Below the pieces are notes generated by a model. That model made no database searches. It was given only the letters and a program-made list of their open reading frames with translations, and was not told the DNA's origin. From positions 1-63,767 of the forward strand of contig JANWKE010000129.1 in the NCBI GenBank assembly GCA_025451535.1: 63,767 nt of DNA, written 5' to 3'. A program made the position numbers and the translations under genes. Positions 1 to 63,767 of this stretch are shown in pieces (position 1 is the first letter of the stretch; every line of letters begins with the position of its first letter). Source of the stretch: Verrucomicrobiia bacterium. Its GTDB lineage: Bacteria; Verrucomicrobiota; Verrucomicrobiia; Limisphaerales; UBA11358.

Positions 1-780
1 AAATTCATCGCCATCACCGGCGGTAGTGGCGCGGGCAAGACCTGGCTGGCCGGGCGGTTGCAACGTGCGTTGGGCGCCGCCGCCTGCCGACTGTCCCTGG
101 ATGATTTTTACCTCGACCGCTCGTCCCTGCCGCCGGCCGAGCGGGAAAAAATCAACTTCGACCATCCCGACACCATTGACTGGCTGCAGTTCGAAGAGGT
201 GCTGGCGGACTGCCGGTCCGGACGGCCGACCCGGATGCCGCGTTATCATTTTGCCACCCATACGCGGCAGCCGTTCTACGACAACTTCACACCCGCGCCG
301 CTGGTGCTGGTGGACGGCCTGTGGCTGCTGTGGCAGCCGCGGATCCATGAGTTGTTCGACTTGAAAATTTACCTCGATTGCCCGGCGCAGCTGCGGTTGG
401 AACGCCGGCTCGCGCGTGACGCAGCTGAACGCGGCCGTTCGGACGACTCGGTCCGCGCGCAATTCTGGAATCACGTTGCGCCCATGCATGACCAGTTTGT
501 CGCGCCCCAGGCCGAATGGGCCAACCTCATTTTACGGGCGCCCCTCGGGGATAACGGGCTGCGCCAATTAATCGAGATTCTCGAAAGCGAATTGCTGCGC
601 GCTGCGCTGCCGGGAATGAAGCCGCCCGACGAGACAATGGCATTTCCCGCCCCGGCACAGGGAACTGACCAGGACGCAGAGGTCAGCTTTGACATTCCCG
701 ATTCTGTCCTGTCGGCCGCTGCCCGCAAGGTGAAGGAAACGGATTCACGCGGCGGATTAATTCAACCTGATTTAACATGA
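1..780 (+). CDS. Uridine kinase-like P-loop phosphotransferase (5' end outside window)
   Basis: The frame is open from the first base, so the start lies upstream. The first codons give a beta strand followed by a Walker A loop GGSGAGKT, then the LSLDDFYLDR segment typical of the uridine kinase/phosphoribulokinase family. An LVDGLW strand and an LDCPAQLRLERRLARD lid-like segment follow. The family phosphorylates nucleosides or related small molecules with ATP in the cytoplasm. The last 60 or so residues are a low-similarity tail. The stop codon overlaps the next start as ATGA, so it is the first visible gene of a polysaccharide operon. The true substrate in this setting is unknown; a sugar or nucleoside kinase role is inferred. 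Confidence 0.8.
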   Translation, partial: KFIAITGGSGAGKTWLAGRLQRALGAAACRLSLDDFYLDRSSLPPAEREKINFDHPDTIDWLQFEEVLADCRSGRPTRMPRYHFATHTRQPFYDNFTPAPLVLVDGLWLLWQPRIHELFDLKIYLDCPAQLRLERRLARDAAERGRSDDSVRAQFWNHVAPMHDQFVAPQAEWANLILRAPLGDNGLRQLIEILESELLRAALPGMKPPDETMAFPAPAQGTDQDAEVSFDIPDSVLSAAARKVKETDSRGGLIQPDLT

Positions 781-1502
781 ACTATCCATATTCACTCCTG
801 ACCCTTCCCTACCTCACTACCGCCGTGACATTGCCCGGCCGATGGTGGCTCAACCTGCGCGCCCGCTACAAATGCTGGTTGTGGCGCGCATTGATGAATG
901 GAGCCGCGGGAGCCAAACGGACATTTGACATTGCCGTTAGTCTGGCCGCGCTCGTTTTGCTTGGCCCGCTGTTCCTGCTCATCGGGCTGCTCATAAAAAT
1001 GGAGGACGGCGGGCCGGTAATTTTCGACCAGATACGCGTCGGCAAATTTGGGCGTGAGTTCAAAATGTATAAATTCCGCTCGATGCGCCCCGACGCCGAG
1101 GCGCGGTTGCAGGAGGTGCTCGCCCAAAACCATCACCGGGAAGGCGTGACCTTCAAAATCAAGGACGATCCTCGTTTGACACGCGTTGGCAAATGGTTGC
1201 GGAAATTTTCCTTCGACGAACTGCCGCAGTTTTTCAACGTCCTTAAAGGCGACATGTCGCTGGTCGGTCCGCGCCCGCCGCTGCCGCGGGAGGTGGCGTT
1301 TTATTCGCTCGCCGATCGTCGCCGGCTGGCCATCCTGCCCGGCATTACCTGTTTTTGGCAAATCGGCGGACGCAGCAACATTGATTTTTCCGGCCAGGTG
1401 AAGCTCGACGTACAATATATTGAAACCTGGAGCTTTGCCACCGATCTTAAAATCCTGCTCAAGACCGTGCCGGCGGTCTTGTCGGGCAAAGGAGCATGCT
1501 GA
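777..1502 (+). CDS. Undecaprenyl-phosphate sugar phosphotransferase (bacterial sugar transferase family)
   Basis: This 241-residue protein matches the initiating sugar-phosphate transferase family (WcaJ/WbaP C-terminal domain). These enzymes move a sugar-1-phosphate from an NDP-sugar onto undecaprenyl phosphate at the inner face of the membrane. Visible signatures are one hydrophobic hairpin at about residues 51-73, KMYKFRSM at about 97-103, the DELPQFFNVLKGDMS block and VGPRP. It lacks the large N-terminal membrane domain of WcaJ and is therefore the short form. The ATG overlaps the preceding stop codon. It would start repeat-unit assembly for the glycosyltransferases further right. Confidence 0.93.
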   Translation: MNYPYSLLTLPYLTTAVTLPGRWWLNLRARYKCWLWRALMNGAAGAKRTFDIAVSLAALVLLGPLFLLIGLLIKMEDGGPVIFDQIRVGKFGREFKMYKFRSMRPDAEARLQEVLAQNHHREGVTFKIKDDPRLTRVGKWLRKFSFDELPQFFNVLKGDMSLVGPRPPLPREVAFYSLADRRRLAILPGITCFWQIGGRSNIDFSGQVKLDVQYIETWSFATDLKILLKTVPAVLSGKGAC

Positions 1503-1503
1503 A

Positions 1504-2316
1504 ATGAAGGCGCTATTAATTTGCCCCGTGAAACGCAAACCTGTCGCCACACTGGCCGAACACGCTCCCTTGGCCGTCCTGCCCATCCTCGGCAAGGCCT
1601 TGATTGAATACTGGCTGGAATACCTCGTGGCGCTGGGCGCAAGGGATATTTGCATCAGTGCCGGTGACCGGTACGAAGACGTCCTTGCCTGCGTCAGCGA
1701 CGGGGCGCGTTGGGGGTTGCGTATCACCGTATTCCCCGAAATTCGCGAACTGAGTTCTGCCGAAGCCCGCGCGAAATACCGCGACGCCGGCGATTCAAAC
1801 TGGCTGCCGGCGCCTCACGACGCGCTGCTCATGGACCACTTGCCGTCGCAACCGGAATTTCCGTTGTTTGCCAGCTACGCCGCCTGGTTTGCGGCGGCAA
1901 CGAACTGGCTGCCGCGCGCCGCGACGCCCGACCGTATCGGTGTGCGTGAAATCAAACCCGGCGTGTGGGTGGGCCAGCGAACCCGCGTTGCGGCCAGCGC
2001 GGAATTGCGCGCGCCCTGCTGGCTGGGGGAATATGTTTACATCGGCGGTGACACCATCATCGGGCCCAATGTCATTCTCGAAAACAAGGCATTCGTTGAC
2101 CACGGTGTAACGGTTGCCGACAGCCTGGTTGGCCCGGAAACCTTTGTCGGTGCCTTCACCGAAATTCATAATTCCATCGCCTGGGGCAGCACCCTGGTAA
2201 ACTGGAAACGGGAATCCTGCCTGAAGGTGCCCGACGCCTTTCTGTTGTGCCCGCTGAAATCGCCGGCGCCATTGTTCACGTCCGCGTTCCAGCCTTTAGA
2301 GGTTGAGACACCATAA
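1504..2316 (+). CDS. Nucleotidyltransferase-like protein with left-handed beta-helix C-terminus
   Basis: The N-terminus follows the layout of NDP-sugar pyrophosphorylases: a first strand ending in CPVKRKP, then a PILGKALIEYWLEYL helix. The usual GxGTRL nucleotide loop is not recognisable, so activity is doubtful. From about residue 175 there are hexapeptide-type turns (VWVGQRTRV, WLGEYVYIGGDTIIGPNVI, FVDHGVTV), giving a left-handed beta-helix like that of acyl- or nucleotidyltransferases. The ATG at 1504 was chosen because the frame upstream runs into the sugar transferase gene. A sugar-nucleotide or regulatory role in the polysaccharide operon is inferred. Confidence 0.75.
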   Translation: MKALLICPVKRKPVATLAEHAPLAVLPILGKALIEYWLEYLVALGARDICISAGDRYEDVLACVSDGARWGLRITVFPEIRELSSAEARAKYRDAGDSNWLPAPHDALLMDHLPSQPEFPLFASYAAWFAAATNWLPRAATPDRIGVREIKPGVWVGQRTRVAASAELRAPCWLGEYVYIGGDTIIGPNVILENKAFVDHGVTVADSLVGPETFVGAFTEIHNSIAWGSTLVNWKRESCLKVPDAFLLCPLKSPAPLFTSAFQPLEVETP

Positions 2317-2325
2317 TTGCGACTC

Positions 2326-2655
2326 ATGGAAATCCAGCGCCAAAACGGAACCTTGTGCGTCCGCGGCCTTCGCGACTTGAGTGCGGCCAGCACCCAAGTC
2401 TTTCGGGAGGAAATCGGGGCCGCGCTCGCGCCGGACCTGAAACGCATCGAAATCGACCTGTCCCAGATTGGTTTCGTGGACAGTGCCGGCGTGGGCGCGC
2501 TGGTGGCAGTTTACCGGACCGCGAACGAAAAAAATCTGAACGGTGGCGTCACCCTGCGGTTGATGAACCCCCGGCCGGCCGTGCAGCAGATGTTCGAACT
2601 GACGCGCCTGCATCATGTGTTTCAAATCGTTCCCGCCGACAATTCGCCGAAATGA
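2326..2655 (+). CDS. STAS-domain anti-sigma factor antagonist-like protein
   Basis: A single STAS domain of about 109 residues is present. The diagnostic strand-loop is IDLSQIGFVDSAGVGALVAV, where DSAG corresponds to the loop around the phosphorylated serine of SpoIIAA/RsbV. Such proteins bind anti-sigma kinases or act as partner-switch inputs. An in-frame TTG lies at 2317, but the ATG at 2326 fits the domain start better. Its stop overlaps the start of the next gene as ATGA. Presence inside a polysaccharide operon suggests post-translational control of production, which is inferred. Confidence 0.88.
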   Translation: MEIQRQNGTLCVRGLRDLSAASTQVFREEIGAALAPDLKRIEIDLSQIGFVDSAGVGALVAVYRTANEKNLNGGVTLRLMNPRPAVQQMFELTRLHHVFQIVPADNSPK

Positions 2656-3848
2656 AAGCCATCCTGCCATTGTTTGTCTTCATCGACGCCTGCGGCTGGG
2701 AAATCATCAAGGAGGACCCGTTCGCGCGCGATTTCGCGCCAAATCGAAAACGCCTCGAATCCGTTTTTGGTTACAGCTCAACCTGCGTGCCCTCCATCCT
2801 CTCCGGCCGGTGGCCGGACCAACATCGCAACTGGTGTTACTTCGTTTATGACCCGGCCCATTCGCCGTTCAAATCCTTGCGTGCCTGGCGCTGGCTGCCA
2901 AAGTTCCTCACCAGTCGCCGGCGATTCCGGCGCTGGCTCTCTAAATTCATCAAAACCCGGCTGAATTTTCGCGGCTACTTCGATCTTTACAATGTCCCGT
3001 TCAAATACATTTCGCTGTTTGACTTCACCGAAAAAAAAAGCCCGCTGAAACCCGGCGGCATGAACCGCGGCACAAACATATTCGATTTCCTGGAGTCGCG
3101 CGCCATCACCTACCACGTCAGCAATCCGGCCAGGGGCGAAAAGGAAAACCTCAATGAATTGCTGGCATTCATCCGCAGTGAACGGGGTGAATTTGCGTTT
3201 GTTTACTGGCCCGAACTGGATGGCCTGTTGCACCGCGTGGGCAACCAATCACCGGAAATTGCGCCCAAACTCCGGCAGTACGAAGAATGGATTTCACAAC
3301 TCCTGGCAACCGCGCGCGAACATTACCAGGAAGTCCGGCTTTATATTTTCAGCGACCACGGCATGGCCAATTGCGACGAGTGGCTCGATCTGAAGGCGAA
3401 GATTGACTCGCTGCCGCTGAAAATGGGAGTGGATTACGTTGTGGTTTATGATTCTACGATGGCGCGCTTCTGGTTTTTCAACGCAGTAGCCCGTGAGCGC
3501 ATCACCCGCTGCCTCAAACGAATCCCCGAAGGCCGCATTGTCCCGGATGACGAATTGAAACGGCTGCATTGTCTGTTTCCAGACCGCTACTTTGGCGAAC
3601 TGATTTTTCTCGTCAAGGAAGGCGTTCTCATCGTGCCGAGCCACATGGGCGAGCGGCCAATCCGCGCCATGCACGGCTATCATCCGGCCGACCAACACAG
3701 CTACGCCGCGCTGCTGACCAATCAGCCGGAAATCCCGGAGGACATTACCGCCATCCCTGACGTTTACCAGCTGATGACTCGCGACGCGGTGCTGGCCCAC
3801 GAACGCAGCCGCGCGCCGGAACCGGCCGCCGAACTTTCCCTGCGATGA
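2652..3848 (+). CDS. Alkaline-phosphatase superfamily protein (type I phosphodiesterase/nucleotide pyrophosphatase-like)
   Basis: The 398-residue protein carries the metal-site signatures of the alkaline phosphatase fold: FIDACGW near the N-terminus (first metal Asp), the STCVPSILSG segment where the nucleophile is expected, WPELDGLLHRVG, FSDHGM, and a late AMHGYHPAD with the last His and Asp. The family hydrolyses or transfers phosphodiesters or sulfates. The chosen ATG overlaps the STAS stop codon; the longer upstream frame is only a shadow of the STAS gene. In this operon it may process a lipid- or sugar-linked phosphodiester or add a phosphoethanolamine-type group, which is inferred. Confidence 0.82.
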   Translation: MKAILPLFVFIDACGWEIIKEDPFARDFAPNRKRLESVFGYSSTCVPSILSGRWPDQHRNWCYFVYDPAHSPFKSLRAWRWLPKFLTSRRRFRRWLSKFIKTRLNFRGYFDLYNVPFKYISLFDFTEKKSPLKPGGMNRGTNIFDFLESRAITYHVSNPARGEKENLNELLAFIRSERGEFAFVYWPELDGLLHRVGNQSPEIAPKLRQYEEWISQLLATAREHYQEVRLYIFSDHGMANCDEWLDLKAKIDSLPLKMGVDYVVVYDSTMARFWFFNAVARERITRCLKRIPEGRIVPDDELKRLHCLFPDRYFGELIFLVKEGVLIVPSHMGERPIRAMHGYHPADQHSYAALLTNQPEIPEDITAIPDVYQLMTRDAVLAHERSRAPEPAAELSLR

Positions 3849-5038
3849 AAAGTCTGTCCTGCCGTCAAAGTTTCGAGGCGTTCAAGACCAGTTCCTACTT
3901 CAACGCGCTGGACGGCTTGCGCGCCCTCTCCATTTTGATGGTGCTCTTCCACCATGTGACGAAGTATCCGGCCCGGGATTTCCTGCACACGCTCCAGGAA
4001 AACGGCCGTTACGGCGTGGCGTTCTTTTTCGTCATCAGCGGTTTCCTGATTTGCACGCTGCTCCTGCGCGAGGAGGAAAAAACCGGACGGATTGACCTCT
4101 GGAAATTTTACGGCCGCCGTGCGCTGCGGCTGCTCCCGTTATATTATGCCGCGCTGTTATTGCAGGCGGTTCTCGTTTTCGCGCTCCACCAATACACGCC
4201 GGAAAACCAGCAGCTCTTCCGCGACAAGCTGCCGGCGTACCTGTTTTACTACAGCAACTGGCTGGCTACCGCCACTCAGGGACCGTTTTTCCAGGCATGG
4301 TCGCTCGCGGTCGAGGAACAATTCTATCTCGTGTTCGGATTGCTGCTGTTCTTTACCAGCCGCCGGCTGGTCATTGGCGCAGCGCTGGCCGCATGGCTCA
4401 TCAAATTTTCGGTCTATTCGGCATTTGGCAATGTGGACGTCGGTTCCACCTTCTGGCGCGTCGTCTTCAGCTATCAGGAACCGATTTTGTTCGGCGTCCT
4501 GGCTGCCTTTGTCTTGAATTGCCGGTCGTATTACGAATTTTTCGCACACTGGCTGGGCCGCCCGTGGCTGCCGGCCGGCCTCGGCGCCGGAACCGCGGCG
4601 TGGATTGTTGTGCATCCACTGCAAACTCAAAGCTCATGGGACGCGCAACTGTTTTACCTGCTGATGACGCTGATTCTGATCGGTCTCGTCGTCCGGCCAA
4701 CAAACACCGTGCTCGGCGGCCGGTTCATGGTGCACGTCGGGAAAATCAGCTACGGGATTTACCTGCTCCACATGTTTATTATCAGCGCCGTGAAGAAACT
4801 GCCGGGGGGAACCTCGCCGGTGTTCTGTTTCCTGGTCAGCGCCATCGCCGTCATCGCCGTTGCGTCGCTGTTCTACCGATTTTTTGAGCACCCCATCATC
4901 GCGTTCTACAAACGTAAACTTTCGCCGCTGAATTCTTGTCCGGCAAGAATCGCCCGGGGAATACCTGTCCCCGCTCACATCAAGGCCCTGCCGCCGCTGG
5001 CCAGGTCGTCGAAGGAAATTACTTTAACGTCCGGCTGA
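3845..5038 (+). CDS. Acyltransferase family 3 membrane protein (OafA/YrhL-like)
   Basis: This is a multi-span membrane O-acyltransferase of 397 residues. Seen features are the LDGLRALSILMVLFHH N-terminal helix with the catalytic His, FFFVISGFLI, the FYGRRALRLLPLYY Arg motif, a WSLAVEEQFYLVF helix and about ten hydrophobic segments. The family moves acetyl or other acyl groups onto extracytoplasmic polysaccharide. Its start overlaps the preceding stop, so it is the last gene of the plus-strand operon. Its 3' end overlaps the convergent deacetylase gene by 64 bp, so the two transcripts are complementary there. Confidence 0.92.
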   Translation: MKSLSCRQSFEAFKTSSYFNALDGLRALSILMVLFHHVTKYPARDFLHTLQENGRYGVAFFFVISGFLICTLLLREEEKTGRIDLWKFYGRRALRLLPLYYAALLLQAVLVFALHQYTPENQQLFRDKLPAYLFYYSNWLATATQGPFFQAWSLAVEEQFYLVFGLLLFFTSRRLVIGAALAAWLIKFSVYSAFGNVDVGSTFWRVVFSYQEPILFGVLAAFVLNCRSYYEFFAHWLGRPWLPAGLGAGTAAWIVVHPLQTQSSWDAQLFYLLMTLILIGLVVRPTNTVLGGRFMVHVGKISYGIYLLHMFIISAVKKLPGGTSPVFCFLVSAIAVIAVASLFYRFFEHPIIAFYKRKLSPLNSCPARIARGIPVPAHIKALPPLARSSKEITLTSG

Positions 5039-5790
5039 TCCGCCAGCCACGCCGCGGTTTCGTGCAGGATGCCGATAAACGCTTCATCGGGTTTGCCGTC
5101 CGGGAAATATTCCCACCAATGGGTGACCAACACCGTCAACCGCCGGCTGGCGACGGATTGCTTCACCGTCTCCAGCATCGAGGCCCGCGGGCGTTGCTGC
5201 GACAACAGGCAGCCGGGATGGGTGAGCAAAAGCGTTTGGCCGATGCGCCAATGCGGCTCACGGGCAAGTTTGCCGAGCGCATATTTCGGCCACCAGAAGA
5301 CGGGTAGCCGCTCCAATTCAAACCAGCCGGTGGAAATGACGCGGAACTGCCGGGCGCTTTCGCGCAGGCTGGCGGCGGAAAATTTGTCGTAAGGCGCGAC
5401 AAACGTTTGCGGCCGGGCAAACCCCGCGTCCGTGAGCAGCCGCGTTCCCTGGTCCAGCCGGTCGCGAATGTCCCCGGCGTTGGCCGAGTCGAACTCAAGG
5501 AAGGAATGGTCGTAACCGTGTTGCACGACATGAAAGCCGGGTTGTTCGCGCAGGTAATGCACCAGTTTCTCGTTGTCGCCGATGGGCTTCGTCAGGTCGG
5601 CGCAGCCGTTTTTGAAAAAGAGAAACTGTTCCAACCGCCCGTCGAGACCGGCGGCATCCGTGCGCACGTCCGGAACGACGGCCAGGTTCACCGGCAGCCC
5701 GCGCTCCAAAAACGGGCGGTAAAGCCGCTCCAGACAAGCCACCGGCGTGAATGCGTTGGTGTCATCGTCGCGCAGAATAACGTAATGCAT
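4975..5790 (-). CDS. Polysaccharide deacetylase-like protein
   Basis: The start was placed at the ATG giving MHYVILRDDDTNAF, because the longer frame upstream is only the antisense of the neighbouring gene. The LRDDDTNAF strand provides the Asp pair of carbohydrate esterase family 4 / DUF2334-type deacetylases. VVQHGYDHSFLEF gives the metal His, and FVAPYDKFS and LLTHPGC follow the family layout. Such enzymes remove N- or O-acetyl groups from polysaccharides. Its start lies 29 bp inside the upstream glycosyltransferase gene, so the two are translationally linked. It probably modifies the polymer made by this locus. Confidence 0.82.
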   Translation of the reverse strand: MHYVILRDDDTNAFTPVACLERLYRPFLERGLPVNLAVVPDVRTDAAGLDGRLEQFLFFKNGCADLTKPIGDNEKLVHYLREQPGFHVVQHGYDHSFLEFDSANAGDIRDRLDQGTRLLTDAGFARPQTFVAPYDKFSAASLRESARQFRVISTGWFELERLPVFWWPKYALGKLAREPHWRIGQTLLLTHPGCLLSQQRPRASMLETVKQSVASRRLTVLVTHWWEYFPDGKPDEAFIGILHETAAWLADQPDVKVISFDDLASGGRALM

Positions 5791-7144
5791 GTCTTTCCTC
5801 GATAAGTTCGGCGTAAAGGTTTTTGACGCGCCCGGCAACGGCACTGAGGCTGTAACCGGCGGCCAGGGTTTTCCCGGCCATCGCCAGTTGCTTTCCCAAA
5901 TTGGGATTGGCCAGGGTCGCATCGACCGCGGCGTGAAAAGTGGCCGCATCCTCCAAATCAAACAGCCACCCGTTTTCGCCGTGCTTCACCAATGCGGTGG
6001 CGCCGGAAGTGCGGCTGGAGATGACGGTGGTTCCCGCCGCCCACGCTTCGAGCAACACCAGACCGAAAGTCTCCGAAATCGACGGCAGCACCACGGCCTG
6101 CGCTTCCTGGAACAATCCGATCAGACGCGGGTCGCCCGGCGGCAAACCGCCTGTCAGCAGGATTTTTTTCTCCAGATTGAACTCGCGAATCTGTTTTCGC
6201 AGCCGGTTGCCGTAAATCTCGTCCGTGCAGGCACCGGCGAAAACGAGGATCGCCCGGGGATGCTTCCGGAAAATTGTCAGCGCCTGCGTCACCAGCCAGC
6301 CCTGATTTTTCACCGGGTCAATTCGCCCGACGGCCAGCAGCACCTGCCGGTCGCGGATTTGGGGAAACGCCTCGCGTGCCGCAGCACGGCCATCCTGATC
6401 CTCCAGTGCCACCGGGATGCCATGCGGCTGCACCTGGATGCGTTTGCCGGGAAATTCTTCGCGCAGCAGCCGTGCCTCGTTCGGATTGCAGGTGAGGATG
6501 GCATCGGCGCGGGCGAGCATCCGGCGTGATTGCAGCAACAAGCCGAAAATTTTTCCCCACTCCAGGCCGGCCCGGGCGGCCCGGGCAAAGCTGTTTTTCA
6601 GCGCTGGTGGCAAATCCAGGTAACCGCCATGGATGGTGACGACGAGGGGCAATCGCCGCGCGCGGGCGACGGCAGCCGCAATGCCGCCGAGCCGGCCCAG
6701 CGTGTGCGCGTGAATCAGCGTTATGTCCGGCTCGCGCCACAGCGCCAGCGGCAGGTCAAAGGACATCAGGTTGCCGCCGACGGCGATCATTTGCCGCCGC
6801 TGTTCCGGTGAAATTCCCAAAATGGGCAGGAAGGCACGAAAGCGTTTGATCGCACAGCCATCACCGGCAAGCGGTTCGCCGGAAACATCGTTCAAACCGG
6901 GGCAGTAAACGATGGATGCTACTCCCTGCTCGCCCAACCCGGCCGTCAGGCGTTGTATGGCCGTTTCGGTGCCGCCCCATTCGGCCGGGTTGAATTTCCG
7001 CAAAACATGAGCGACACGGAACGCAAGTGCGGATTGTGGAGCGCGAAGCGCCGGATCCAAAGCACGAAACCGAACGCCTGGAATTTCTACTCCGCACTCC
7101 GCGTTCTGCATTCCGCATTTCATTTCAAGCGATGGCGGGTTCAT
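5762..7144 (-). CDS. Glycosyltransferase family 4 (GT-B fold), start inside a dispersed repeat
   Basis: From about residue 43 the protein reads FRVAHVLRKFNPAEWGGTE, the usual N-terminus of GT4 enzymes. The phosphate-binding segment LLAVGRIDPVKNQGWLV and the ExxxxE-type donor motif SISETFGLVLLEAWAAG follow. It would transfer a sugar from an NDP-sugar during polysaccharide assembly in the cytoplasm. The first 42 residues (MQNAECGVE, ALRAPQSALAF and so on) are a translated low-complexity repeat, not enzyme. The ancestral start, normally just before the RVAHVLRKF strand, is missing, so translation must begin inside the repeat. The start overlaps the O-antigen ligase gene by 20 bp. Confidence 0.9.
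   Translation of the reverse strand: MNPPSLEMKCGMQNAECGVEIPGVRFRALDPALRAPQSALAFRVAHVLRKFNPAEWGGTETAIQRLTAGLGEQGVASIVYCPGLNDVSGEPLAGDGCAIKRFRAFLPILGISPEQRRQMIAVGGNLMSFDLPLALWREPDITLIHAHTLGRLGGIAAAVARARRLPLVVTIHGGYLDLPPALKNSFARAARAGLEWGKIFGLLLQSRRMLARADAILTCNPNEARLLREEFPGKRIQVQPHGIPVALEDQDGRAAAREAFPQIRDRQVLLAVGRIDPVKNQGWLVTQALTIFRKHPRAILVFAGACTDEIYGNRLRKQIREFNLEKKILLTGGLPPGDPRLIGLFQEAQAVVLPSISETFGLVLLEAWAAGTTVISSRTSGATALVKHGENGWLFDLEDAATFHAAVDATLANPNLGKQLAMAGKTLAAGYSLSAVAGRVKNLYAELIEERHALRYSARR
7021..7128. repeat. Dispersed GCATTCCGCA-type repeat at the GT4 5' end
   Basis: On the minus strand this stretch consists of variants of the unit GCGGAATGCNGAACGCGGAG, followed by ALRAPQSA-coding units. 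It is translated as NAECGVE/ALRAPQSAL. Similar sequences occur as dispersed repeats in Verrucomicrobiota and Planctomycetota genomes; that is my recollection and was not searched. It has no role in the enzyme fold. Confidence 0.55.
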
Positions 7145-8573
7145 TTTCCGGGTCCTCTTCTTCGAACGGCTCGTGAAATTCCTCCTCGGGTTCCTCCCGC
7201 TCCAGCTTTTGTTTTTTCAACCAGTACAGGGCCGCGAGGGCGCCGAGCAGCACGTGGAACGTGATGAAAATTTGTTCCTGTCGATAGACCCACTCGGTAA
7301 TGCTTTGGAGAAAAATACCGCAGACACAGAAGAAAATCCCGACGCCGAGCCGGCGGGCGGCGTCCGGCACGCGCGGGTGAAGAAAACTGGCGCCCATTTG
7401 GAACCAGCGCAGCCAGACGAGCGTGAAAATCAGCAGGCCGGGCACGCCCAGTTCTCCCACGGTGAGCGCGAGGAGGCAGTGCGCCGGCGCGGCGTAATGA
7501 AATTCCGGCAGGAGTTCCTTGCTCGGCACGTAGGTCAGGTCGTCATAATCCTCGTAGGGCGTGCCGAGCTGGGCACCATATTTTTTGCTGACCCAGTAGG
7601 ACCAGTTGTTCAGGCCGACGCCGAAGAAGCGGTCGTCCATGATGACCCTGGCCAGGCGCAGAAAATAACCTCGGCTTTCGAAATAGTTCGGGTCCTCGTA
7701 TTCCCGGGCCAGCGAGTCCTGCGACCAACGGGCTTCGATTAAATACGCCTGTTTGGCGAACAAGGCGCCAACGGTGAGCACCACCAGCGCAAGACCGGCG
7801 AGCTTTTTCGGCGTCAACCGCCAGGAAACACAAAACAGCGCCGTGCCCAGCATAATGAAGGCAAAAATGGGAATGCCTGCGCGCGAAAGCGTCAGCACAA
7901 TGGACACCGTGGCGGCAGCGGTCGCCAGCAGGGAAAACCACCGGACGAATTTCGGGAGGGTCGAAGTGGCGGCCGCGATGAAAACGGGCGAAACGGTGCA
8001 GAGATACATGGAAAAGCTGTTGGGGTCGTCGAGCGTGCCGGCCACGCGGTACAGCCCGTCGAGCAATCGTTGTTTGAGCGCCACCGCGCCTTCAAAACAC
8101 ATGGCGCCGGCCAGCGCCATGACCAGGAGGGACAGTTCGCGTTCGCTGCGGACAAACATTGCCGCCGCCAGAAAAAAAACGAAGCCGCGCAGGATTTTGG
8201 AAAGCTCAAAAAGCCCGTAAATCTTCGGGTCGGCGCAGGCAACATTGCCGCAGGCGTAGGCTAAATACAAAAGCATGAGGCCCAATCCCGCCGGCCAGAA
8301 CCAGCGCTTTTCCCCCGGACGCGGAAACAGCACTGAACCGGCCAGCACGCCGACGGCCAGCACATCCACGACCGAATATTCAAAACCGCGCGTCGTGCCA
8401 CGATACCAGAAATGGCTGAGGAAATTCATGTCGACCTTGAAGGCGATGGCCGCGAGGGCAATCATCAGAAAGAACGCCGCGTCGCGGGCGCGTTGAGAGA
8501 CACAACAGACAAGGACGCTTGCCGGAATAGCGAAGAGCAGCAAAGCCAAGCCAATAATATCTTTCGTGGCCAT
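7125..8573 (-). CDS. O-antigen ligase/polymerase-like integral membrane protein
   Basis: The 482-residue protein has about eleven to twelve hydrophobic helices. A large polar loop holds RGYFLRLARVIMDDRFFGVGLNNW, the region that carries the conserved Arg and the GxGxxN segment in O-antigen ligase (WaaL)/Wzy-type proteins. These act in the inner membrane, joining repeat units or attaching polymer to an acceptor on the periplasmic side. The C-terminus is a strongly acidic, Glu-rich cytoplasmic tail of about 35 residues. It is the first gene of a three-gene minus-strand unit with the GT4 and deacetylase genes. Polymerase versus ligase cannot be told from sequence. Confidence 0.85.
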   Translation of the reverse strand: MATKDIIGLALLLFAIPASVLVCCVSQRARDAAFFLMIALAAIAFKVDMNFLSHFWYRGTTRGFEYSVVDVLAVGVLAGSVLFPRPGEKRWFWPAGLGLMLLYLAYACGNVACADPKIYGLFELSKILRGFVFFLAAAMFVRSERELSLLVMALAGAMCFEGAVALKQRLLDGLYRVAGTLDDPNSFSMYLCTVSPVFIAAATSTLPKFVRWFSLLATAAATVSIVLTLSRAGIPIFAFIMLGTALFCVSWRLTPKKLAGLALVVLTVGALFAKQAYLIEARWSQDSLAREYEDPNYFESRGYFLRLARVIMDDRFFGVGLNNWSYWVSKKYGAQLGTPYEDYDDLTYVPSKELLPEFHYAAPAHCLLALTVGELGVPGLLIFTLVWLRWFQMGASFLHPRVPDAARRLGVGIFFCVCGIFLQSITEWVYRQEQIFITFHVLLGALAALYWLKKQKLEREEPEEEFHEPFEEEDPENEPAIA

Positions 8574-8693
8574 TTTCGTGTGCCTCGGTTCAACTTAAAA
8601 TCGCCGGGCGTTTTCCGGCAGTAGGTGAAAACCTGCCGGCGATTCGTAAAAGACCCCATGCCACCGGGACGCCAACTGATTTAAGATGGAAAG

Positions 8694-9461
8694 GTGAAAG
8701 AGTCCTGCTCCCCTTTTTCTCTGAACGAGGTGACGGCCGCGCCGGACGCCGTCGGACCGAAAACGCCGTGGTCACCCCACGGCTTGCGCCGACACTTTGA
8801 AATCCTTGCGCGCATTTCCGCCCTTTTCCGGCGGAAAAGAATGAGGAAGTTTTTCCATCTGCTTCAACCCGGGCAACAAACGAACATCCTTGATGTCGGC
8901 GGCCTGCCGCGCCTGTGGGATGATGCACCGGTGGAAGCGCAGACAACCATCGTGAATCTCGAACCGCTGCCACCCCATGAAGCGTATTTTCTGAAGCCGA
9001 ACCAAAAGTTTGTACAAGGCAACGGAACGCGGCTGGCCTGGCCGGACAGATCGTTCGACATCGTCTTCTCCAACAGCGTCATCGAGCATTTGGGCACCTG
9101 GGAAAACCAGATTGCCTTCGCGGGCGAATGCCGGCGCATAGGCAAGGCGTATTGGGTTCAGACGCCGGCACGGGAGTTCCCGGTCGAGCCGCATTTTCTG
9201 ACGCTGTTCCTGCACTGGTTTCCCAGGTCCCTGCAAAAGAAGCTGCTCCGGTGGTTCAGCCTCTGGGGTTGGCTCGCACGCCCGCAACCCGGCGCGGTGG
9301 CTGCGGCTGTCGAGGAGGTCAGGTTGCTGACATTGCAGGAACTCAAAAGCCTGTTCCCCGACGGCAAAATTCTGGCCGAACGCTGGCTGGGACTGCCAAA
9401 AAGTTACATCGCTTACAGGCTTCCGCCTCCAAACGGGAAATCGCCGGAATGTAAACCGTAA
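8694..9461 (+). CDS. Class I SAM-dependent methyltransferase
   Basis: The start is a GTG at 8694. Motif I is NILDVGGLPRLW, followed by an acidic residue at TTIVNLEPL and a motif IV-like FDIVFSNSVIEHLG, typical of Methyltransf_11-type enzymes of about 255 residues. It lies divergent from the O-antigen ligase gene and just 5 bp before a GT2 gene. It probably methylates a sugar or lipid-linked precursor; the substrate is unknown. An internal ATG at about 8841 would remove the N-terminal 49 residues, which look poorly conserved, so the start is uncertain. Confidence 0.85.
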   Translation: MKESCSPFSLNEVTAAPDAVGPKTPWSPHGLRRHFEILARISALFRRKRMRKFFHLLQPGQQTNILDVGGLPRLWDDAPVEAQTTIVNLEPLPPHEAYFLKPNQKFVQGNGTRLAWPDRSFDIVFSNSVIEHLGTWENQIAFAGECRRIGKAYWVQTPAREFPVEPHFLTLFLHWFPRSLQKKLLRWFSLWGWLARPQPGAVAAAVEEVRLLTLQELKSLFPDGKILAERWLGLPKSYIAYRLPPPNGKSPECKP

Positions 9462-9466
9462 CGTTC

Positions 9467-10399
9467 ATGAACGATTTGCCGGTCACCATTATTTTGCGTT
9501 CCTTTAACGAAGGTTGGGCGTTATGCGAAACGCTGCCGGCGCTCCAGGCCCAGGAATACAAAAATTGGGAACTCATCGTCATTGACTCCGGCTCGACCGA
9601 CGGCTCGGTGGAACTGATTCGCGACACCCGGCCAAAACATTTCATCCAGATCACGCCACCTGAGTACAATCCGGCGCGCGTCATGAATCAGGGAATGCAA
9701 CTGGCGCGCTCCGAATGTGGAATTTTTCTGAATGCCGATGCCACGCCACAAGGAAACCACTGGTTACGCCCGCTCGCCGAGGCGCTGCTCGACCCGAAAA
9801 CCGCCGCGGTGTTTGGCCGGCAGATCCCGCGACCGGACTGCCAGGCCGTTTTCGCCCACGACTACGAACGCTGTTTCGGCCCGGACCGCGAATCCGCGAG
9901 GTGGGAGCATTTTTTCAGCATGGCCAGCAGCGGCATCCGCAAGGACATTTGGGCCAAACGCGGTTTTGACGAACGGATGCAATACTCGGAAGACGACGAC
10001 TACACGCGCTGGTGCCGGGCCCAGGGCTGGCGGGTGGTTTATGTGCCGGAGTCGGTGGTTATACATTCGCATAATTACACACCCGCCCAGGCTTACAAAC
10101 GCAATTTTGGCGAGGCGCGTGCGCTGGCGGCGGTATGGCCGGGAAAACGGACGGATTTTAATTTCGCCCGCACCGTTTTGTTCGGCTGGTTGAATGATGC
10201 CCGGCGCGATTTGTGGTTCTGTGTCCGGACGCATCGCCTGCGCGAATGGCCCCACGCTCTGCGCATCCGCTGGCAACAGCGCCGGGCGAAACTTGCCGGA
10301 TTTAAAGATGGCTGGGCCGTTTATCGCAGAAACTCCAGGACCGCGCCAATCAACCCGCCGGCGCCAGTCGCAGCGACGGTTTCCTTTGAACGCAAATAA
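9467..10399 (+). CDS. Glycosyltransferase family 2 (rhamnosyltransferase-like)
   Basis: A GT-A fold enzyme of 310 residues. The N-terminal TIILRSFNEGWALCETLPAL, the nucleotide-binding VIDSGSTDGS, the metal-binding NADATP at the DxD position and the catalytic-region SEDDDYTRWCRAQGW are all present. HSHNYT follows, as in RfbN/WcaA-type enzymes that add deoxyhexoses. It acts on the cytoplasmic face using an NDP-sugar donor. It starts 5 bp after the methyltransferase stop and ends 3 bp before the next gene, so the three form one operon. The basic C-terminal part is likely membrane-associated. Confidence 0.93.
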   Translation: MNDLPVTIILRSFNEGWALCETLPALQAQEYKNWELIVIDSGSTDGSVELIRDTRPKHFIQITPPEYNPARVMNQGMQLARSECGIFLNADATPQGNHWLRPLAEALLDPKTAAVFGRQIPRPDCQAVFAHDYERCFGPDRESARWEHFFSMASSGIRKDIWAKRGFDERMQYSEDDDYTRWCRAQGWRVVYVPESVVIHSHNYTPAQAYKRNFGEARALAAVWPGKRTDFNFARTVLFGWLNDARRDLWFCVRTHRLREWPHALRIRWQQRRAKLAGFKDGWAVYRRNSRTAPINPPAPVAATVSFERK

Positions 10400-10402
10400 C
10401 CT

Positions 10403-11620
10403 ATGCCCGTTGCACCATATCCCATGCAAACCGTCGGGCCACTGGCAGCTTACGGTTCACGCGAACGCCCGGACCGGGCAAAGCGGTTTACGCTCGACGG
10501 CCGGAACGAACTGGAAAACCACCTCGCCCGTGTCTGTGAAAAGGTTTTGGCCGGAGTTCAAAAAATCATTCCGCCGCACAAGCTCGAAGCACTGGTGCTG
10601 GGTGGCGGTTACGGCCGTGGCGAGGGTGGCGTTTTGAAAACCGGAAACGGCGACCGGCCTTACAATGATTTGGAATTCTACGCCTTCCTCCGTGGCAATC
10701 GTTTTTGGAACGAACGAAAATTCCGCCCTGCGTTGCATAAATTAGGTGAACAGCTTTCACCCGAAGCCGGTTTGCAGGTCGAATTCAAGGTAGATTCACT
10801 CGCCCACCTGCGGCACAGCCCGGTCACAATGTTCAGCTATGATCTGGTCGCGGCTCATCGGGTGTTGTCAGGAAATTCGGCTCCGTTCATTGGCGGCGAG
10901 CACCATCTGAACGCGGGAAAAATTCCATTGTCCGAAGCCACGCGCCTGTTGATGAACCGCTGCTCCGGCCTGCTCTTTGCACGGGAAAAGCTCGCCCCGG
11001 GACCGTTCTCAGCCGAAGACGCCGATTTTGTTGGTCGGAATATCGCCAAAGCCCAACTTGCCTTCGGCGATGTTGTCTTGACTGCCTTCGGCCAATATCA
11101 CTGGAGTTGCCGGGAACGGCGCGAACGGCTGCGGGGATTTTCACCGCCGGAACATCTGCCCTGGCTGGGCGAAGCGCGCCGCCATCATAACGCCGGCGTC
11201 GAATTCAAACTGTTCCCGCAGCGAATTGTGGCGCCGCGCGCCGAACTTGAATTGCGTCTTGCGGAAACCACCGCCTTTGCGCTGCCAATGTGGCTATGGT
11301 TGGAAAATCGCCGGCTGGGTTGCCGTTTCGCATCGGCACAGGATTACGCCTCGAGTCCGGTCAACAAATGCCCCGACTCGGACCGCTGGCGAAATTGTTT
11401 ATTAAACGCTGGAGTTTTTGGACCTGCGATTTTCCTGTGCGCAAACTGCCATCGTCATCCGCGCGAGAGGATTTTCAACACCCTGGCATTGCTGCTATGG
11501 GAAATACGTCCAAAGGATTCCGACTTGCAGCGCCAGCTTCGCCCTGCCGACCTGTTGCCGGGTGATGATACTGAAAAATGGGTTGCCGTTTATCAAACCC
11601 TTTGGTCACATTTTAATTAG
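10403..11620 (+). CDS. Nucleotidyltransferase-like protein of unknown function
   Basis: I do not recognise the full family. Residues about 62-92 read LEALVLGGGYGRGEGG followed some 15 residues later by YNDLEFYAFL. This GG-loop plus acidic x acidic pattern is that of DNA polymerase beta-type nucleotidyltransferases. A third acidic strand (LQVEFKVDSLAHL) follows at the expected distance. The rest is helical and Arg-rich with a Cys/His cluster near the C-terminus (FLCANCHRHPRERI). It is the last gene of the methyltransferase-GT2 operon, so a role in polysaccharide assembly or its control is possible. That function is inferred only from position. Confidence 0.6.
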   Translation: MPVAPYPMQTVGPLAAYGSRERPDRAKRFTLDGRNELENHLARVCEKVLAGVQKIIPPHKLEALVLGGGYGRGEGGVLKTGNGDRPYNDLEFYAFLRGNRFWNERKFRPALHKLGEQLSPEAGLQVEFKVDSLAHLRHSPVTMFSYDLVAAHRVLSGNSAPFIGGEHHLNAGKIPLSEATRLLMNRCSGLLFAREKLAPGPFSAEDADFVGRNIAKAQLAFGDVVLTAFGQYHWSCRERRERLRGFSPPEHLPWLGEARRHHNAGVEFKLFPQRIVAPRAELELRLAETTAFALPMWLWLENRRLGCRFASAQDYASSPVNKCPDSDRWRNCLLNAGVFGPAIFLCANCHRHPRERIFNTLALLLWEIRPKDSDLQRQLRPADLLPGDDTEKWVAVYQTLWSHFN

Positions 11621-11738
11621 CCGCACCGGGATTCCTGGATACTGCGGGTGGGGCTTTCCCCGGCGGGAATTAAGGTGTTTACCCCACTATCCATCCACCG
11701 GGAAGGCTTTTAGCCTGAACAATATATAGACGTGGCCA

Positions 11739-12626
11739 ATGAAGAAAGAGCTGTCCATTCTTTGTGTTGAAGACGTACCCACCGATGTCGCGATGTTGAA
11801 TCACGCGTTGCGGGAGGGAGGTATGAGTTTCCGCTCGAAGCGCGTGGATTCGGAGGAAGCTTTTTTGCACGAATTGGAGCACAATCCGCCGGACGTGATT
11901 TTGTCCGACCACGGCCTGCCTTCCTTTGACGGTTTCATGGCGCTGGCCATTGCGCGGGAGAAATGTCCCGAGGTTCCGTTTATCTTTGTCACCGGCAGAC
12001 TCGGTGAGCAGATCGCGATTGAAACGCTCAGGAACGGAGCCACGGATTATGTCCTGAAAAGCAATCTCACCAAACTGGCACCGACGATTCAACGCGCGTT
12101 GCGCAAGGCGGAGGAACGGACGGCCCTGAATCAAGAGCTATTGCGGTTGCAGCAGAGCGAGGAATGTTACCGCCAACTGGTGGAATTTTGTCCGGATGCG
12201 TTTCTGGTCCAATGCAACGGGGAAATTGTCTTTGCGAACCGGGCGGCCGCGCATTTGCTCGGCGCCGGAGACGCGCAACAGCTGGTCGGAAAACCGATCC
12301 GTGAGGTTATCCATCCGGAATCTCTGCCGTCCCTGGAAAAGAAGTTCAATCAGCTGATTCAAATCGGCACGATTTTCTTCTGGCGGAAAATTGAAAAAGG
12401 AAAGGCCGGGAAACCAACCGAGCCGGCCAACGACACCGCCCTCAGCGAAGCGAAATTTATCCAACTGGACGGCTCGTCGGTGGCGGTCGAAGTGGCCGCC
12501 ACGCCGCTTCTGTTTCAAGGGCGTCCGGCCATTCACATAATCGCCCGCGACATCACGGCGCGCAAGCGAGCCGGAGGGGAATTGCCCGGGAACGAAGAGC
12601 CGTGCTTGACCGTCCCACCGGACTGA
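11739..12626 (+). CDS. Response regulator receiver-PAS protein without an output domain
   Basis: The N-terminal receiver has the acidic pair (VEDVPTD), the phospho-acceptor Asp57 in VILSDHGLP, the FVTGRLG Thr and the VLKSN Lys. A short coiled linker leads into a PAS domain (SEECYRQLVEFCPDAFLV to ARDITARKRA). The protein ends about 18 residues after the PAS domain, where a histidine kinase or GGDEF domain normally follows. The C-terminal residues (GELPGNEEPCLTVPPD) look like out-of-frame sequence, suggesting truncation. It converges on the hybrid kinase gene, and 160 bp of featureless sequence separate them. Confidence 0.85.
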   Translation: MKKELSILCVEDVPTDVAMLNHALREGGMSFRSKRVDSEEAFLHELEHNPPDVILSDHGLPSFDGFMALAIAREKCPEVPFIFVTGRLGEQIAIETLRNGATDYVLKSNLTKLAPTIQRALRKAEERTALNQELLRLQQSEECYRQLVEFCPDAFLVQCNGEIVFANRAAAHLLGAGDAQQLVGKPIREVIHPESLPSLEKKFNQLIQIGTIFFWRKIEKGKAGKPTEPANDTALSEAKFIQLDGSSVAVEVAATPLLFQGRPAIHIIARDITARKRAGGELPGNEEPCLTVPPD

Positions 12627-12790
12627 ACCCTGCGGCGCGCGGTGGCGGACGGAATGCCCGGTGGTGGAACAGGATTCCGGATCAATGTCCAGTGCCAACG
12701 TTAATCATGGTGAAACCGGTAAAGGTTTGCCGCACGATTTGGTGCAGACCCGGTTGACCCGTCCCTTGAGTTTAATGCTTTCCCCAGCCG

Positions 12791-15367
12791 TCATTCCCGG
12801 CTTCGCCGCCGTGCCGCCGCCTGCAGCCGGCTCAAGGCTTTGCGCATTTCGCGGGAACCCGGCGGCTTGCTGAGGATAACGTCCACCTGTGCGGGCATGT
12901 TGTCGTCTTCTTTCATTAACGCGCCCCATCCCGTGAGCATCACCACCGGTGTGCCCGGCGATTCTTGTTTGACAGTTTTGGCAACCTGCCGTCCGTCCAC
13001 GTACGGCATTCCCAGGTCAGTGATGACCACATCGAAAGGCCGGCCGCGGTCACGGGCAAAGCGGAATTGATCCAAACCCGACTGCCCGCTGTCGCTGACT
13101 TCCACGTCGTGCCCATCGCGTCCGAGCATTTCTTTCAAGAGTTCGCGCAACAGCGGCTCATCGTCAATGCAGAGAATTCGCAACGGCGCGACCGGCTCCA
13201 CGGTTTCCTCTTCTTCCTTCCCTGCCGTAGCGCGCAACTGGTCGCGCACCGGAAAGATCAATCGAAAAGTCGTGCCTTGACCCGGAGCACTTTGGATGTC
13301 CACGCTGCCTTCGTGGCGTTGCATGACGCCATAAACCATGGCCAGGCCGAGGCCGGTGCCGCGCTTGCCCTTGGTGGAGAAGAAAGGTTCCAGGCAGCGT
13401 TTGCGGGTTTCCTCGTTCATGCCAACGCCGGTGTCGGTGATGTCCACGATGACATGGCTTGAAGTCCGGCCCGCGTCTTCACGATGGCTGACGCTGGTTC
13501 GCAGAGTGATTTTCCCGCCGACGGGCATTGCGTCCACGGCGTTCAAAACCAGGTTGGTGAACGCTTCGCGAATCTCGCTTTCGATGCCAACCAATTCCGG
13601 GACCTCCGGCGAAAGTTCGGTGCGCATTTCAATGGTGATTCCATTCGACTGCGTAATGTCCCGCCACCGCGGACGGGTCATGCCCACGACCTGTTCGACC
13701 AGGGCGTTGAGATTAAGCCGCTGGAGCGATTCGGTGTCTTCGTGTTTGCGGTAAAATTCCCGCAGGCGCGCAATGATATGGGTGACATCCCGGCCGGCCG
13801 TGCGAATGTAATTCAAAAATCGATTTCCTTCCTGATTCAAACCACATTCCTGTTTCAGGAGCAGCTCGGAAAACCCCACGACCGGCGAGATGGCATTGGT
13901 GACATCGTGGGCGATGCCGCTGGCCATCTGGCCCAGGGCTTTGAGGCGTTCCTGTTGCAGGACGGCGGCCTGAGTGCGGCGCAGTTCATCGTAAGCATAT
14001 TCGAGGTCCTGATGCAACCGGGCCTGGTGCGCGGCCAGCGCGACGTGCTCGCTCAACATCCGGAGAAATTCGCAGTCGCCGCTGGTAAAGCCATTGAGTT
14101 CCAAGCGGGCGGAAATCAGCAGGCCCCAAAGTTTTTCTTCCACCATGAGCGGTACGGCCACCACGGTGCGCCAGCCGAGGGTTGCGAGTCGTGCCGAGAA
14201 TGGCGCCGGCGCTTTGAACGTGTCGGAGAGATAGACCGTCTGTCCCCTTTCACAAGATTGAAAATCCGTTCCCATCAGGGCGAGCGTACTGCCTTCGCGC
14301 AAATCGAATCGGGTGGCGAGCAGCGTATTTTTGATCTGCAACGCCGTCACATTCAGGGTTTGTGATTGGGCATCGAACAACGCAGCCACGCCGAGGTCCA
14401 GTCCCAGATTTTGCTCCAACTGGCGCAAAACCACATGGAAAATGCTCTCCATGTCCTGCCGCTCCGAAATGGCGTGGGTGATCTGGTTGAGCAGGCTGGT
14501 GCGGACAAACTGCTGCCGCAGCGCGGACTCGGTGCGCTGCCGCTCGGCGATTTCAGCCCGCAAGTCCCGCGTGCGTTCCTTGACGCGGATTTCCAGTTCG
14601 TCGCGCGCTTTTTGCAGCTCCTCATCCCGCCGCTGAATCTGGCCGAGCATTTCGTTGAAATCGTCCGTGAGCCGGCCCAACTCGTCACCACCGTGTCGGG
14701 TGGCGCGCACGGAATAATTTTTACCGGCAGACACGGTCCGGGCCGTTTCGGCAAGATCGAAAATAGGGCGCGAAATGACGCGCTGAAGCCCGCCGGAGAG
14801 CATCAGCGTCAGGAGCCACGAGACCGAAATCAAAAGCAAGACGATGCCCGCATAATGCGCCAGCAACTCATTCTGCGCCTGCAAATCGGACTCCAGATAC
14901 AGGGTCCCCACCAGGTCCGGTCCGGCATAAATTTTGTGAAAGAGCATCAGCCCGCTGCGACCGAGCCGGTCGTGACCGAACTGCGGCGCGGCGGCGGATT
15001 CGGGCGGATCCGGGAAACTCGTTACCCTCGCGTTCTGCGGATATCGCGCGAACAGTTTTCCGCCGGCGTCGTATAGCGCGGCGGCGACAATGTGTTTCTG
15101 GTAGACCAGGGCATGCAACATGTCCTGCGCGACGGCCTGGTCTTTAAAAGACAGCGCGGCTTCACTCCGGTCGCCGATGATTTCCGCCAACGTCGAAAGG
15201 TCGTTCACCATCTTTTTACGGAAGGTGTCCAGATCATAGGCCACAAAGCCGGCGGCCACGAGCAATAGCGCGACCGTGCTGGCAACCATGATGATTACCA
15301 TGAGCTTCTGCCGGATCGGGATGTCCTGGAATTTGCGCACGTTCGCCGCTGCTTTACGGCACAGCAC
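12791..15367 (-). CDS. Hybrid sensor histidine kinase: periplasmic sensor-HAMP-GAF-HisKA-HATPase-receiver
   Basis: The 858-residue protein has a membrane helix at about residues 20-45, a periplasmic CHASE8-like segment, a second membrane helix near 175-195 and a HAMP domain. A coiled coil and a GAF domain (about 300-445) follow. Then come the dimerization helix with the phospho-acceptor His in MASGIAHDVTNAIS and an ATP-binding domain with the G box GTGLGLAMVYG. A C-terminal receiver has the acceptor Asp in VVITDLGMP. It would sense an extracytoplasmic signal and relay phosphate. The YfiR-like gene just upstream on the same strand and the divergent TonB receptor suggest a shared envelope-signalling role. 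Confidence 0.94.
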   Translation of the reverse strand: MLCRKAAANVRKFQDIPIRQKLMVIIMVASTVALLLVAAGFVAYDLDTFRKKMVNDLSTLAEIIGDRSEAALSFKDQAVAQDMLHALVYQKHIVAAALYDAGGKLFARYPQNARVTSFPDPPESAAAPQFGHDRLGRSGLMLFHKIYAGPDLVGTLYLESDLQAQNELLAHYAGIVLLLISVSWLLTLMLSGGLQRVISRPIFDLAETARTVSAGKNYSVRATRHGGDELGRLTDDFNEMLGQIQRRDEELQKARDELEIRVKERTRDLRAEIAERQRTESALRQQFVRTSLLNQITHAISERQDMESIFHVVLRQLEQNLGLDLGVAALFDAQSQTLNVTALQIKNTLLATRFDLREGSTLALMGTDFQSCERGQTVYLSDTFKAPAPFSARLATLGWRTVVAVPLMVEEKLWGLLISARLELNGFTSGDCEFLRMLSEHVALAAHQARLHQDLEYAYDELRRTQAAVLQQERLKALGQMASGIAHDVTNAISPVVGFSELLLKQECGLNQEGNRFLNYIRTAGRDVTHIIARLREFYRKHEDTESLQRLNLNALVEQVVGMTRPRWRDITQSNGITIEMRTELSPEVPELVGIESEIREAFTNLVLNAVDAMPVGGKITLRTSVSHREDAGRTSSHVIVDITDTGVGMNEETRKRCLEPFFSTKGKRGTGLGLAMVYGVMQRHEGSVDIQSAPGQGTTFRLIFPVRDQLRATAGKEEEETVEPVAPLRILCIDDEPLLRELLKEMLGRDGHDVEVSDSGQSGLDQFRFARDRGRPFDVVITDLGMPYVDGRQVAKTVKQESPGTPVVMLTGWGALMKEDDNMPAQVDVILSKPPGSREMRKALSRLQAAARRRSRE

Positions 15368-15428
15368 TCCGCCATTAGCTAACGCATTCCAATCCTGAAG
15401 GTAAAGTGATTTTTCCCGATTCCTGGCG

Positions 15429-16043
15429 TCAGCCCGCGGGCATCGCCAGGTTCAAAAGGTCGGAGCTGATGATTAATCCCGCTTGGCGGGCCGCCCGGTT
15501 GTTGATTTGGAAACGAACCTTCCGGTCCACGATGATGAAATTGATCATGCCGCCGTCCGGGATGAAATGACCCGATTCGCTCACCGTTAATATACTTTTA
15601 CCGCGCAGGGCGGCCAGAATTTGCGGAAAGCGGTTTCGTTCCGACGCACTGATGAACAGGACCTGGCAGTTGGTCACTTCCGCCGCCGAGTCAAATTGTT
15701 TGAATTGCAATGGATGATGATGGATGACCTTGTTGTGGATGGCCTGTTCCAGGTTATTGCCAAACATATTTTCTCCCAGGATTCCAATGACTGTCGGTGA
15801 GGTCGGACCGGCATACGCCTGCGTCGGCCAATCGACAAACTTTACAAAATTATACAGGAACGCGGCTTTGATCTGATATTCCGTCGGCCCGGTGTCCTGG
15901 CCCCGGGTCGGAGACCCGAAGGCAAACAAGCAGCCAAGCAGTAAAATCGCGGCCCGCCGCGGCGGACGCGGATCAGGGAGGGAAATCTTTTCCCCGATGG
16001 CAGAGCATTCCTTCCCCAATCGCATGACTTGGAATCCGTTCAA
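15429..16043 (-). CDS. YfiR/DUF4154 family periplasmic protein
   Basis: After an Ala/Leu-rich signal segment (about residues 30-48) the mature part begins EYQIKAAFLYNFVKFVDWP, the hallmark of the YfiR family. FISASERNRFPQILAAL and SGHFIPDGGMINFIIVDRKVRFQIN follow, all at family positions. In Pseudomonas YfiR is a periplasmic repressor of the membrane cyclase YfiN. In many other phyla, family members sit beside a CHASE8-HAMP sensor kinase and a TonB-dependent receptor, exactly as here. It probably modulates the kinase encoded 61 bp downstream on the same strand. Confidence 0.9.
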   Translation of the reverse strand: MNGFQVMRLGKECSAIGEKISLPDPRPPRRAAILLLGCLFAFGSPTRGQDTGPTEYQIKAAFLYNFVKFVDWPTQAYAGPTSPTVIGILGENMFGNNLEQAIHNKVIHHHPLQFKQFDSAAEVTNCQVLFISASERNRFPQILAALRGKSILTVSESGHFIPDGGMINFIIVDRKVRFQINNRAARQAGLIISSDLLNLAMPAG

Positions 16044-16299
16044 CGGTTGCCCGGAAAAAAGCTGGACTGCGTTGTATGCCGGTCACCCCAACAGGCTTCA
16101 TCACGGCGGATTTGATGGCGTTTGTCAAGCCTGCCGCGCTCCCATCCGCATTTGCTGCTTGCGGGCCTTCAAGCCGCTGGCCACAATCGCGCCCTAGGAC
16201 AGGGCTGCAATCGCCAGGACAGGCCAGAAGTGGCAATGGCCATTGGGATTGCCGCAATGAATTCACCGCGCCAGCCCGACCAGACGCTTTGAACCGAGC

Positions 16300-18354
16300 A
16301 TGAACAAAAGAAAGCCTCTTTTGCCAGCACTGGTGGGTTCTCGTTTGTGGCTCTCGGGGTTCTTCTGCCCGTTGCTGGTTCTGGCCTTCGCTGCCCGCGC
16401 CGACACCAACACCGTACAAACCGGGGACCTGACCACACTGTCTCTGCAACAATTGATGCAAATCGAAGTGCCGACCGTCTTTAGCGCGTCCAAATTCGAG
16501 CAAAAGGCCACCGAGGCCCCCTCCTCCGTCACCGTTATCACCTCCGATGAAATCAAACGCTACGGCTGGCGGACGTTAAGCGACCTCCTCGCCAGTGTGC
16601 AGGGATTTTATGTCACTTACGACCGGAACTACCAGTATTTGGGCGCTCGCGGGGTCAACCTCGGCGATTTCAACAGCCGTATTTTGGTGCTCATCAACGG
16701 ACACCGAATCAACAACGACTTGAACGACGGCGCGGCCATCGGCACGGCGTTTCCTTTGGATGTGGATTTAATTGACCACGTTGAAATCGTCCGCGGTCCC
16801 GGCTCGGTGCTTTACGGCAACAACGCGTTCTTCGGCGTGATCAATGTCGTCACGCGGCAGGGAGAACAAGTGAACGGCGCCGAGGCGTCCGGCATGTATG
16901 GCAGCTTTGATGCTTATTCCGGGCGTGTCACGCTCGGCCGGCAGTTCACCAACGGCCTGAATGTCTTGCTATCCGGCACGATTTACCACAGTGACGGGCC
17001 GGAGAATCTGTTTTATCCGGCATACGATAATCCGTCGCAGAACAACGGCGTTGCGCACAATCTGGACGACGACGGCTTCGGCAGTTTTTTCGGTACGGCC
17101 AATTACAAGGATTTCACCCTGGAAGGCGCGTTCATCAATCGCGAGAAAGGGAACCCCACCGCGCAGTATCTGACGACTTTTGACGATTCGCGGCTGCGCA
17201 CGGTGGATACCCGGGGCTACGCCACCTTGAAATACGCGCACAAATTTTCGGATACGCTGGATGTCTCTGCCGACGTTTATTATGATCAGAGCGATTTTCA
17301 GATTGGCTATCCGGAACCGTTCGGTTCCCCGGCGCCGGCTCCCTTCTTTTACCAAGAGCAAGAGACTGGCGAATGGGTGGGCAGCGAGGCGCAGGTGAAC
17401 AAAAAAATCTGGGACCGCCATCTTTTCTCCGTCGGCGCGGAATACCGCAATGACTTCAGCCAGGAAGACCATCTGTTTCAAGTGGAACCCAGTGCCGGCG
17501 ATGTTCGGGACGTGCATGGCCGCCGCCAGAATTTCGGCGTTTTTGCCCAGGACGATTTCGCCGTGATGACCAATCTCCACGTCAACGCCGGTGTACGCTA
17601 CGACCAATATTACGACCGGTACGATTCCTTCGCCCCCTCCTGGAATCCGCGGGCGGCTGTCATCTACGAACCTTTTTCGCAATCCACCTTCAAATTCATT
17701 TACGGAACAGCGTTTCGCGACCCGAGTTTTTATGAGTTAAGCGAGTTGGCCACTCTGAATAACAAGCCCAGCCCGGAAAAAATCACCACCTACGAAGTGG
17801 ATTATGAACAGGGCATCGGGTTGCACTGGCGTTCTTCGCTTTCCGCTTTTTACAACCATATGAATGACCTGATTGACATTCAAAACGGCAGCTTCACCAA
17901 TTTCAACGCAAATACGCTCGGCACGGAACTGGCGCTCGAAGGAATCTGGGTGTACGGAATCCGCACCCGTATCAGCTACAGCCTGCAACATACCGAAGAC
18001 CGCGATACGGGCAGCGGCCTTTCGGATTCCCCCACGCACCTGGTCAAAGCCAATCTCAGCGTGCCGTTGTGGCAGGATAAAATTTTTGCCGGACTGGAAT
18101 TGCAGTACCTGAGTTCCAGCCACACGATTTACTCCGACACCACCGGTACGCACGCGGGAACCGACGCGCCGGATTTTGCCGTCGTCAATTTCACCCTCTA
18201 CAGCCACAACCTCGTCAAAAACCTCGATGCCTCTGCCAGCATCTATAACCTGCTCGACAACCGGTACGAGGAACCAGCCACCCGTTTCCATCTCCAAAAC
18301 GTCATCCCGCAGGATGGCCTCACCTTCCGCGTAAAACTGACCTATCATTTCTAA
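16300..18354 (+). CDS. TonB-dependent outer-membrane receptor
   Basis: The 684-residue protein has an N-terminal signal peptide and a plug domain. The plug begins at SLQQLMQIEVPTVFSASK, with APSSVTVITSDEIKRYGWRTLSDLL and HVEIVRGPGSVLYGNNAFFGVINVVT as plug signatures. A beta-barrel of alternating aromatic strands follows, ending in FRVKLTYHF with the terminal Phe used for outer-membrane insertion. These receptors import iron complexes, vitamins or oligosaccharides. The substrate is not evident. The short form lacking an N-terminal signalling domain and the YfiR/kinase neighbours suggest it belongs to the YfiR-type signalling cluster. Confidence 0.93.
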   Translation: MNKRKPLLPALVGSRLWLSGFFCPLLVLAFAARADTNTVQTGDLTTLSLQQLMQIEVPTVFSASKFEQKATEAPSSVTVITSDEIKRYGWRTLSDLLASVQGFYVTYDRNYQYLGARGVNLGDFNSRILVLINGHRINNDLNDGAAIGTAFPLDVDLIDHVEIVRGPGSVLYGNNAFFGVINVVTRQGEQVNGAEASGMYGSFDAYSGRVTLGRQFTNGLNVLLSGTIYHSDGPENLFYPAYDNPSQNNGVAHNLDDDGFGSFFGTANYKDFTLEGAFINREKGNPTAQYLTTFDDSRLRTVDTRGYATLKYAHKFSDTLDVSADVYYDQSDFQIGYPEPFGSPAPAPFFYQEQETGEWVGSEAQVNKKIWDRHLFSVGAEYRNDFSQEDHLFQVEPSAGDVRDVHGRRQNFGVFAQDDFAVMTNLHVNAGVRYDQYYDRYDSFAPSWNPRAAVIYEPFSQSTFKFIYGTAFRDPSFYELSELATLNNKPSPEKITTYEVDYEQGIGLHWRSSLSAFYNHMNDLIDIQNGSFTNFNANTLGTELALEGIWVYGIRTRISYSLQHTEDRDTGSGLSDSPTHLVKANLSVPLWQDKIFAGLELQYLSSSHTIYSDTTGTHAGTDAPDFAVVNFTLYSHNLVKNLDASASIYNLLDNRYEEPATRFHLQNVIPQDGLTFRVKLTYHF

Positions 18355-18390
18355 TTTGAGCATATAAACCGCTTATGGCATAGTCAGTGA

Positions 18391-19029
18391 ATGGGATGGT
18401 TTCGAAGACTCGTTAGATGTCCACGCCGGGAAGCGGTGGCGGGCCTTGTTTTCCTTGCCTTCTTTGCAGTTCAAGCCCGTGCGCAACTCGGTACCCCGCC
18501 GATTATCCTGGTCCAACCGTCGAGTGTCAGCGTCTCCCCGGGAGAAACTGCCATTATTTCAGCCACGGTGGCCCCCAGCCTTACGCCTCAGAATTTTCAC
18601 TGGTTTTTCAACGGTCAGCCGGTTGTGACCAATGCGGACATCACGGTCAGCAACACGATTAATCTCGCTCTCGATATCATCAATGTGTTGGTCGTTAACA
18701 ACGCCAATTCCAACAATGCGGGCATTTATTCGTTGCGGATCACCAATGGAGTTGGCTCCGCCGTGAGTTCCAACGCCACCTTGACTGTCCAGTCCCTGAC
18801 GATTACCAACCCGATCTATTTCATCAGCTCGGGGATCGGGTTGAATGTCAATGGGTTTCAAATCCAGTTATCCGGGCCAATCGGGTCCAACTTTGTTATT
18901 CAAGCCTCGGCCGACCTGAAAAATTGGGTTTCTATTTCCACCAATCCTGCGCCCACCGGCATCGTTTCTTACGTGGATACCTCTGCGAAAACCAACGCAG
19001 TTCGATTTTATCGTGCGTTCATACCATAA
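18391..19029 (+). CDS. Secreted Ig-like domain protein with verrucomicrobial C-terminal domain
   Basis: A signal peptide (about residues 15-31) precedes one Ig-like domain, recognisable by PPIILVQPSSVSVSPGE, FHWFFNGQPV and NNAGIYSLRITNGVGS. The C-terminal 70 residues (IQLSGPIGSNFVIQASADL, NWVSISTNP, RFYRAFIP) match a domain repeatedly found at the end of secreted Verrucomicrobiota proteins. It starts 36 bp after the TonB receptor and could be co-transcribed. It probably sits in the periplasm or on the cell surface. No enzyme motif is present. Confidence 0.8.
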   Translation: MGWFRRLVRCPRREAVAGLVFLAFFAVQARAQLGTPPIILVQPSSVSVSPGETAIISATVAPSLTPQNFHWFFNGQPVVTNADITVSNTINLALDIINVLVVNNANSNNAGIYSLRITNGVGSAVSSNATLTVQSLTITNPIYFISSGIGLNVNGFQIQLSGPIGSNFVIQASADLKNWVSISTNPAPTGIVSYVDTSAKTNAVRFYRAFIP

Positions 19030-19524
19030 TAACCTGTCTCCTGTTGCTGAATAATCCGCTGACCATTGCTCGTGAACAGAGCTGCCTTTTGAAGAAAACC
19101 ATTGAAAAAACAGGGCTTTTTAATTTGGCTCCAGAGGCAGGGCTCGGCACTGTTATCACTCAAATTTGTTGAGTTTTCAGGGCCTGTTTACAACGACTTG
19201 CTCTGTATTTTGAGTTTCCAGGATTGGATTTGGTAATCGCTTACTCGAATGGACTCTCGCTTCGTGCGCCGTGCGCTAGTTGTGCTGGTCCCCTGCCGAG
19301 CGTGATGACGCGCTAAGGATTTGGACAAGCACCATTGCCAGATCACCGGCGAGCCGATGGAATTCCTGACACTGGCGGACTGGACGTTGGCAGCATCAAA
19401 CATTCTGTGCTTCCGGGCCGGTTCGCTTCGACGTTGCGCGTGTGCGGATTTCATCGCGAAACGACTCAATGAGAAAATATTCGGCGCGTGGCGTTAAAAA
19501 TTTTCCGGACGATGACAAAAGCCG
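19030..19524. other. Intergenic stretch without a convincing gene
   Basis: No frame in this stretch shows a recognisable protein; short open frames exist on both strands but none resembles a family. It contains the weak terminator-like hairpin at 19158-19178. The remainder could be a decayed gene, but nothing supports a specific identity. Confidence 0.5.
19158..19178 (+). terminator. Weak terminator-like hairpin after the Ig-protein gene
   Basis: ACTCAA, a five-base loop and TTGAGT form a 6-bp stem followed by TTTTC. The stem is AT-rich and the T run short, so termination is only possible, not shown. Confidence 0.25.
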
Positions 19525-20397
19525 TTATGCCCCATCCAAAACCGGAGCAATTGCTTTCTTCTGCCGACGGGGCTTCACCAGATGACCGTCCAGACAGGAA
19601 GCGTTTGACCCATTGCGGAAAGGTTCCCATTGCGGTTCATTCTCAAAAATCCAGCGATAATAATCCACTTCCTGAAGCCGGCTTGCGGCCGCTTCGTCCA
19701 GCACCACCGTGCAATGCGGGTGGAATTGCAGCGCCGTCGCCGATATCATGCTCGTCATCGGGCCTTCAATCGCCCGGGCGACTATGTCCGCCTTGTCTCC
19801 ACCGGTGGCCAGGAGGAGGCAGTGGCGCGCGTCGACAATCGTCCCCACGCCCATGGTGATGGCACGGCGCGGCATCTCGTAGGGTGGCGTGAACAGCGCC
19901 TCGTTCTGGGCGCGGGTCACGGGCGAGAGCACCTTGATTCGCGTGCGCGAACACAACGACGAAACCGGCTCGTTGAAACCCAGGTGGCCTGCCAGTCCAA
20001 TGCCAAGTAATTGCAGGTCAATTCCGCCGCAGTGCGCAATCACCCGTTCGTAACGCTCGCATTCGGCTTCGATGTCGGCGGCGGCACCGTCCGGCAGATG
20101 CGTGTTGCGTAAGTCCACGTTCACGTTCAGGAACAAATTGTGGTTCATGTAATGCCGATAGGAATTACGATGGCTGCCAGGCAGTCCGACGTATTCATCC
20201 AGGTTGAAAGTGTGGCAGCCTGAAAAATCCAAACCTTGTTCGCGATGCATTTGGACCAGGCGCGCATAGACCGATTCCATCGTGCGTCCCGTGGCCAGCC
20301 CGATCACCAGTCGCGGATTGTCCCGCAGTTTCCTGGCAATGACCCGCGCGACCAGGTCGGTGGCGGTCTCCGCATTTGGTCGAATGACGACTTCCAT
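19525..20397 (-). CDS. nagB: Glucosamine-6-phosphate deaminase
   Basis: The enzyme converts glucosamine-6-phosphate to fructose-6-phosphate and ammonia, bringing amino sugars into glycolysis. Diagnostic blocks are VIGLATGRTMESVY, FNLDEYVGLP (the Asp-Glu-Tyr pocket), LGIGLAGHLGFNEP, SRTRIKVLSPVTR and TMGVGTIVDAR. His138 and Glu143 of the catalytic set are present. The position occupied by Asp in E. coli NagB (NDGH) and often Asn in Gram-positive forms is Ala136 here. About 30 basic residues at the C-terminus are extra. It is divergent from the sugar porter and hexosaminidase genes, giving an amino-sugar catabolic locus. Confidence 0.92.
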   Translation of the reverse strand: MEVVIRPNAETATDLVARVIARKLRDNPRLVIGLATGRTMESVYARLVQMHREQGLDFSGCHTFNLDEYVGLPGSHRNSYRHYMNHNLFLNVNVDLRNTHLPDGAAADIEAECERYERVIAHCGGIDLQLLGIGLAGHLGFNEPVSSLCSRTRIKVLSPVTRAQNEALFTPPYEMPRRAITMGVGTIVDARHCLLLATGGDKADIVARAIEGPMTSMISATALQFHPHCTVVLDEAAASRLQEVDYYRWIFENEPQWEPFRNGSNASCLDGHLVKPRRQKKAIAPVLDGA

Positions 20398-20480
20398 AAA
20401 TTTAGCCTGCTAAAGCGATCCCGGCCTCGTTTCAAAAGGTCGCTGTGCAGATTAAATTTTATCCAATCGGCTCAAGGCAA

Positions 20481-20502
20481 CAACCCCCTGAATTGGGGGT
20501 TG
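20481..20502. promoter_or_regulatory. Perfect 8-bp inverted repeat between nagB and the sugar porter
   Basis: CAACCCCC-TGAATT-GGGGGTTG is a perfect palindrome with a six-base loop. It sits between the divergent nagB and transporter transcription units and has no following T run on either strand. It is a candidate operator for an amino-sugar regulator; no regulator gene is nearby, so this is inferred. Confidence 0.4.
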
Positions 20503-20553
20503 AACCGGCGGGGCTTCCTGTGAAAAATTATGTTCCGTCGCATGGCCAACACG

Positions 20554-20715
20554 ATGAACCCTTATTATGATTTTGTCCCCTGCTTCGCCCGACTCGTCGA
20601 AACGGGTAAGTCGCTGCCTTGGGGCGGCATTCGTCCACACAACAAATCCGGGCGCCGTCTTAAAATTGGCGCGTTAACAACAGCCAATCTCAAAACCACG
20701 GTTTCAAAAAAATGA
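20554..20715 (+). pseudogene. Possible N-terminal remnant of a PIG-L (LmbE)-type deacetylase gene
   Basis: A 53-residue frame begins MNPYYDFVPCFARLVETGK and continues SLPWGG. From memory, this resembles the N-terminal extension of PIG-L family deacetylases annotated in Verrucomicrobiota; this was not searched. The rest of such an enzyme, including its HPDD metal motif, is absent. The frame ends in unrelated Lys/Thr-rich sequence whose stop overlaps the transporter ATG. It may be a leader peptide or a gene stub. Its position in an amino-sugar locus would suit a deacetylase. Confidence 0.3.
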
Positions 20716-22490
20716 AAGAGAATCACGACGCCGCGAAGAATAGATACAATCGCTTTCTCCTGTTCGTCGCCGGACTGGGCGGGCTGCTGTACGGCGTGGA
20801 TGTCGGGATCATTTCCGGCGCGCTGCCGTATCTCGAAGCCACGTCTGGATTGAATGCCGGGCAACTGTCGTTCGTCGTTGCCGCCGTTTTGCTCGGCAGT
20901 GTGATTTCCACTTTGTTTGCCGGCCTGTTGTCGGACTGGATGGGCCGGAAAAAAATGATGTCGTTGAGCGGCATCCTGTTCGTCATCAGCATTCCGATCA
21001 TTGCCCTGGCGCATGGTTACCGGCCGCTTGTTATTGGCCGGTTGCTGCAGGGCATCAGCGCGGGATTGATCGGTGTCGTCATTCCGCTTTATCTCGCCGA
21101 ATGTTTGAGCGCATCGCATCGCGGCAAAGGCACCGGCATTTTCCAATGGCTGCTGACGCTGGGTATCGTCGCCGCCGCCGTCATCGGTCTGTATTTCAGC
21201 ATCCGGGTTGATGAGATTCAAAAACTCGGTGATGCCACCAACCTGTTTGCATTCAAGGATACCGCCTGGCGTGGCATTTTCTGGATCTCGTTGCCGCCGG
21301 GGATTTTATTTGTCGCCGGCAGTTTCCTGGTCGCCGAATCGCCGCGCTGGCTGTTCCGTCGCGGCAAGAAAGACGCCGCGCGCACCGCGCTTCTTCGTTC
21401 GCGCTCCAACGAACAGGCGGAAGTTGAATTGCGCGAAATGGAGGAAACGGCCGCTGCCGAAAAAGCCAGGACTTCGTCGGGCGAAAAAACCAAAGAATCT
21501 CTGGTGCGCCGCAAGTACGTCATTCCTTTTGTGCTGGCCTGCATTATTCTCGCCTGCAATCAGGCTACCGGCGTCAATTCCGTCATCGCTTACAATGCGA
21601 CGATTCTGATTCAGGCCGGCTTGAGCGATTTTTGGGCGCACCTCGGCTACGTCTTCTTTACCATGGTCAATTTTTTGTTCACCTACATCGCCGTTGCCTT
21701 GGTGGACCGCAAAGGCCGGAAATTCTTACTCTCGCTTGGGACCGCCGGCGTGATAGTTTCCATGATTTGCGTCGGATTGCTGTTTCATAAAACCGAATCG
21801 CAGCGCGTGGATGCAAAAGATGCCGTGCAGGCGATGGTTTCGACAAATCAAACGCTCACGCTGGCGTTTAATCAAAGCACCGCCGCCAGACTCCTGCCCG
21901 AACGGTCCGCAAGCGCTGCAACGCCATTGTCGCTGGTCATTATTTATTCCTACGGCGATTTCCCGGCAGCGGTTCCTCCGGTGCGTTCCGAAGACGCGAC
22001 GGCAAAGCCGATCGAAATTTCACGCGACAGTTGTCTGCCGGCCAACAATGTCATCGCTTTTTTCAAGAAGCCATTCGCCAATCTGGCTGCGGCACGCGTT
22101 GCGCCGCTGAAAATCAACGCCGCATTGATCACGCCGGTGCCCGGTCGGGAGAACGGCTGGCTCACGGCCATTTGCCTGTTCAGTTTCATGGCATTTTTCG
22201 CCGTCGGGCCGGGCGTCTGCGTCTGGCTGGCGCTCTCCGAACTGATGCCCACACGCATCCGGTCTAATGGCATGAGCATCGCACTCGTCATCAACCAGGC
22301 CGTTTCGACAACCATCGCCGCCATTTTCCTGCCCACGGTCGGCAAATACGGCTACTCAACCATGTTTTTTGCGTTTGCCGGCTGCACGATCGTTTATTTC
22401 ATCACGGCAACCTTCTTCCTGCCGGAAACCAAGGGAAAAACGCTGGAGGAAATCGAGGAACATTTTGAAGGCGCGAAGAAGCCGGAATAA
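20712..22490 (+). CDS. MFS sugar porter with a large extra loop
   Basis: The protein has the sugar porter signatures: GGLLYGVDVGIISGALPYL in helix 1, LSDWMGRKKMM after helix 2, GRLLQGISAG, the PRWLFRRGKK of the central loop, QATGVNSVIAYNA, and the C-terminal PETKGKTLEEIEEHF. It would take up a sugar with protons across the inner membrane. Its 592 residues exceed the usual 450-480 because about 110 residues are inserted between helices 9 and 10 (about residues 365-476). This is a polar, probably periplasmic stretch. It lies 26 bp upstream of the hexosaminidase, so transport of GlcNAc or chitobiose is likely but inferred. Confidence 0.92.
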   Translation: MKENHDAAKNRYNRFLLFVAGLGGLLYGVDVGIISGALPYLEATSGLNAGQLSFVVAAVLLGSVISTLFAGLLSDWMGRKKMMSLSGILFVISIPIIALAHGYRPLVIGRLLQGISAGLIGVVIPLYLAECLSASHRGKGTGIFQWLLTLGIVAAAVIGLYFSIRVDEIQKLGDATNLFAFKDTAWRGIFWISLPPGILFVAGSFLVAESPRWLFRRGKKDAARTALLRSRSNEQAEVELREMEETAAAEKARTSSGEKTKESLVRRKYVIPFVLACIILACNQATGVNSVIAYNATILIQAGLSDFWAHLGYVFFTMVNFLFTYIAVALVDRKGRKFLLSLGTAGVIVSMICVGLLFHKTESQRVDAKDAVQAMVSTNQTLTLAFNQSTAARLLPERSASAATPLSLVIIYSYGDFPAAVPPVRSEDATAKPIEISRDSCLPANNVIAFFKKPFANLAAARVAPLKINAALITPVPGRENGWLTAICLFSFMAFFAVGPGVCVWLALSELMPTRIRSNGMSIALVINQAVSTTIAAIFLPTVGKYGYSTMFFAFAGCTIVYFITATFFLPETKGKTLEEIEEHFEGAKKPE

Positions 22491-22516
22491 CCAGCCGCAA
22501 TATCCATAACCAGAAC

Positions 22517-24175
22517 ATGAAAATAAAATCGTTCTTCATAGCTGCTTTCCTTTGCCTGACGGTGGCAACCGTTCCTGCCGCCGGCACCAACACCCTGGCC
22601 CTGATTCCGTGGCCGCAAAAGCTGACCATCGGGGCTGGTGTCTTCAAGCTCACACCAGACACACACGTCTATGTGGATTTGGCTTCGCGTGAAACCGGAA
22701 ACTGTTTATCGGCGCGGTTGCGTCCCTCCACCGGTTATTCACTCGCCACCCGCACGCAGGTCTTTTCCAGCAAAGCCGTCAAAGGCTGTATTCTGTTGAC
22801 GACCAGGGATGCCAGCACGAATTTGGGCGCGGAAGGATATGACCTTGTCGTCACACCTGGCTCGGTTGTGATTCGAGCGCCGACGCAGGCTGGCCTGTTT
22901 TACGGCGTGCAGACCTTGTTCCAATTATTGCCGCCTGAAATTTTTTCTTCCAACGTGGTTCGGGGCGTCGATTGGCAGATGCCGTGTGTTCAGATTCAAG
23001 ACTGGCCGCGCTTCAAATGGCGTGGACTGATGCTGGACGTAAGCCGCCACTTTTTCAACAAATCCGAAGTGGAAACCGTTCTCGACGCCATGGCGTTGCA
23101 CAAATTGAACGTCTTTCACTGGCATTTGACCGACGATCAAGGCTGGCGAATTGAAATCAAAAAATACCCGAGGCTCACGAGAATCGGCGCTTGGCGGCCC
23201 AGTGTTGGTTTTGGTTTCGCGCCAAACTCCACTACGGCCTATCGCCCGGACGGAGATTATGGTGGTTTTTACACGCCGGCGGACATACACGAAGTGGTGA
23301 AATACGCGGCGGCGCGGCACATCACCGTTGTTCCCGAGATCGAAATGCCAGGCCATTCGACGGCCGCGCTGGAAGCGTATCCACAATTCAGCTGCACCGG
23401 CGGACCATTCGCCATGCCGCTCACCGGCGGGATTTTCAACGGCATCTACAACCCGGCCAATGAAGAAACTTTCAAATTTCTGGATGACGTACTGACCGAG
23501 GTGTTCCAACTCTTCCCGGACAAGTACATTCACCTCGGTGGCGATGAAGTGCCCAAGGAAACCTGGAAGAACAGTCCAGCCTGTCAGGCGCTCATGAAAC
23601 AGGAGGGACTGACAAATGAGGATCAGTTGCAGGGCTGGTTCATGCGGCGCATGGAAAAATTTGTCAGCGCTCACGGGCGCACGATGATTGGCTGGAGCGA
23701 AATTCTGCAAGGCGGACTTGCGAGTAATGCCGTCGTTATGGATTGGATCGGCGGTGCGAAGGAAGCGGCCAGCGCCGGTCATGACGTTGTGATGTCGCCA
23801 ACGGCTTGTTGTTATCTCGACTTTTACCAGTCCACCCATCGCGCCACCGAACCGAGGGCTGCCACCTGGGGAGGAGCCCTGACGCTGCGCAAGGTCTATT
23901 CCTTCGACCCGATGCCTGCGAATCTGCCGTCGCAACTGCAATCGCACATTCTCGGCACGCAAGGCAATTTGTGGACCGAATGGGTTCCGAATCTGGAACA
24001 CGCCGAATACATGATCTTCCCCCGTGAGTGTGCCATCGCTGAAATCACGTGGTCTTCGGAGTCATCGCACAACTGGGGCGATTTCATGCGTCGCCTGCAA
24101 ATTCACGTGCAGCGGCTGGACGAACTCGGAATCAATTACCGACGCGCTTCCCGTCAAACCTTGGAGCCAAACTAG
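22517..24175 (+). CDS. Secreted beta-N-acetylhexosaminidase, glycoside hydrolase family 20
   Basis: A signal peptide (MKIKSFFIAAFLCLTVATV) precedes the GH20b domain (LIPWPQKLTIGAGVF) and the catalytic TIM barrel. The barrel shows FKWRGLMLDVSRHFF, LHKLNVFHWHLTDDQGWRIE, VPEIEMPGHS and the catalytic Asp-Glu pair in HLGGDEVPKETW (near residues 342-343). The enzyme removes terminal GlcNAc or GalNAc residues through substrate-assisted catalysis, in the periplasm or outside. With the porter upstream and NagB it completes most of a chitooligosaccharide pathway. GlcNAc kinase and deacetylase steps are not seen here. Confidence 0.95.
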   Translation: MKIKSFFIAAFLCLTVATVPAAGTNTLALIPWPQKLTIGAGVFKLTPDTHVYVDLASRETGNCLSARLRPSTGYSLATRTQVFSSKAVKGCILLTTRDASTNLGAEGYDLVVTPGSVVIRAPTQAGLFYGVQTLFQLLPPEIFSSNVVRGVDWQMPCVQIQDWPRFKWRGLMLDVSRHFFNKSEVETVLDAMALHKLNVFHWHLTDDQGWRIEIKKYPRLTRIGAWRPSVGFGFAPNSTTAYRPDGDYGGFYTPADIHEVVKYAAARHITVVPEIEMPGHSTAALEAYPQFSCTGGPFAMPLTGGIFNGIYNPANEETFKFLDDVLTEVFQLFPDKYIHLGGDEVPKETWKNSPACQALMKQEGLTNEDQLQGWFMRRMEKFVSAHGRTMIGWSEILQGGLASNAVVMDWIGGAKEAASAGHDVVMSPTACCYLDFYQSTHRATEPRAATWGGALTLRKVYSFDPMPANLPSQLQSHILGTQGNLWTEWVPNLEHAEYMIFPRECAIAEITWSSESSHNWGDFMRRLQIHVQRLDELGINYRRASRQTLEPN

Positions 24176-24230
24176 GGCAAAGGTCGGTTTTCAACCAACG
24201 CCTAAAAACTATAAAATCTACGTAAATCGT

Positions 24231-24253
24231 TGGAGGCGAGGGTCGGAATCGAA
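24231..24253 (-). other. Putative attachment site: tRNA 3'-end-like sequence
   Basis: Read on the minus strand, the sequence is T-loop TTCGATT, then CCGAC, CCTCGCC, T, CCA. This is exactly the spacing of T-loop, 3' T-stem strand, 3' acceptor strand, discriminator and CCA of a tRNA. The 5' T-stem partner (should be GTCGG) and D arm are missing upstream, so no intact tRNA can be folded. A tRNA 3' fragment pointing away from an island is the classic trace left by a tRNA-targeting integrase. On this reading the island lies to the right. Confidence 0.4.
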
Positions 24254-24433
24254 CAGGAATTCTGGCTTTTCCAAAAACCCATTACTCCGCTACTACCACC
24301 TCACCACCAGAGGCGTACCGCCTCATAACTAACGAACGCCAATAGAATCAGGCATTCTTGCGTCTGAGTCAAGCACTCGACATTACACACCCAATACCAA
24401 TCAAATACTCATCAATTACTCACTCACTACCCG

Positions 24434-24457
24434 TTCACTGGCACTTTCACTGGCACT
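24434..24457. repeat. Perfect 12-bp tandem duplication
   Basis: TTCACTGGCACT occurs twice in direct succession. No function is evident. Confidence 0.7.
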
Positions 24458-24537
24458 GAAACTGTCCTGGAAACAGGAATGGAAGCATTTTCGCTGTGCG
24501 CTTGCCTTCACTTTGCGGCGAACTAAACTTCGCGCCC

Positions 24538-25035
24538 ATGTTGAATTTGAACACGCTCAACCCGCAGCAGCGCCAAGCGGCAGAGACCGTCAAGGGTCCG
24601 GTGCTTATTCTTGCGGGCGCGGGCACGGGCAAGACGCGTGTCATCACATTCCGCATCGCGCACATGGTCGCGCGCGGCATTTCCTCGGCAAACATCCTCG
24701 GCGTCACGTTCACGAACAAGGCCGCCGTGAAATGCAGGAGCGCGTGCGCAAACTTCTTCCCAGACCCAGGGTGCCAGACGCCGAAGGCTCGGTCCCCCGT
24801 CCCACCATCTGCACATTTCATTCTTTGTGCGTGAGGATTTTGCGCCAGCACATCGAAAAACTCGGCTACAAACGCAACTTCGTCATATACGATGAATCCA
24901 AGTAGCTCGGTGCAATAAAAAAGATATTGAGCAGCATCTCCGCGAAAGGCGAGAAGACCGATCCCGGCGCCGTCCTGGCCATGTTGAGTAAATTCAAGAA
25001 CGGAGGCGAACGCACGGCGGTGTTCGGTGATGAGA
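24538..25035 (+). pseudogene. Decayed, truncated UvrD/PcrA-type helicase gene
   Basis: The first part reads [20 protein letters not shown] and [20 protein letters not shown], the Q motif and Walker A of superfamily 1A DNA helicases. One base is missing near 24727: the frame leaves VTFTNKAA and the expected [11 protein letters not shown] continues in the next frame. That frame carries the [13 protein letters not shown] motif until an in-frame TAG at 24903, where YDES(E/Q)QLGAIKKIL is expected. Homology continues through ISAKGEKTDPGAVLAMLSKF to about 25035 and then ends abruptly. Only the first quarter of the gene survives. It lies next to the presumed element boundary. Confidence 0.85.
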
Positions 25036-25079
25036 GCAACAGGTTGCAAAAACTAATCGCTGAAAAAAATCAATTTTTA

Positions 25080-25103
25080 TATACGAACCAGCGGTCGTAT
25101 AAT
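25080..25103 (+). promoter_or_regulatory. Candidate promoter with overlapping operator palindrome
   Basis: A perfect TATAAT (25098-25103) sits 26 bp before the ATG at 25130. It overlaps the right arm of the inverted repeat TATACGA...TCGTATA (25080-25101). A clear -35 box is not seen. The layout suggests repression by a dimeric regulator. Confidence 0.4.
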
Positions 25104-25129
25104 CACAGTTAAGCAAGAAAGGGCTTTCG

Positions 25130-25330
25130 ATGCCAATCTATCCTGAAATTCAAGCATTTGTTAAGAAGCGGCATGGTCGTGTAGTGAAGACTTGCCACAT
25201 TGCACATGTCAGGCGCGACCTCGGATATCCGATGAGACCAAGAAGAAACGATGGTTCGAGGAAGTATCCGTGTCCCGATGAGTTTCGACCTTGGATCGAA
25301 GAGGCATTTCGTCATTTGTATCCGCGATGA
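25130..25330 (+). CDS. Small conserved-looking hypothetical protein
   Basis: A 66-residue basic protein beginning MPIYPEIQAFVKKRHGRVVK, with a CHIAHVR segment and a KYPCPDEFRPWIEEAFRHL ending. The layout (YPEIQ.., KTC.IAHV, CP.E.RP.IE.A.RH) resembles a family of short uncharacterised proteins found on mobile elements, as far as I recall. It lies behind a well-formed -10 box with an operator-like palindrome. The function is unknown; nucleic-acid binding is possible from its charge. Confidence 0.55.
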   Translation: MPIYPEIQAFVKKRHGRVVKTCHIAHVRRDLGYPMRPRRNDGSRKYPCPDEFRPWIEEAFRHLYPR

Positions 25331-25387
25331 AGTAAACGCCTGACCAGTCGCTAGAGGCAGCGTTCGCGTATTGAAGGAAATCAACCA

Positions 25388-25942
25388 ATGAAAACAATAG
25401 CAAATTTCACCTGTTTCATCGCTATAGCAGCATTCGCTGCTGGCTGCGTTACACCACCACGTCAGTTGACGACTCCACAGGCCGCGACTCCACAGCCGAC
25501 AATTCCATTCGATGAGTCGGCGCTCCAGCCGTTCGCCGTAAAAGGCACGTCCAATATCACCGGCCAAGCTTTTCTGAAGACAGCCGGCGGTGAGGTTAGA
25601 TATGGAGCGGGTGATGACGTGTCACTTATTCCGGTGACGCCATACACGACCAAGAGGGTCGAAGCGTTCGTGGCTGCAAGTGATCCGATAGTCGCGGGCA
25701 TTTTGGTTCCACAGCATATCGACCTCCGGTTGCAGAAGTATATTCGCACGGTTGTTGCTGACGGGAGCGGCAATTTTGAGTTTCAGAATATTCCAGCGGG
25801 AGATTATTATATTGCGTGTCCTATTTTTTGGAGCGTGCCGAATCTCGATCTTGGTATCACTGACCAGACTGGTGGGGTCGCCCATACAAAGACGTATGTT
25901 GGCGACGGTGAAACCGTCAAGGTTGTAGTTACCTTGCAATGA
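25388..25942 (+). CDS. Lipoprotein with a carboxypeptidase-regulatory-like domain
   Basis: The N-terminus MKTIANFTCFIAIAAFAAGC is a lipoprotein signal with Cys at the lipobox end. A Thr/Pro/Gln-rich linker follows, then a beta-rich domain containing ITGQAFLKTAGGEVRYGAG and DGSGNFEFQNIPAGDYYI, the pattern of carboxypeptidase-regulatory-like (CarbopepD_reg) domains. It is probably anchored in the outer or inner membrane facing the periplasm. It follows the small gene at 25130 by 57 bp. No enzymatic motif is visible. Confidence 0.7.
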   Translation: MKTIANFTCFIAIAAFAAGCVTPPRQLTTPQAATPQPTIPFDESALQPFAVKGTSNITGQAFLKTAGGEVRYGAGDDVSLIPVTPYTTKRVEAFVAASDPIVAGILVPQHIDLRLQKYIRTVVADGSGNFEFQNIPAGDYYIACPIFWSVPNLDLGITDQTGGVAHTKTYVGDGETVKVVVTLQ

Positions 25943-25953
25943 GACCACGCCGC

Positions 25954-26490
25954 TTAATATGAGGATACGGGATACTTGCCGGCCAGCGACAACAGGCCGT
26001 GCAAGACCCGGATGCCGATGGGACCGCGCTGTTGCGCCATCGCCTCCGCCCAACTGCCGGTGTGCGAGCCGATCAACCGGGCGCGATCCAGCAGATAATC
26101 CAGACCGTGCTGGATGACGTGCCGGTGCGGGGAATGCAGATGGTTCGGATCGGTGACGAACTTTCCCGGTTCGGCCAGCGAATGGACGGCGATGACTTCC
26201 CGGCGTTGGTTGAACACCCGCACCAGCCGGGACTCCCAGCGTGCCTGGACCTGCCGCCCGACATACTCCGGCAGCACCAAGTAATACAACCGCTGCAACT
26301 CGATGTAGCCATCCCAATGCACCGTGCGCGGGGCTTCTTCAAACGCCGGAAATAAACTCTCCGGCAGCGGCAACAGTTGCGGGCGTTCCACGGCGTTGAA
26401 CACCTTGCCCACTTGCTGCCGGGTCGTGCCGTGAATGCGGGTGTCGGCCACACCACTTTGCGGTCTACTTTTTCCTGTCACCAACCGCAT
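25954..26490 (-). pseudogene. IS21-family IstA transposase fragment
   Basis: The frame reads VADTRIHGTTRQQVGKVFNA, RPQLLPLPESLFPAF, RTVHWDGYIELQRLYYLVLPEYVGRQV and RGPIGIRVLHGLLSLAGKYPV. This is the C-terminal domain region of IS21 IstA proteins. The N-terminal HTH and DDE core are missing, and the reading stops just after GLLSLAGKYP, where intact proteins continue for some 60 residues. No istB is present and no inverted repeats were found, so this is a dead remnant. It lies between the lipoprotein gene and the motor operon. Confidence 0.85.
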
Positions 26491-26655
26491 ACCAAAATCC
26501 CTAGAAATGCAACGAACTCATTTTTCAAATTTCAATTTGAATTGTGACCATTTTTTAACAGCGCACTATTTGATTAACATTTTTTGATTATGCGATTGCT
26601 CGACGAGGGCCAAGTCATCCAAGACACTTGCGTAACCAAGGAAACGCCAGCTTTG

Positions 26656-27573
26656 TCATTGAGGTTTAGTTGTATGCCCAGTCTCTCCGAATGAAACGGG
26701 ACCATCCTCATTACGGAATGGCTCCCAACCGTATGAAATCCCGCTGGCAACTGCTGATTGTTTGGCACGGATGAATGCTGGGAACGAATCCTCAAAAACT
26801 AAAAAAGCCACATACACATCATTACCAGACAAGCCACCAAAATAGGAAGCAACTGCATTTGGGTCGAGACCTCGGCCCCGAATGGGTTCGGCAACCTCAT
26901 TATCAGCACCGATAGTCCAATTGATGTCAGCTTCATTGCGACTTAAATCGGAATTCCGGCACGGATAAATGTGATCGTAACGAACAATGATATAAATTAC
27001 CTGCTTGCCAGTGTCATGTTCCTTTGGCAAACGCAATGGCCGTTGCAATTCATTAACTTTGGCGGTCACTTGTCCCTCCATGTCAGCCAGACGTTGTTTG
27101 AGGCGTTTGACATTTTCTTCTGCTGCTGCAAGGCTGTTTTGAATTTGCAGCTTTCGCATTTGTTCCGTCGCAAGTTCGGAATTAAGAAATTTCAACCGTT
27201 CCGCAGGGTCAGCGGCATTTGCCGCATCAAGTTCTTTACCGTTTTGTAAAACCGTGTCGCGTATTTGTTGGATGGAATCTTGAAGTTCTTTTCGAGTTAA
27301 GAGAAGTGCTATCTGTTGTTTCCATTTCGGATGATTGGCCTTTGCATTTAGCGAGGCTGCAAGCTGAAGTGATTCCTGAAGATTGTTTTGGGCGAGCGCA
27401 AGCCGCCTTTGAAACATGTCTTGGGAATCGGATGATGTTGCACTCTGACTCTTTTCTTTGCTGGTGAGCAACACCACAAGCACCGCCAGCAGAATGATAC
27501 CCCCAAATGCGTTGCATAGAGTATCAAGCAGCAAATAAAGGCTGTCGGGTGGGGTTTTTCGGCGAAGGTTCAT
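26656..27573 (-). CDS. Stator-B-like single-span protein with coiled coil (second B-type subunit)
   Basis: The ATG at 27573, one base after the previous stop, gives MNLRRKTPPDSLYLLLDTLC and then NAFGGIILLAVLVVLL. This is one N-terminal membrane helix with Asp17 at its start, as in MotB/ExbD/TolR subunits. A long coiled coil (about 45-185) and an alpha/beta domain follow. That domain carries VIYIIVRYDHIYPCR, VAFLVFEDSFPAFI and ISYGWEPF. No OmpA-type peptidoglycan-binding motif is seen. It is the last gene of the seven-gene operon. With the ExbB-like channel it would form an ion-driven complex, which is inferred from layout. Confidence 0.75.
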   Translation of the reverse strand: MNLRRKTPPDSLYLLLDTLCNAFGGIILLAVLVVLLTSKEKSQSATSSDSQDMFQRRLALAQNNLQESLQLAASLNAKANHPKWKQQIALLLTRKELQDSIQQIRDTVLQNGKELDAANAADPAERLKFLNSELATEQMRKLQIQNSLAAAEENVKRLKQRLADMEGQVTAKVNELQRPLRLPKEHDTGKQVIYIIVRYDHIYPCRNSDLSRNEADINWTIGADNEVAEPIRGRGLDPNAVASYFGGLSGNDVYVAFLVFEDSFPAFIRAKQSAVASGISYGWEPFRNEDGPVSFGETGHTTKPQ

Positions 27574-27574
27574 T

Positions 27575-28657
27575 TTATGAGAGTCCAGCCCATTCAAGAA
27601 ATTTTTGCCACCAACTCTTATTTTTTTGCGGCGCGGGAGTGCTGGGTGCAGCGGCGGGTTGCGGATTGGTTGGTTTTGGAGAAGCCGCCGCCGGTGTCGC
27701 ACTGGCCGGAGTTCCGGAATTATTATTTGCGGCGGATGGCTGTTGGGCTGATGTGGTGGCGGACGTATCCGTCGGCAGCGTGGATTCATCAACTGACGGG
27801 AGAGGTGACAGATGTGGATTTTTGTCTTCTTCCAAAGCATCGTAGCCAACGTCAAATCCCTTGTCGCGAGCCGATTTAACGAGGTCTTGAAAAAGCCCTA
27901 TTCCCGACGGTTTAACTTCAAACACTACATACTGGTCGAGCGATTTTGCCGTGTCGAGATATGACCTAAAGGCGGAATCGGCGACGTCTTTATCCAACTG
28001 CTTGCGCTGTTCTGGATGGTCAACGCGCTGAATTGTAGCGCCCATACCATCAACAAAGACAACAATCGGCTCTTTTGTCGTCGCGCTTTTATCGGGGATG
28101 AGCCAGATTTGTCCGTCCCACTGACGAAGTTTCAAAAGTTGGGATTCCACACGCGCAACCTGCTGATCAAGTCCATTCATTTCGCTACGCACTTTAGCTT
28201 CCTGCTGGGCGATGGCTTCGTTTTCCTGAACCGTGCGTTGCAATGTGGCCTTCAAATCGGTTAGGCCAAGAACTTTGTCGCGCGCGGCGATGGCCGCTTG
28301 GCTGTCAGTCATCTGGTCGGCGAGAGCAGTCTGTTTCTTTTGTTCTTCGGAAAGTTGTGAATGTAACCTCGTTATGTCGGCCTGCAACTTTTCCAAATCA
28401 GGGGCGGTGTCCGCAGTTGCAAGCAACTCTTGTAAGCGATGGTTTTGCGAATCCACTTCGGCCTGTTGCGCGAGCGCCTCCTGAAGTCGCCGTTCCATTT
28501 CCGAGTTCGCAGCTTGTGAACTGCTGCTGGTTGGCCGGCCCAAATCTGTTGCCAGCAGCAAAGCGACGAAAATGAGCACCCCGCTGACGGCAGTGATGAT
28601 GTCAGCAAACGCGAAGAAGCTGATCTTCGAATCCAGGCTTCTCAGGCGGCTGCTCAT
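27575..28657 (-). CDS. Stator-B-like single-span protein with coiled coil (first B-type subunit)
   Basis: The N-terminus has KISFFAFADIITAVSGVLIF in a single membrane helix. Asp19 lies in an ADIITAV context very close to the YADFMTAM context of MotB's proton-carrying Asp. A coiled coil spans about 50-185. An alpha/beta domain (PIVVFVDGMGATIQRVDHPE, YVVFEVKPSGIGLFQDLV, GFDVGYDAL) follows, then a Ser/Pro/Ala-rich linker and an aromatic C-terminal WWQKFLEWAGLS. Its start overlaps the ExbB-like gene's stop as ATGA. It is probably one half of a hetero-B stator with the next gene. Confidence 0.78.
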   Translation of the reverse strand: MSSRLRSLDSKISFFAFADIITAVSGVLIFVALLLATDLGRPTSSSSQAANSEMERRLQEALAQQAEVDSQNHRLQELLATADTAPDLEKLQADITRLHSQLSEEQKKQTALADQMTDSQAAIAARDKVLGLTDLKATLQRTVQENEAIAQQEAKVRSEMNGLDQQVARVESQLLKLRQWDGQIWLIPDKSATTKEPIVVFVDGMGATIQRVDHPEQRKQLDKDVADSAFRSYLDTAKSLDQYVVFEVKPSGIGLFQDLVKSARDKGFDVGYDALEEDKNPHLSPLPSVDESTLPTDTSATTSAQQPSAANNNSGTPASATPAAASPKPTNPQPAAAPSTPAPQKNKSWWQKFLEWAGLS

Positions 28658-29589
28658 GACTTGGCAGGAGCGGATATTTGAGCAGACGGTGGTGGCTGTC
28701 GGTCAGCTAAACGGAGTTTGGAAACAATATGCGACTGGCAGTAGTCATTACACTCATCAAGAAAGGCCATTTCGCGTTTCTGCTGGAATGTAATCACGAG
28801 TTGTAAAATGAGCGTGAAAGTCAGGGCAACCAAGGTTGATTCAAAAGCCGTGGCAAGGCCGCCGGTGACGCCTTGGAGCGAAGCGCGAATCAAAGTTAAG
28901 TCGCCAGCCGCCTGTAAAGTTTGGGTGAACCTGCCGATGGCCAAACTCAATCCCAAAACAGTGCCGATGAATCCCAGCACCGGAATTGCCCAAACCAATC
29001 CGTTGACGATGGTATAACTGGAAGCGACCTGATCTTCATCATTTTCTGCCTGGGCGCGAAGAATTGCCGAAACGTCGTTGACCTGGCCGATGTTTTTGAA
29101 GTTTGACAAGGCGCGGTCAATGCGATTGAGCAAAATAAAATGGCGCGGCTGGTCAACCAATGCGTGAATGCGGGCGAGAACTGTGGCGGCGGTTGTTTCA
29201 GTCAGGATAAATTCAGGCTCCGCAGGCACGGCGGATAATTTCAGGGCACGCTCCTGCAACTTTAATTTCTTTCCCTTCAAAATTAAAATCGCAATTCCAC
29301 CAAAGAAAAAGAACGTGGCTGGAATCACGGCGAACTGATTGGTGGGACGCATGTATATTGTTGCGACTTTCGACACAACCGGCAGGTGGATGAATACGAA
29401 TAGCATCAAGGCATAAAGAATTCCTGTCAACAACGCACCAATGAGAAAAGCGAAGGCGTGGTTGACGCTAGTGTAGCGGCCGCCTTTGAAGCCGAAACGA
29501 TTTTCAATGTCGTCTTGTGACCACGCGAGTATATCAGGATCGCCCGATGCGCCGTCAGTAGGTTTTTTAGAGATCGGGAATTGTGCCAT
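28654..29589 (-). CDS. MotA/TolQ/ExbB-type proton channel protein
   Basis: The 311-residue protein has four membrane helices at about 45-68, 86-105, 196-219 and 246-268. A cytoplasmic domain lies between helices 2 and 3. The family signature covers helices 3 and 4: AIPVLGFIGTVLGLSLAI, then LQGVTGGLATAFESTLVAL. ExbB, TolQ, MotA and ZorA share this and form pentameric channels around a B-subunit dimer, using ion flow to do mechanical work. Two B-type genes follow directly. The partners upstream are a GTPase and a GAP1-like protein, not flagellar, TonB or Zorya C/D genes. Confidence 0.9.
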   Translation of the reverse strand: MAQFPISKKPTDGASGDPDILAWSQDDIENRFGFKGGRYTSVNHAFAFLIGALLTGILYALMLFVFIHLPVVSKVATIYMRPTNQFAVIPATFFFFGGIAILILKGKKLKLQERALKLSAVPAEPEFILTETTAATVLARIHALVDQPRHFILLNRIDRALSNFKNIGQVNDVSAILRAQAENDEDQVASSYTIVNGLVWAIPVLGFIGTVLGLSLAIGRFTQTLQAAGDLTLIRASLQGVTGGLATAFESTLVALTFTLILQLVITFQQKREMAFLDECNDYCQSHIVSKLRLADRQPPPSAQISAPAKS

Positions 29590-29631
29590 TTTATTATTAT
29601 TTTAATTTTATGATGATTGCAAAAGGGTTCG

Positions 29632-30258
29632 TCACTGGCTAAGCGACAAAAAAAATACAAATCCAATAACCCACAAGATGGTTCCGAGCATCCCGATATT
29701 TCTGCCAGAGCTTGTGCTGGAACGCCCGCTTGGATCCATCATACCTGCGTCCATTTCATGCAAATCGCCACTACCCATAACCCAGGCCGCTAAACATAAA
29801 GGGCCACAGACGAACAGACCGATCAATCCGAGGGTGAGAATTAGGCCGCCCCTGTGGGGCTTTAACGCGAGTTGTGGTGCCGCTTGAGCATGGCTTGTAT
29901 TGCTTTGGCGTTCCAACCCCGCTGCCAGCAAATCATTTTTTCTCCGCTCCTCAACGAGCGCTGCGGCGCGATATTGTTCTTCCCGCTCGCGCGTTTGCCG
30001 TTCTGCTTCTTCGCGCGCACGCCGCTCTTGTTCCACATGTGCCTGAAGTCGCGCACGAAGAACCACTTCTCGTTCCGCTACATAATCACGAATTGTAACC
30101 CATTTGCCCTCGTAAAAAATCTCATGCAGCAAACCGATTTCATTCGCTGCAAGTTTCGCCTCAATGACAGACGCGAGATACGGGCCTTCTTGCCTGCCAC
30201 GCCAGCGCACAAGGAATTTTGCGCTGTCTCCGTCGGATAATTCGGCGAAATTATTCAT
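29632..30258 (-). CDS. GYF-like domain, coiled-coil, two-span membrane protein
   Basis: Residues about 14-60 (KFLVRWRGRQEGPYLASVI, then IFYEGKWVTIRDYV) follow the pattern of the bacterial GYF_2-type domain, which binds peptides. A charged Arg/Glu coiled coil spans about 65-115. Two hydrophobic helices at about 137-160 and 187-206 anchor the protein, with the GYF end in the cytoplasm. Its start overlaps the preceding gene by four bases. Within the operon it is a plausible adaptor between the cytoplasmic GTPase and the membrane channel, which is inferred. Confidence 0.65.
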   Translation of the reverse strand: MNNFAELSDGDSAKFLVRWRGRQEGPYLASVIEAKLAANEIGLLHEIFYEGKWVTIRDYVAEREVVLRARLQAHVEQERRAREEAERQTREREEQYRAAALVEERRKNDLLAAGLERQSNTSHAQAAPQLALKPHRGGLILTLGLIGLFVCGPLCLAAWVMGSGDLHEMDAGMMDPSGRSSTSSGRNIGMLGTILWVIGFVFFLSLSQ

Positions 30259-33206
30259 GGTTGCACCGTGTCTTGAAACAGCGGTGGCAGCGCGCCCCTG
30301 AAAGAAGCGTCACTTGGATTCACACCGGCTTGGGCGAGATATTCTTTGCAAGGGTTGTCTAGGGAGAACAACGGCGACAACGGCATAGCCGATTCTTTGA
30401 ACGGCTGCCCGGCATCAATTTTTGCTGCCAGCAATACCGGCTGTTTGCGGGCAGCGCTGTAACCGAATACTTCTCCAGAAACAGAATTATCAACGAAGTT
30501 GGGTTTGCCGTCCAAACCCACGAAGCCTACATATTGCAGCCCGCTCTTTGAAACAGCCCGCGCGAGGGTCAACAACCCGTTTGCCTGCTTCGCGTATGAA
30601 ATTGATTTCACCGAATCAAAAAACTGTTCTAGCTTTCCGCCGCATGAATTTACCTTCCCAGCCACAAACCAATCCCCGCTCTCCAATTGTCCGCCGACAA
30701 TGGACTTGATTTGAGCTTCGTGTATCCGTGCCGCCGGGCAAAACGTGAGTCCCCAAGCATCGGGCTGCAAATTCATTAAATCCATCAGGCGCAGGAATAG
30801 ATACGCTCGGAAAAGTGGCGAACCTTCGCGCGAATCCTTGATGGAATCCAAAACTTCCAGCAGTGGCTTTGAGTAAGAATCACCCGACCAAACTTTTTCC
30901 AAGCCTACGGAATGAAATGCCGAGGTTTCGTTAAGAGCGCCGATTTGCTCAAGGCGGAAAATGGGTTGAGTCGGAGTCAATTTATATTGGCCGTCAAAGT
31001 ATCCATACTCACGATCCTCAAAGCTGGCGGTGGTCGCGGATGCCGATGGTGTCCAGGCCTTAATTGTTTTCCAGCCGGTCGAATCATCAAACCCGCCAGC
31101 CGTAATCCAGTCCACAGTGTTTTTGCCTTCGCTGTCAAGCCAGAGCCGAAAATGTTGGTGAATCGCATTAACCGCCGTATCATTGTTAAGCTGCTCGAAA
31201 ATCTGCCGTTCCGCTGGCATCATAACTTCAGGAACAAAATTCACCGGCTGCTGTTTTTCGATGTAAGCCCAAGTGCTTGCGTTGGTAGCCTCCAAAAGAA
31301 TTCTGAGGGCTGTTTCGTCACTCACATCCAACGATTGAACCGTGAAAGCAGCAGTTGCCGCGGGTGAAGTTGTAAATTCAGACGACGTAATGAGTTTTAT
31401 TCCACCGGAATATTCTTTGACTGTTCGGGCTTTCTGAATTGCAGCCAGTCCATCATCGAGTTTTTTTAGTTCTCCGTTGTAAGCTGCAAATTTGCCATGC
31501 ACCGTGGCCGAGCGTTCAAGCAAATCGCTTCTCAATTGAAGGTTCTTTCCAAATCCCGATTCACAGTCCTGCATTTTCTGCACAAGGTCGGACAACACGG
31601 CCAGTTGCTTGGTGGTTTTTTTCAGCGGTGAGCGATAATCCAATTCGTCACATTGCTTTTCAGCAGATGAAATCCACTGCTCATAGAGTCCATTTACCAC
31701 TGTGCCACTGTCCGCTAAATAGCTTTGCCATTGATTTTCAAAAGCTTGAAGGCGCGGCTCGTTTTCGGTTTTCAAATCTGGCGCGAGCGCGTTAAAAGCG
31801 TCGCGTGCCAGGGAGAGTTGGTCGGCGATACTCGCCAAGCGAGACGCATTTGGTTCGCCGGCGAGTTGCTGCGGCAGATTGTTGAACGCCGTTTCAAAAT
31901 TTGCCAGCAGAGCGTGTTCCTTGGTCGCAAAAGTTTCGGCGGCGGCAATCGTATTCGCATCGCCAACTTTTTCGTTGCGCGCTCGTTCCAATAAATTGTC
32001 CGCCGCATGAACTTGTCGTTGGGTAATCGCCTCTTGGAGTTGCTTGGAGAAATTGCGGGCTTTCATCTGCCCAAGCACGAGCCACGCGACGGTAGCGCCA
32101 ACAAAAAGAATGACGGTGCTGATGGCAAAAACAACGCGCCGACGAATCGCGGTTCGCCGGGCGATCTCGGCTTCGAGCAAAGCGGAACGCTTGCGAAAAC
32201 TGGACGAGGCTTCCTCTGGAATTGGCCGGGTGAAATCAGTCAGCGAACGCCAGACTTTGTGCATTCCCTCGTAGTCATCGCGCAGTTCCGGGAATTCGAC
32301 GTAATGAGCCGATGTGTCTTTTTCTTCGCTCTGATGGATTCGGTGATGCAACTCGCCGAGCAGAGATTGAAACTCACGCTCTTTTTTATCTTTTACCTGT
32401 TCACCTCGTGCCCAAGTTTCAATATTGTCGAGTTGCTTCAAGGTGGCGGCAGGCAATTCCACTTTGAACTCCTCTTGCAGCCGGTGGATGAAATCAAGTT
32501 TCGCCAGCGCATCAAGCCATCGGGATTCACCTTTGAGCTTGGCCGCTTCTTCCAGCAAGCATCCGCAACGAACCCCCTGTGCTTTGCACCACACTTCGCC
32601 GTCCGGTTTGTTTTTGAAACCAAACGCTTCTATGGTTTCAATTTCTGCCACCAACAGCGCAGGTTCTGCTCCCTCCAACGAACTGCCGAGATGTTGCAAT
32701 CTCGCCGCCAACACCTTCGCGTCGAGCCGTGCCAGTTCAGAAGCCGCATTGTTGTCTGATGGATTTAGGCGCGTGATGCTCTGCAATACTTTTAACGCTT
32801 CCTCATCGTTTCGACTCAACACCGCGCGGCGATAAGTCGCGTAAAGCGGATGGTCGGTCGTGATGCCTAACGCGTAACATTCATTCAGGGTCTGGACCGA
32901 ACGCGCGTCAATTCTGTCTGCGATTGGCAGCGAATTTTGCTGACAATAGCCACGCCACTCATCCGAACCACGAAATTCCAGCACCGTCACCAAGTCGAGG
33001 AGATTGGGGGTGGTTTCTGCAAGTTGAATCGCTTGGGGGCAATCTCCTGCTTTGATCATCGCCTCACATTGTTGCAGGCGTAGATTCGCGGCATTACACG
33101 CGGCGACGTAATCTGCGGCCAGCTTTGGCGCGATTTCCGGGTTGCCGCTCTGCTGAAGCAGTTCGGAAATCTTCCGCACGAGGCGTTGGGTTTCGAGGAG
33201 CGTCAT
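30255..33206 (-). CDS. Large single-span membrane protein of unknown function (983 residues)
   Basis: I do not recognise a family. Residues 1-350 are helical, TPR-like in rhythm, with a Cys/Trp-containing segment (GEVWCKAQGVRCGC). One membrane helix lies at about 356-378 (VVFAISTVILFVGATVAWLV). It is followed by a long helical region (about 385-600) and a more beta-rich C-terminal part with FDDSTGWKTIKAW, FCPAARIHEAQIKS and GYSAARKQPVLLAAK. No catalytic motif is evident. With the N-terminus cytoplasmic, the large C-terminal part would lie in the periplasm. It starts 24 bp after the GAP1-like gene and is clearly part of the operon. Confidence 0.7.
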   Translation of the reverse strand: MTLLETQRLVRKISELLQQSGNPEIAPKLAADYVAACNAANLRLQQCEAMIKAGDCPQAIQLAETTPNLLDLVTVLEFRGSDEWRGYCQQNSLPIADRIDARSVQTLNECYALGITTDHPLYATYRRAVLSRNDEEALKVLQSITRLNPSDNNAASELARLDAKVLAARLQHLGSSLEGAEPALLVAEIETIEAFGFKNKPDGEVWCKAQGVRCGCLLEEAAKLKGESRWLDALAKLDFIHRLQEEFKVELPAATLKQLDNIETWARGEQVKDKKEREFQSLLGELHHRIHQSEEKDTSAHYVEFPELRDDYEGMHKVWRSLTDFTRPIPEEASSSFRKRSALLEAEIARRTAIRRRVVFAISTVILFVGATVAWLVLGQMKARNFSKQLQEAITQRQVHAADNLLERARNEKVGDANTIAAAETFATKEHALLANFETAFNNLPQQLAGEPNASRLASIADQLSLARDAFNALAPDLKTENEPRLQAFENQWQSYLADSGTVVNGLYEQWISSAEKQCDELDYRSPLKKTTKQLAVLSDLVQKMQDCESGFGKNLQLRSDLLERSATVHGKFAAYNGELKKLDDGLAAIQKARTVKEYSGGIKLITSSEFTTSPAATAAFTVQSLDVSDETALRILLEATNASTWAYIEKQQPVNFVPEVMMPAERQIFEQLNNDTAVNAIHQHFRLWLDSEGKNTVDWITAGGFDDSTGWKTIKAWTPSASATTASFEDREYGYFDGQYKLTPTQPIFRLEQIGALNETSAFHSVGLEKVWSGDSYSKPLLEVLDSIKDSREGSPLFRAYLFLRLMDLMNLQPDAWGLTFCPAARIHEAQIKSIVGGQLESGDWFVAGKVNSCGGKLEQFFDSVKSISYAKQANGLLTLARAVSKSGLQYVGFVGLDGKPNFVDNSVSGEVFGYSAARKQPVLLAAKIDAGQPFKESAMPLSPLFSLDNPCKEYLAQAGVNPSDASFRGALPPLFQDTVQP

Positions 33207-33230
33207 TTCAAATGTTTCAATTCCTAAGTT

Positions 33231-35465
33231 TCATCGCGTTGCTTGCTTAAATGATACGCGGTCAAACGCGGCACGAACACCGGCATTGGTATTTCCAGAA
33301 CATACAGCAAAGCCGACCAAATAATTTTGGTCAGGCATAGATATTTCATTAGTTCCAATACCAGTCCAATTCGTGCCATTCGTGGAAAAAGCTCCTGAAA
33401 AAGTGTTGGCCTTTCGGGTTATTTTAAAGGAAACAGGCAGTTGAGTCACCGGGAGATTGGTGAACCTGCAAATTGTATCCGCCGCAGGACGCTGTCCCCA
33501 TAAGATATTCGTCTGCGACAGTCCAATGAATACAAATGGGGCGTCCGCATTTTTCGACCCGCGCATCATTATACCGCGCCGAGCTGTTGTTTCATCTATT
33601 TTGCCGGAAAGCCGGGCGACGAATTCCACAGAATTTGAAATGCTCTGATACACAAAAAAGAAGTTGTCTGATTTTCCGAAGATATTATCACCGTAACCTG
33701 TCAGCACAAATTTGATTTTTGCTATTTCAAATGAAACAGATGATTTTTCGCAATCTTTTCCGATAGGTGCTTTATTCCACGGTGAAGGAAGTTCTTCAAA
33801 ATCATCTTGCAGGGGGATTTTATTGCGGGCGGTGGCTGAAGGGATGCTGTTATTCGCTGTATCGGTCGGTGTTCGATCCGATCTGGGCGGCGGCGAATTC
33901 GTGGGCTCAGGAAAGCGTGGCCATTGGATACTGATGCTCGTCGCCGACCCTATAGAATTTGAAATTATTACAAAAAATGAGGCTGAGTTACTCAGCGCAT
34001 TTTTCCCCAATGGCAAAATCGAATTGGTGGTGGGTAAAAACGGTTGATTGTTTTTATACCATTGGTAGATAAGAGGCTTTTTTCCACCAGCGGCAACATT
34101 GATGCTCATACTCCCGTCCTCATTGGTCTGAATTGTGGGTTGCGAAGTTATGTCTGGGGGCTTTCTTCCTCTCAAAACTAGCGCGGCTACTAACGCGCTG
34201 GCTATCAGAACTATTGCTAGAATTGTAACGAGGATTTTATTTCGTCGTAGCCTATTCTGAAAAATCTTCTGTGCTTTTCCAGCTTCGAGTCGCCGCCGCT
34301 GCTTTTCAATATCATCTTCCGTCTTTTGATATGAAACACCTTTTGCAGCGGTGCGCGTTCCAGCGTCAGATTTTACCTGCGCCAGTTTTATTTTTTTTTC
34401 AACAGACAAAGTTGTCACTCTGCTTTGAGCATTCCCCGCACTGTTGGTGACACTCACAACGTAGCGTGAAATGCCGAGTGCAGGATTTGGAACTATGAGT
34501 TCTGGTTTTGTTTCGCCCGGCAAAACCTGTCCGTTGTTTGTGCGGTCAACCGAAAACCACTGGTAGGTTGGGTTGGGAATGCCTTCCGCTTTGGCTGTGA
34601 AATGCACCGACTCACCTTCGGTGATTCGAGAATCTTGCGGCTCGGCGACAAATTGCGGGGCTTGCCTGCCAGTTCTAGCAAAGGCCGTCTCCTCAACAGT
34701 GACCTTTGTTGCGCGCACGGCAGAAAGCGCACGGCAATCAGGGGTGGCAGACCGGTTTGCCGCTGGATTATCGGAGTGAATACAGCGCCAGCGAAAGTCC
34801 GCCGGATTGTCCTGTTCCTGCATCGAGGTTGTAAATGTGGAATTCCATGCGGCAGTGCGGAAGTCCCTGCGTGTGTCTCGAACTTCCAAAAGTTCCAAAC
34901 TTTCCGCGATGAGTTCTAAAACTGTTTCATCGGCCTGGTCGTCCACACGGAATGAAGCTCCCGCGCGGGCTTCCAGCAACCCATAACCATTCACGGCGTC
35001 GCCAGTGACCCGTTGCCATGTTTGCGCCGGGACATTCGTCTTGCCTGCGAGAGCGGTGAGTTCAGCCCAATCTTCATTTTCCAGCAACTGCGGTTCTTTC
35101 GCCCACGACTTTATCCAACCCGGCCAGTCGTGCAAGATTACGGGTGGCGTGGGAAACTGTCGGATTTCTTCTGGCGTAAAAACCAGATGATGCGCGATGA
35201 AATTTGTCCGCCCCGTGAAATCCAAGCCCGCATCCTGAATCCGGCTTAATACATGGAAACGAGTTCCGCGAATGTCCACAATGCGACAGGAAAATATCGG
35301 ACGTTCCTGCCCGCCACTCAACGAAAGATGCTGGTAGTAACAAAATTTCTCCAATTGAAGCATGAGCGCTTCCCTCATCAACGCGCTTCGCGCGACGGTG
35401 CAGTGCCCCGAACGTCCGGCAACAATTCCGCGCGGCGCACTGGTGTAGATGAGTTGCTGTGGCAT
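33231..35465 (-). CDS. GAP1-N2-like protein with Ig domains, membrane helix and C-terminal beta-domain
   Basis: The N-terminal 230 residues match the GTPase-associated protein 1 N-terminal type-2 domain as I know it. QLIYTSAPRGIVAGRSGHCT, FIAHHLVFTPEEI, TWQRVTGDAVNGYGLL and TFTTSMQEQDNPADFRWR are in order. An Ig-like domain (about 268-356), a basic helical stretch, one membrane helix (about 411-431) and a second Ig-like domain (about 437-520) follow. A Pro/Ser/Thr linker leads to a concanavalin-like beta-domain (FVARLSGKID, ARRGIMMRGS, FSTNGTNWTGIGTNE). GAP1 proteins are encoded with TRAFAC GTPases in predicted conflict systems. Here the partner GTPase gene ends 28 bp upstream. Confidence 0.78.
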   Translation of the reverse strand: MPQQLIYTSAPRGIVAGRSGHCTVARSALMREALMLQLEKFCYYQHLSLSGGQERPIFSCRIVDIRGTRFHVLSRIQDAGLDFTGRTNFIAHHLVFTPEEIRQFPTPPVILHDWPGWIKSWAKEPQLLENEDWAELTALAGKTNVPAQTWQRVTGDAVNGYGLLEARAGASFRVDDQADETVLELIAESLELLEVRDTRRDFRTAAWNSTFTTSMQEQDNPADFRWRCIHSDNPAANRSATPDCRALSAVRATKVTVEETAFARTGRQAPQFVAEPQDSRITEGESVHFTAKAEGIPNPTYQWFSVDRTNNGQVLPGETKPELIVPNPALGISRYVVSVTNSAGNAQSRVTTLSVEKKIKLAQVKSDAGTRTAAKGVSYQKTEDDIEKQRRRLEAGKAQKIFQNRLRRNKILVTILAIVLIASALVAALVLRGRKPPDITSQPTIQTNEDGSMSINVAAGGKKPLIYQWYKNNQPFLPTTNSILPLGKNALSNSASFFVIISNSIGSATSISIQWPRFPEPTNSPPPRSDRTPTDTANNSIPSATARNKIPLQDDFEELPSPWNKAPIGKDCEKSSVSFEIAKIKFVLTGYGDNIFGKSDNFFFVYQSISNSVEFVARLSGKIDETTARRGIMMRGSKNADAPFVFIGLSQTNILWGQRPAADTICRFTNLPVTQLPVSFKITRKANTFSGAFSTNGTNWTGIGTNEISMPDQNYLVGFAVCSGNTNAGVRAAFDRVSFKQATR

Positions 35466-35493
35466 GGTTGGGCGTGGGTGCCTTTTCTAAAAT

Positions 35494-36891
35494 TTAGGGA
35501 GTGTCTTGCGGCAGGGTCGTTTTACCATCTGCAAACAAGGCTGGACAAACTTGTGACAGAATCCAAAGCAGAGGAATTTCGACGAAAGCAGGCTGGAGTT
35601 TGGCCGGGTCAGGAACATATTCACCCGGCCCAATTTTGATCGGCGTGTGTCCGAACGAACTTGCCGCAAAGAACATGACGTTGCTGCTCAAGGCTTCCGC
35701 ATTGGCGACAACCGCCGGACAAAGTTGATACATGAGCGCGCGGACGATGTTGGAATTTTCTTCGATGGCAGCGATGTCGAGTTTACCGTCTAGCACGGGG
35801 TCGCGAAGTAGTTTGCCGTTCAATAAATGCAGCCATACATCGCACTTGCCGACCACGAAAGCGACCGGCGTTTGGATATTTTCGCCGGGACGCAAATTGC
35901 GAATCATTTGGATACGCGCACGCATCTCGGCAAGAATTATGTCCTGCTGATCCACCACCGGCTTTTCAATTTGGGGGTCTTTTGTGTCGCGAAGGATTCG
36001 ACGGAATTCTGGGCTATTGAACGGGTCGAACAAATACAGGATGCCGGCGGCACTTGCGATGTGTTGCGCCCCTGGTTGTTCCACAATGTTGACGCCCGGT
36101 TGAAAATGCTCACCTGCATTATCGTAGAAAATCAAGGCGCATCGTTCACGCGTCTTATCCTCGGATGCCAGCGTATAAACGAACGGACGCGGAAGCGCGA
36201 CCATACGCCCCTGGCGTGGCAGACGTTCATACATCGCACCTTCAAAAACAGTTTTTGCCAGCTTTGCCTGCGCGGGGGATTGCGCGCCGAAAAGTGCTTT
36301 GCGCATATCATTGACCGGCGCATTGCCTGTCGGGTCGCTATCCTGAAAAACAATTCCGAATTCGCGATACAAAGTTGCTGGCAGAACTTTTGTCAGGACA
36401 GTCAAGAAATAGGATTTCCCGGCACTTTGGTCGCCCACCAACGAAATGATGTGGTGCGGCATCCCAAGAAAACTTGGCGGTAGTTTTCTGCGACAGTGCG
36501 GGCAGGCAATTTCCGAAGACGGTAGGCTCATGGCGTCGAGTGCCTGACCTGCATTGTTGAATCGGGTTGCGAGAAATCGCTGTTGTGCGTCTTCGCCAAG
36601 AAGCGGATCGCCACGCAATGAATCATGCACCGCTATATGCATAATGTCGCCCGCATCAAATCGCAGCCAGCAAACGGGGCACGTCATGGCTCCGTCAACA
36701 TTTGGATTCGTAAAAGCAGGGTCTCTGGCCGGCCCACCGGGTGAATCAGGCACTGATGGCGGAAGCGAAACTTCCGGTTGCGGGACAAGAAATTCCATGC
36801 CGCAGTCCGGGCAATCAACTTTCATTCCGGCGGCTTCTTCATCCGCCTTCAGCTTCCGACCGCACGACGGACATAAAAATCGAAATTCCAT
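35494..36891 (-). CDS. Zinc-ribbon TRAFAC-type GTPase of a GAP1-associated system
   Basis: An N-terminal zinc ribbon (CPSC at 7-10, CPDC at 27-30) is followed by a second metal site (CPVC at 71-74, His residues 85-89, CPHC at 130-133). The P-loop domain has G1 GDQSAGKS (153-160), G3-like YDNAGEHF (about 256-263) and G4-like VVGKCDVW (about 347-354). The order and the Lys-x-Asp motif indicate a GTPase rather than an ATPase. It heads the seven-gene minus-strand operon and probably acts as a cytoplasmic switch for the membrane proteins downstream. Promoter elements upstream are not clear. Confidence 0.82.
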   Translation of the reverse strand: MEFRFLCPSCGRKLKADEEAAGMKVDCPDCGMEFLVPQPEVSLPPSVPDSPGGPARDPAFTNPNVDGAMTCPVCWLRFDAGDIMHIAVHDSLRGDPLLGEDAQQRFLATRFNNAGQALDAMSLPSSEIACPHCRRKLPPSFLGMPHHIISLVGDQSAGKSYFLTVLTKVLPATLYREFGIVFQDSDPTGNAPVNDMRKALFGAQSPAQAKLAKTVFEGAMYERLPRQGRMVALPRPFVYTLASEDKTRERCALIFYDNAGEHFQPGVNIVEQPGAQHIASAAGILYLFDPFNSPEFRRILRDTKDPQIEKPVVDQQDIILAEMRARIQMIRNLRPGENIQTPVAFVVGKCDVWLHLLNGKLLRDPVLDGKLDIAAIEENSNIVRALMYQLCPAVVANAEALSSNVMFFAASSFGHTPIKIGPGEYVPDPAKLQPAFVEIPLLWILSQVCPALFADGKTTLPQDTP

Positions 36892-37146
36892 AATCCGGTT
36901 TTTTCCAAGGCTTGAATCAATCGTCGCCGATGATAAGCGACCGTCCGTTCAAATCAAAGCCAAACAGTGTGGTTCAGCAGGAGCCTCAACGACCAATTTG
37001 GTTTTCTAGCGAAAAACGTGAAAAATCAGTTGTCAGCCCCGGACAGCGACCGATTTGCAACCCGTTTTTTTGACGAAAAGTAAATTGCAATTTTTGCATC
37101 AGTTCAGCGTTTCAATCCGTCTTTTTTTTTGCTTAAATCCGCCGTC

Positions 37147-37650
37147 ATGAAATCAATTTTAATTGCCCTTTTTTTAGCTGTTTCCCTTCAAGCGGCAGAC
37201 ATCAAAGTTTTCTTTTCTCCTGAAGGCGGTTGCACTGAAGCCGTCGTTCACAATCTGAATTGCGCCACGAACACCGTCTTGGTTCAGGCATATTCATTCA
37301 CATCAGCCCCGATTGCAAAAGCTTTGGTAAATGCTGAAAAGCGCGGAGTAAAAGTGCAGGTGATTCTCGATAAATCACAACGGACAGAAAAATATTCGTC
37401 AGCCGATTTTATTCAACGCGCTGGCATTCCCACCTACATCGACGATAAACATGCGATTGCCCACAACAAGATTATGATAATTGATGGGAAAACCGTTCTG
37501 ACTGGATCTTTCAATTTCACGAAGGCGGCGGAATTCAACAATGCGGAGAATTTGCTGGTGATTCAAGATGCTGAATTGGCCCATCAATACACGACGAATT
37601 GGCAGGCTCACCTACATCATTCGGTGCTGTACGCAGGAAAGCAAAATTAA
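37147..37650 (+). CDS. Secreted phospholipase D-family nuclease (Nuc-like)
   Basis: A signal peptide (MKSILIALFLAVSLQAA) precedes a single PLD domain. IKVFFSPEGGCTEAVV begins the domain. The catalytic HKD motif is AHNKIMIIDGKTVLTGSFNF (His-x-Lys-x4-Asp, then Gly-Ser-x-Asn). The protein has 167 residues, the size of the plasmid pKM101 Nuc endonuclease, which works as a dimer in the periplasm. The ATG at 37147 starts the signal peptide. Such nucleases are common on conjugative elements, in keeping with the transfer genes further right. It is divergent from the GTPase operon. Confidence 0.88.
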   Translation: MKSILIALFLAVSLQAADIKVFFSPEGGCTEAVVHNLNCATNTVLVQAYSFTSAPIAKALVNAEKRGVKVQVILDKSQRTEKYSSADFIQRAGIPTYIDDKHAIAHNKIMIIDGKTVLTGSFNFTKAAEFNNAENLLVIQDAELAHQYTTNWQAHLHHSVLYAGKQN

Positions 37651-38128
37651 TATTCCAAAACGAATCAAACAATTGCCAGCAAGAATGGAATCTGGAATAA
37701 AATTCGTTTGATGGCTCTGGATGATCCACGCTGTATTGAGCCAGTGCAGATTGACCGGGATTTGTTTGAAAAACCGTGGCGGGGTGATTGAACATCTTAG
37801 CTTGATTGGCCCGTCTAGGTAACACCTGTGTCCTTTATTTTTCACCAAATTTGAGGTTGGCGAATCTTCTGTCGGCTGCATCAAGCCTGCCCGGTATCCA
37901 CCGATGAGAATTTCCGTTGTGTTCATCCCGCCTGCACCCGCGCCTCTGGTTGCTCCGCGCAACATCGCGCCGGCGGTCGCAACATCTTTGCGCCCGCCGT
38001 CACTCAGTTGCTAATGCTCCGCTGCCCGACGGCGCGGGCACAGGCGGGTGCGTTTTGTCAGGAGCGGTCCTGCTCTCTCAGGGCGGGTGAAGAGAGCAGT
38101 TCCGCTCCTTCAGAACAAAACGCAAAAC
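37651..38128. other. Intergenic stretch with a long inverted repeat
   Basis: No convincing gene was found. A 117-residue minus-strand frame covers much of it but resembles nothing. The right end holds a GC-rich segment and the hairpin described separately, just before the radC start. Confidence 0.5.
38051..38122. repeat. 72-bp imperfect inverted repeat upstream of radC
   Basis: CGTTTTGT / ACAAAACG form the outer arms. AGGAGCGG-nn-CTGCTCTCT pairs with AGAGAGCAG-nn-CCGCTCCT inside, around a 12-base loop. Together they give about 25 paired bases with two small interior loops. It ends 6 bp before the radC ATG. It may be a REP- or MITE-like insertion or an mRNA leader structure. Confidence 0.7.
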
Positions 38129-38674
38129 ATGAACACAAATGAAAACCTCATCTCCACTGGATGCCCCGCAACCGCTCCGCAACCCATCAACCAACTCGTC
38201 AAGCCGGTAAAATTCCCGGCTCAACCGCAGGAATGGAAAATCGTTTCATTGAGGGAATGTCCCACTCCCGACACCATGCAACAATGTGAAACGCCTGATC
38301 AGGCAGCCGCCTATTGGAAAGCGCATATCGCCACTCATCCTTACTTCAATCCTGAATGTGAATGTTTGGTGGTATTCATCCTCAACACCCGCCGACGCAT
38401 AAAAGGTCACTACTTGGTGTCCATTGGCACGATGGATACGATTCTCTGTCATCCCAGAGAAGTTTTTCGTTTAGCAATTATGGCAAGTGCTGCCGCAATC
38501 ATCATCGCGCATTCTCACCCGAGCGGTGATCCAACTCCGTCGGAAGCCGACATCAAAATCACCCGTGATCTCATTCGAGCTGGTCAACTTCTCAAAATCG
38601 AAGTTCTCGACCACATCGTAATTGGAAATCCAAATCATTCCAGTCTTCGCAGTCTTGGATTCTTTTACAGCTAA
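38129..38674 (+). CDS. RadC family JAB/MPN-domain protein
   Basis: The 181-residue protein carries the JAMM metal motif in IIIAHSHPSGDPTPSEADI (His-x-His...Ser...Asp) and the downstream LLKIEVLDHIVIG. Together these define the RadC family found on islands, phages and plasmids. The N-terminal 60 residues are Pro-rich and unrelated to the HhH region of chromosomal RadC, so this is the short mobile-element form. The role is unknown; it is not an established DNA-repair enzyme. The ATG at 38129 was chosen because upstream sequence belongs to the hairpin. Confidence 0.88.
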   Translation: MNTNENLISTGCPATAPQPINQLVKPVKFPAQPQEWKIVSLRECPTPDTMQQCETPDQAAAYWKAHIATHPYFNPECECLVVFILNTRRRIKGHYLVSIGTMDTILCHPREVFRLAIMASAAAIIIAHSHPSGDPTPSEADIKITRDLIRAGQLLKIEVLDHIVIGNPNHSSLRSLGFFYS

Positions 38675-38707
38675 CCGCTCTCGGTTTCCGAGGAATCGGA
38701 GGTCGTT

Positions 38708-41700
38708 ATGCTTCGGCTCCGTTTCAGTCGTCTCTCCACTGCGTTTCACTTTCCCGCCCGCCAAACAGAAGTCCGAATCCGAAGATTGTTTTCCGTCAAA
38801 AAGCTGTCATCCTGTCGCTTAAACCTGAAAACAGAGCAAACATCAATAAACCGCAGACTCCAGATCAAAGAATCACTGGAAGGCATGACCTATGCACAGC
38901 GTCACAAGGAATTTCAGTGGCTTGCGGTTCAACTTGCCAAAACGAAATGGCCTGAACTGGAAGCAACTCAAGAGCAAGCTGACGGCGGTGAGGATGCAAC
39001 GTCGTTTTTCGTCGGCAGCGATGGTTTGCGGCGACGACTTGCCTGTTCACTCACCGGCACGCTGGAAAAAGTTAAAAAGGATGTGGCTCGGCTAAGAGAA
39101 CGAAACGTCCAATTAGATTTTCTCGTTTTCGTGACGCCTGTTCCAGTTACCAACCTAGAGGTTTCAGACTGGTGCGAAGCGGTGAAAAAAGAATTTGGAC
39201 ATGGACTCCACGTTATTCCACAAGCGGAATTGATCACGATGTTGGAACAACCACAAAATGCGTGGTTGTGCCGCCAATATCTTCTCCTTGATTTTGGCGA
39301 CGAACCGAAGCTGGCCGAATTTGAGGTTTCAATGCGCCGTGCGGCAACTGAATTGTTGCAAGGCTGGAAAACAGAATATCGTTACGACAAAAGCAAAGCA
39401 GTTGAACTTACTTTGGTGCAGAATTTCCATGAATCCGGGAAGCCCGGTGTCTCAAAAATTCAATCCAAGCAGTTATCTCTGGCTGAATTGGCCGGTTTAA
39501 TTGGTCGAGGAAATCGCGCCATTCTGCTTGGCCAACCAGGTGCTGGAAAAACCTTCACGCTAATCCAACTGGCAGATTCATTTTTACAGGACGACGCCGC
39601 GCCCATTCCATTCCTTGTTTCTCTGCCCGGCTGGGCATCTGACGGCGGCGACTTTTTGCCTTATTTGGAAAAGCGACTCGTGGCTTTTGGCATAAATGCT
39701 GATGTAATTGCCAAACTGAGTGCTGCTGGGCGTATTGTTTTCTTGATTAACGGCTGGAACGAAATTCCAGACGGGTTTGCTGGCAGGGCAAATCTTCAAT
39801 TAAGAGACTTCATTCTCAACAGTCCGGCAACGGGGTTAATCGTTTCGACCCGTGAGAGCCGCGTGCCTGTTCCCTTGTCATACGCAAGCACCATACACGT
39901 CAGACCGCTATCTTTGCACCAAAAGCTGGACATCATCGGGAAATCCGGGCTTGGAAATCCACCGGCACTTGTTCGCGAATTGGAATCCAACGCTGCACTT
40001 GCAGAAGTCACGGACACGCCGCTTTTTCTAGCTGCTATCATTGATTTGGCGCGTTCCGGCGAACCACTTCCGGCTACGCGTTCAGGGATTCTTAAGAAAT
40101 TCATCGAACAAACCGAGTGCAATCCAGAACACGCGGCGGCTTTGAGCGATCCGCCATGTGCTGGCTTTCACCGCCAATACTTGAGCCGCATCGCTGGCGT
40201 GATGACACACGCAGGAACGGTAACACTGCCATTGAATGAGTTGCTCGCCGCAGTTGCAAAATGCAGCACAGCCCTAAAAAATGATGGGCACTTGCCATCG
40301 GTGCCACAATCTTCTGCCGTGGTGGATGCTCTGGTAAAACATCATTTGCTGGTGTTATCGCCCAGCCTCGGTGACGACTACCGGTTTATTCATCAACAAT
40401 TTCAAGAGTGGTTTGCGGCTGAATGGTTATACGAGCGGGCCACTGAGTTGGTGCGAAACGAAACCCCCGACACTGTTTTCGCATTTCAGAGCGGAATTTT
40501 GAATCATATTCGATGGCAAGAACCGTTGGTGTTTCTATTGGAACGACTCGCAACAGGCACAGATGAGCAACATCGAATGGCTGCAAAACTGATCCGCTGG
40601 GCGATGTCTTTGGACTTGATTCTGGCCGCCCAGTTGGCCGGCATTTCGGGAACGCACGTTTGGCCTCACGTGCGCGATGAATTAAGCGCAGCACTCCGCC
40701 ACTGGTATAATAATAAAAAGGGCGAGCATCATCGTTACAGCGCTTTGGCCGCCATGTTTGCTTCCGGCGCGCCTGATTTCCAAGACATCATCTGGCCGTT
40801 GCTGGAATCAGATAACCAGAATTCCCGGCTGGAAACATACAGGATATGGCGTCCATTTCCGTTAACCAGTCTTGGACCCGACTGGAAAAAGCGGTTTGAA
40901 AAATGGAATGCACAAAGAAGGGCGGAATTTGTTCATGAAATATCATGGCAATCAAATCAAGAAATTGTTGGCCTTGCACGCGAGTTAATCAAAACCGATG
41001 ACAGTCCATATGTAAAATTGGCGTGCTTGGACTTGCTGAGAGATGCCGGAGCTTACGAAACGTTCGTTGAAATTGTTGATGACCCTGCGTTCAGGGAGTG
41101 GACGAAAGGGTTTTTGCCCCAGGTTCTCACCAGATTGCCAAAACGGTGTCGCAGCCACTTCATTCCGCAGTTGAAAGCGGCCTTGGCTGATACACAGGAA
41201 CTGAACGCCCGCCGGGTGATTCTAGGAATACTGCGAACGGCTGATGATCCTGACTGGATAAGCCTGACCAAAGCCGAAATGAACCGGGTATTGGCTACGC
41301 CCGGAATATCGTTCCGACCGAGCAATAATGTAATGCTTCCGAGCACGCAAAAAGCAGAATTGCCGAATGCCGCTCCTTGCATTGCGGAATATTTGGAAGC
41401 CACATATCAGGTAACGCCAGACTGGGCGACCGAATGGTTGGCAAACCAACTCGGACAGGGACAGTTTTGGTGGGAACCATTTACAAATTATCTAACCAAG
41501 ATGCCTGATGCCCTGTTGGAAAAAGTAGCGGCAACGGCGTTGGACACAAAACTGGACGCAAATGAGCTTAGGAAGCGGGCAGTTTTGTTGGCGGGCAGTG
41601 ATGCACCGGTCGTTGCCAAAACGTTGCTCAAAGAATATTTGGCGTTTAGCCCGGTGGAAAACAGACAACCAGGTGCTCCGACTTACCATCGAGGGAACGC

Positions 41701-43447
41701 TTTGGAAGCAGGACTTCATGAACTACCCGTGACGCATTTGGTGGATGCTGTGCTTGCACAAGCCCAAGACATGACCGATTTCAAATCACTCCAAAAACTG
41801 TTTAGAATAGTTGCTCACAGCGCCGTTTCACAAATTTCAAAAGAACAAAAACATTCCCTTCGCTCGTTTGTTTTTCGTTTGGAAGAACTCCAACCTGGAA
41901 CAATTAACGACAAGGCTGGATTTCAGGCTGAACTTGCGATGTTTTTGGGAGCGGTGGGCCAGTCGGAGGATGCAAAAATTCTCGAAGCGTGGATTGAAAA
42001 GGAAAGACAACGATTGGCCGACGAGGAAGTGGAGAAACAGACTAAATTAACGGAATGGAATAATGCCGGGCGTAAAACCCGCTGTCCTGTGTCATTGTGT
42101 AAAATAATTCACTGGAATTCATACCAGCGAGCGCTCGTCCGCCTTGATTGCCCCGAAGCAGTCGAGGTCTTTCTCCGTCTCTTACACACACCTGACCTGA
42201 TGGGTGAAGCTGCTGAAGGACTATTGTTTTTAACTCACGATTACAGCCAAGAGGCAAACTCTGTTTTTGGCCAACGGCCAAAATATTCGGAAATATACGA
42301 ACGGCGGCAAGCTGGCCAAGCAGGAAACGGGAAGAGGAATGAAACAGTTAAGCGTTATGCTGACGCGATCTTTAATTCCATTCAAACTTTTCTGCCGGAA
42401 ACCGAACTGGCGGATTCTAAATTTCCGCGCCGTGAAATTATGCGTGCGATTGCCGCACTCGCAGGACTCAACGATGTGCGAGCAATCCCGCTTCTCTTGA
42501 AGTTTTCTTCGGACAAAAACTATGGCTGGATTATCGCCAATGCCTTTCATCATCTCACGGTTAAAGGTATTCTGCTCCCAGGAAAACCTGTAGCTGAAGC
42601 GCTTGAGACTTTCATTGCAGATCACGAAAAACAGTCTTGGGGATCGAATACTGATAACTGGTATATCGTTGCGCATTGTCTCGCTGTCCTTCTATTTAGC
42701 GATACGCCTTCTGTCGGAGTGGCCCAGATTCGACGGCTACCGCCTAATCGCGTAAAATCCCACAACATCAGGGAAATATTGGAATTGCTCGGTGCTTGCA
42801 GTGCGCCAGAAGCAGCCGCCTTGCTTATTGAGTTTTCAGCCGTTCCCGAAATCACGCAGCGTTATTTCTACGAACTCGTGTCGGCATTATCCGAAAACGT
42901 AAACCAGCAAGCTCGGCTTGCTTTGCTTTCTTTGTTAAACCGGCTGTGTTTGGGTGAACTGTCGGCGGGGCATGACATGGTTGATCCGCTGGCCAAAGCA
43001 ATTGCGCGAGTTGCACGGCTTGATGAAACCATCTGGACCGACATCAAAACCCGCTGCAAAAAATCAGGTTCGGCGGTGGAGCGAAACATTCTTTCGATAA
43101 TCCTGCATGCGGTTGGCACTGACGACGCTGCGTTAGCTCTCTGTGATCTGATTCACGACGAATTTCCTATCCAATATTGGATGGAGCAATTGGTTGAAAA
43201 TGCGGCAACGACTAGAGTCCCGTCGGGCGGGAGTGCTTATTATCTAAAACCTAATGACGCAACAAGCCTGAGAAAACGTCTTGTCGGAATAGTTCAGAAT
43301 GACGTAACACGACGAACAAACGCGTTAGAATTGCTTGCAGTAATTGCGCAAAGCCGACTCGAACACGGCTATCCAGTAAATGAACCATTTCACCCTGACA
43401 TTGAAATTCTCAAACGAAGTTCAACTCCTTGGCAATTATATGGATGA
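38708..43447 (+). CDS. Giant NACHT-type STAND NTPase with nuclease-like N-terminus
   Basis: The N-terminal 190 residues (EFQWLAVQLAKTKW, ADGGEDATSFF, LRRRLACSLTGTLEKVKKD, LDFLVFVTP) follow the strand-helix order of restriction-endonuclease-like effector domains. The NACHT core begins with Walker A LLGQPGAGKT (about 273-282). The Walker B region reads IVFLINGWNEIP, with Asn348 where Asp is usual. A winged-helix-like region with FIHQQFQEWFAAEWL follows, then about 900 residues of helical HEAT-like repeats, the presumed sensor. GGAGG lies 5 bp before the ATG at 38708; an alternative ATG at 38885 would drop 59 residues. An antiphage role is inferred from the architecture. Confidence 0.8.
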   Translation: MLRLRFSRLSTAFHFPARQTEVRIRRLFSVKKLSSCRLNLKTEQTSINRRLQIKESLEGMTYAQRHKEFQWLAVQLAKTKWPELEATQEQADGGEDATSFFVGSDGLRRRLACSLTGTLEKVKKDVARLRERNVQLDFLVFVTPVPVTNLEVSDWCEAVKKEFGHGLHVIPQAELITMLEQPQNAWLCRQYLLLDFGDEPKLAEFEVSMRRAATELLQGWKTEYRYDKSKAVELTLVQNFHESGKPGVSKIQSKQLSLAELAGLIGRGNRAILLGQPGAGKTFTLIQLADSFLQDDAAPIPFLVSLPGWASDGGDFLPYLEKRLVAFGINADVIAKLSAAGRIVFLINGWNEIPDGFAGRANLQLRDFILNSPATGLIVSTRESRVPVPLSYASTIHVRPLSLHQKLDIIGKSGLGNPPALVRELESNAALAEVTDTPLFLAAIIDLARSGEPLPATRSGILKKFIEQTECNPEHAAALSDPPCAGFHRQYLSRIAGVMTHAGTVTLPLNELLAAVAKCSTALKNDGHLPSVPQSSAVVDALVKHHLLVLSPSLGDDYRFIHQQFQEWFAAEWLYERATELVRNETPDTVFAFQSGILNHIRWQEPLVFLLERLATGTDEQHRMAAKLIRWAMSLDLILAAQLAGISGTHVWPHVRDELSAALRHWYNNKKGEHHRYSALAAMFASGAPDFQDIIWPLLESDNQNSRLETYRIWRPFPLTSLGPDWKKRFEKWNAQRRAEFVHEISWQSNQEIVGLARELIKTDDSPYVKLACLDLLRDAGAYETFVEIVDDPAFREWTKGFLPQVLTRLPKRCRSHFIPQLKAALADTQELNARRVILGILRTADDPDWISLTKAEMNRVLATPGISFRPSNNVMLPSTQKAELPNAAPCIAEYLEATYQVTPDWATEWLANQLGQGQFWWEPFTNYLTKMPDALLEKVAATALDTKLDANELRKRAVLLAGSDAPVVAKTLLKEYLAFSPVENRQPGAPTYHRGNALEAGLHELPVTHLVDAVLAQAQDMTDFKSLQKLFRIVAHSAVSQISKEQKHSLRSFVFRLEELQPGTINDKAGFQAELAMFLGAVGQSEDAKILEAWIEKERQRLADEEVEKQTKLTEWNNAGRKTRCPVSLCKIIHWNSYQRALVRLDCPEAVEVFLRLLHTPDLMGEAAEGLLFLTHDYSQEANSVFGQRPKYSEIYERRQAGQAGNGKRNETVKRYADAIFNSIQTFLPETELADSKFPRREIMRAIAALAGLNDVRAIPLLLKFSSDKNYGWIIANAFHHLTVKGILLPGKPVAEALETFIADHEKQSWGSNTDNWYIVAHCLAVLLFSDTPSVGVAQIRRLPPNRVKSHNIREILELLGACSAPEAAALLIEFSAVPEITQRYFYELVSALSENVNQQARLALLSLLNRLCLGELSAGHDMVDPLAKAIARVARLDETIWTDIKTRCKKSGSAVERNILSIILHAVGTDDAALALCDLIHDEFPIQYWMEQLVENAATTRVPSGGSAYYLKPNDATSLRKRLVGIVQNDVTRRTNALELLAVIAQSRLEHGYPVNEPFHPDIEILKRSSTPWQLYG

Positions 43448-43469
43448 AATTTTTACAAACCTGTGATTG

Positions 43470-43820
43470 TCAGTTAAGCTGGCTCTGTTCAGCAGCAGGT
43501 TTTATTTCTGTCACGACAATTTCGAGAATCACCGGCTGGCCTTCCGTGATCAGCTTCCGCTGATTGTTTGGCAACTTGGCGAGCAGCGACAATTCCATTC
43601 GTTGCAAGACCGTTTCAATCCGCCGTAAATGATGACCGCGAATGGAAATTTCGTGCGCGGTAAAGACGAGCTTGAGGTTTTGCTCATCGCCGCCACTGTC
43701 GAGTTCCGCAAAGATGAAATGATTGTGCGGCAACAACAGTGAACGCTCTGGCGTTACTTCAATGCGTAATCCGCGTGCCTGTGGGTCGCTGGCCCAACAT
43801 TCGGGTGTTTTTGTGCTCAT
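43470..43820 (-). CDS. Small hypothetical protein downstream of the relaxase
   Basis: The ATG at 43820 gives a 116-residue protein starting MSTKTPECWASDPQARGLRI, followed by ERSLLLPHNHFIFAELDSGG. Its first 62 bases overlap the end of the relaxase gene in another frame, so it is translationally coupled to it. It is a compact mixed alpha/beta protein with no membrane segment. I do not recognise a family. A transfer-related role is inferred from the overlap only. Confidence 0.65.
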   Translation of the reverse strand: MSTKTPECWASDPQARGLRIEVTPERSLLLPHNHFIFAELDSGGDEQNLKLVFTAHEISIRGHHLRRIETVLQRMELSLLAKLPNNQRKLITEGQPVILEIVVTEIKPAAEQSQLN

Positions 43821-46608
43821 GTTTTTGTATGGTTTGATGTTTTGGTTGATGTTGTTGAGCCAGATGGAGACGGAATATTCGTTCGGCGGCTCGACGACCG
43901 AAGCGAATAAGATAACCGCGCAGGCGATTCCAAAGCCGATGCTGTCCGCGCGGGACTGAACCGGCCGCAAATTCCATCGCCAGTGGCCGATGACCGGAGC
44001 GGGTGATATTCTCACGAAGTTGCTGCTTGTCCGGCGTGAAAATGCGAATGCCGCGCCGCCCCCGTGAAATGGTCACATACCATTGTTGCGCGTTCGTAGC
44101 CGGCTTGACCGTCGAATCGGAAAACAGGACGTAATCCACGGTTTTGCCCTGTGAACCGTAGGATGTGACCGCGTAGCCGGGAAGAAATTCACGGAAAGAT
44201 TTGTCCAAGACGCGGCCATCAGTCAGTTCAACTCCACCATCGGCGCGAACAGATTTTACGGTGACGAGTTCACCGTTGGTGACGCGCCCGCCTGAAGCCA
44301 GTTTGCGATTGGCCTTGAGATGCAGACGGTCCCCTTGAGCGACAGAAAGCTCGCGCGCCTGGCAGACCGTAATACGGTCAAGCAATCGGTTCGAGACCAT
44401 CACGAATTTCCCGCCAACTTCAACAAGCACGCTCGATTTCAAAATTCCCGCCAGTTTGCCCTTCGCGCCCGGTTGGGCATTGCGGACTTTCTGATTGAAG
44501 ACAATGACGGCATCTTGCGGATAGAAACGCATATCGCGCTTCTGTGCGTTGGTGAGGTCCATCCTCTCCAGTGCTTGAACAATCGAGTCCGCTGAGCCAA
44601 GCAATCCTTTCCCTTTCAACGCATCACGCACGCGCGAGTTGACGTGATGCACTTCACCCCAAGTCTGCGAGACGACGACCGCCGAAGCGTTTTGCTCTGT
44701 GAGCCGGAGATATTCGTCGGCGAGCTTGTCGGCTTGTTCACCGATGCCACACGCGACAATTGCGCCCATTTTGTCGAGGCGTTCAAATGAATCGCCCAAC
44801 TTACCAGCCGCAGCCGCTTCAACGGCTTTTCGATACATCCTGATGCGATTGCGTTCCTCGACATCGCGACCGAGCAACGGGTCTTGCCGTCGAATCTTGT
44901 GCAGTTCGACCGGTTTCACTCCCGCATGGCGTTCGATGGCAAGCAGGGCATCCGAAGCCTCAACCGCGCCGTGTTGCCGGGTGTCGCCGGAGAGAACCAG
45001 CCGTCCGTGTCGCTCATGGATCAACCTGACTAGCTCCAACATTTGCCGCCCGCCAATCTGTCCCGCTTCGTCCACCACGATCACGGCGCTGTCAGCCAAT
45101 TCACCTTTGGCTAAAAAACTGGCGACCGTCGTTGGCGTCGGAAATCCAGTCTTCTCCATTTCCACGACTTGCTGACGTTGAGGGGCGAGGACGACCACGC
45201 CCCGGCCAGACTGCCGCAGTTGCTCCACCAGTTCGCTCAGAACAAAGCTTTTGCCCGTGCCCGCACCGCCACGAAAAACAGAAACGCCGTTTGTCGAACG
45301 CAGCAAGGTTTCGAGAGCTTGGCGTTGTTCATTATCAAGTTGGGGATTTGCCGGACGAGGATTCGCCACCAGCGGGAGACAATCCCCGACGCCCTCTTTC
45401 GCGGTCTGGACGATTTCCCATTCACGGAGGAGAACTTCACGCAGAGTCACTTCACCTGGGTGCGCTTCGTCCCGGATATAGCCACGCCGCTGGGTGAATT
45501 CCTTGAGATCGGAAACCGAAAAACCTTCACCCCGCGCCCGGCCCAATGCCTCCTGCCACACCTGACATTCCAGCACGACCGAGTTGCGGTCGAACAAATG
45601 TTCCTCTGCCCATTGCACGGCTTCGTTGATGGACACCCTTTGTTCACTGGACAAACTGTGTGTGGATTGCCCGCAAAGATGGCTCAAGATTTGTCGCTCC
45701 TCTCGCGTCAATTGCGACTCCCACAATCCATTCAATTGGTCACGGCTCAAATCGCGCTGCTTTCGTGCCCGCTCCGCCGTTGCCAACAACCTGCGCGCGG
45801 CCATCACATCGCCGCCTGCAAGTTCCGGCTTTTCGTCCAGCAGTTTTGCCATTGCCTGGTCAATCTCTGCACGCCGTTTCGAGAATCGTCTGCAAAGCTC
45901 TTCCGATATTCCTTCGATTTGGAAATCACCACGCGCATGGTTTTGAATCCGATACCCGAACCCGCGCAACTCACGAGCGAGTTCGTGATAATAGGCGTTC
46001 TCGGCAAATTTTCTGGCACGCAACAGTTCATAATTCTGGAGAGCTTTCCAGCGATTCTCGACTGGATCAAAAGTTGCGTTGAAGACAATGCAGTGGGTGT
46101 GGACATGGGGATCAAGGGCGCGTGACGTGTCGTGGGTGAACAACGCGGCAGTAAAATTACCAGTCAACCGGTCGGTTTGCGCACCATCAAGTCGGATGCG
46201 GGTTGCTGTAAAAGCTTCAAATTCCCGCAAAGCTAAACGCACGGCGCGGGCATGTGCTTGATGAATTCGTTCGTCTTTGCCGAGAAATGCCGCAAGCGAA
46301 ACCGACTTTGGCGGTGAGAACGTGAAATCAAAGAAAATCCGCCGGTTGGCCGTGCTTTGGCCGCTTTCAGTCCGCGTCGTGTTCAACCGCTGTGTCAGGG
46401 TCTCGCCGGAAGACGGATGCTGATTTTCACACAGCCGCAGAAATTCCTCTGCTCGGACTTTACCGGACAATCCAAGTTTTTCCGCGCCCAATCCAATCCA
46501 TTCACCGGACACTCGTTGGCCTTCGTCGTAATAATCACCAACGCAAAGATGTTCTTTGAAATATTCTTCGGCGTTTTTGAGGTTGTATTGAGTCTTGGCC
46601 GTGACCAT
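43759..46608 (-). CDS. traI: MobF-family conjugative relaxase-helicase (TrwC/TraI type)
   Basis: The N-terminal HUH relaxase domain shows the family start NAEEYFKEHLCVGDYYDEG with a Tyr pair, SPPKSVSLAAFL and the three-His metal motif DPHVHTHCIVFNA. The C-terminal superfamily 1 helicase has Walker A FRGGAGTGKSFVLSEL, Walker B VIVVDEAGQIGG, TRQHGAVEASDA and a late SYGSQGKTVDYV motif. It nicks one strand at oriT, stays covalently attached and unwinds the DNA for transfer. At 949 residues it is typical for TrwC. It faces the plus-strand tra genes across two small genes and the presumed oriT. Confidence 0.95.
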   Translation of the reverse strand: MVTAKTQYNLKNAEEYFKEHLCVGDYYDEGQRVSGEWIGLGAEKLGLSGKVRAEEFLRLCENQHPSSGETLTQRLNTTRTESGQSTANRRIFFDFTFSPPKSVSLAAFLGKDERIHQAHARAVRLALREFEAFTATRIRLDGAQTDRLTGNFTAALFTHDTSRALDPHVHTHCIVFNATFDPVENRWKALQNYELLRARKFAENAYYHELARELRGFGYRIQNHARGDFQIEGISEELCRRFSKRRAEIDQAMAKLLDEKPELAGGDVMAARRLLATAERARKQRDLSRDQLNGLWESQLTREERQILSHLCGQSTHSLSSEQRVSINEAVQWAEEHLFDRNSVVLECQVWQEALGRARGEGFSVSDLKEFTQRRGYIRDEAHPGEVTLREVLLREWEIVQTAKEGVGDCLPLVANPRPANPQLDNEQRQALETLLRSTNGVSVFRGGAGTGKSFVLSELVEQLRQSGRGVVVLAPQRQQVVEMEKTGFPTPTTVASFLAKGELADSAVIVVDEAGQIGGRQMLELVRLIHERHGRLVLSGDTRQHGAVEASDALLAIERHAGVKPVELHKIRRQDPLLGRDVEERNRIRMYRKAVEAAAAGKLGDSFERLDKMGAIVACGIGEQADKLADEYLRLTEQNASAVVVSQTWGEVHHVNSRVRDALKGKGLLGSADSIVQALERMDLTNAQKRDMRFYPQDAVIVFNQKVRNAQPGAKGKLAGILKSSVLVEVGGKFVMVSNRLLDRITVCQARELSVAQGDRLHLKANRKLASGGRVTNGELVTVKSVRADGGVELTDGRVLDKSFREFLPGYAVTSYGSQGKTVDYVLFSDSTVKPATNAQQWYVTISRGRRGIRIFTPDKQQLRENITRSGHRPLAMEFAAGSVPRGQHRLWNRLRGYLIRFGRRAAERIFRLHLAQQHQPKHQTIQKHEHKNTRMLGQRPTGTRITH

Positions 46609-46690
46609 GCAACGGACATTATCAGGACTCTTCGCGAATCATGTGTAGCTGATACATCTTCGCGCACTTGGTTTCTGTTGAACTGTCGCC

Positions 46691-46969
46691 ATGAAAACGA
46701 GTGCGACACTGAAGCCCGGCAAGCAACTGTGGGGAATATACCACACCGACCGGGAATACGCCCGTGAGTTGGGTGATCCACTTCGCACGGTCGTTGAAGC
46801 GCCCAACAAACTCATCGCCGAAGAAACCGCCGCGCGACTTGGATTTGGTGATCCGTGGGCGCATCCGGTCAATTCATTAAAAGCAAGGCACGCACAGTGG
46901 CTTCACAAACGTCGCCCAGGACACCGGCAAGAACTCGCGCACAAAACATCTCAGGGCATCCACATCTGA
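46691..46969 (+). CDS. Small hypothetical protein of the transfer region
   Basis: A 92-residue protein reading GKQLWGIYHTDREYARELGD, then APNKLIAEETAARLGFGDPWAHPV, followed by a basic C-terminus. The APNKLxAEExAAxLGFxDPWAHPV block looks conserved and recurs, from memory, beside similar tra genes. It is divergent from the relaxase gene with 82 bp between them. The function is unknown. Confidence 0.6.
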   Translation: MKTSATLKPGKQLWGIYHTDREYARELGDPLRTVVEAPNKLIAEETAARLGFGDPWAHPVNSLKARHAQWLHKRRPGHRQELAHKTSQGIHI

Positions 46970-46971
46970 TT

Positions 46972-47226
46972 ATGCAAACACCAACCACCGCACAAATCCG
47001 CACCGCCATCGAGGTGCTAAAAAAACTTGGCGAACGTATCAATACCCGCGCCGGAAATTCCGTGATGCAATTATCGGAAACTCCAAACGGCGCTCATCAT
47101 GCCGGGCACATTGAAGTGGGAGCGATTGAACAAACCAGCCGCATTGAAACCGTCGCCAATCAACTGAAGCAATGGCGAAACGAGTTGGGCCAGGATAGCA
47201 GGCAATGTGTTTCTCATCATGTTTAA
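46972..47226 (+). CDS. Small hypothetical protein of the transfer region
   Basis: The ATG at 46972 follows the preceding stop by two bases and gives an 84-residue protein. It begins MQTPTTAQIRTAIEVLKKLG and contains GHIEVGAIEQTSRIETVANQ. The start is AT-rich and the frame is cleanly helical. It is probably co-transcribed with the gene at 46691. No family is recognised; an accessory role at oriT is possible from position. Confidence 0.55.
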   Translation: MQTPTTAQIRTAIEVLKKLGERINTRAGNSVMQLSETPNGAHHAGHIEVGAIEQTSRIETVANQLKQWRNELGQDSRQCVSHHV

Positions 47227-47680
47227 GACAAGGCACGCGTTACCCCTTGATTTCTCAAGGACTTTAGTCCGTGCGCTAGTCGCGACAGATGCTCGATATA
47301 GCTACACAAAATGAATTGTCCACAGCCACAGACGCGGCTTATCCGTGAGCTTGAACAGTCCCCATGCTGGACGCGGAAGCGAATTGTCCGTGGCCACAAA
47401 CAATCCGTGTCCGCAGGCAGTCCGCGCCAACGGGCGCGTTTGCAAACAGGCCGTGGCCTTGCACAAACAATGGCTTCAATCATCCGTGAACGCGCAACGG
47501 CAGCGAGTGCGACTTGTCCGCAGACAGTCCGCAGCCGTGAGCAATCCATTTTCGTAAACTGGTCACGCACGCAATTTGTCCGCGACCGTGGCCCGGCAAC
47601 GAGTGATCCGCGTCCCCGGATTGTCGTGTCCGCATGGGTTACGGCCAGTTTCCCTGTTTTCATTCAAATCATTGCACCCT
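47227..47680. other. Candidate origin of transfer (oriT): repeat-rich non-coding region
   Basis: This 454-bp stretch between the minus-strand relaxase side and the plus-strand traK-like gene has no credible gene. It carries many variants of a short motif: TTGTCC at about 47319, 47386, 47514 and 47576, usually in the context AATTGTCCgnggcc or cTTGTCCGCAGACAGTCCGCAG. Partial inverted copies (CAATCC, GGCCAC) also occur. Repeat-rich sequence at this place between traI and traK matches the layout of oriT in RK2-like Tra1 regions. The nick site cannot be assigned by eye. Confidence 0.5.
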
Positions 47681-48133
47681 ATGAACACGTTTGATCCAGT
47701 CGAAGTCCGCAAGGCGGTCGCAGAATTTACACCGCGCCGGCCACAGAAGTTCCAAGATTTGGTCCCGGCGAAAGAGGTCATTGTTGAATTGCGACAGAAA
47801 GGCGGGTCGTATCGCTCCATCGCCGAATTGCTGACGCAACACTGTTTGCCGACTAGCAAGACGGCCATCGCCATGTTTTGTCACCAGGTTCTCGGCGAAA
47901 ACATCCGGCCACGCAAACGACCAGCACGGAAACGCCCGCCAGCCTCGATGCCAGCAAATGGAGGAGCAGCAACCACGGATTCAACGCCTGCGGGCGAATC
48001 CGGCACACCGGCAGAACCTCCGCCAAATTCAGACGGCGGTGAAACATCGCTCGCCCATTCGCGCGGCCCGCGCATTGCCCAAGTCCGCAAACTCAACCAA
48101 CAATCCAATGAAAAGACTGATTCTCATCCTTAA
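47681..48133 (+). CDS. traK: TraK-like conjugal transfer protein
   Basis: The ATG at 47681 starts MNTFDPVEVRKAVAEFTPRR. Residues 30-70 (VIVELRQKGGSYRSIAELLT, TAIAMFCHQVLG) form a helix-turn-helix-like unit. A long Pro/Ala/Gly-rich basic tail follows. TraK proteins of IncP-type systems bind oriT, and this gene sits directly beside the repeat-rich candidate region. Its 3' end overlaps the next gene by 26 bases. The assignment rests on position, size and HTH-like sequence; the symbol is tentative. Confidence 0.6.
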   Translation: MNTFDPVEVRKAVAEFTPRRPQKFQDLVPAKEVIVELRQKGGSYRSIAELLTQHCLPTSKTAIAMFCHQVLGENIRPRKRPARKRPPASMPANGGAATTDSTPAGESGTPAEPPPNSDGGETSLAHSRGPRIAQVRKLNQQSNEKTDSHP

Positions 48134-48799
48134 TGGCAAAGGCGGCGTCGGTAAAGTTTCTTCGCCGTCAATTTCGTCCAATTCCTCAAGGACAAGGGCA
48201 TCGCCCATGTCGCGATTGACAGCGACAACGAGAACTCGACGTTGAAACGGTTTCATCCCGACACGCGATTTCTCGATTTGAGCAAACGGCGCGACCTCGA
48301 CGCCATTTTCGCGGCGCTGGCAAAGACAAATCTGGTCGTCGTGGATTGCCGCGCCGCATCCACCGACCTGTTTATTGATTTTTTCAACGAAATTGATTTG
48401 CCCGCCATGCTTGCAGCGTTTGACGCCAAGCTCACCCTGGTCATGCCGGTGAACCACGAATCGGACAGCGTGGATCAAATTCAACGACTGACCGACGAAT
48501 TCAAAAACCGGTGCAATTACATTGTCGTTCGCAACGCTGCGCACAGCGACAGCTTCGCCATTTTTGAATCCAGCGAAGTCCGGGCGCTTCTCGCTGACAA
48601 ACTCGGCGGGCGTGAAATCACCATGACCCGGATGCGAGACTGGCTGGTCGAGGCGCTCAACGCAGAGAACCTTACGATTTCGGCAGCAACAAAACATGCT
48701 TCGTTCAGCCTGCTGGACCGGCAACGAATCCAAACGTGGCAGCGGAAACTTTTCGCTGAAATTGAATCAGCCGCAAACCTGCTTCTGCCAGCAAAGTGA
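48108..48799 (+). pseudogene. traL: TraL-like ParA-type ATPase, frameshifted in the Walker A motif
   Basis: The start MKRLILILNGKGGVGK is a deviant Walker A of the ParA/MinD/TraL class. One base is then missing near 48153: the frame runs into VSSPSISS and stops at 48245. The expected SFFAVNFVQFLKDKGIAHVA, then IDSDNENSTLKRF, continues in the other frame to 48799, including LVVVDCRAASTDLF and LTLVMPVNHESDSVDQI. Restoring one A in GGTAAA(A)GTTTC mends the gene. It may be inactivated or the base may be a sequence error. Its location after a TraK-like gene fits TraL. Confidence 0.8.
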
Positions 48800-49170
48800 T
48801 GTCCAAGCCCATCACACAACCACCGGACTTCGACGAGGAATTCACCAAGGCCGTCGCCGAGTGGCGCGATAAACATCGGCTGCGAGAAGACGACGCGGTG
48901 ACATTGCTCGTCGAATTGTTCCGAATTCACCAAAAGCATTGGGATGAACTTCGCCGCCGGGAAATTCCCGCGTTTTCCGAATTTCGGGCGGACATTGGCA
49001 AACTGGCTGACGCGGCGCGGACATTTCAGGTCCAAGCATCCTCCCTGTTGGAGGCGCTTCGCGATCAGCCGGTGGGCAACCGGTCGGTTCGCATAACCCG
49101 CACCGCCGCGATTTTTGCCGCGCTTGCCTGTCTTCTGGGCGGCTATCTCATCGGGAGGGCGTGGCGATGA
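48799..49170 (+). CDS. traM: TraM-like small membrane protein of the transfer operon
   Basis: The ATG at 48799 shares its first base with the end of the traL stop; a GTG lies just before it. The 123-residue protein has a charged helical N-terminal part (DEEFTKAVAEWRDKHRLRED, VELFRIHQKHWDELRRREI) and a single C-terminal membrane helix (TAAIFAALACLLGGYLIG). Its stop overlaps the coupling-protein start as ATGA. Size, C-terminal anchor and order agree with TraM of RK2-like systems. The detailed function is unknown. Confidence 0.65.
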   Translation: MSKPITQPPDFDEEFTKAVAEWRDKHRLREDDAVTLLVELFRIHQKHWDELRRREIPAFSEFRADIGKLADAARTFQVQASSLLEALRDQPVGNRSVRITRTAAIFAALACLLGGYLIGRAWR

Positions 49171-50651
49171 AACTCAACTTCATTCCGTTCGACCCGATAA
49201 TTCCGCCGCCAGACATCTTGCTCGCGTTGCGGCATCCGCAATACTTCCTAGCGGCTGGCGGAATTCTTCTGGCACTCATCGCAGTTTGGCTCTTGTTTAT
49301 TCCTCGTAATCCCAATGGCTGCGTCGCGCGACTCGGCGGTCTGAAGTGGAAACGCAATCAATTCTGTCGCGGCTGGCTCATCACCGGCGACACCGGCTCT
49401 GGCAAAACCAGTTCCGGCATAAATCAATTGGCGCATCAAGTTTTTCAAAATGAACCGACATGGGGCGGGTTGTGCGTTGACGAAAAAGGCGTGTATTGGG
49501 AGACGCTCGCGGCAATGGCGCGTCACTACGGACGCGAACACGATTTGATTCATCTGCAAATCCGTTCAAACATCACCGATTCGCAGTGGACGCCACCGAA
49601 TCGCTACAACCTGACCGGCGACCGCAGTATTCCATTCTCCACCTACGCCAAGTTCATCGTGGACACCGCGACAAGTCTTGGGCAGGGCGGGGACAAAGGT
49701 TTTTTCAAGAGCCAGGCCCAGACGCATATTGCGCACGCACTCGAAATGCTCTTTGAATTGAATCGCCCCGTGACTTTGCTCGATGCGTATGAATTGTTGT
49801 CCAATGGCGACCTGCTCGAAGAAGAAATGGAAAATCTTGAAAATCTCCTCGAAACACCCCGCCGGGCCGCCATTCACGCACACTTTCTCGACCGTTTTCT
49901 CACCCAGCCCGCCGAACAATTTGGCGGCGTCCGAGAAACCATCGGCAACTACCTGCAATACTTCCTGACTCCGGAAGTCGCCGAGGTGTTTTGCACCGGG
50001 GAAAGCACTTTTAATTTTTCGGCGATTGACCAGGGCAAAATCATTCTCACGACGATGCCGCAAAAGTTTCAAACCGAACGGCGTTATGTGAACACATTCC
50101 TGAAGCTGCTTTACTACAATCATGCCTTGCGCCGCTTCGACAAAACCAAGATGGCCCGCGCGAAGGACAATTTGCTCATCCTCTGGGCTGACGAAGCGCA
50201 GCGGTTCATGACGGCCAGCGAAGATGGAACGAGCGATTACAATTGCGTAGATGTCATCCGTGAGGCGGGCGCGACAGTTGTCGCCGCCGCGCAAAGCACC
50301 ACTTCGCTGATTCCACCGCTCGGCAATGACAAATCAAAAGTCCTGACTTTGAATCTTCGCAACCGGATGATTTTCCGCTCTGCCGACGAAGCCGATGCCG
50401 TTCAAGCCGCCGACTTCATTGGCAAAAAACGGGTCGTAAAACGCTCATGGGGTTACAGCGCCGGAAAGCGAAACGTGAATTACAACGAAACCGAGGAACA
50501 CAAAATCAAGCCGCACAAGCTCCGCAATCTCCGCGACCATGAGTGCGTTGTCGTTCATTGCGAACGGGGATTTCGGCGCGTAACTCTCCGGCCACTGGAG
50601 GCTGACGGCACGGTTGCGAAATGGTTTCCGTGGTGGAGAGGGCTGATTTAA
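49167..50651 (+). CDS. Type IV coupling protein-like ATPase (VirD4/TraD/TraG class)
   Basis: One N-terminal membrane helix (about residues 27-46) precedes a P-loop domain with Walker A WLITGDTGSGKTSSG and a following VDEKGVYWETLA. Walker B is LLILWADEAQRF, and AGATVVAAAQSTTSLIPPLG matches the AQS/T segment of coupling proteins. These hexameric ATPases link the relaxosome to the secretion channel and pump DNA. It is 494 residues long, without the all-alpha domain of larger TraDs. The ATG overlaps the traM stop. No mating-pair-formation genes follow, so transfer would need another T4SS or genes outside the window. Confidence 0.88.
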   Translation: MKLNFIPFDPIIPPPDILLALRHPQYFLAAGGILLALIAVWLLFIPRNPNGCVARLGGLKWKRNQFCRGWLITGDTGSGKTSSGINQLAHQVFQNEPTWGGLCVDEKGVYWETLAAMARHYGREHDLIHLQIRSNITDSQWTPPNRYNLTGDRSIPFSTYAKFIVDTATSLGQGGDKGFFKSQAQTHIAHALEMLFELNRPVTLLDAYELLSNGDLLEEEMENLENLLETPRRAAIHAHFLDRFLTQPAEQFGGVRETIGNYLQYFLTPEVAEVFCTGESTFNFSAIDQGKIILTTMPQKFQTERRYVNTFLKLLYYNHALRRFDKTKMARAKDNLLILWADEAQRFMTASEDGTSDYNCVDVIREAGATVVAAAQSTTSLIPPLGNDKSKVLTLNLRNRMIFRSADEADAVQAADFIGKKRVVKRSWGYSAGKRNVNYNETEEHKIKPHKLRNLRDHECVVVHCERGFRRVTLRPLEADGTVAKWFPWWRGLI

Positions 50652-50877
50652 GAGAGGAAATCTGTTTCAAACCCACTCGACGGGACGAGGGACAGTTTCA
50701 TTTTCGTTCACCCGAACCGTGGCCGGAAGAACATGGCGTGGAATGTCGGCAAGTGGGAGTGGTTTGCAAGTCACGCCCATACGGTGATTTCCAATGGCGA
50801 GGTTGAGTTTGGCGAACATCCCTCTGAAATGCGCAACAGCCGACGATTTGGCGTTGTCCTAATTTGAAATTCCGATT

Positions 50878-51189
50878 TCACTTTTTTGTTCTTACTTCGG
50901 CCACAATTGCTACCTTGACGGCTGTTTCCGGTGAGATAACTGGCGGGATTTGCAATACGGTCACGAACCTCTCGCCCTTATCGTCCTTGCCTTCATTGTG
51001 TGACCATCCATAACAAACTTTGGCCTTGTCGTGTCCGTATAGGTCAAACACTTCAACCTCACCCTTCCAGATGGTGCGACCTTCAAACACTTCCTCAACC
51101 GGCACAGTCTCGCGGTAATTGGCCCCGCAATCGTGCAATTGCTGAATCGCCACTTGTAGGCGCGCTAGATAATCTTGTTTATTCGCCAC
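50878..51189 (-). CDS. IS passenger protein of unknown function
   Basis: The GTG at 51189 gives VANKQDYLARLQVAIQQLHD, then CGANYRETVPVEEVFEGRTIW and EVFDLYGHDKAKVCYGWSH, ending in ETAVKVAIVAEVRTKK. The protein is about 103 residues. It overlaps the transposase stop by 11 bases and ends just inside the left inverted repeat. From memory, similar short proteins accompany IS1-like transposases in several phyla. The function is unknown. A longer frame starting at 51234 is possible but would lie inside the transposase gene. Confidence 0.65.
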   Translation of the reverse strand: MANKQDYLARLQVAIQQLHDCGANYRETVPVEEVFEGRTIWKGEVEVFDLYGHDKAKVCYGWSHNEGKDDKGERFVTVLQIPPVISPETAVKVAIVAEVRTKK

Positions 51190-52009
51190 AACGTTCAATG
51201 AGTTCCGCAACCGTCCATGCGCTATTCTCGACACCAGCCGCTTGCGCGGGCGTCATGCGGATGGAATTGTGCGATTTGCAGAAATTGTAATAAGCGAAAT
51301 TCAACGCGACCGCAGCCTGAAAGTTTTCAAATTTCTTGCTGTATGCGTTCGTCAAACGAGTCAGGCGGCGGCAATGCATCCGCAGCGTCAGGTTTTGGCT
51401 TTCAACGTGCGAAGTCGTTATCCGGCTCACATCCGGCATCCCAGAAACGATTGTGCGCTCGACCTTGACCACTTCAACCGGACTATACCGAATGGCGGCG
51501 GCGGCGCTACCGAGAACTGACATGGAGTAGGTTTTTACGATTTGCCCGTGGTCAACTTCCGTTCCAAAACCGCGTTCAATCGCATCGGGATAAGCTTTGA
51601 GCGAGTCAGTTGAAACTTGAATCCGGTTTGCCATGCGGGAAGCCAACTCTTCCATGAAGGCCCGCGCATGATAGGTATCGCGTTTGCCGACGATGAAGGA
51701 TGGAATCAACTTCGTGTCCGCATCCAGCGCAATAAACGTCCAAACGTCGCCGTATGCGCCAACGCGCTCGGCGTTCTTACGCTTCGCGCCGATGAATCCC
51801 CAGATTTCATCGCACTCAATTTGCTTGCACGTCAGGCCGCGCATTTTGGAGTCCATTATCTTCTGGCAGCCTTCGCCCACGCGAAGCCCCAGACGCATTA
51901 TCGTGTCACGGTGAATTTCGGTGATGCGTTCAATGCTGCGGATGCTATTACCCTCTGCGAGCATGGAAACCGCCATCGCTTTCTTTTCGGTTTTCAGTAT
52001 GTTTGCCAT
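51179..52009 (-). CDS. IS1-like DDE transposase
   Basis: The 276-residue protein starts with an HTH-like region (MAVSMLAEGNSIRSIERITE, THRDTI-type). The catalytic core follows: first Asp in IECDEIWGFIGAKRKN, second Asp in QVSTDSLKAYPDAIERGFG, and Glu in TSHVESQNLTLRMHCRRLTR. C-terminal NFAYYNFCKSHNSIRMTPAQ is usual in the IS1/IS1595-type group. The flanking 19-bp inverted repeats and 8-bp target duplication agree. The frame is intact, so the element may still be active. Confidence 0.92.
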   Translation of the reverse strand: MANILKTEKKAMAVSMLAEGNSIRSIERITEIHRDTIMRLGLRVGEGCQKIMDSKMRGLTCKQIECDEIWGFIGAKRKNAERVGAYGDVWTFIALDADTKLIPSFIVGKRDTYHARAFMEELASRMANRIQVSTDSLKAYPDAIERGFGTEVDHGQIVKTYSMSVLGSAAAAIRYSPVEVVKVERTIVSGMPDVSRITTSHVESQNLTLRMHCRRLTRLTNAYSKKFENFQAAVALNFAYYNFCKSHNSIRMTPAQAAGVENSAWTVAELIERCGE

Positions 52010-52086
52010 GTCTTTTTTAATGTTGACTAAATGTAAGACATAAACGATAATCTGTCAACATCTTTTTTGTCATACACAAATAAATT

Positions 52087-52278
52087 ATGAAAAGACCAAA
52101 AATAGGCAGGCCAACCGTCCCCAAGGCCAAATATCGGGGCATTTTGATGCAGGCGAGGGTTTCTCCAGAGGAAAATAAGGCGATTTTGACCGCTATTAAG
52201 CAGGCCAAAGACGTTAAATCCGCTTGGATACGGAAGGCATTGCTTTCCGCTGCGGCGAGTGATAAACCAGTTTCATAA
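52087..52278 (+). CDS. Small RHH-like protein carried by the IS
   Basis: A 63-residue basic protein with MKRPKIGRPTVPKAKYRGIL, RVSPEENKAILTAIKQAKDV and WIRKALLSAA. A basic N-terminal strand followed by two helices is the layout of ribbon-helix-helix DNA-binding proteins. It is divergent from the transposase with 77 bp between them, a good position for autoregulation of the transposase promoter, which is inferred. The family is not identified. Confidence 0.6.
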   Translation: MKRPKIGRPTVPKAKYRGILMQARVSPEENKAILTAIKQAKDVKSAWIRKALLSAAASDKPVS

Positions 52279-52283
52279 TCATG

Positions 52284-52357
52284 TGGATGCGGCGAGCCTC
52301 GGACTCGCAATCTGCGATTGTAAGGAACGCCAGGTTTGCCAATTAACCTACGCACCC
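52284..52357 (-). tRNA. tRNA-like sequence inside the IS, anticodon arm imperfect
   Basis: On the minus strand a 74-nt cloverleaf can be drawn. The acceptor is GGGTGCG/CGCATCC (one G-U), positions 8-9 are TA, the D arm is GGTT-AATTGGCA-AACC, the T arm is GCGAG-TCCGAGG-CTCGC, the variable loop has five bases and the discriminator is A. The anticodon arm is imperfect: GCGTT/ATCGC has a T-T mismatch and there is an extra base before it. The loop can be read CCTTACA (anticodon TTA) or, shifted by one, CTTACAA (TAC, Val). CCA is not encoded. It could be a tRNA or a decaying copy. Confidence 0.5.
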
Positions 52358-52389
52358 AAAACAGTTGTAAAATTGCACGCATTTTGAAA

Positions 52390-53193
52390 ATGTCAATGGA
52401 TGGCCAAAGGTCAGCTGAGAGGGTTCCAGAGAAAAAGGAAAATCAGGCTCCCGACAAGCCCGATACCAAACCACAAAGCGCCGAAACACCAAGCCCGGTC
52501 ATCTCTCCCAAACCGAATGAGTCTCCAGCCCCACGCCAACAATGCAGAAAACGCTATAAATGCGTAAAAGAAGAAATTAAATATTGGTTTGAAGTGATTG
52601 CTATTCTTGGAGGACTCGCCGGATTGGGTCTGATCTGGCTGCAATATAGTGACATGACTCGCGCAACTGATGCTGCCGTAATTCAATCGAAGGCGTTGTT
52701 GGCACAATCTAAAATGATGCAAAGCCAGCTTCAGGAAATGAGAGAAACACGCAGGGAAGATGAAAGGGCATGGGTTTTCTCCACTGGTCTGGATATAAAG
52801 ACCAATTCCTATGGGGAAAGGTATTATGTAATAAATTTCAAAAATTCTGGAAGGACACCAGCCATAAATGCTGCAATTTTCGTCACACAATGGAAAGACT
52901 CCAGCCAAATTCCAATACAAGATTCTTTGCCTGTCTATATTCCTCGCGGGATAATGATTGGGCCAAATGAAGACGCTGGTCTTACGGGAGGCGAAATTGG
53001 TCTCACGGATGAATCGGCTAAAATTGTCAAGGAAGGATATTCCTATTACCTTGCGGGAACTGTTTGGTATGATGACGTTTTTGGCCACCACCATTGGAGC
53101 CAATTTTGTTATCAAATCATCCCCTATAACCGTATATTCGGCTGGCCGCAACACAATTCCTGCGATGATGCAGAGACAAACCAAAAAAAGTAA
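52390..53193 (+). CDS. Membrane-anchored IS passenger protein
   Basis: The 267-residue protein has a Pro/Ser/Lys-rich N-terminus, one membrane helix at about 68-85 (FEVIAILGGLAGLGLIWLQY) and a coiled segment. A beta-rich domain begins RAWVFSTGLDIKTNSYGER and includes INFKNSGRTPAINAAIFVTQ. The RAWV...NSGRTPA pattern occurs in many uncharacterised bacterial membrane proteins. It lies inside the right inverted repeat of the insertion element and so travels with it. The function is unknown. Confidence 0.7.
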   Translation: MSMDGQRSAERVPEKKENQAPDKPDTKPQSAETPSPVISPKPNESPAPRQQCRKRYKCVKEEIKYWFEVIAILGGLAGLGLIWLQYSDMTRATDAAVIQSKALLAQSKMMQSQLQEMRETRREDERAWVFSTGLDIKTNSYGERYYVINFKNSGRTPAINAAIFVTQWKDSSQIPIQDSLPVYIPRGIMIGPNEDAGLTGGEIGLTDESAKIVKEGYSYYLAGTVWYDDVFGHHHWSQFCYQIIPYNRIFGWPQHNSCDDAETNQKK

Positions 53194-53355
53194 AAGGCTA
53201 TACCCGCATCCCGCAATTTCATGCCAAATCCGGTGAAGTAAAGAGTTGAAGGCCATAAAATTCAAATTAGGACAACGCCGACGATTTAGCATGCTTGTCG
53301 GCGAGCAGGATTTTATGCTAACCTCCGGCGTCAGTTTCCAGGCAACAATTTCATC

Positions 53356-56300
53356 ATGCCGCGCATTTTCGACAACATCGCGCAAGAGCTTTTACCCGCT
53401 CTTGAGCAAACCTTGCAGATTTCCCAACGCGCAGATTTTTGCGTCGGCTATTTTAACCTGCGCGGCTGGAAGGAACTCGACGCGCACGTTGAGGCATGGG
53501 CCGGCGGGAAGGAAAATTGCTGCCGCCTCCTCGTGGGGATGCAACGGCTTCCGCAGGAAGAATTGCGGGCGGTGTTCAGCCTCAACCCTACCCAGAACCA
53601 GCTCGATAATCAGTCCGCGCTCCGCCTTAAGAAAAAACTTGCGGAGGATTTCCGTAACCAGTTGGTGATCGGCGTCCCCACCAACGCCGACGAAGCTGCG
53701 TTGCGCCGTTTGGCCGCGCAACTCAAGGCCGGCAAACTGGTCGTCAAACTTTTTCTCCGCCATCAGCTCCACGCCAAGCTTTATCTTTGTTTTCGCACCG
53801 ACCCGGTAAATCCCATCATCGGGTATCTCGGCAGCAGCAATCTCACCCTGTCCGGTTTGTCCTATCAGGGCGAATTAAATGTGGACGTGCTCGACAATGA
53901 CGCCGCGCTGAAGCTCGCCAAGTGGTTTGAAGATCGCTGGAATGAAAAGTGGTGTGTGGACATTTCTGCCGAGTTGATCCAGGTCATCGAGCAAAGCTGG
54001 GCGAGTGAGAAACCACTGCCGCCGTATCATATTTACATCAAGATGGCCTACCATCTGGCCCAAGAAGCCCGCGCCGGCCTTTCGGAGTTCCGCATTCCCC
54101 CTGAGTTTGGCAACCGGCTGTTCGATTATCAGGTTGCCGCCGTCAAAATCGCCGCTCACCACTTGAACAAACGCGGCGGTGTCCTCATCGGCGATGTCGT
54201 CGGCTTGGGCAAGACCTTGATGGCGACGGCCCTCGCCAAGATTTTTCAGGACGACCACTTCACCGAGACGCTTATCCTCTGCCCGAAGAATCTCGTCAAA
54301 ATGTGGGAGGATTACGTCGCGGAATATCGTTTGGTTGCCAAAGTGCTTTCTGTCACGCAAGCCATCACCAAGCTGCCAGAGTTGCGGCGCTACCGCGTCG
54401 TGCTGATTGATGAAAGTCATAATCTCCGGAACCGCGCAGGCAAACGCTACCGCGCCATTCAGGAATACCTTCAGGAGAACGAAAGCAAATGTATCATGCT
54501 CTCGGCGACGCCCTATAATAAAACTTACCTTGATCTCTCGAATCAACTTCGCCTGTTCGTGCTCGAAGACAAGGATCTCGGCATCCGGCCTGAGCGCCTT
54601 TTGCGTGACATCGGGGAGACCGAGTTTCTCCGCCGTCATCAGTGTCCGGTCCGGTCGCTCGCCGCGTTTGAAAAAAGCGAATACGCCGATGATTGGCGTG
54701 AACTGATGCGCCTTTACATGGTGCGGCGAACCCGCAGTTTCATTCAGGATAATTACGCCACCCTGGACCCCGCCACGGGGCGTAAGTTCCTCACGTTTGA
54801 AGACGGCTCGCGCTCATTCTTTCCGGAGCGCGTTCCCAAAACGGTGCAATTCAATATTGACGAAAAATCCCCCGAGGATCAATACGCCCGTCTATACGCA
54901 CCGGACGTGGTTGCCGCCATCAATGCCCTCAGCTTGCCGCGTTACGGTATTGGGCAGGATGAATACATCGCCGGCAATCCGCCTAAACCACCCACTCCGG
55001 CAGAGGCGAAACAGCTCGCCGACCTTTCCCGCGCCGGCAAGCGCCTCATGGGATTTTGCCGCACCAATCTTTTCAAACGCCTCGAAAGCAGCGGTGAAGC
55101 GTTTCAGCAATCCATCGAACGGCACATTTTGCGGAATTTCATCTACCTCCACGCTATCGAGCATAATCTTCCGCTCCCCCTCGGGACACAGGATTCGGGA
55201 CTGCTCGATGCTGGTAATTACGACGAGGATATTGACGACGCAAATGCCGATGCCGACTTATTTGAAGAGGAAAACGGCGAACAAACCCAGCCGGCTGCCA
55301 AATTGAATCTCGCCACTGTCGCCGATTTCAAAAAGCGTGCGGCGGAAGTCTATCAGAGTTACGCCACCCAATTCAAAAGCCGGTTCAAGTGGCTGCGCCC
55401 GGACCTGTTCACCAAATCACTTGGTAAAGACCTAGCCGATGATGGGGCGATGCTCCTAAAAGTTCTAACGCGCTGCGGGGACTGGAATCCCGATACGGAT
55501 GCCAAACTCGATTCGTTATATCAACTGCTCACCAAAAAGCACCCGAACCAGAAAGTGATCGTCTTCACCCAATTCGCCGACACCGTGCGTTACCTCACGG
55601 GGCAACTACGGGCGCGTAAAGTGGACCGTCTGGCGGGGGTGACCGGCTCGTCCGAAGACCCCACGAGCTACGCCTGGCGGTTCAGTCCGGCAAGCAATCG
55701 GAACGACAACAACAAAGGCAATTCCGCCTTCAAGCCGGAAGAAGAACTGCGTGTATTGATTGCCACCGATGTTCTAAGCGAAGGCCAGAATCTTCAAGAT
55801 GCCAACATCATCGTCAATTTTGATTTGCCCTGGGCCATTATCCGACTGATTCAGCGCGCCGGCCGCGTGGATCGTATCGGCCAGAAGTCAGACAAAATCT
55901 TGTGCTACTCGTTTTTGCCTGCCGATGGCGTGGAAAATCTCATCAACCTCCGCTCACGAGTCCGGCAGCGACTCCACGAAAATTCCGAGGTCGTCGGCAC
56001 GGACGAGGCGTTCTTTGAGGATGAGCAGGAAAAGCAGAAACTGCTCGCCCTGTACCACGAAAAGTCCGGCATTCTCGATGGTGATGCCGACAACGAAGTG
56101 GATTTGGCCTCCTTCGCCTATCAAATTTGGAAAAACGCCACCGACAAGAATCCTGAATTGAAGAGCGCCATCGAAGCGCTGCCGGAAGTGGTTTATTCCA
56201 CCAAGCCACACCTGGTCACCGACAAAAAACCGCCCGGTGTGCTCGTTTATCTGCGCACAGCCGAAAGCAACGACGCATTGGCCTGGGTGGACAAGGATGG

Positions 56301-56763
56301 CAACAATGTCACCCAATCGCAGTTTGACATTCTCCGCGCCGCCGAATGTGCGCCGAATACACCCGCGCTGCCCCGGCAGGAAAATCACCATCCTCTGGTC
56401 AAGAAGGGAGTCGAGTTCGTTGTCGCCGAGGAAAAAACCGTCGGTGGCCAGTTGGGTCGTCCCTCCGGTGCGCGGTTCCGCACCTATGAACGGCTGAAAC
56501 GCCATGCTGAGCAAATCAAGGGCACGCTGTTCGATACCCCACAGTTCGCCAAGGCCATTGAGGAAATTTATCGGTTCCCATTGCGTCAATCTGCCACCGA
56601 CACGCTCAATCGCCAGCTTCGCTCCGGCATCTCGGATGAAAAGCTGGCCGAACTCGTCATCGCCCTGCGGGACGATGACCGTCTCTGTATCGTCCACGAG
56701 GAGGAACAAACCCACGAACCGAAAATTATTTGTTCGCTCGGGTTAAGCGCGGCGAATCCCTGA
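53356..56763 (+). CDS. PLD-domain SNF2-type helicase of a restriction/defence module
   Basis: The N-terminal 200 residues form a phospholipase D-like domain with HAKLYLCF and [11 protein letters not shown] (an HxK...GSSN motif), a likely nuclease or its relic. Residues from about 255 form a superfamily 2 SNF2-like helicase. Motif I is [16 protein letters not shown], motif [14 protein letters not shown], motif III LSATPYN, motif [17 protein letters not shown] and motif [13 protein letters not shown]. The 1135-residue size and the methylase gene starting 5 bp after its stop suggest a two-protein system that modifies self DNA and attacks foreign DNA. It resembles but does not equal DISARM or type I systems. 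Confidence 0.88.
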
Positions 56764-56768
56764 TCAAT

Positions 56769-59700
56769 ATGCCACTGGACCAGCCCAAATCCCGCCAATT
56801 GCTAAAACAATTCGACTTCCGCACCTTGTTTATTCAGGAAATTGGCTGGGATAATCACAAAGCCGCTCTCGAAATTACGATTGACGGCAAGCCGCATCAG
56901 TTGGTAGCGGTCGCGCAGAAGCGCGGCATGGTGGCTTACCAGTGCGCCACGCCTGCGGGCGGTTGTCTGCCGGAATATGCCGTGCGTCGTAAGATCGAGC
57001 AGCAGGTTGCTAAGGCCGCTCACGAACATCTGATTATCTTTACCGACGCCGCGCAGACTACCCAAATCTGGCAGTGGGTCAAACGCGAGCCAGGCAAACC
57101 CACCGCCTGCCGTGAACATCGTTTCGACAAATCACAGTCGGGCGAGTCCCTTCTCCAAAAACTTGAATCCATTGCTTTCAGCCTGGATGAAGAGGAAACC
57201 TTGGTTTTAACGGACGTAACGAGCGGCGTTCGCGCCGGATTTGACATCGAGCGCGTGACCAAGGCGTTTTACCGGGATTTCGATACGCACCGCCTCGCCT
57301 TCCTAAAGTTCATTGACGGCATCGGCGAGGTGGCCGACTGCGAATGGTATGCGTCCGTCATGCTCAACCGGCTGATGTTCGTCTATTTCATCCAACGGAA
57401 GGGCTTCCTCGACGGCGATCCCAAATACCTTCGCAATCGTCTCGACCGCTGCAAAAAGGAGCAGGGCAAGGATAAGTTCTACACCTTTTACCGCTATTTC
57501 CTGCTCCGCTTGTTTCATGAAGGCTTTGGCAAACGCCGCAAGGATCGCGCGCCAGACCTCGAAAAACTGCTCGGCAACATCCCGTATCTCAACGGCGGCC
57601 TGTTCGACGTGCATGAACTTGAGAAGCCCGAACGCTACGGCAAGGAAATCCAGATTCCCGACAAGGCGTTCGAGCGCGTCTTTGATTATTTCGATCAATA
57701 CCAGTGGCACTTGGACGAACGCCCGCTGCGCGACGACAAGGAAATCAATCCCGATGTCCTCGGCTACATCTTCGAGAAATACATCAACCAGAAACAGATG
57801 GGGGCGTATTACACGAAGGAGGACATCACTGAATACATCAGCAAGAACACCGTTCTCTCATTCCTGTTCGACGCCGCCCGCGCCAAGTGCAAGGTCGCCT
57901 TTGAAAAAGCCGACGCCCCGACCGTCTGGGATTTGCTTCGCGAAAATCCCGACCGCTATATTTATTCCGCCGTGCGGCACGGCACCGATAAAGAGCTCCC
58001 GGCAGAAATCGCCGCCGGCATCAAGGACGTGTCCAAGCGTGGCGGCTGGAATAAACCGGCCGCGGGCGAGTTCGCCTTGCCCACCGAAATTTGGCGCGAG
58101 GTCGTCGTCCGTCGCCAGCGTTACGAGGAAGTCAGGAAAAAGCTCGCCACTGGCGAAATCAAGGAGATCAACGACTTCATCACCCTCAATCTCGATCTCC
58201 GCCAGTTCGCGCAGGATGTCATCCAGAATTGCGAAGGCCCGGATTTGCTTATGGCCTTGTGGCAGGCCATCACCACCATCACCGTGCTAGACCCCACCGG
58301 CGGGTCGGGCGCATTCATCTTTGCCGCGCTCAATATCCTTGAACCGCTCTATGAAGCGTGTCTCGACCGCATGGAAGCATTCTTGGCGGAATGGGGCGCG
58401 AATGGCCAGAAGAATTATCCGAATTACCACAAGAAATTCACCGAAGTTCTCGCCCGCGTGGATGCCCATCCCAACCGGCGTTATTTCGTCCTGAAATCCA
58501 TCATCCTGAATAATCTTTACGCCGTGGACATCATGGAAGAGGCGGTGGAAATCTGCAAACTGCGCCTCTTCCTCAAGCTCGCCGCACAGGTAGATCCACA
58601 CCCGGACAAAGATAATCTTGGTATTGAACCGCTACCGGACATTGATTTCAATGTCCGCGCAGGTAACACACTCGTCGGCTATGCCACCAAGGAGGAAGTG
58701 CAGCGGTGCATGAAGGAAATGGGCGGTGGCCAGATGAAATTGATGGGCGAGGATGAGTTGGGCAGCTTTGCCCGGTTCAACACGCGCTGTGCGGATGTGG
58801 AACAGGCGTTCAGCAAATTCCGCCAGCTCCAGACCGAGGGCGATGGTTCGGTGCCCTACGCCGACAAGCAAGAACTCCAGAAACGGCTCAAGGTCTTGGA
58901 AGAAGAATTGAACCGCCACCTCGCTAGCGAATGCGGCGTGAAGGTGAGCGACAAGGCAGTGTTCGCAAAATGGGTGAAATCACATCAGCCGTTCCACTGG
59001 TTTATCCAATTCTATGGCATTATCAACAGCGGTGGTTTCGATGTCATCATTGGCAATCCACCGTATGTCGAACTGAACGCACTCGACGATTACCAAATTC
59101 GAGGTTACGCCTGCGAGGATAGCGGCAATCTTTATGCCTTAATTATGGAGCGGTGTGCTGCACTTGGTCGGAAAGATGCGCACCAAGGATTTATCGTGCC
59201 TGTATCTTCCGTTTCAACAGACCGCTACGAAACGCTCCAGAACTTGATCGTCAAGCGCGAAGTTCATTTCAGCTCCTATGACGACCGTCCATCACGGCTC
59301 TTTGATGGATTGGAGCATATCCGACTTACCATTCACATTATGGGGCGGCCCACAAGTGCCGCACGGTTATTTTCTACACGCTACAATAAATGGATGGCTG
59401 ATGAACGGCCCGCACTTTTCAGCAAACTTACATTTACTAATGCCATGCCCGCACTGGTGGAAGGCACGCTGCCGAAACTTTGTTCAGACTTGGAGCAGGG
59501 CATCGTCAAAAGACTTACCTCACAGCAGCGGAAACTTAGTCTATTTTACACGGCAGGGGCGAAACACAGAATCTTCTACTCACGAAAAGTCGGCTACTTT
59601 CTCCAAGTTCTCGATTTTGAGCCGCGTGTGCTCGACGGTAATGGAAAACGGCGTCCACCATCGGAGTTCAAAGAATTGAGGCTCGCCAGTGACGACCATG

Positions 59701-60089
59701 CCAAAATCGCGCTATGTTGTTTGAACTCAAACCTCTTCTACTGGTTTGTCACAGTTTTTTCAGATTGTCGTCACGTCAATAAACGTGAAGTTGATGCATT
59801 TCCAATCAATCTTCTCGCGCTCAGTGACAGCCCACCAAAGAAGCAACTTGTGAGATTAGCAACTGCTCTGATGGAGGATTTGAAAAAGAACTCGGAAAAT
59901 CGCACTATGCGATTCAAACACGACACGCTGACGGTGCAGTGTATTTACCCAAAAGCCAGCAAATCCATCATTGATGAAATTGACACGGTGCTGGCGGTGC
60001 ACTACGGGTTCACGGCAGAGGAATTGGATTTCATCCTGAACTACGACATCAAATACCGCCTCGGTCGCGACCCGGAGGAGGAGGAATGA
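56769..60089 (+). CDS. Eco57I-type DNA adenine methylase/restriction protein
   Basis: The ATG at 56769 was preferred over an upstream frame reading into the helicase gene. The N-terminus (LFIQEIGWDNHKAALEITID, then PHQLVAVAQKRGMVAYQC) resembles a nuclease-type fold. The methylase has AYYTKEDITEYI, SAM motif I TVLDPTGGSGAFIF (near residue 507) and catalytic motif IV VIIGNPPYVEL (near 761), which indicate N6-adenine methylation. A target-recognition region follows to the C-terminus (ILNYDIKYRLGRDPEEEE). It is 1106 residues long, as for type IIG enzymes. It is coupled to the upstream helicase and the downstream DUF3644 gene. Confidence 0.92.
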   Translation: MPLDQPKSRQLLKQFDFRTLFIQEIGWDNHKAALEITIDGKPHQLVAVAQKRGMVAYQCATPAGGCLPEYAVRRKIEQQVAKAAHEHLIIFTDAAQTTQIWQWVKREPGKPTACREHRFDKSQSGESLLQKLESIAFSLDEEETLVLTDVTSGVRAGFDIERVTKAFYRDFDTHRLAFLKFIDGIGEVADCEWYASVMLNRLMFVYFIQRKGFLDGDPKYLRNRLDRCKKEQGKDKFYTFYRYFLLRLFHEGFGKRRKDRAPDLEKLLGNIPYLNGGLFDVHELEKPERYGKEIQIPDKAFERVFDYFDQYQWHLDERPLRDDKEINPDVLGYIFEKYINQKQMGAYYTKEDITEYISKNTVLSFLFDAARAKCKVAFEKADAPTVWDLLRENPDRYIYSAVRHGTDKELPAEIAAGIKDVSKRGGWNKPAAGEFALPTEIWREVVVRRQRYEEVRKKLATGEIKEINDFITLNLDLRQFAQDVIQNCEGPDLLMALWQAITTITVLDPTGGSGAFIFAALNILEPLYEACLDRMEAFLAEWGANGQKNYPNYHKKFTEVLARVDAHPNRRYFVLKSIILNNLYAVDIMEEAVEICKLRLFLKLAAQVDPHPDKDNLGIEPLPDIDFNVRAGNTLVGYATKEEVQRCMKEMGGGQMKLMGEDELGSFARFNTRCADVEQAFSKFRQLQTEGDGSVPYADKQELQKRLKVLEEELNRHLASECGVKVSDKAVFAKWVKSHQPFHWFIQFYGIINSGGFDVIIGNPPYVELNALDDYQIRGYACEDSGNLYALIMERCAALGRKDAHQGFIVPVSSVSTDRYETLQNLIVKREVHFSSYDDRPSRLFDGLEHIRLTIHIMGRPTSAARLFSTRYNKWMADERPALFSKLTFTNAMPALVEGTLPKLCSDLEQGIVKRLTSQQRKLSLFYTAGAKHRIFYSRKVGYFLQVLDFEPRVLDGNGKRRPPSEFKELRLASDDHAKIALCCLNSNLFYWFVTVFSDCRHVNKREVDAFPINLLALSDSPPKKQLVRLATALMEDLKKNSENRTMRFKHDTLTVQCIYPKASKSIIDEIDTVLAVHYGFTAEELDFILNYDIKYRLGRDPEEEE

Positions 60090-61165
60090 GAGGGCTTCCA
60101 CGAAAGGCTAAAGGCGCGCTCGAAAAGGCGAGGGATTCGGCTTTGCTGGCCGTTGAGGTTTACAACAAGCCCGCTGTGAAATTCAAATCGGGTGGCTACA
60201 TTACCCTCATGGTCATCGCATGGACTGCGTTGTTCCACGCCATCTTCTTCAAGAAGAAGCGCAAACCGTTTCGAAAGGAGCATGGGCGATTCTTGAGAAT
60301 CGAAAACGACTTTATGCATTGGGAACTCGCCGAGTGTTTATCCCAGTATTTCAAAACAGACACAGGCAATCCCATGCGCAAAAACCTTGAATTTTTTATC
60401 CCACTCCGAAACCGCATTGAGCACCGCTCGATGCCGGAACTCGATGCGAGCATCTTTGGCGAGTGTCAAGCGATGCTGCTAAATTTCGACGAAATGCTGG
60501 AGAAGGAGTTCGGCGCCAGATACTGCTTGCGGGAGTGCCTTTCATTCTCTTTGCAGTTGTTCCCGTCGTCGGAAAGCCTGGTGGACACGGTAAAACACAA
60601 GCCGGAGAGCAAGCCAGTCGTGGAATTTATCCAGCGGTTTCGATCAACCATTTCACCGGAAGTTACCGCCAGCGGTAAGTATTCATTCAAAGCATTTCTG
60701 ATCCAAGTTGCGAACCATAGGAGCGAAAACGCATTGCCAGTCCAGTTTGTCCATTACGACAGGCTTTCGGACGAGGAGAAGAAGCAACTCGGTCATGTGG
60801 TTGCGATGGTTAAATTCAAAGAGGTTCCAGTAGCCAATCTCAACAGCATTCGCGCGGGCGATGTCGTTAAAAAAGTGCAGACTGGTTTGGGCAATCCCAA
60901 AATTGACCGGGGAGGCAAATCGGTAGATAGATTCAACCTCGCCGTTCATGCGCGCTGCTGGAAGCGGTTCAAAGTGCGCCCATCAAGCGGCAGCAATGCG
61001 CCGCAGGAAACAAATTGGAAGTATTGTATCTACGACCTGCGGCACGATGACTATGGCTACACGCAAGCGTGGGCCGATTTCCTGATCGAGAAACTGAAAG
61101 ACCCGGCGGAATTTGATGCGGTATGCAAAAGCGGCCAGGCCGGCGACGCCAGCCAAACAACATGA
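60086..61165 (+). CDS. DUF3644-like protein
   Basis: Its start overlaps the methylase stop as ATGA. The N-terminus KGALEKARDSALLAVEVYNK, followed by YITLMVIAWTALFHAIFF, matches the helical core of the DUF3644 group as I know it. FFIPLRNRIEHRSMPELDAS, with its RNRIEHR, recalls the RxxxxH motif of HEPN-type RNases. The C-terminal half is mixed and ends in a domain with YDLRHDDYGYTQAWADFLIE. DUF3644 genes often sit in restriction loci. A toxin or RNase role is a guess from the motif. The gene is flanked by a duplicated piece of the methylase 3' end. Confidence 0.75.
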   Translation: MRGLPRKAKGALEKARDSALLAVEVYNKPAVKFKSGGYITLMVIAWTALFHAIFFKKKRKPFRKEHGRFLRIENDFMHWELAECLSQYFKTDTGNPMRKNLEFFIPLRNRIEHRSMPELDASIFGECQAMLLNFDEMLEKEFGARYCLRECLSFSLQLFPSSESLVDTVKHKPESKPVVEFIQRFRSTISPEVTASGKYSFKAFLIQVANHRSENALPVQFVHYDRLSDEEKKQLGHVVAMVKFKEVPVANLNSIRAGDVVKKVQTGLGNPKIDRGGKSVDRFNLAVHARCWKRFKVRPSSGSNAPQETNWKYCIYDLRHDDYGYTQAWADFLIEKLKDPAEFDAVCKSGQAGDASQTT

Positions 61166-61218
61166 ACAAGAACATCAAATACCGCCTCGGCCGCAACACC
61201 GAGGAATTGGACGAATAA
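61162..61218 (+). pseudogene. Duplicated methylase C-terminal tail (18-residue frame)
   Basis: The frame MNKNIKYRLGRNTEELDE repeats the end of the Eco57I methylase (NYDIKYRLGRDPEEEE). At DNA level 19 bases are identical: 60046-60064 and 61172-61190, ACATCAAATACCGCCTCGG. It starts by overlapping the DUF3644 stop. It marks the point where the DUF3644 gene was inserted into, or duplicated around, the end of the methylase gene. Confidence 0.8.
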
Positions 61219-61241
61219 ATCTCCTAATAAAAGGAATACCT

Positions 61242-61553
61242 ATGACCATCACAGTTGTCCCAAGAAATTATGAGAATCTCTACGGTTTGCTCCTCAAGAA
61301 AGAACAACAACTGCGACCGAAAGGCGCGTTCTATCGCGTTCCCGGCAGGTTCAACGGATTTACCAAGTGGCATCATAAGAAATACAACGGATGGGTCTGG
61401 CTTCGGAAAGCCATGAGCGGTGTCGTGGTGGTTGAAATCGAAACGCGTGATGAGCCGAACGACTGGCAAATCCTCTCGGCGTTCATAGGCTTTCTCGACC
61501 GATACTTCAAAAACGGAATCAGCAGCATTAGCATAAACTACTCGAAATCATGA
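61242..61553 (+). CDS. Small hypothetical protein in the defence block
   Basis: A 103-residue protein with AAGGA six bases before the ATG. It reads ITVVPRNYENLYGLLLKKEQ, FTKWHHKKYNGWVWLRKA and VVVVEIETRDEPNDWQIL, with a C-terminal ISINYSK strand. The layout is a compact alpha/beta fold rich in aromatic residues. I do not recognise a family. It sits between the DUF3644 gene and the nuclease-like gene, 10 bp before the latter, and is likely part of the same transcript. Confidence 0.65.
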   Translation: MTITVVPRNYENLYGLLLKKEQQLRPKGAFYRVPGRFNGFTKWHHKKYNGWVWLRKAMSGVVVVEIETRDEPNDWQILSAFIGFLDRYFKNGISSISINYSKS

Positions 61554-61563
61554 GATTCATATT

Positions 61564-62316
61564 ATGCAACCCGAAAAAGTAACCAAGCGTATCAAAGACA
61601 AGGCTCTCGAATTGCTGGAGCAATTCCCAAAAGGATTAAGATATTCAGAACTGCACGCCAAAATTAGCGCATTCGACGCCAACTTCAATTCCAACACTAT
61701 CAACGGGAGCATTTGGCAACTGGATGCCATTTTCCCCGATAGAGTTTACAAGCCATCCAAAGGGTTGTTTCGCCTGCTCAAATATAAGCCGGCTGATGAA
61801 GAGGCCGAGGGGCCGGCCCCGGTCCCTCCGCCGGTATCAAAAATCAACGAAGAGGATTTTTACAAACCATTTGCCGATTGGCTGACCAACGAGATTGAGG
61901 ATGTGACCGTGGCCATGCCGCTCGGCGGTAATAAATTCAAGGACAAATGGGGAACCCCGGATGTAATCGGCAAACGCGAATCCCGCCGGAGCGACATAAT
62001 CAAGGGCATGACCGAAATCGTTTCCGCCGAGATCAAGACGGACGCCGTGCAACTCATCACCGCCTTTGGTCAGGCGTGTGCCTACAAAATTTTCAGCAAC
62101 AAGGTTTACCTCGTCGTGCCCAGCAAGTCGTCCGACGAGGATTTGGATCGGCTGGATTCCCTATGCCAGATATTCGGCATCGGTCTTGTGACATTCGATG
62201 CCGCCAAACCCGCGAGCCCCGATTTTCGGATAATGGTGCGTGCGGCACGTCACGAGCCGGACCTATTCTACACCAACAAATACATGGCCCTCATCGAAAA
62301 AGAGCTGTTCAGCTAG
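61564..62316 (+). CDS. Winged-helix plus restriction-endonuclease-like protein
   Basis: Residues about 5-75 form a winged-helix-like domain (ALELLEQFPKGLRYSELHAK to GLFRLLKYK). After a Pro-rich linker, residues about 95-250 show the PD-(D/E)xK order: DFYKPFADWLTNEIEDVTVA, DKWGTPDVIGKRES with the first Asp, and VSAEIKTDAVQLITAFGQAC with the ExK pair. A VYLVVPSK strand follows. Such proteins act as nucleases or DNA-binding specificity factors in defence loci. It precedes the SIR2-like gene by 19 bp. Confidence 0.75.
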   Translation: MQPEKVTKRIKDKALELLEQFPKGLRYSELHAKISAFDANFNSNTINGSIWQLDAIFPDRVYKPSKGLFRLLKYKPADEEAEGPAPVPPPVSKINEEDFYKPFADWLTNEIEDVTVAMPLGGNKFKDKWGTPDVIGKRESRRSDIIKGMTEIVSAEIKTDAVQLITAFGQACAYKIFSNKVYLVVPSKSSDEDLDRLDSLCQIFGIGLVTFDAAKPASPDFRIMVRAARHEPDLFYTNKYMALIEKELFS

Positions 62317-62335
62317 GCAAAACCGAAACTGCTTG

Positions 62336-63508
62336 ATGAATGCGCCTATTAAACAACCAGCCGACGCCCGCAAAGTTATCATCCTTGGCGCGGGGGCATC
62401 CAGAGCGGATGGCGCTCCACTTCAAGCTGGCCTGATTCCCGAGTTCGCCAATATCATCCATCAGCGCGGTATCTCCGGCACTCTTCGTCCCGCCGACCAA
62501 GACTTGTGCGATTTCTTTCAAAAATTCTGGGGTGCCAATATCAAAAGTGTCGATTGGGATGATGAGACCTATCCAACATTCGAGGAGGCTCTGGGACTCC
62601 TGGAGTTGGCGAATGCACGCGGCGAGTTCTTTAAAGGTTTTGGCAGCCTTCCGCATCGAACCCCACTTGCCCACAAGATACACGCCCACCTGATCGGCCT
62701 GATTGCCACCGTTCTGGATCACACACTTCAAGGGATCAACCGTCATCATGATACTCTGGCTCACTCGCTCGGCCAGCTAGGTTGGTTTGGGAAAACTTCC
62801 TTCATATCACTCAACTACGACTTGTTGATTGATAACGCACTGCGGCGTGAGTTGGAAGTTGAGCCCGATTACGCGATCGTATTCCACTCAGTCACGGAAG
62901 CGTTGGGCGGCGGCACTGACACGTGGGAGCCACCATTGCTCAAGCTTCACGGTTCTTTGAACTGGCTGTATTGCCCCACCTGCAATGCAATGGATTTATT
63001 CCCCGGCGCGAAGATTGTGGCAAGGCTTGCTCACGACGCCCCGAATTTGGTCTGCCAAACCTGTAAGGAGCCGCGCCTGCCTATTGTCATTCCGCCTACC
63101 TTTTTCAAAGTAATGTCCAATTTCTACCTCCAGCAAATCTGGAAGCGCGCGGAGGACATTCTTCGACAGGCGGATCATCTGATCTTTTGCGGCTACTCGT
63201 TTCCCGATGCCGACCTCCACTTTAAATATTTGCTCAAGCGGACGGAAATCAATCGCGTATCAAACCAAGATTCACCCAGCCAACTTCCCCTTTCGGAGTT
63301 TCCGTCCGAGGAAGAGTATCAGCCCGAGCATCTCGAAGTTTTCATCGTCAATGAACACGCAGGCAAAACATCCGAAGCCCGCCAAGCCGAGGGGGATCGC
63401 TACCGCCGGTTCTTTCGCGACAAGGCCAATATCCATTGGACGAAGTTAACTTTCGAGGATCTCGCCGCCGATCCAACTACATACGCCGATCCAGCCAATT
63501 GGATTTAA
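62336..63508 (+). CDS. SIR2-like NAD-binding protein with inserted zinc ribbon
   Basis: The ATG at 62336 gives KVIILGAGASRADGAPLQAG, the Rossmann NAD loop of the SIR2 family. FISLNYDLLIDNAL (the Asn-Tyr-Asp segment), LLKLHGSLNWLYCPTC with the catalytic-type His, and FCGYSFPDADLHF follow. A zinc ribbon is formed by CPTC and CQTC. Bacterial SIR2-like proteins without a histone substrate are usually NAD-consuming defence effectors, and this one sits in a restriction block. The 390-residue protein has no membrane segment. Its sensor partner could be the DUF262 protein that follows 33 bp later, which is inferred. Confidence 0.87.
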   Translation: MNAPIKQPADARKVIILGAGASRADGAPLQAGLIPEFANIIHQRGISGTLRPADQDLCDFFQKFWGANIKSVDWDDETYPTFEEALGLLELANARGEFFKGFGSLPHRTPLAHKIHAHLIGLIATVLDHTLQGINRHHDTLAHSLGQLGWFGKTSFISLNYDLLIDNALRRELEVEPDYAIVFHSVTEALGGGTDTWEPPLLKLHGSLNWLYCPTCNAMDLFPGAKIVARLAHDAPNLVCQTCKEPRLPIVIPPTFFKVMSNFYLQQIWKRAEDILRQADHLIFCGYSFPDADLHFKYLLKRTEINRVSNQDSPSQLPLSEFPSEEEYQPEHLEVFIVNEHAGKTSEARQAEGDRYRRFFRDKANIHWTKLTFEDLAADPTTYADPANWI

Positions 63509-63541
63509 GAACCAAAACCCCCAGAGGGAGAAATAAAGTTT

Positions 63542-63767
63542 ATGTCATTCCAAACCCCAATCACTGTCAAAGAGGCGATCGAGAACATTGACCAAAAACG
63601 TTACCTGTTGCCCGCCATCCAGCGCGAGGTGGTTTGGGGTGTCGAGCAAATCGAGCGGCTGTTTGACTCACTGTTGCGGGATTATCCCATCGGCTCGTTT
63701 TTGTTCTGGCAGGTGGAGCGAAAGAATGCGGGCAACTTCCAGTTCTACGAGTTCATGAGGGAATATC
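63542..63767 (+). CDS. DUF262 (GmrS-like) protein, 3' end outside window
   Basis: Only the first 75 residues are visible: MSFQTPITVKEAIENIDQKR, then YLLPAIQREVVWGVEQIERL, then FDSLLRDYPIGSFLFWQV. The PxIQRxxVW and DSLLRxYPIGxFLFW blocks are the signature of DUF262, the N-terminal domain of GmrSD-type modification-dependent restriction proteins. That domain binds and hydrolyses nucleotides to steer a nuclease domain. The gene is cut by the window edge, so the presence of the DUF1524 nuclease half is unknown. AGGGAG lies before the ATG. Confidence 0.9.
   Translation, partial: MSFQTPITVKEAIENIDQKRYLLPAIQREVVWGVEQIERLFDSLLRDYPIGSFLFWQVERKNAGNFQFYEFMREY

Follow-up and report, generated by a model that had tools for sequence, protein, structure and literature searches.

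In the Verrucomicrobiia contig analyzed here (the window, a stretch of 63,767 nucleotides), a zinc-ribbon GTPase and a GAP1 protein share an operon with a MotA/TolQ/ExbB-family channel and two Asp-bearing B proteins (Table 1), and this is a non-chance set that recurs in order over the phylum Verrucomicrobiota. Two uncharacterized gene sets, one predicted to be immune and the other to transduce force, appear to be one co-inherited operon in many genomes; the GTPase would have ion flow and force as its physical output, and an orphan motor would gain a switch. We propose, with a probability of nearly six in ten, that the operon encodes a single trans-envelope, ion-driven force machine placed under a GTPase switch, a reading drawn from the protein sequences and their conservation.

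The original prediction described seven adjacent genes on the minus strand, and all seven open reading frames are found at their predicted places between positions 26656 and 36891, spaced from g1 to g7 by 28, 24, -4, 42, -4, and 1 bp. The most likely start of g7 is the ATG at 27573, which gives a protein of 305 aa, rather than an upstream TTG.

Table 1. Genes of the operon in the order of transcription, with predicted transmembrane (TM) spans and sequence features.
Gene	Product	Position	Strand	Predicted TM spans	Features
g1	Zinc-ribbon GTPase, DO-GTPase2 family, 465 aa	35494..36891	-		Two CxxC-type ribbons; P-loop GDQSAGKS; DNAGE; GKCD
g2	GAP1	33231..35465	-	1 (411-429)	GAP1-N2 (residues 2-129) and Ig-like before the span; Ig-like and lectin-like (DUF1349) after it
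g3	983-aa membrane protein	30255..33206	-	1 (~353-381)	TPR-like N-terminal half; helical, then beta-containing C-terminal half
g4	GYF/TM protein	29632..30258	-	2	GYF-like N-terminal domain
g5	MotA/TolQ/ExbB-family channel subunit	28654..29589	-	4	Pro203, Thr210, and Thr252 invariant
g6 (B1)	Asp-bearing B protein	27575..28657	-	1 (with Asp19)	Coiled coil; probable TolR/ExbD-like C-terminal domain
g7 (B2)	Asp-bearing B protein	26656..27573	-	1 (with Asp17)	Coiled coil; C-terminal domain homologous to that of B1

Searches made from both ends of the operon indicate that its two halves are inherited together. A GAP1-N2 search of 388 genomes spread over Verrucomicrobiota, made independently of the channel, scored above the cut-off in 71 genomes and retrieved 78 loci in which the seven gene families were called, 57 of them evaluable, that is, with enough downstream DNA. 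The GTPase is present in 52 of these 57 loci, g3 in 49, and the complete trio of channel, B1, and B2 in 28, with the order g1-g2-g3-(g4)-g5-g6-g7 kept in 26 of the 28. The reverse search, with the channel profile, gave 37 matches at E <= 4e-103 before a drop to 2e-67. Thirty of these subfamily channels (the window's counted) sit within a GAP1-N2 operon, while the other seven lie on contigs truncated within it, and in five of these cases g3 and a GYF gene still adjoin the channel. GAP1-N2 occurs in 33 of the 35 genomes that carry a subfamily channel, where 6.5 would be expected (Fisher p 2e-25, kinship ignored), and the pairwise distances of six operon proteins are strongly correlated over 35 loci (Mantel r 0.81-0.92). 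The link between a GTPase/GAP1 module and an ion motor, which the original prediction had put forward, is therefore conserved and co-inherited. For this channel subfamily the halves do not occur mostly apart, the outcome named beforehand as speaking against the junction: all 37 channels lie in the operon or in a broken copy of it. The expectation that all seven genes would recur holds for their order within Verrucomicrobiota, but the full motor trio is limited to the 28 of 57 loci.

Loci that lack the motor form stable classes. In one family the GAP1-N2 locus lies beside rnpA and yidC, and in another GTPase, GAP1, and g3 are followed by a PilM-like gene and further pilus-alignment-like genes; GTPase-GAP1-g3 thus forms the core, with the motor as one of its partners. 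More distant channels in the same phylum belong to stand-alone channel/B/B trios with ordinary chromosomal surroundings, so an older trio of this kind is the probable origin of the operon's motor.

Relatives also differ in what follows B2. Many have an eighth gene there, often encoding a TM span, a Gly/Ser-rich linker, and a vWA domain; this vWA type was recognized in at least 12 relatives by its MIDAS motif, and Pfam agrees for those scanned. Other eighth genes encode a zinc ribbon with ankyrin repeats, or Sel1 repeats. A vWA gene downstream of B2 is absent from the window and from loci L030, L036, L037, and L038; the window, L030, L036, and L038 have no eighth gene at all, and L017 and L018 have other genes in its position. 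A transposase remnant of an IS21-like insertion begins 165 bp downstream of g7 in the window. It is possible that this insertion removed the window's eighth gene, but such a loss need not be invoked because L030 and L038 also lack one.

In the switch module, the g1 protein matches Pfam DO-GTPase2 at 1.9e-5 and 24.9 bits, slightly below the cut-off of 27, and the same family is matched by all 20 aligned homologues (best 1.6e-8). An MglA-type small GTPase was considered and set aside, DO-GTPase2 being the sole GTPase family in Pfam matched by g1 and its homologues. Invariant positions in the g1 alignment comprise the G and GKS of the P-loop, D257, G260, and E261, and K349 and D351. Because the P-loop Lys/Ser, the Asp257-x-x-Gly-Glu motif, and the Lys349-x-Asp motif are all retained, g1 should be able to bind and cleave GTP. 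Homologous GTPases of other lineages bear GYF_2 (5 of 20) or FHA (4 of 20) domains, which ties the switch to an adaptor. The g2 protein, encoded 28 bp downstream of g1, contains a clear GAP1-N2 domain (Pfam 8.7e-24) that is probably cytosolic, with the Ig-like and DUF1349 part beyond the TM span probably outside the membrane. GAP1-M, a component of GAP1-N2 systems, occurs in 14 of 26 GAP1 homologues and was not detected in the window's g2. GAP1-C gave no match in the window's g2 or in the homologue domain scan, nor did FNIII repeats in any operon protein, Ig-like domains standing in their place in GAP1.

Between switch and motor lie g3 and g4. The N-terminal half of g3 consists of helical repeats on the cytosolic side. 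Structure predictions rested on shallow alignments, with the related loci as sole input; the C-terminal half of the g3 model is of low confidence (mean pLDDT 64), and a Foldseek search with the model returned generic helical repeats alone, at E > 0.001. A GYF gene stands between g3 and the channel in most loci, and in some its product is fused to a PrsW-type protease. The earlier description of g4 as GYF-like stands on its family and on visible motifs, but Pfam makes no call in the window copy; in a relative the GYF score is 2.1e-5, marginally below the cut-off.

As with g2, Pfam bears out the domain originally assigned to g5, which matches MotA_ExbB at 4.7e-8 (33.3 bits against a curated cut-off of 22.9). 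Pro203, Thr210, and Thr252 are present in 20 of 20 aligned channels, and conserved Pro and Thr residues such as these are expected along the ion path of the MotA/TolQ/ExbB family. The channel profile found no sequence match among solved structures. The membrane Asp of B1 (Asp19) is unchanged in 20 of 20, and 18 of 19 relatives retain that of B2 (Asp17), the exception being L044, which has Gly. B1 and B2 are homologous along their length (hhalign probability 99%). In the B1 model (mean pLDDT 70), a TM span is followed by an extended coiled coil and an alpha/beta domain at the C-terminus. This domain comes closest to TolR, which ranks first in Foldseek (E 1.4e-3) and aligns with a VIA-align Z of 8.2 (rmsd 3.0 over 84 residues); ExbD comes next (VIA-align Z 7.6). 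Since unrelated RNase-H-like folds score almost as high against this model, the fold match by itself is moderate evidence for a TolR/ExbD-like B1, although it is coherent with the TM span and its Asp. We infer a channel pentamer enclosing a B1:B2 heterodimer.

Several features favor a switched envelope machine: the intact GTPase, the GAP1-N2 domain, the conserved pore residues, the two Asp-bearing B subunits, the fixed gene order, and the co-divergence of the proteins. Further support comes from the motor-less relatives, which pair the core with PilM-like and pilus-alignment-like genes, and from the vWA eighth genes, which have a membrane anchor and a Gly/Ser linker. We hypothesize that a cue changes the state of the GTPase and that GAP1, g3 with its helical repeats, and the GYF adaptor relay this state to the channel, by which route the GTPase would assemble or release the motor. 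Ions passing the two Asp residues of B1 and B2 would then turn or pull the B pair within the channel pentamer, while the TolR-like domains of both B proteins, together with the lectin/Ig-like part of GAP1 and the C-terminal half of g3, may contact the cell wall, the outer membrane, or a ligand. In relatives with a vWA-type eighth gene, a gene that the window lacks, its product could carry the force outward. The likely outcome would be a cue-switched force on the envelope, serving adhesion, gliding, secretion, or envelope repair. Against such a machine, the presence of the full trio in only 28 of the 57 evaluable loci indicates that the core does not need the motor. Also counted against it were the stand-alone channel/B/B trios, the patchy distribution, and a B1 fold match barely above RNase-H-like folds. 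More tentatively still, the GAP1-N2/DO-GTPase modules of this phylum may serve as regulatory heads for envelope machines (in this operon an ion motor, in another family a PilM-type complex) and not be primarily immune, in which case the operon could represent the first recognized class of ion motor under the control of a zinc-ribbon GTPase. Classing GAP1 systems as defence by default becomes questionable.

A defensive function is the alternative that deserves most attention. GAP1 and g3 would sense a phage or rival at the cell envelope, the GTPase would set a threshold, and the opened motor would dissipate the ion gradient or act on the envelope, halting infection. Conflict roles have been predicted for DO-GTPase/GAP1 systems (Kaur et al., 2020; PMC7159879), and in PADLOC the channel comes closest to ZorA models (2e-5). 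The distribution is patchy: one family has the operon in 24 of its 78 genomes and the window's genus in about 8 of 49 (window included), and it occupies different chromosomal sites in different genera. Such a spread fits an accessory trait, defence included. The neighboring genes remarked on in the original prediction are real in the window, where relaxase, coupling protein, NACHT-type, restriction-type, and SIR2 genes lie to the right of the operon, and the operon's G+C of 0.50 resembles part of this right side, the left side being at 0.56. However, these defence neighbors are peculiar to this window. The 104 flanking proteins of about 35 related loci are mostly metabolic or regulatory, with a handful of scattered PADLOC matches and no enrichment in defence genes, and a mobile defence island was accordingly rejected as the general context. 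Operon G+C tracks that of the host from 0.29 to 0.66, viral contigs held no matches, and plasmids gave no GAP1 match and, for the channel, weak partial matches to other channels only. Pfam and PADLOC identified no nuclease, toxin, known effector, or ZorC/D/E among the seven proteins, so the operon lacks an effector enzyme of these kinds, and the rnpA and yidC neighbors of motor-less relatives are conserved housekeeping genes. A defence role is thus weakly supported, and we consider it unlikely. Of the earlier inference that the GTPase gates an ion motor, the switched envelope machine is what we retain; flanks, G+C, and the lack of an effector leave its defence and mobile-element framing unsupported.

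It is also conceivable that one transcript carries two units, the core regulating something else and the motor trio energizing uptake or a Tol-like process. The many genomes with a core and no motor, and the related trios with no core, would agree with such an arrangement, but it is made improbable by a channel subfamily never found outside the operon (37 of 37, contig-broken copies included) and by the strong correlation of protein distances. That the operon is a Zorya variant can be dismissed: the channel has four TM spans, weak ZorA similarity in PADLOC, and, as in ZorAB, an Asp-bearing B partner, but it ends ~49 residues after its last span where ZorA has a long cytosolic tail, ZorC, ZorD, and ZorE are missing (no ZorB-E match among the seven proteins in PADLOC at E up to 1), and the B proteins, with no match to OmpA (Pfam) or ZorB (PADLOC), show no sign of a Pal-like domain, the B1 model lying nearest TolR/ExbD.

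Within the literature searched, we found no prior description of the joined halves, and only the link between them is claimed as new; the original prediction of novelty holds for the junction but not for its parts, which have been reported separately, nor for the association of GYF with GAP1-N2, which was already known (PMC7159879; PMC12204202). The GTPase/GAP1/GYF half is in print, uncharacterized, in the study that defined DO-GTPase/GAP1 systems, including GAP1-N2 systems with GYF/TM proteins (Kaur et al., 2020; eLife, PMC7159879). Those systems share with the operon a zinc-ribbon DO-GTPase immediately upstream of GAP1-N2, a TM segment in GAP1, a GYF protein with a TM region, and Verrucomicrobia among their hosts. 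Unlike the operon, they are described in the text with no mention of a MotA/TolQ/ExbB channel or TolR-like proteins, and none of the three themes set out (tubulin, HSP70, kinase) is present in the window's operon.

The motor half also has a counterpart in print, an uncharacterized TPR-tolQ-tolR-tolR'-vWA cluster of PVC bacteria (Mol Biol Evol 2025; PMC12204202, section 8). The cluster has a helical-repeat gene upstream of a tolQ-like and two different tolR-like genes, as do g3, g5, g6, and g7, and its vWA gene has an equivalent after B2 in many relatives, though not in the window. The text of that paper mentions no GTPase, GAP1, or GYF, and reports an SHLS motif, for which the eighth genes of our relatives gave no match. 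Judged by gene content, the published cluster very probably corresponds to the motor half described here. A survey of MotAB relatives from 2025 likewise mentions no GTPase.

Among characterized motors, TolQR and ExbBD resemble the operon in the periplasmic domain predicted for its B proteins, but differ from its four-TM channel, two different B proteins, and added GTPase module. The closest working analogue would be that of Myxococcus, in which MglA binds and probably activates AglRQS, a motor that combines one MotA-like protein with two MotB-like ones (PMC9120999). The operon lacks other gliding genes, and its switch, a zinc-ribbon DO-GTPase with GAP1 in place of MglA/MglB, is unrelated, yet the two systems are alike in pairing a GTPase with an ion motor that has one channel-type and two B-type components.

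Around the operon, the genes at the right end of the window look like a separate defence cluster, and the helicase and transposase pieces at the operon end are remnants at a G+C boundary. The 1579-aa protein combines a nucleotide-binding domain with a NACHT C-terminal NCAB2 domain. The tta anticodon of the tRNA call would read a stop codon; the call is possibly a tRNA-like remnant.

Among related loci from other Verrucomicrobiota genomes (L-numbers), the zinc-ribbon channel/B1/B2 cassettes look like a relative of the operon's motor that is apparently undescribed; their channels are 850-1100 aa in length and carry a long coiled-coil tail. In the L077 class, the same GTPase/GAP1/g3 core as in the operon, g3 being the helical-repeat membrane protein, adjoins a pilus-type complex. 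Two small membrane proteins occupy PilN/O/P-like positions after the PilM-like protein, and an AAA ATPase is often also present. One GYF gene of L037 is fused to a PrsW intramembrane protease; the second seems to be joined to an RDD-like membrane region. The protein family found directly upstream of the GTPase in several relatives has an apparent signal peptide, and a Pfam scan of two members gave no match.

Gene features in the window and in related loci
Location	Feature
Window 24496-26490	Truncated UvrD-like helicase start, IS21-like transposase C-terminus; adjoin operon end
Window 38048-43447	RadC/JAB protein adjoining 1579-aa protein
Window 52283-52357	tRNA call by ARAGORN; relaxase and transposase genes nearby
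Window 53356-63508	SNF2-type helicase with PLD domain, Eco57I-type methylase, DUF3644, SIR2-like protein
L023:1630-6529; L024:5603-10450; L025:4871-10238; L027:9362-14024	Channel, B1, B2; no GTPase
L037:7655-9926	g3 and channel separated by two GYF genes
L077:2936-14001; likewise L055, L062, L075, L058, L047	GTPase, short GAP1, g3, then PilM-like protein
L080:16343-17461; L088:2049-3143; L095:2139-3197; L103:1972-2928	~320-380 aa proteins directly upstream of GTPase
L112:1090-9482; L085:9680-18624	Large protein with DnaJ-like start, GTPase, GAP1 (GAP1-N2/M)

A second, membrane-bound DO-GTPase follows GAP1 in L112. The gene order shared by L112 and L085 is the more canonical GTPase/GAP1 arrangement.
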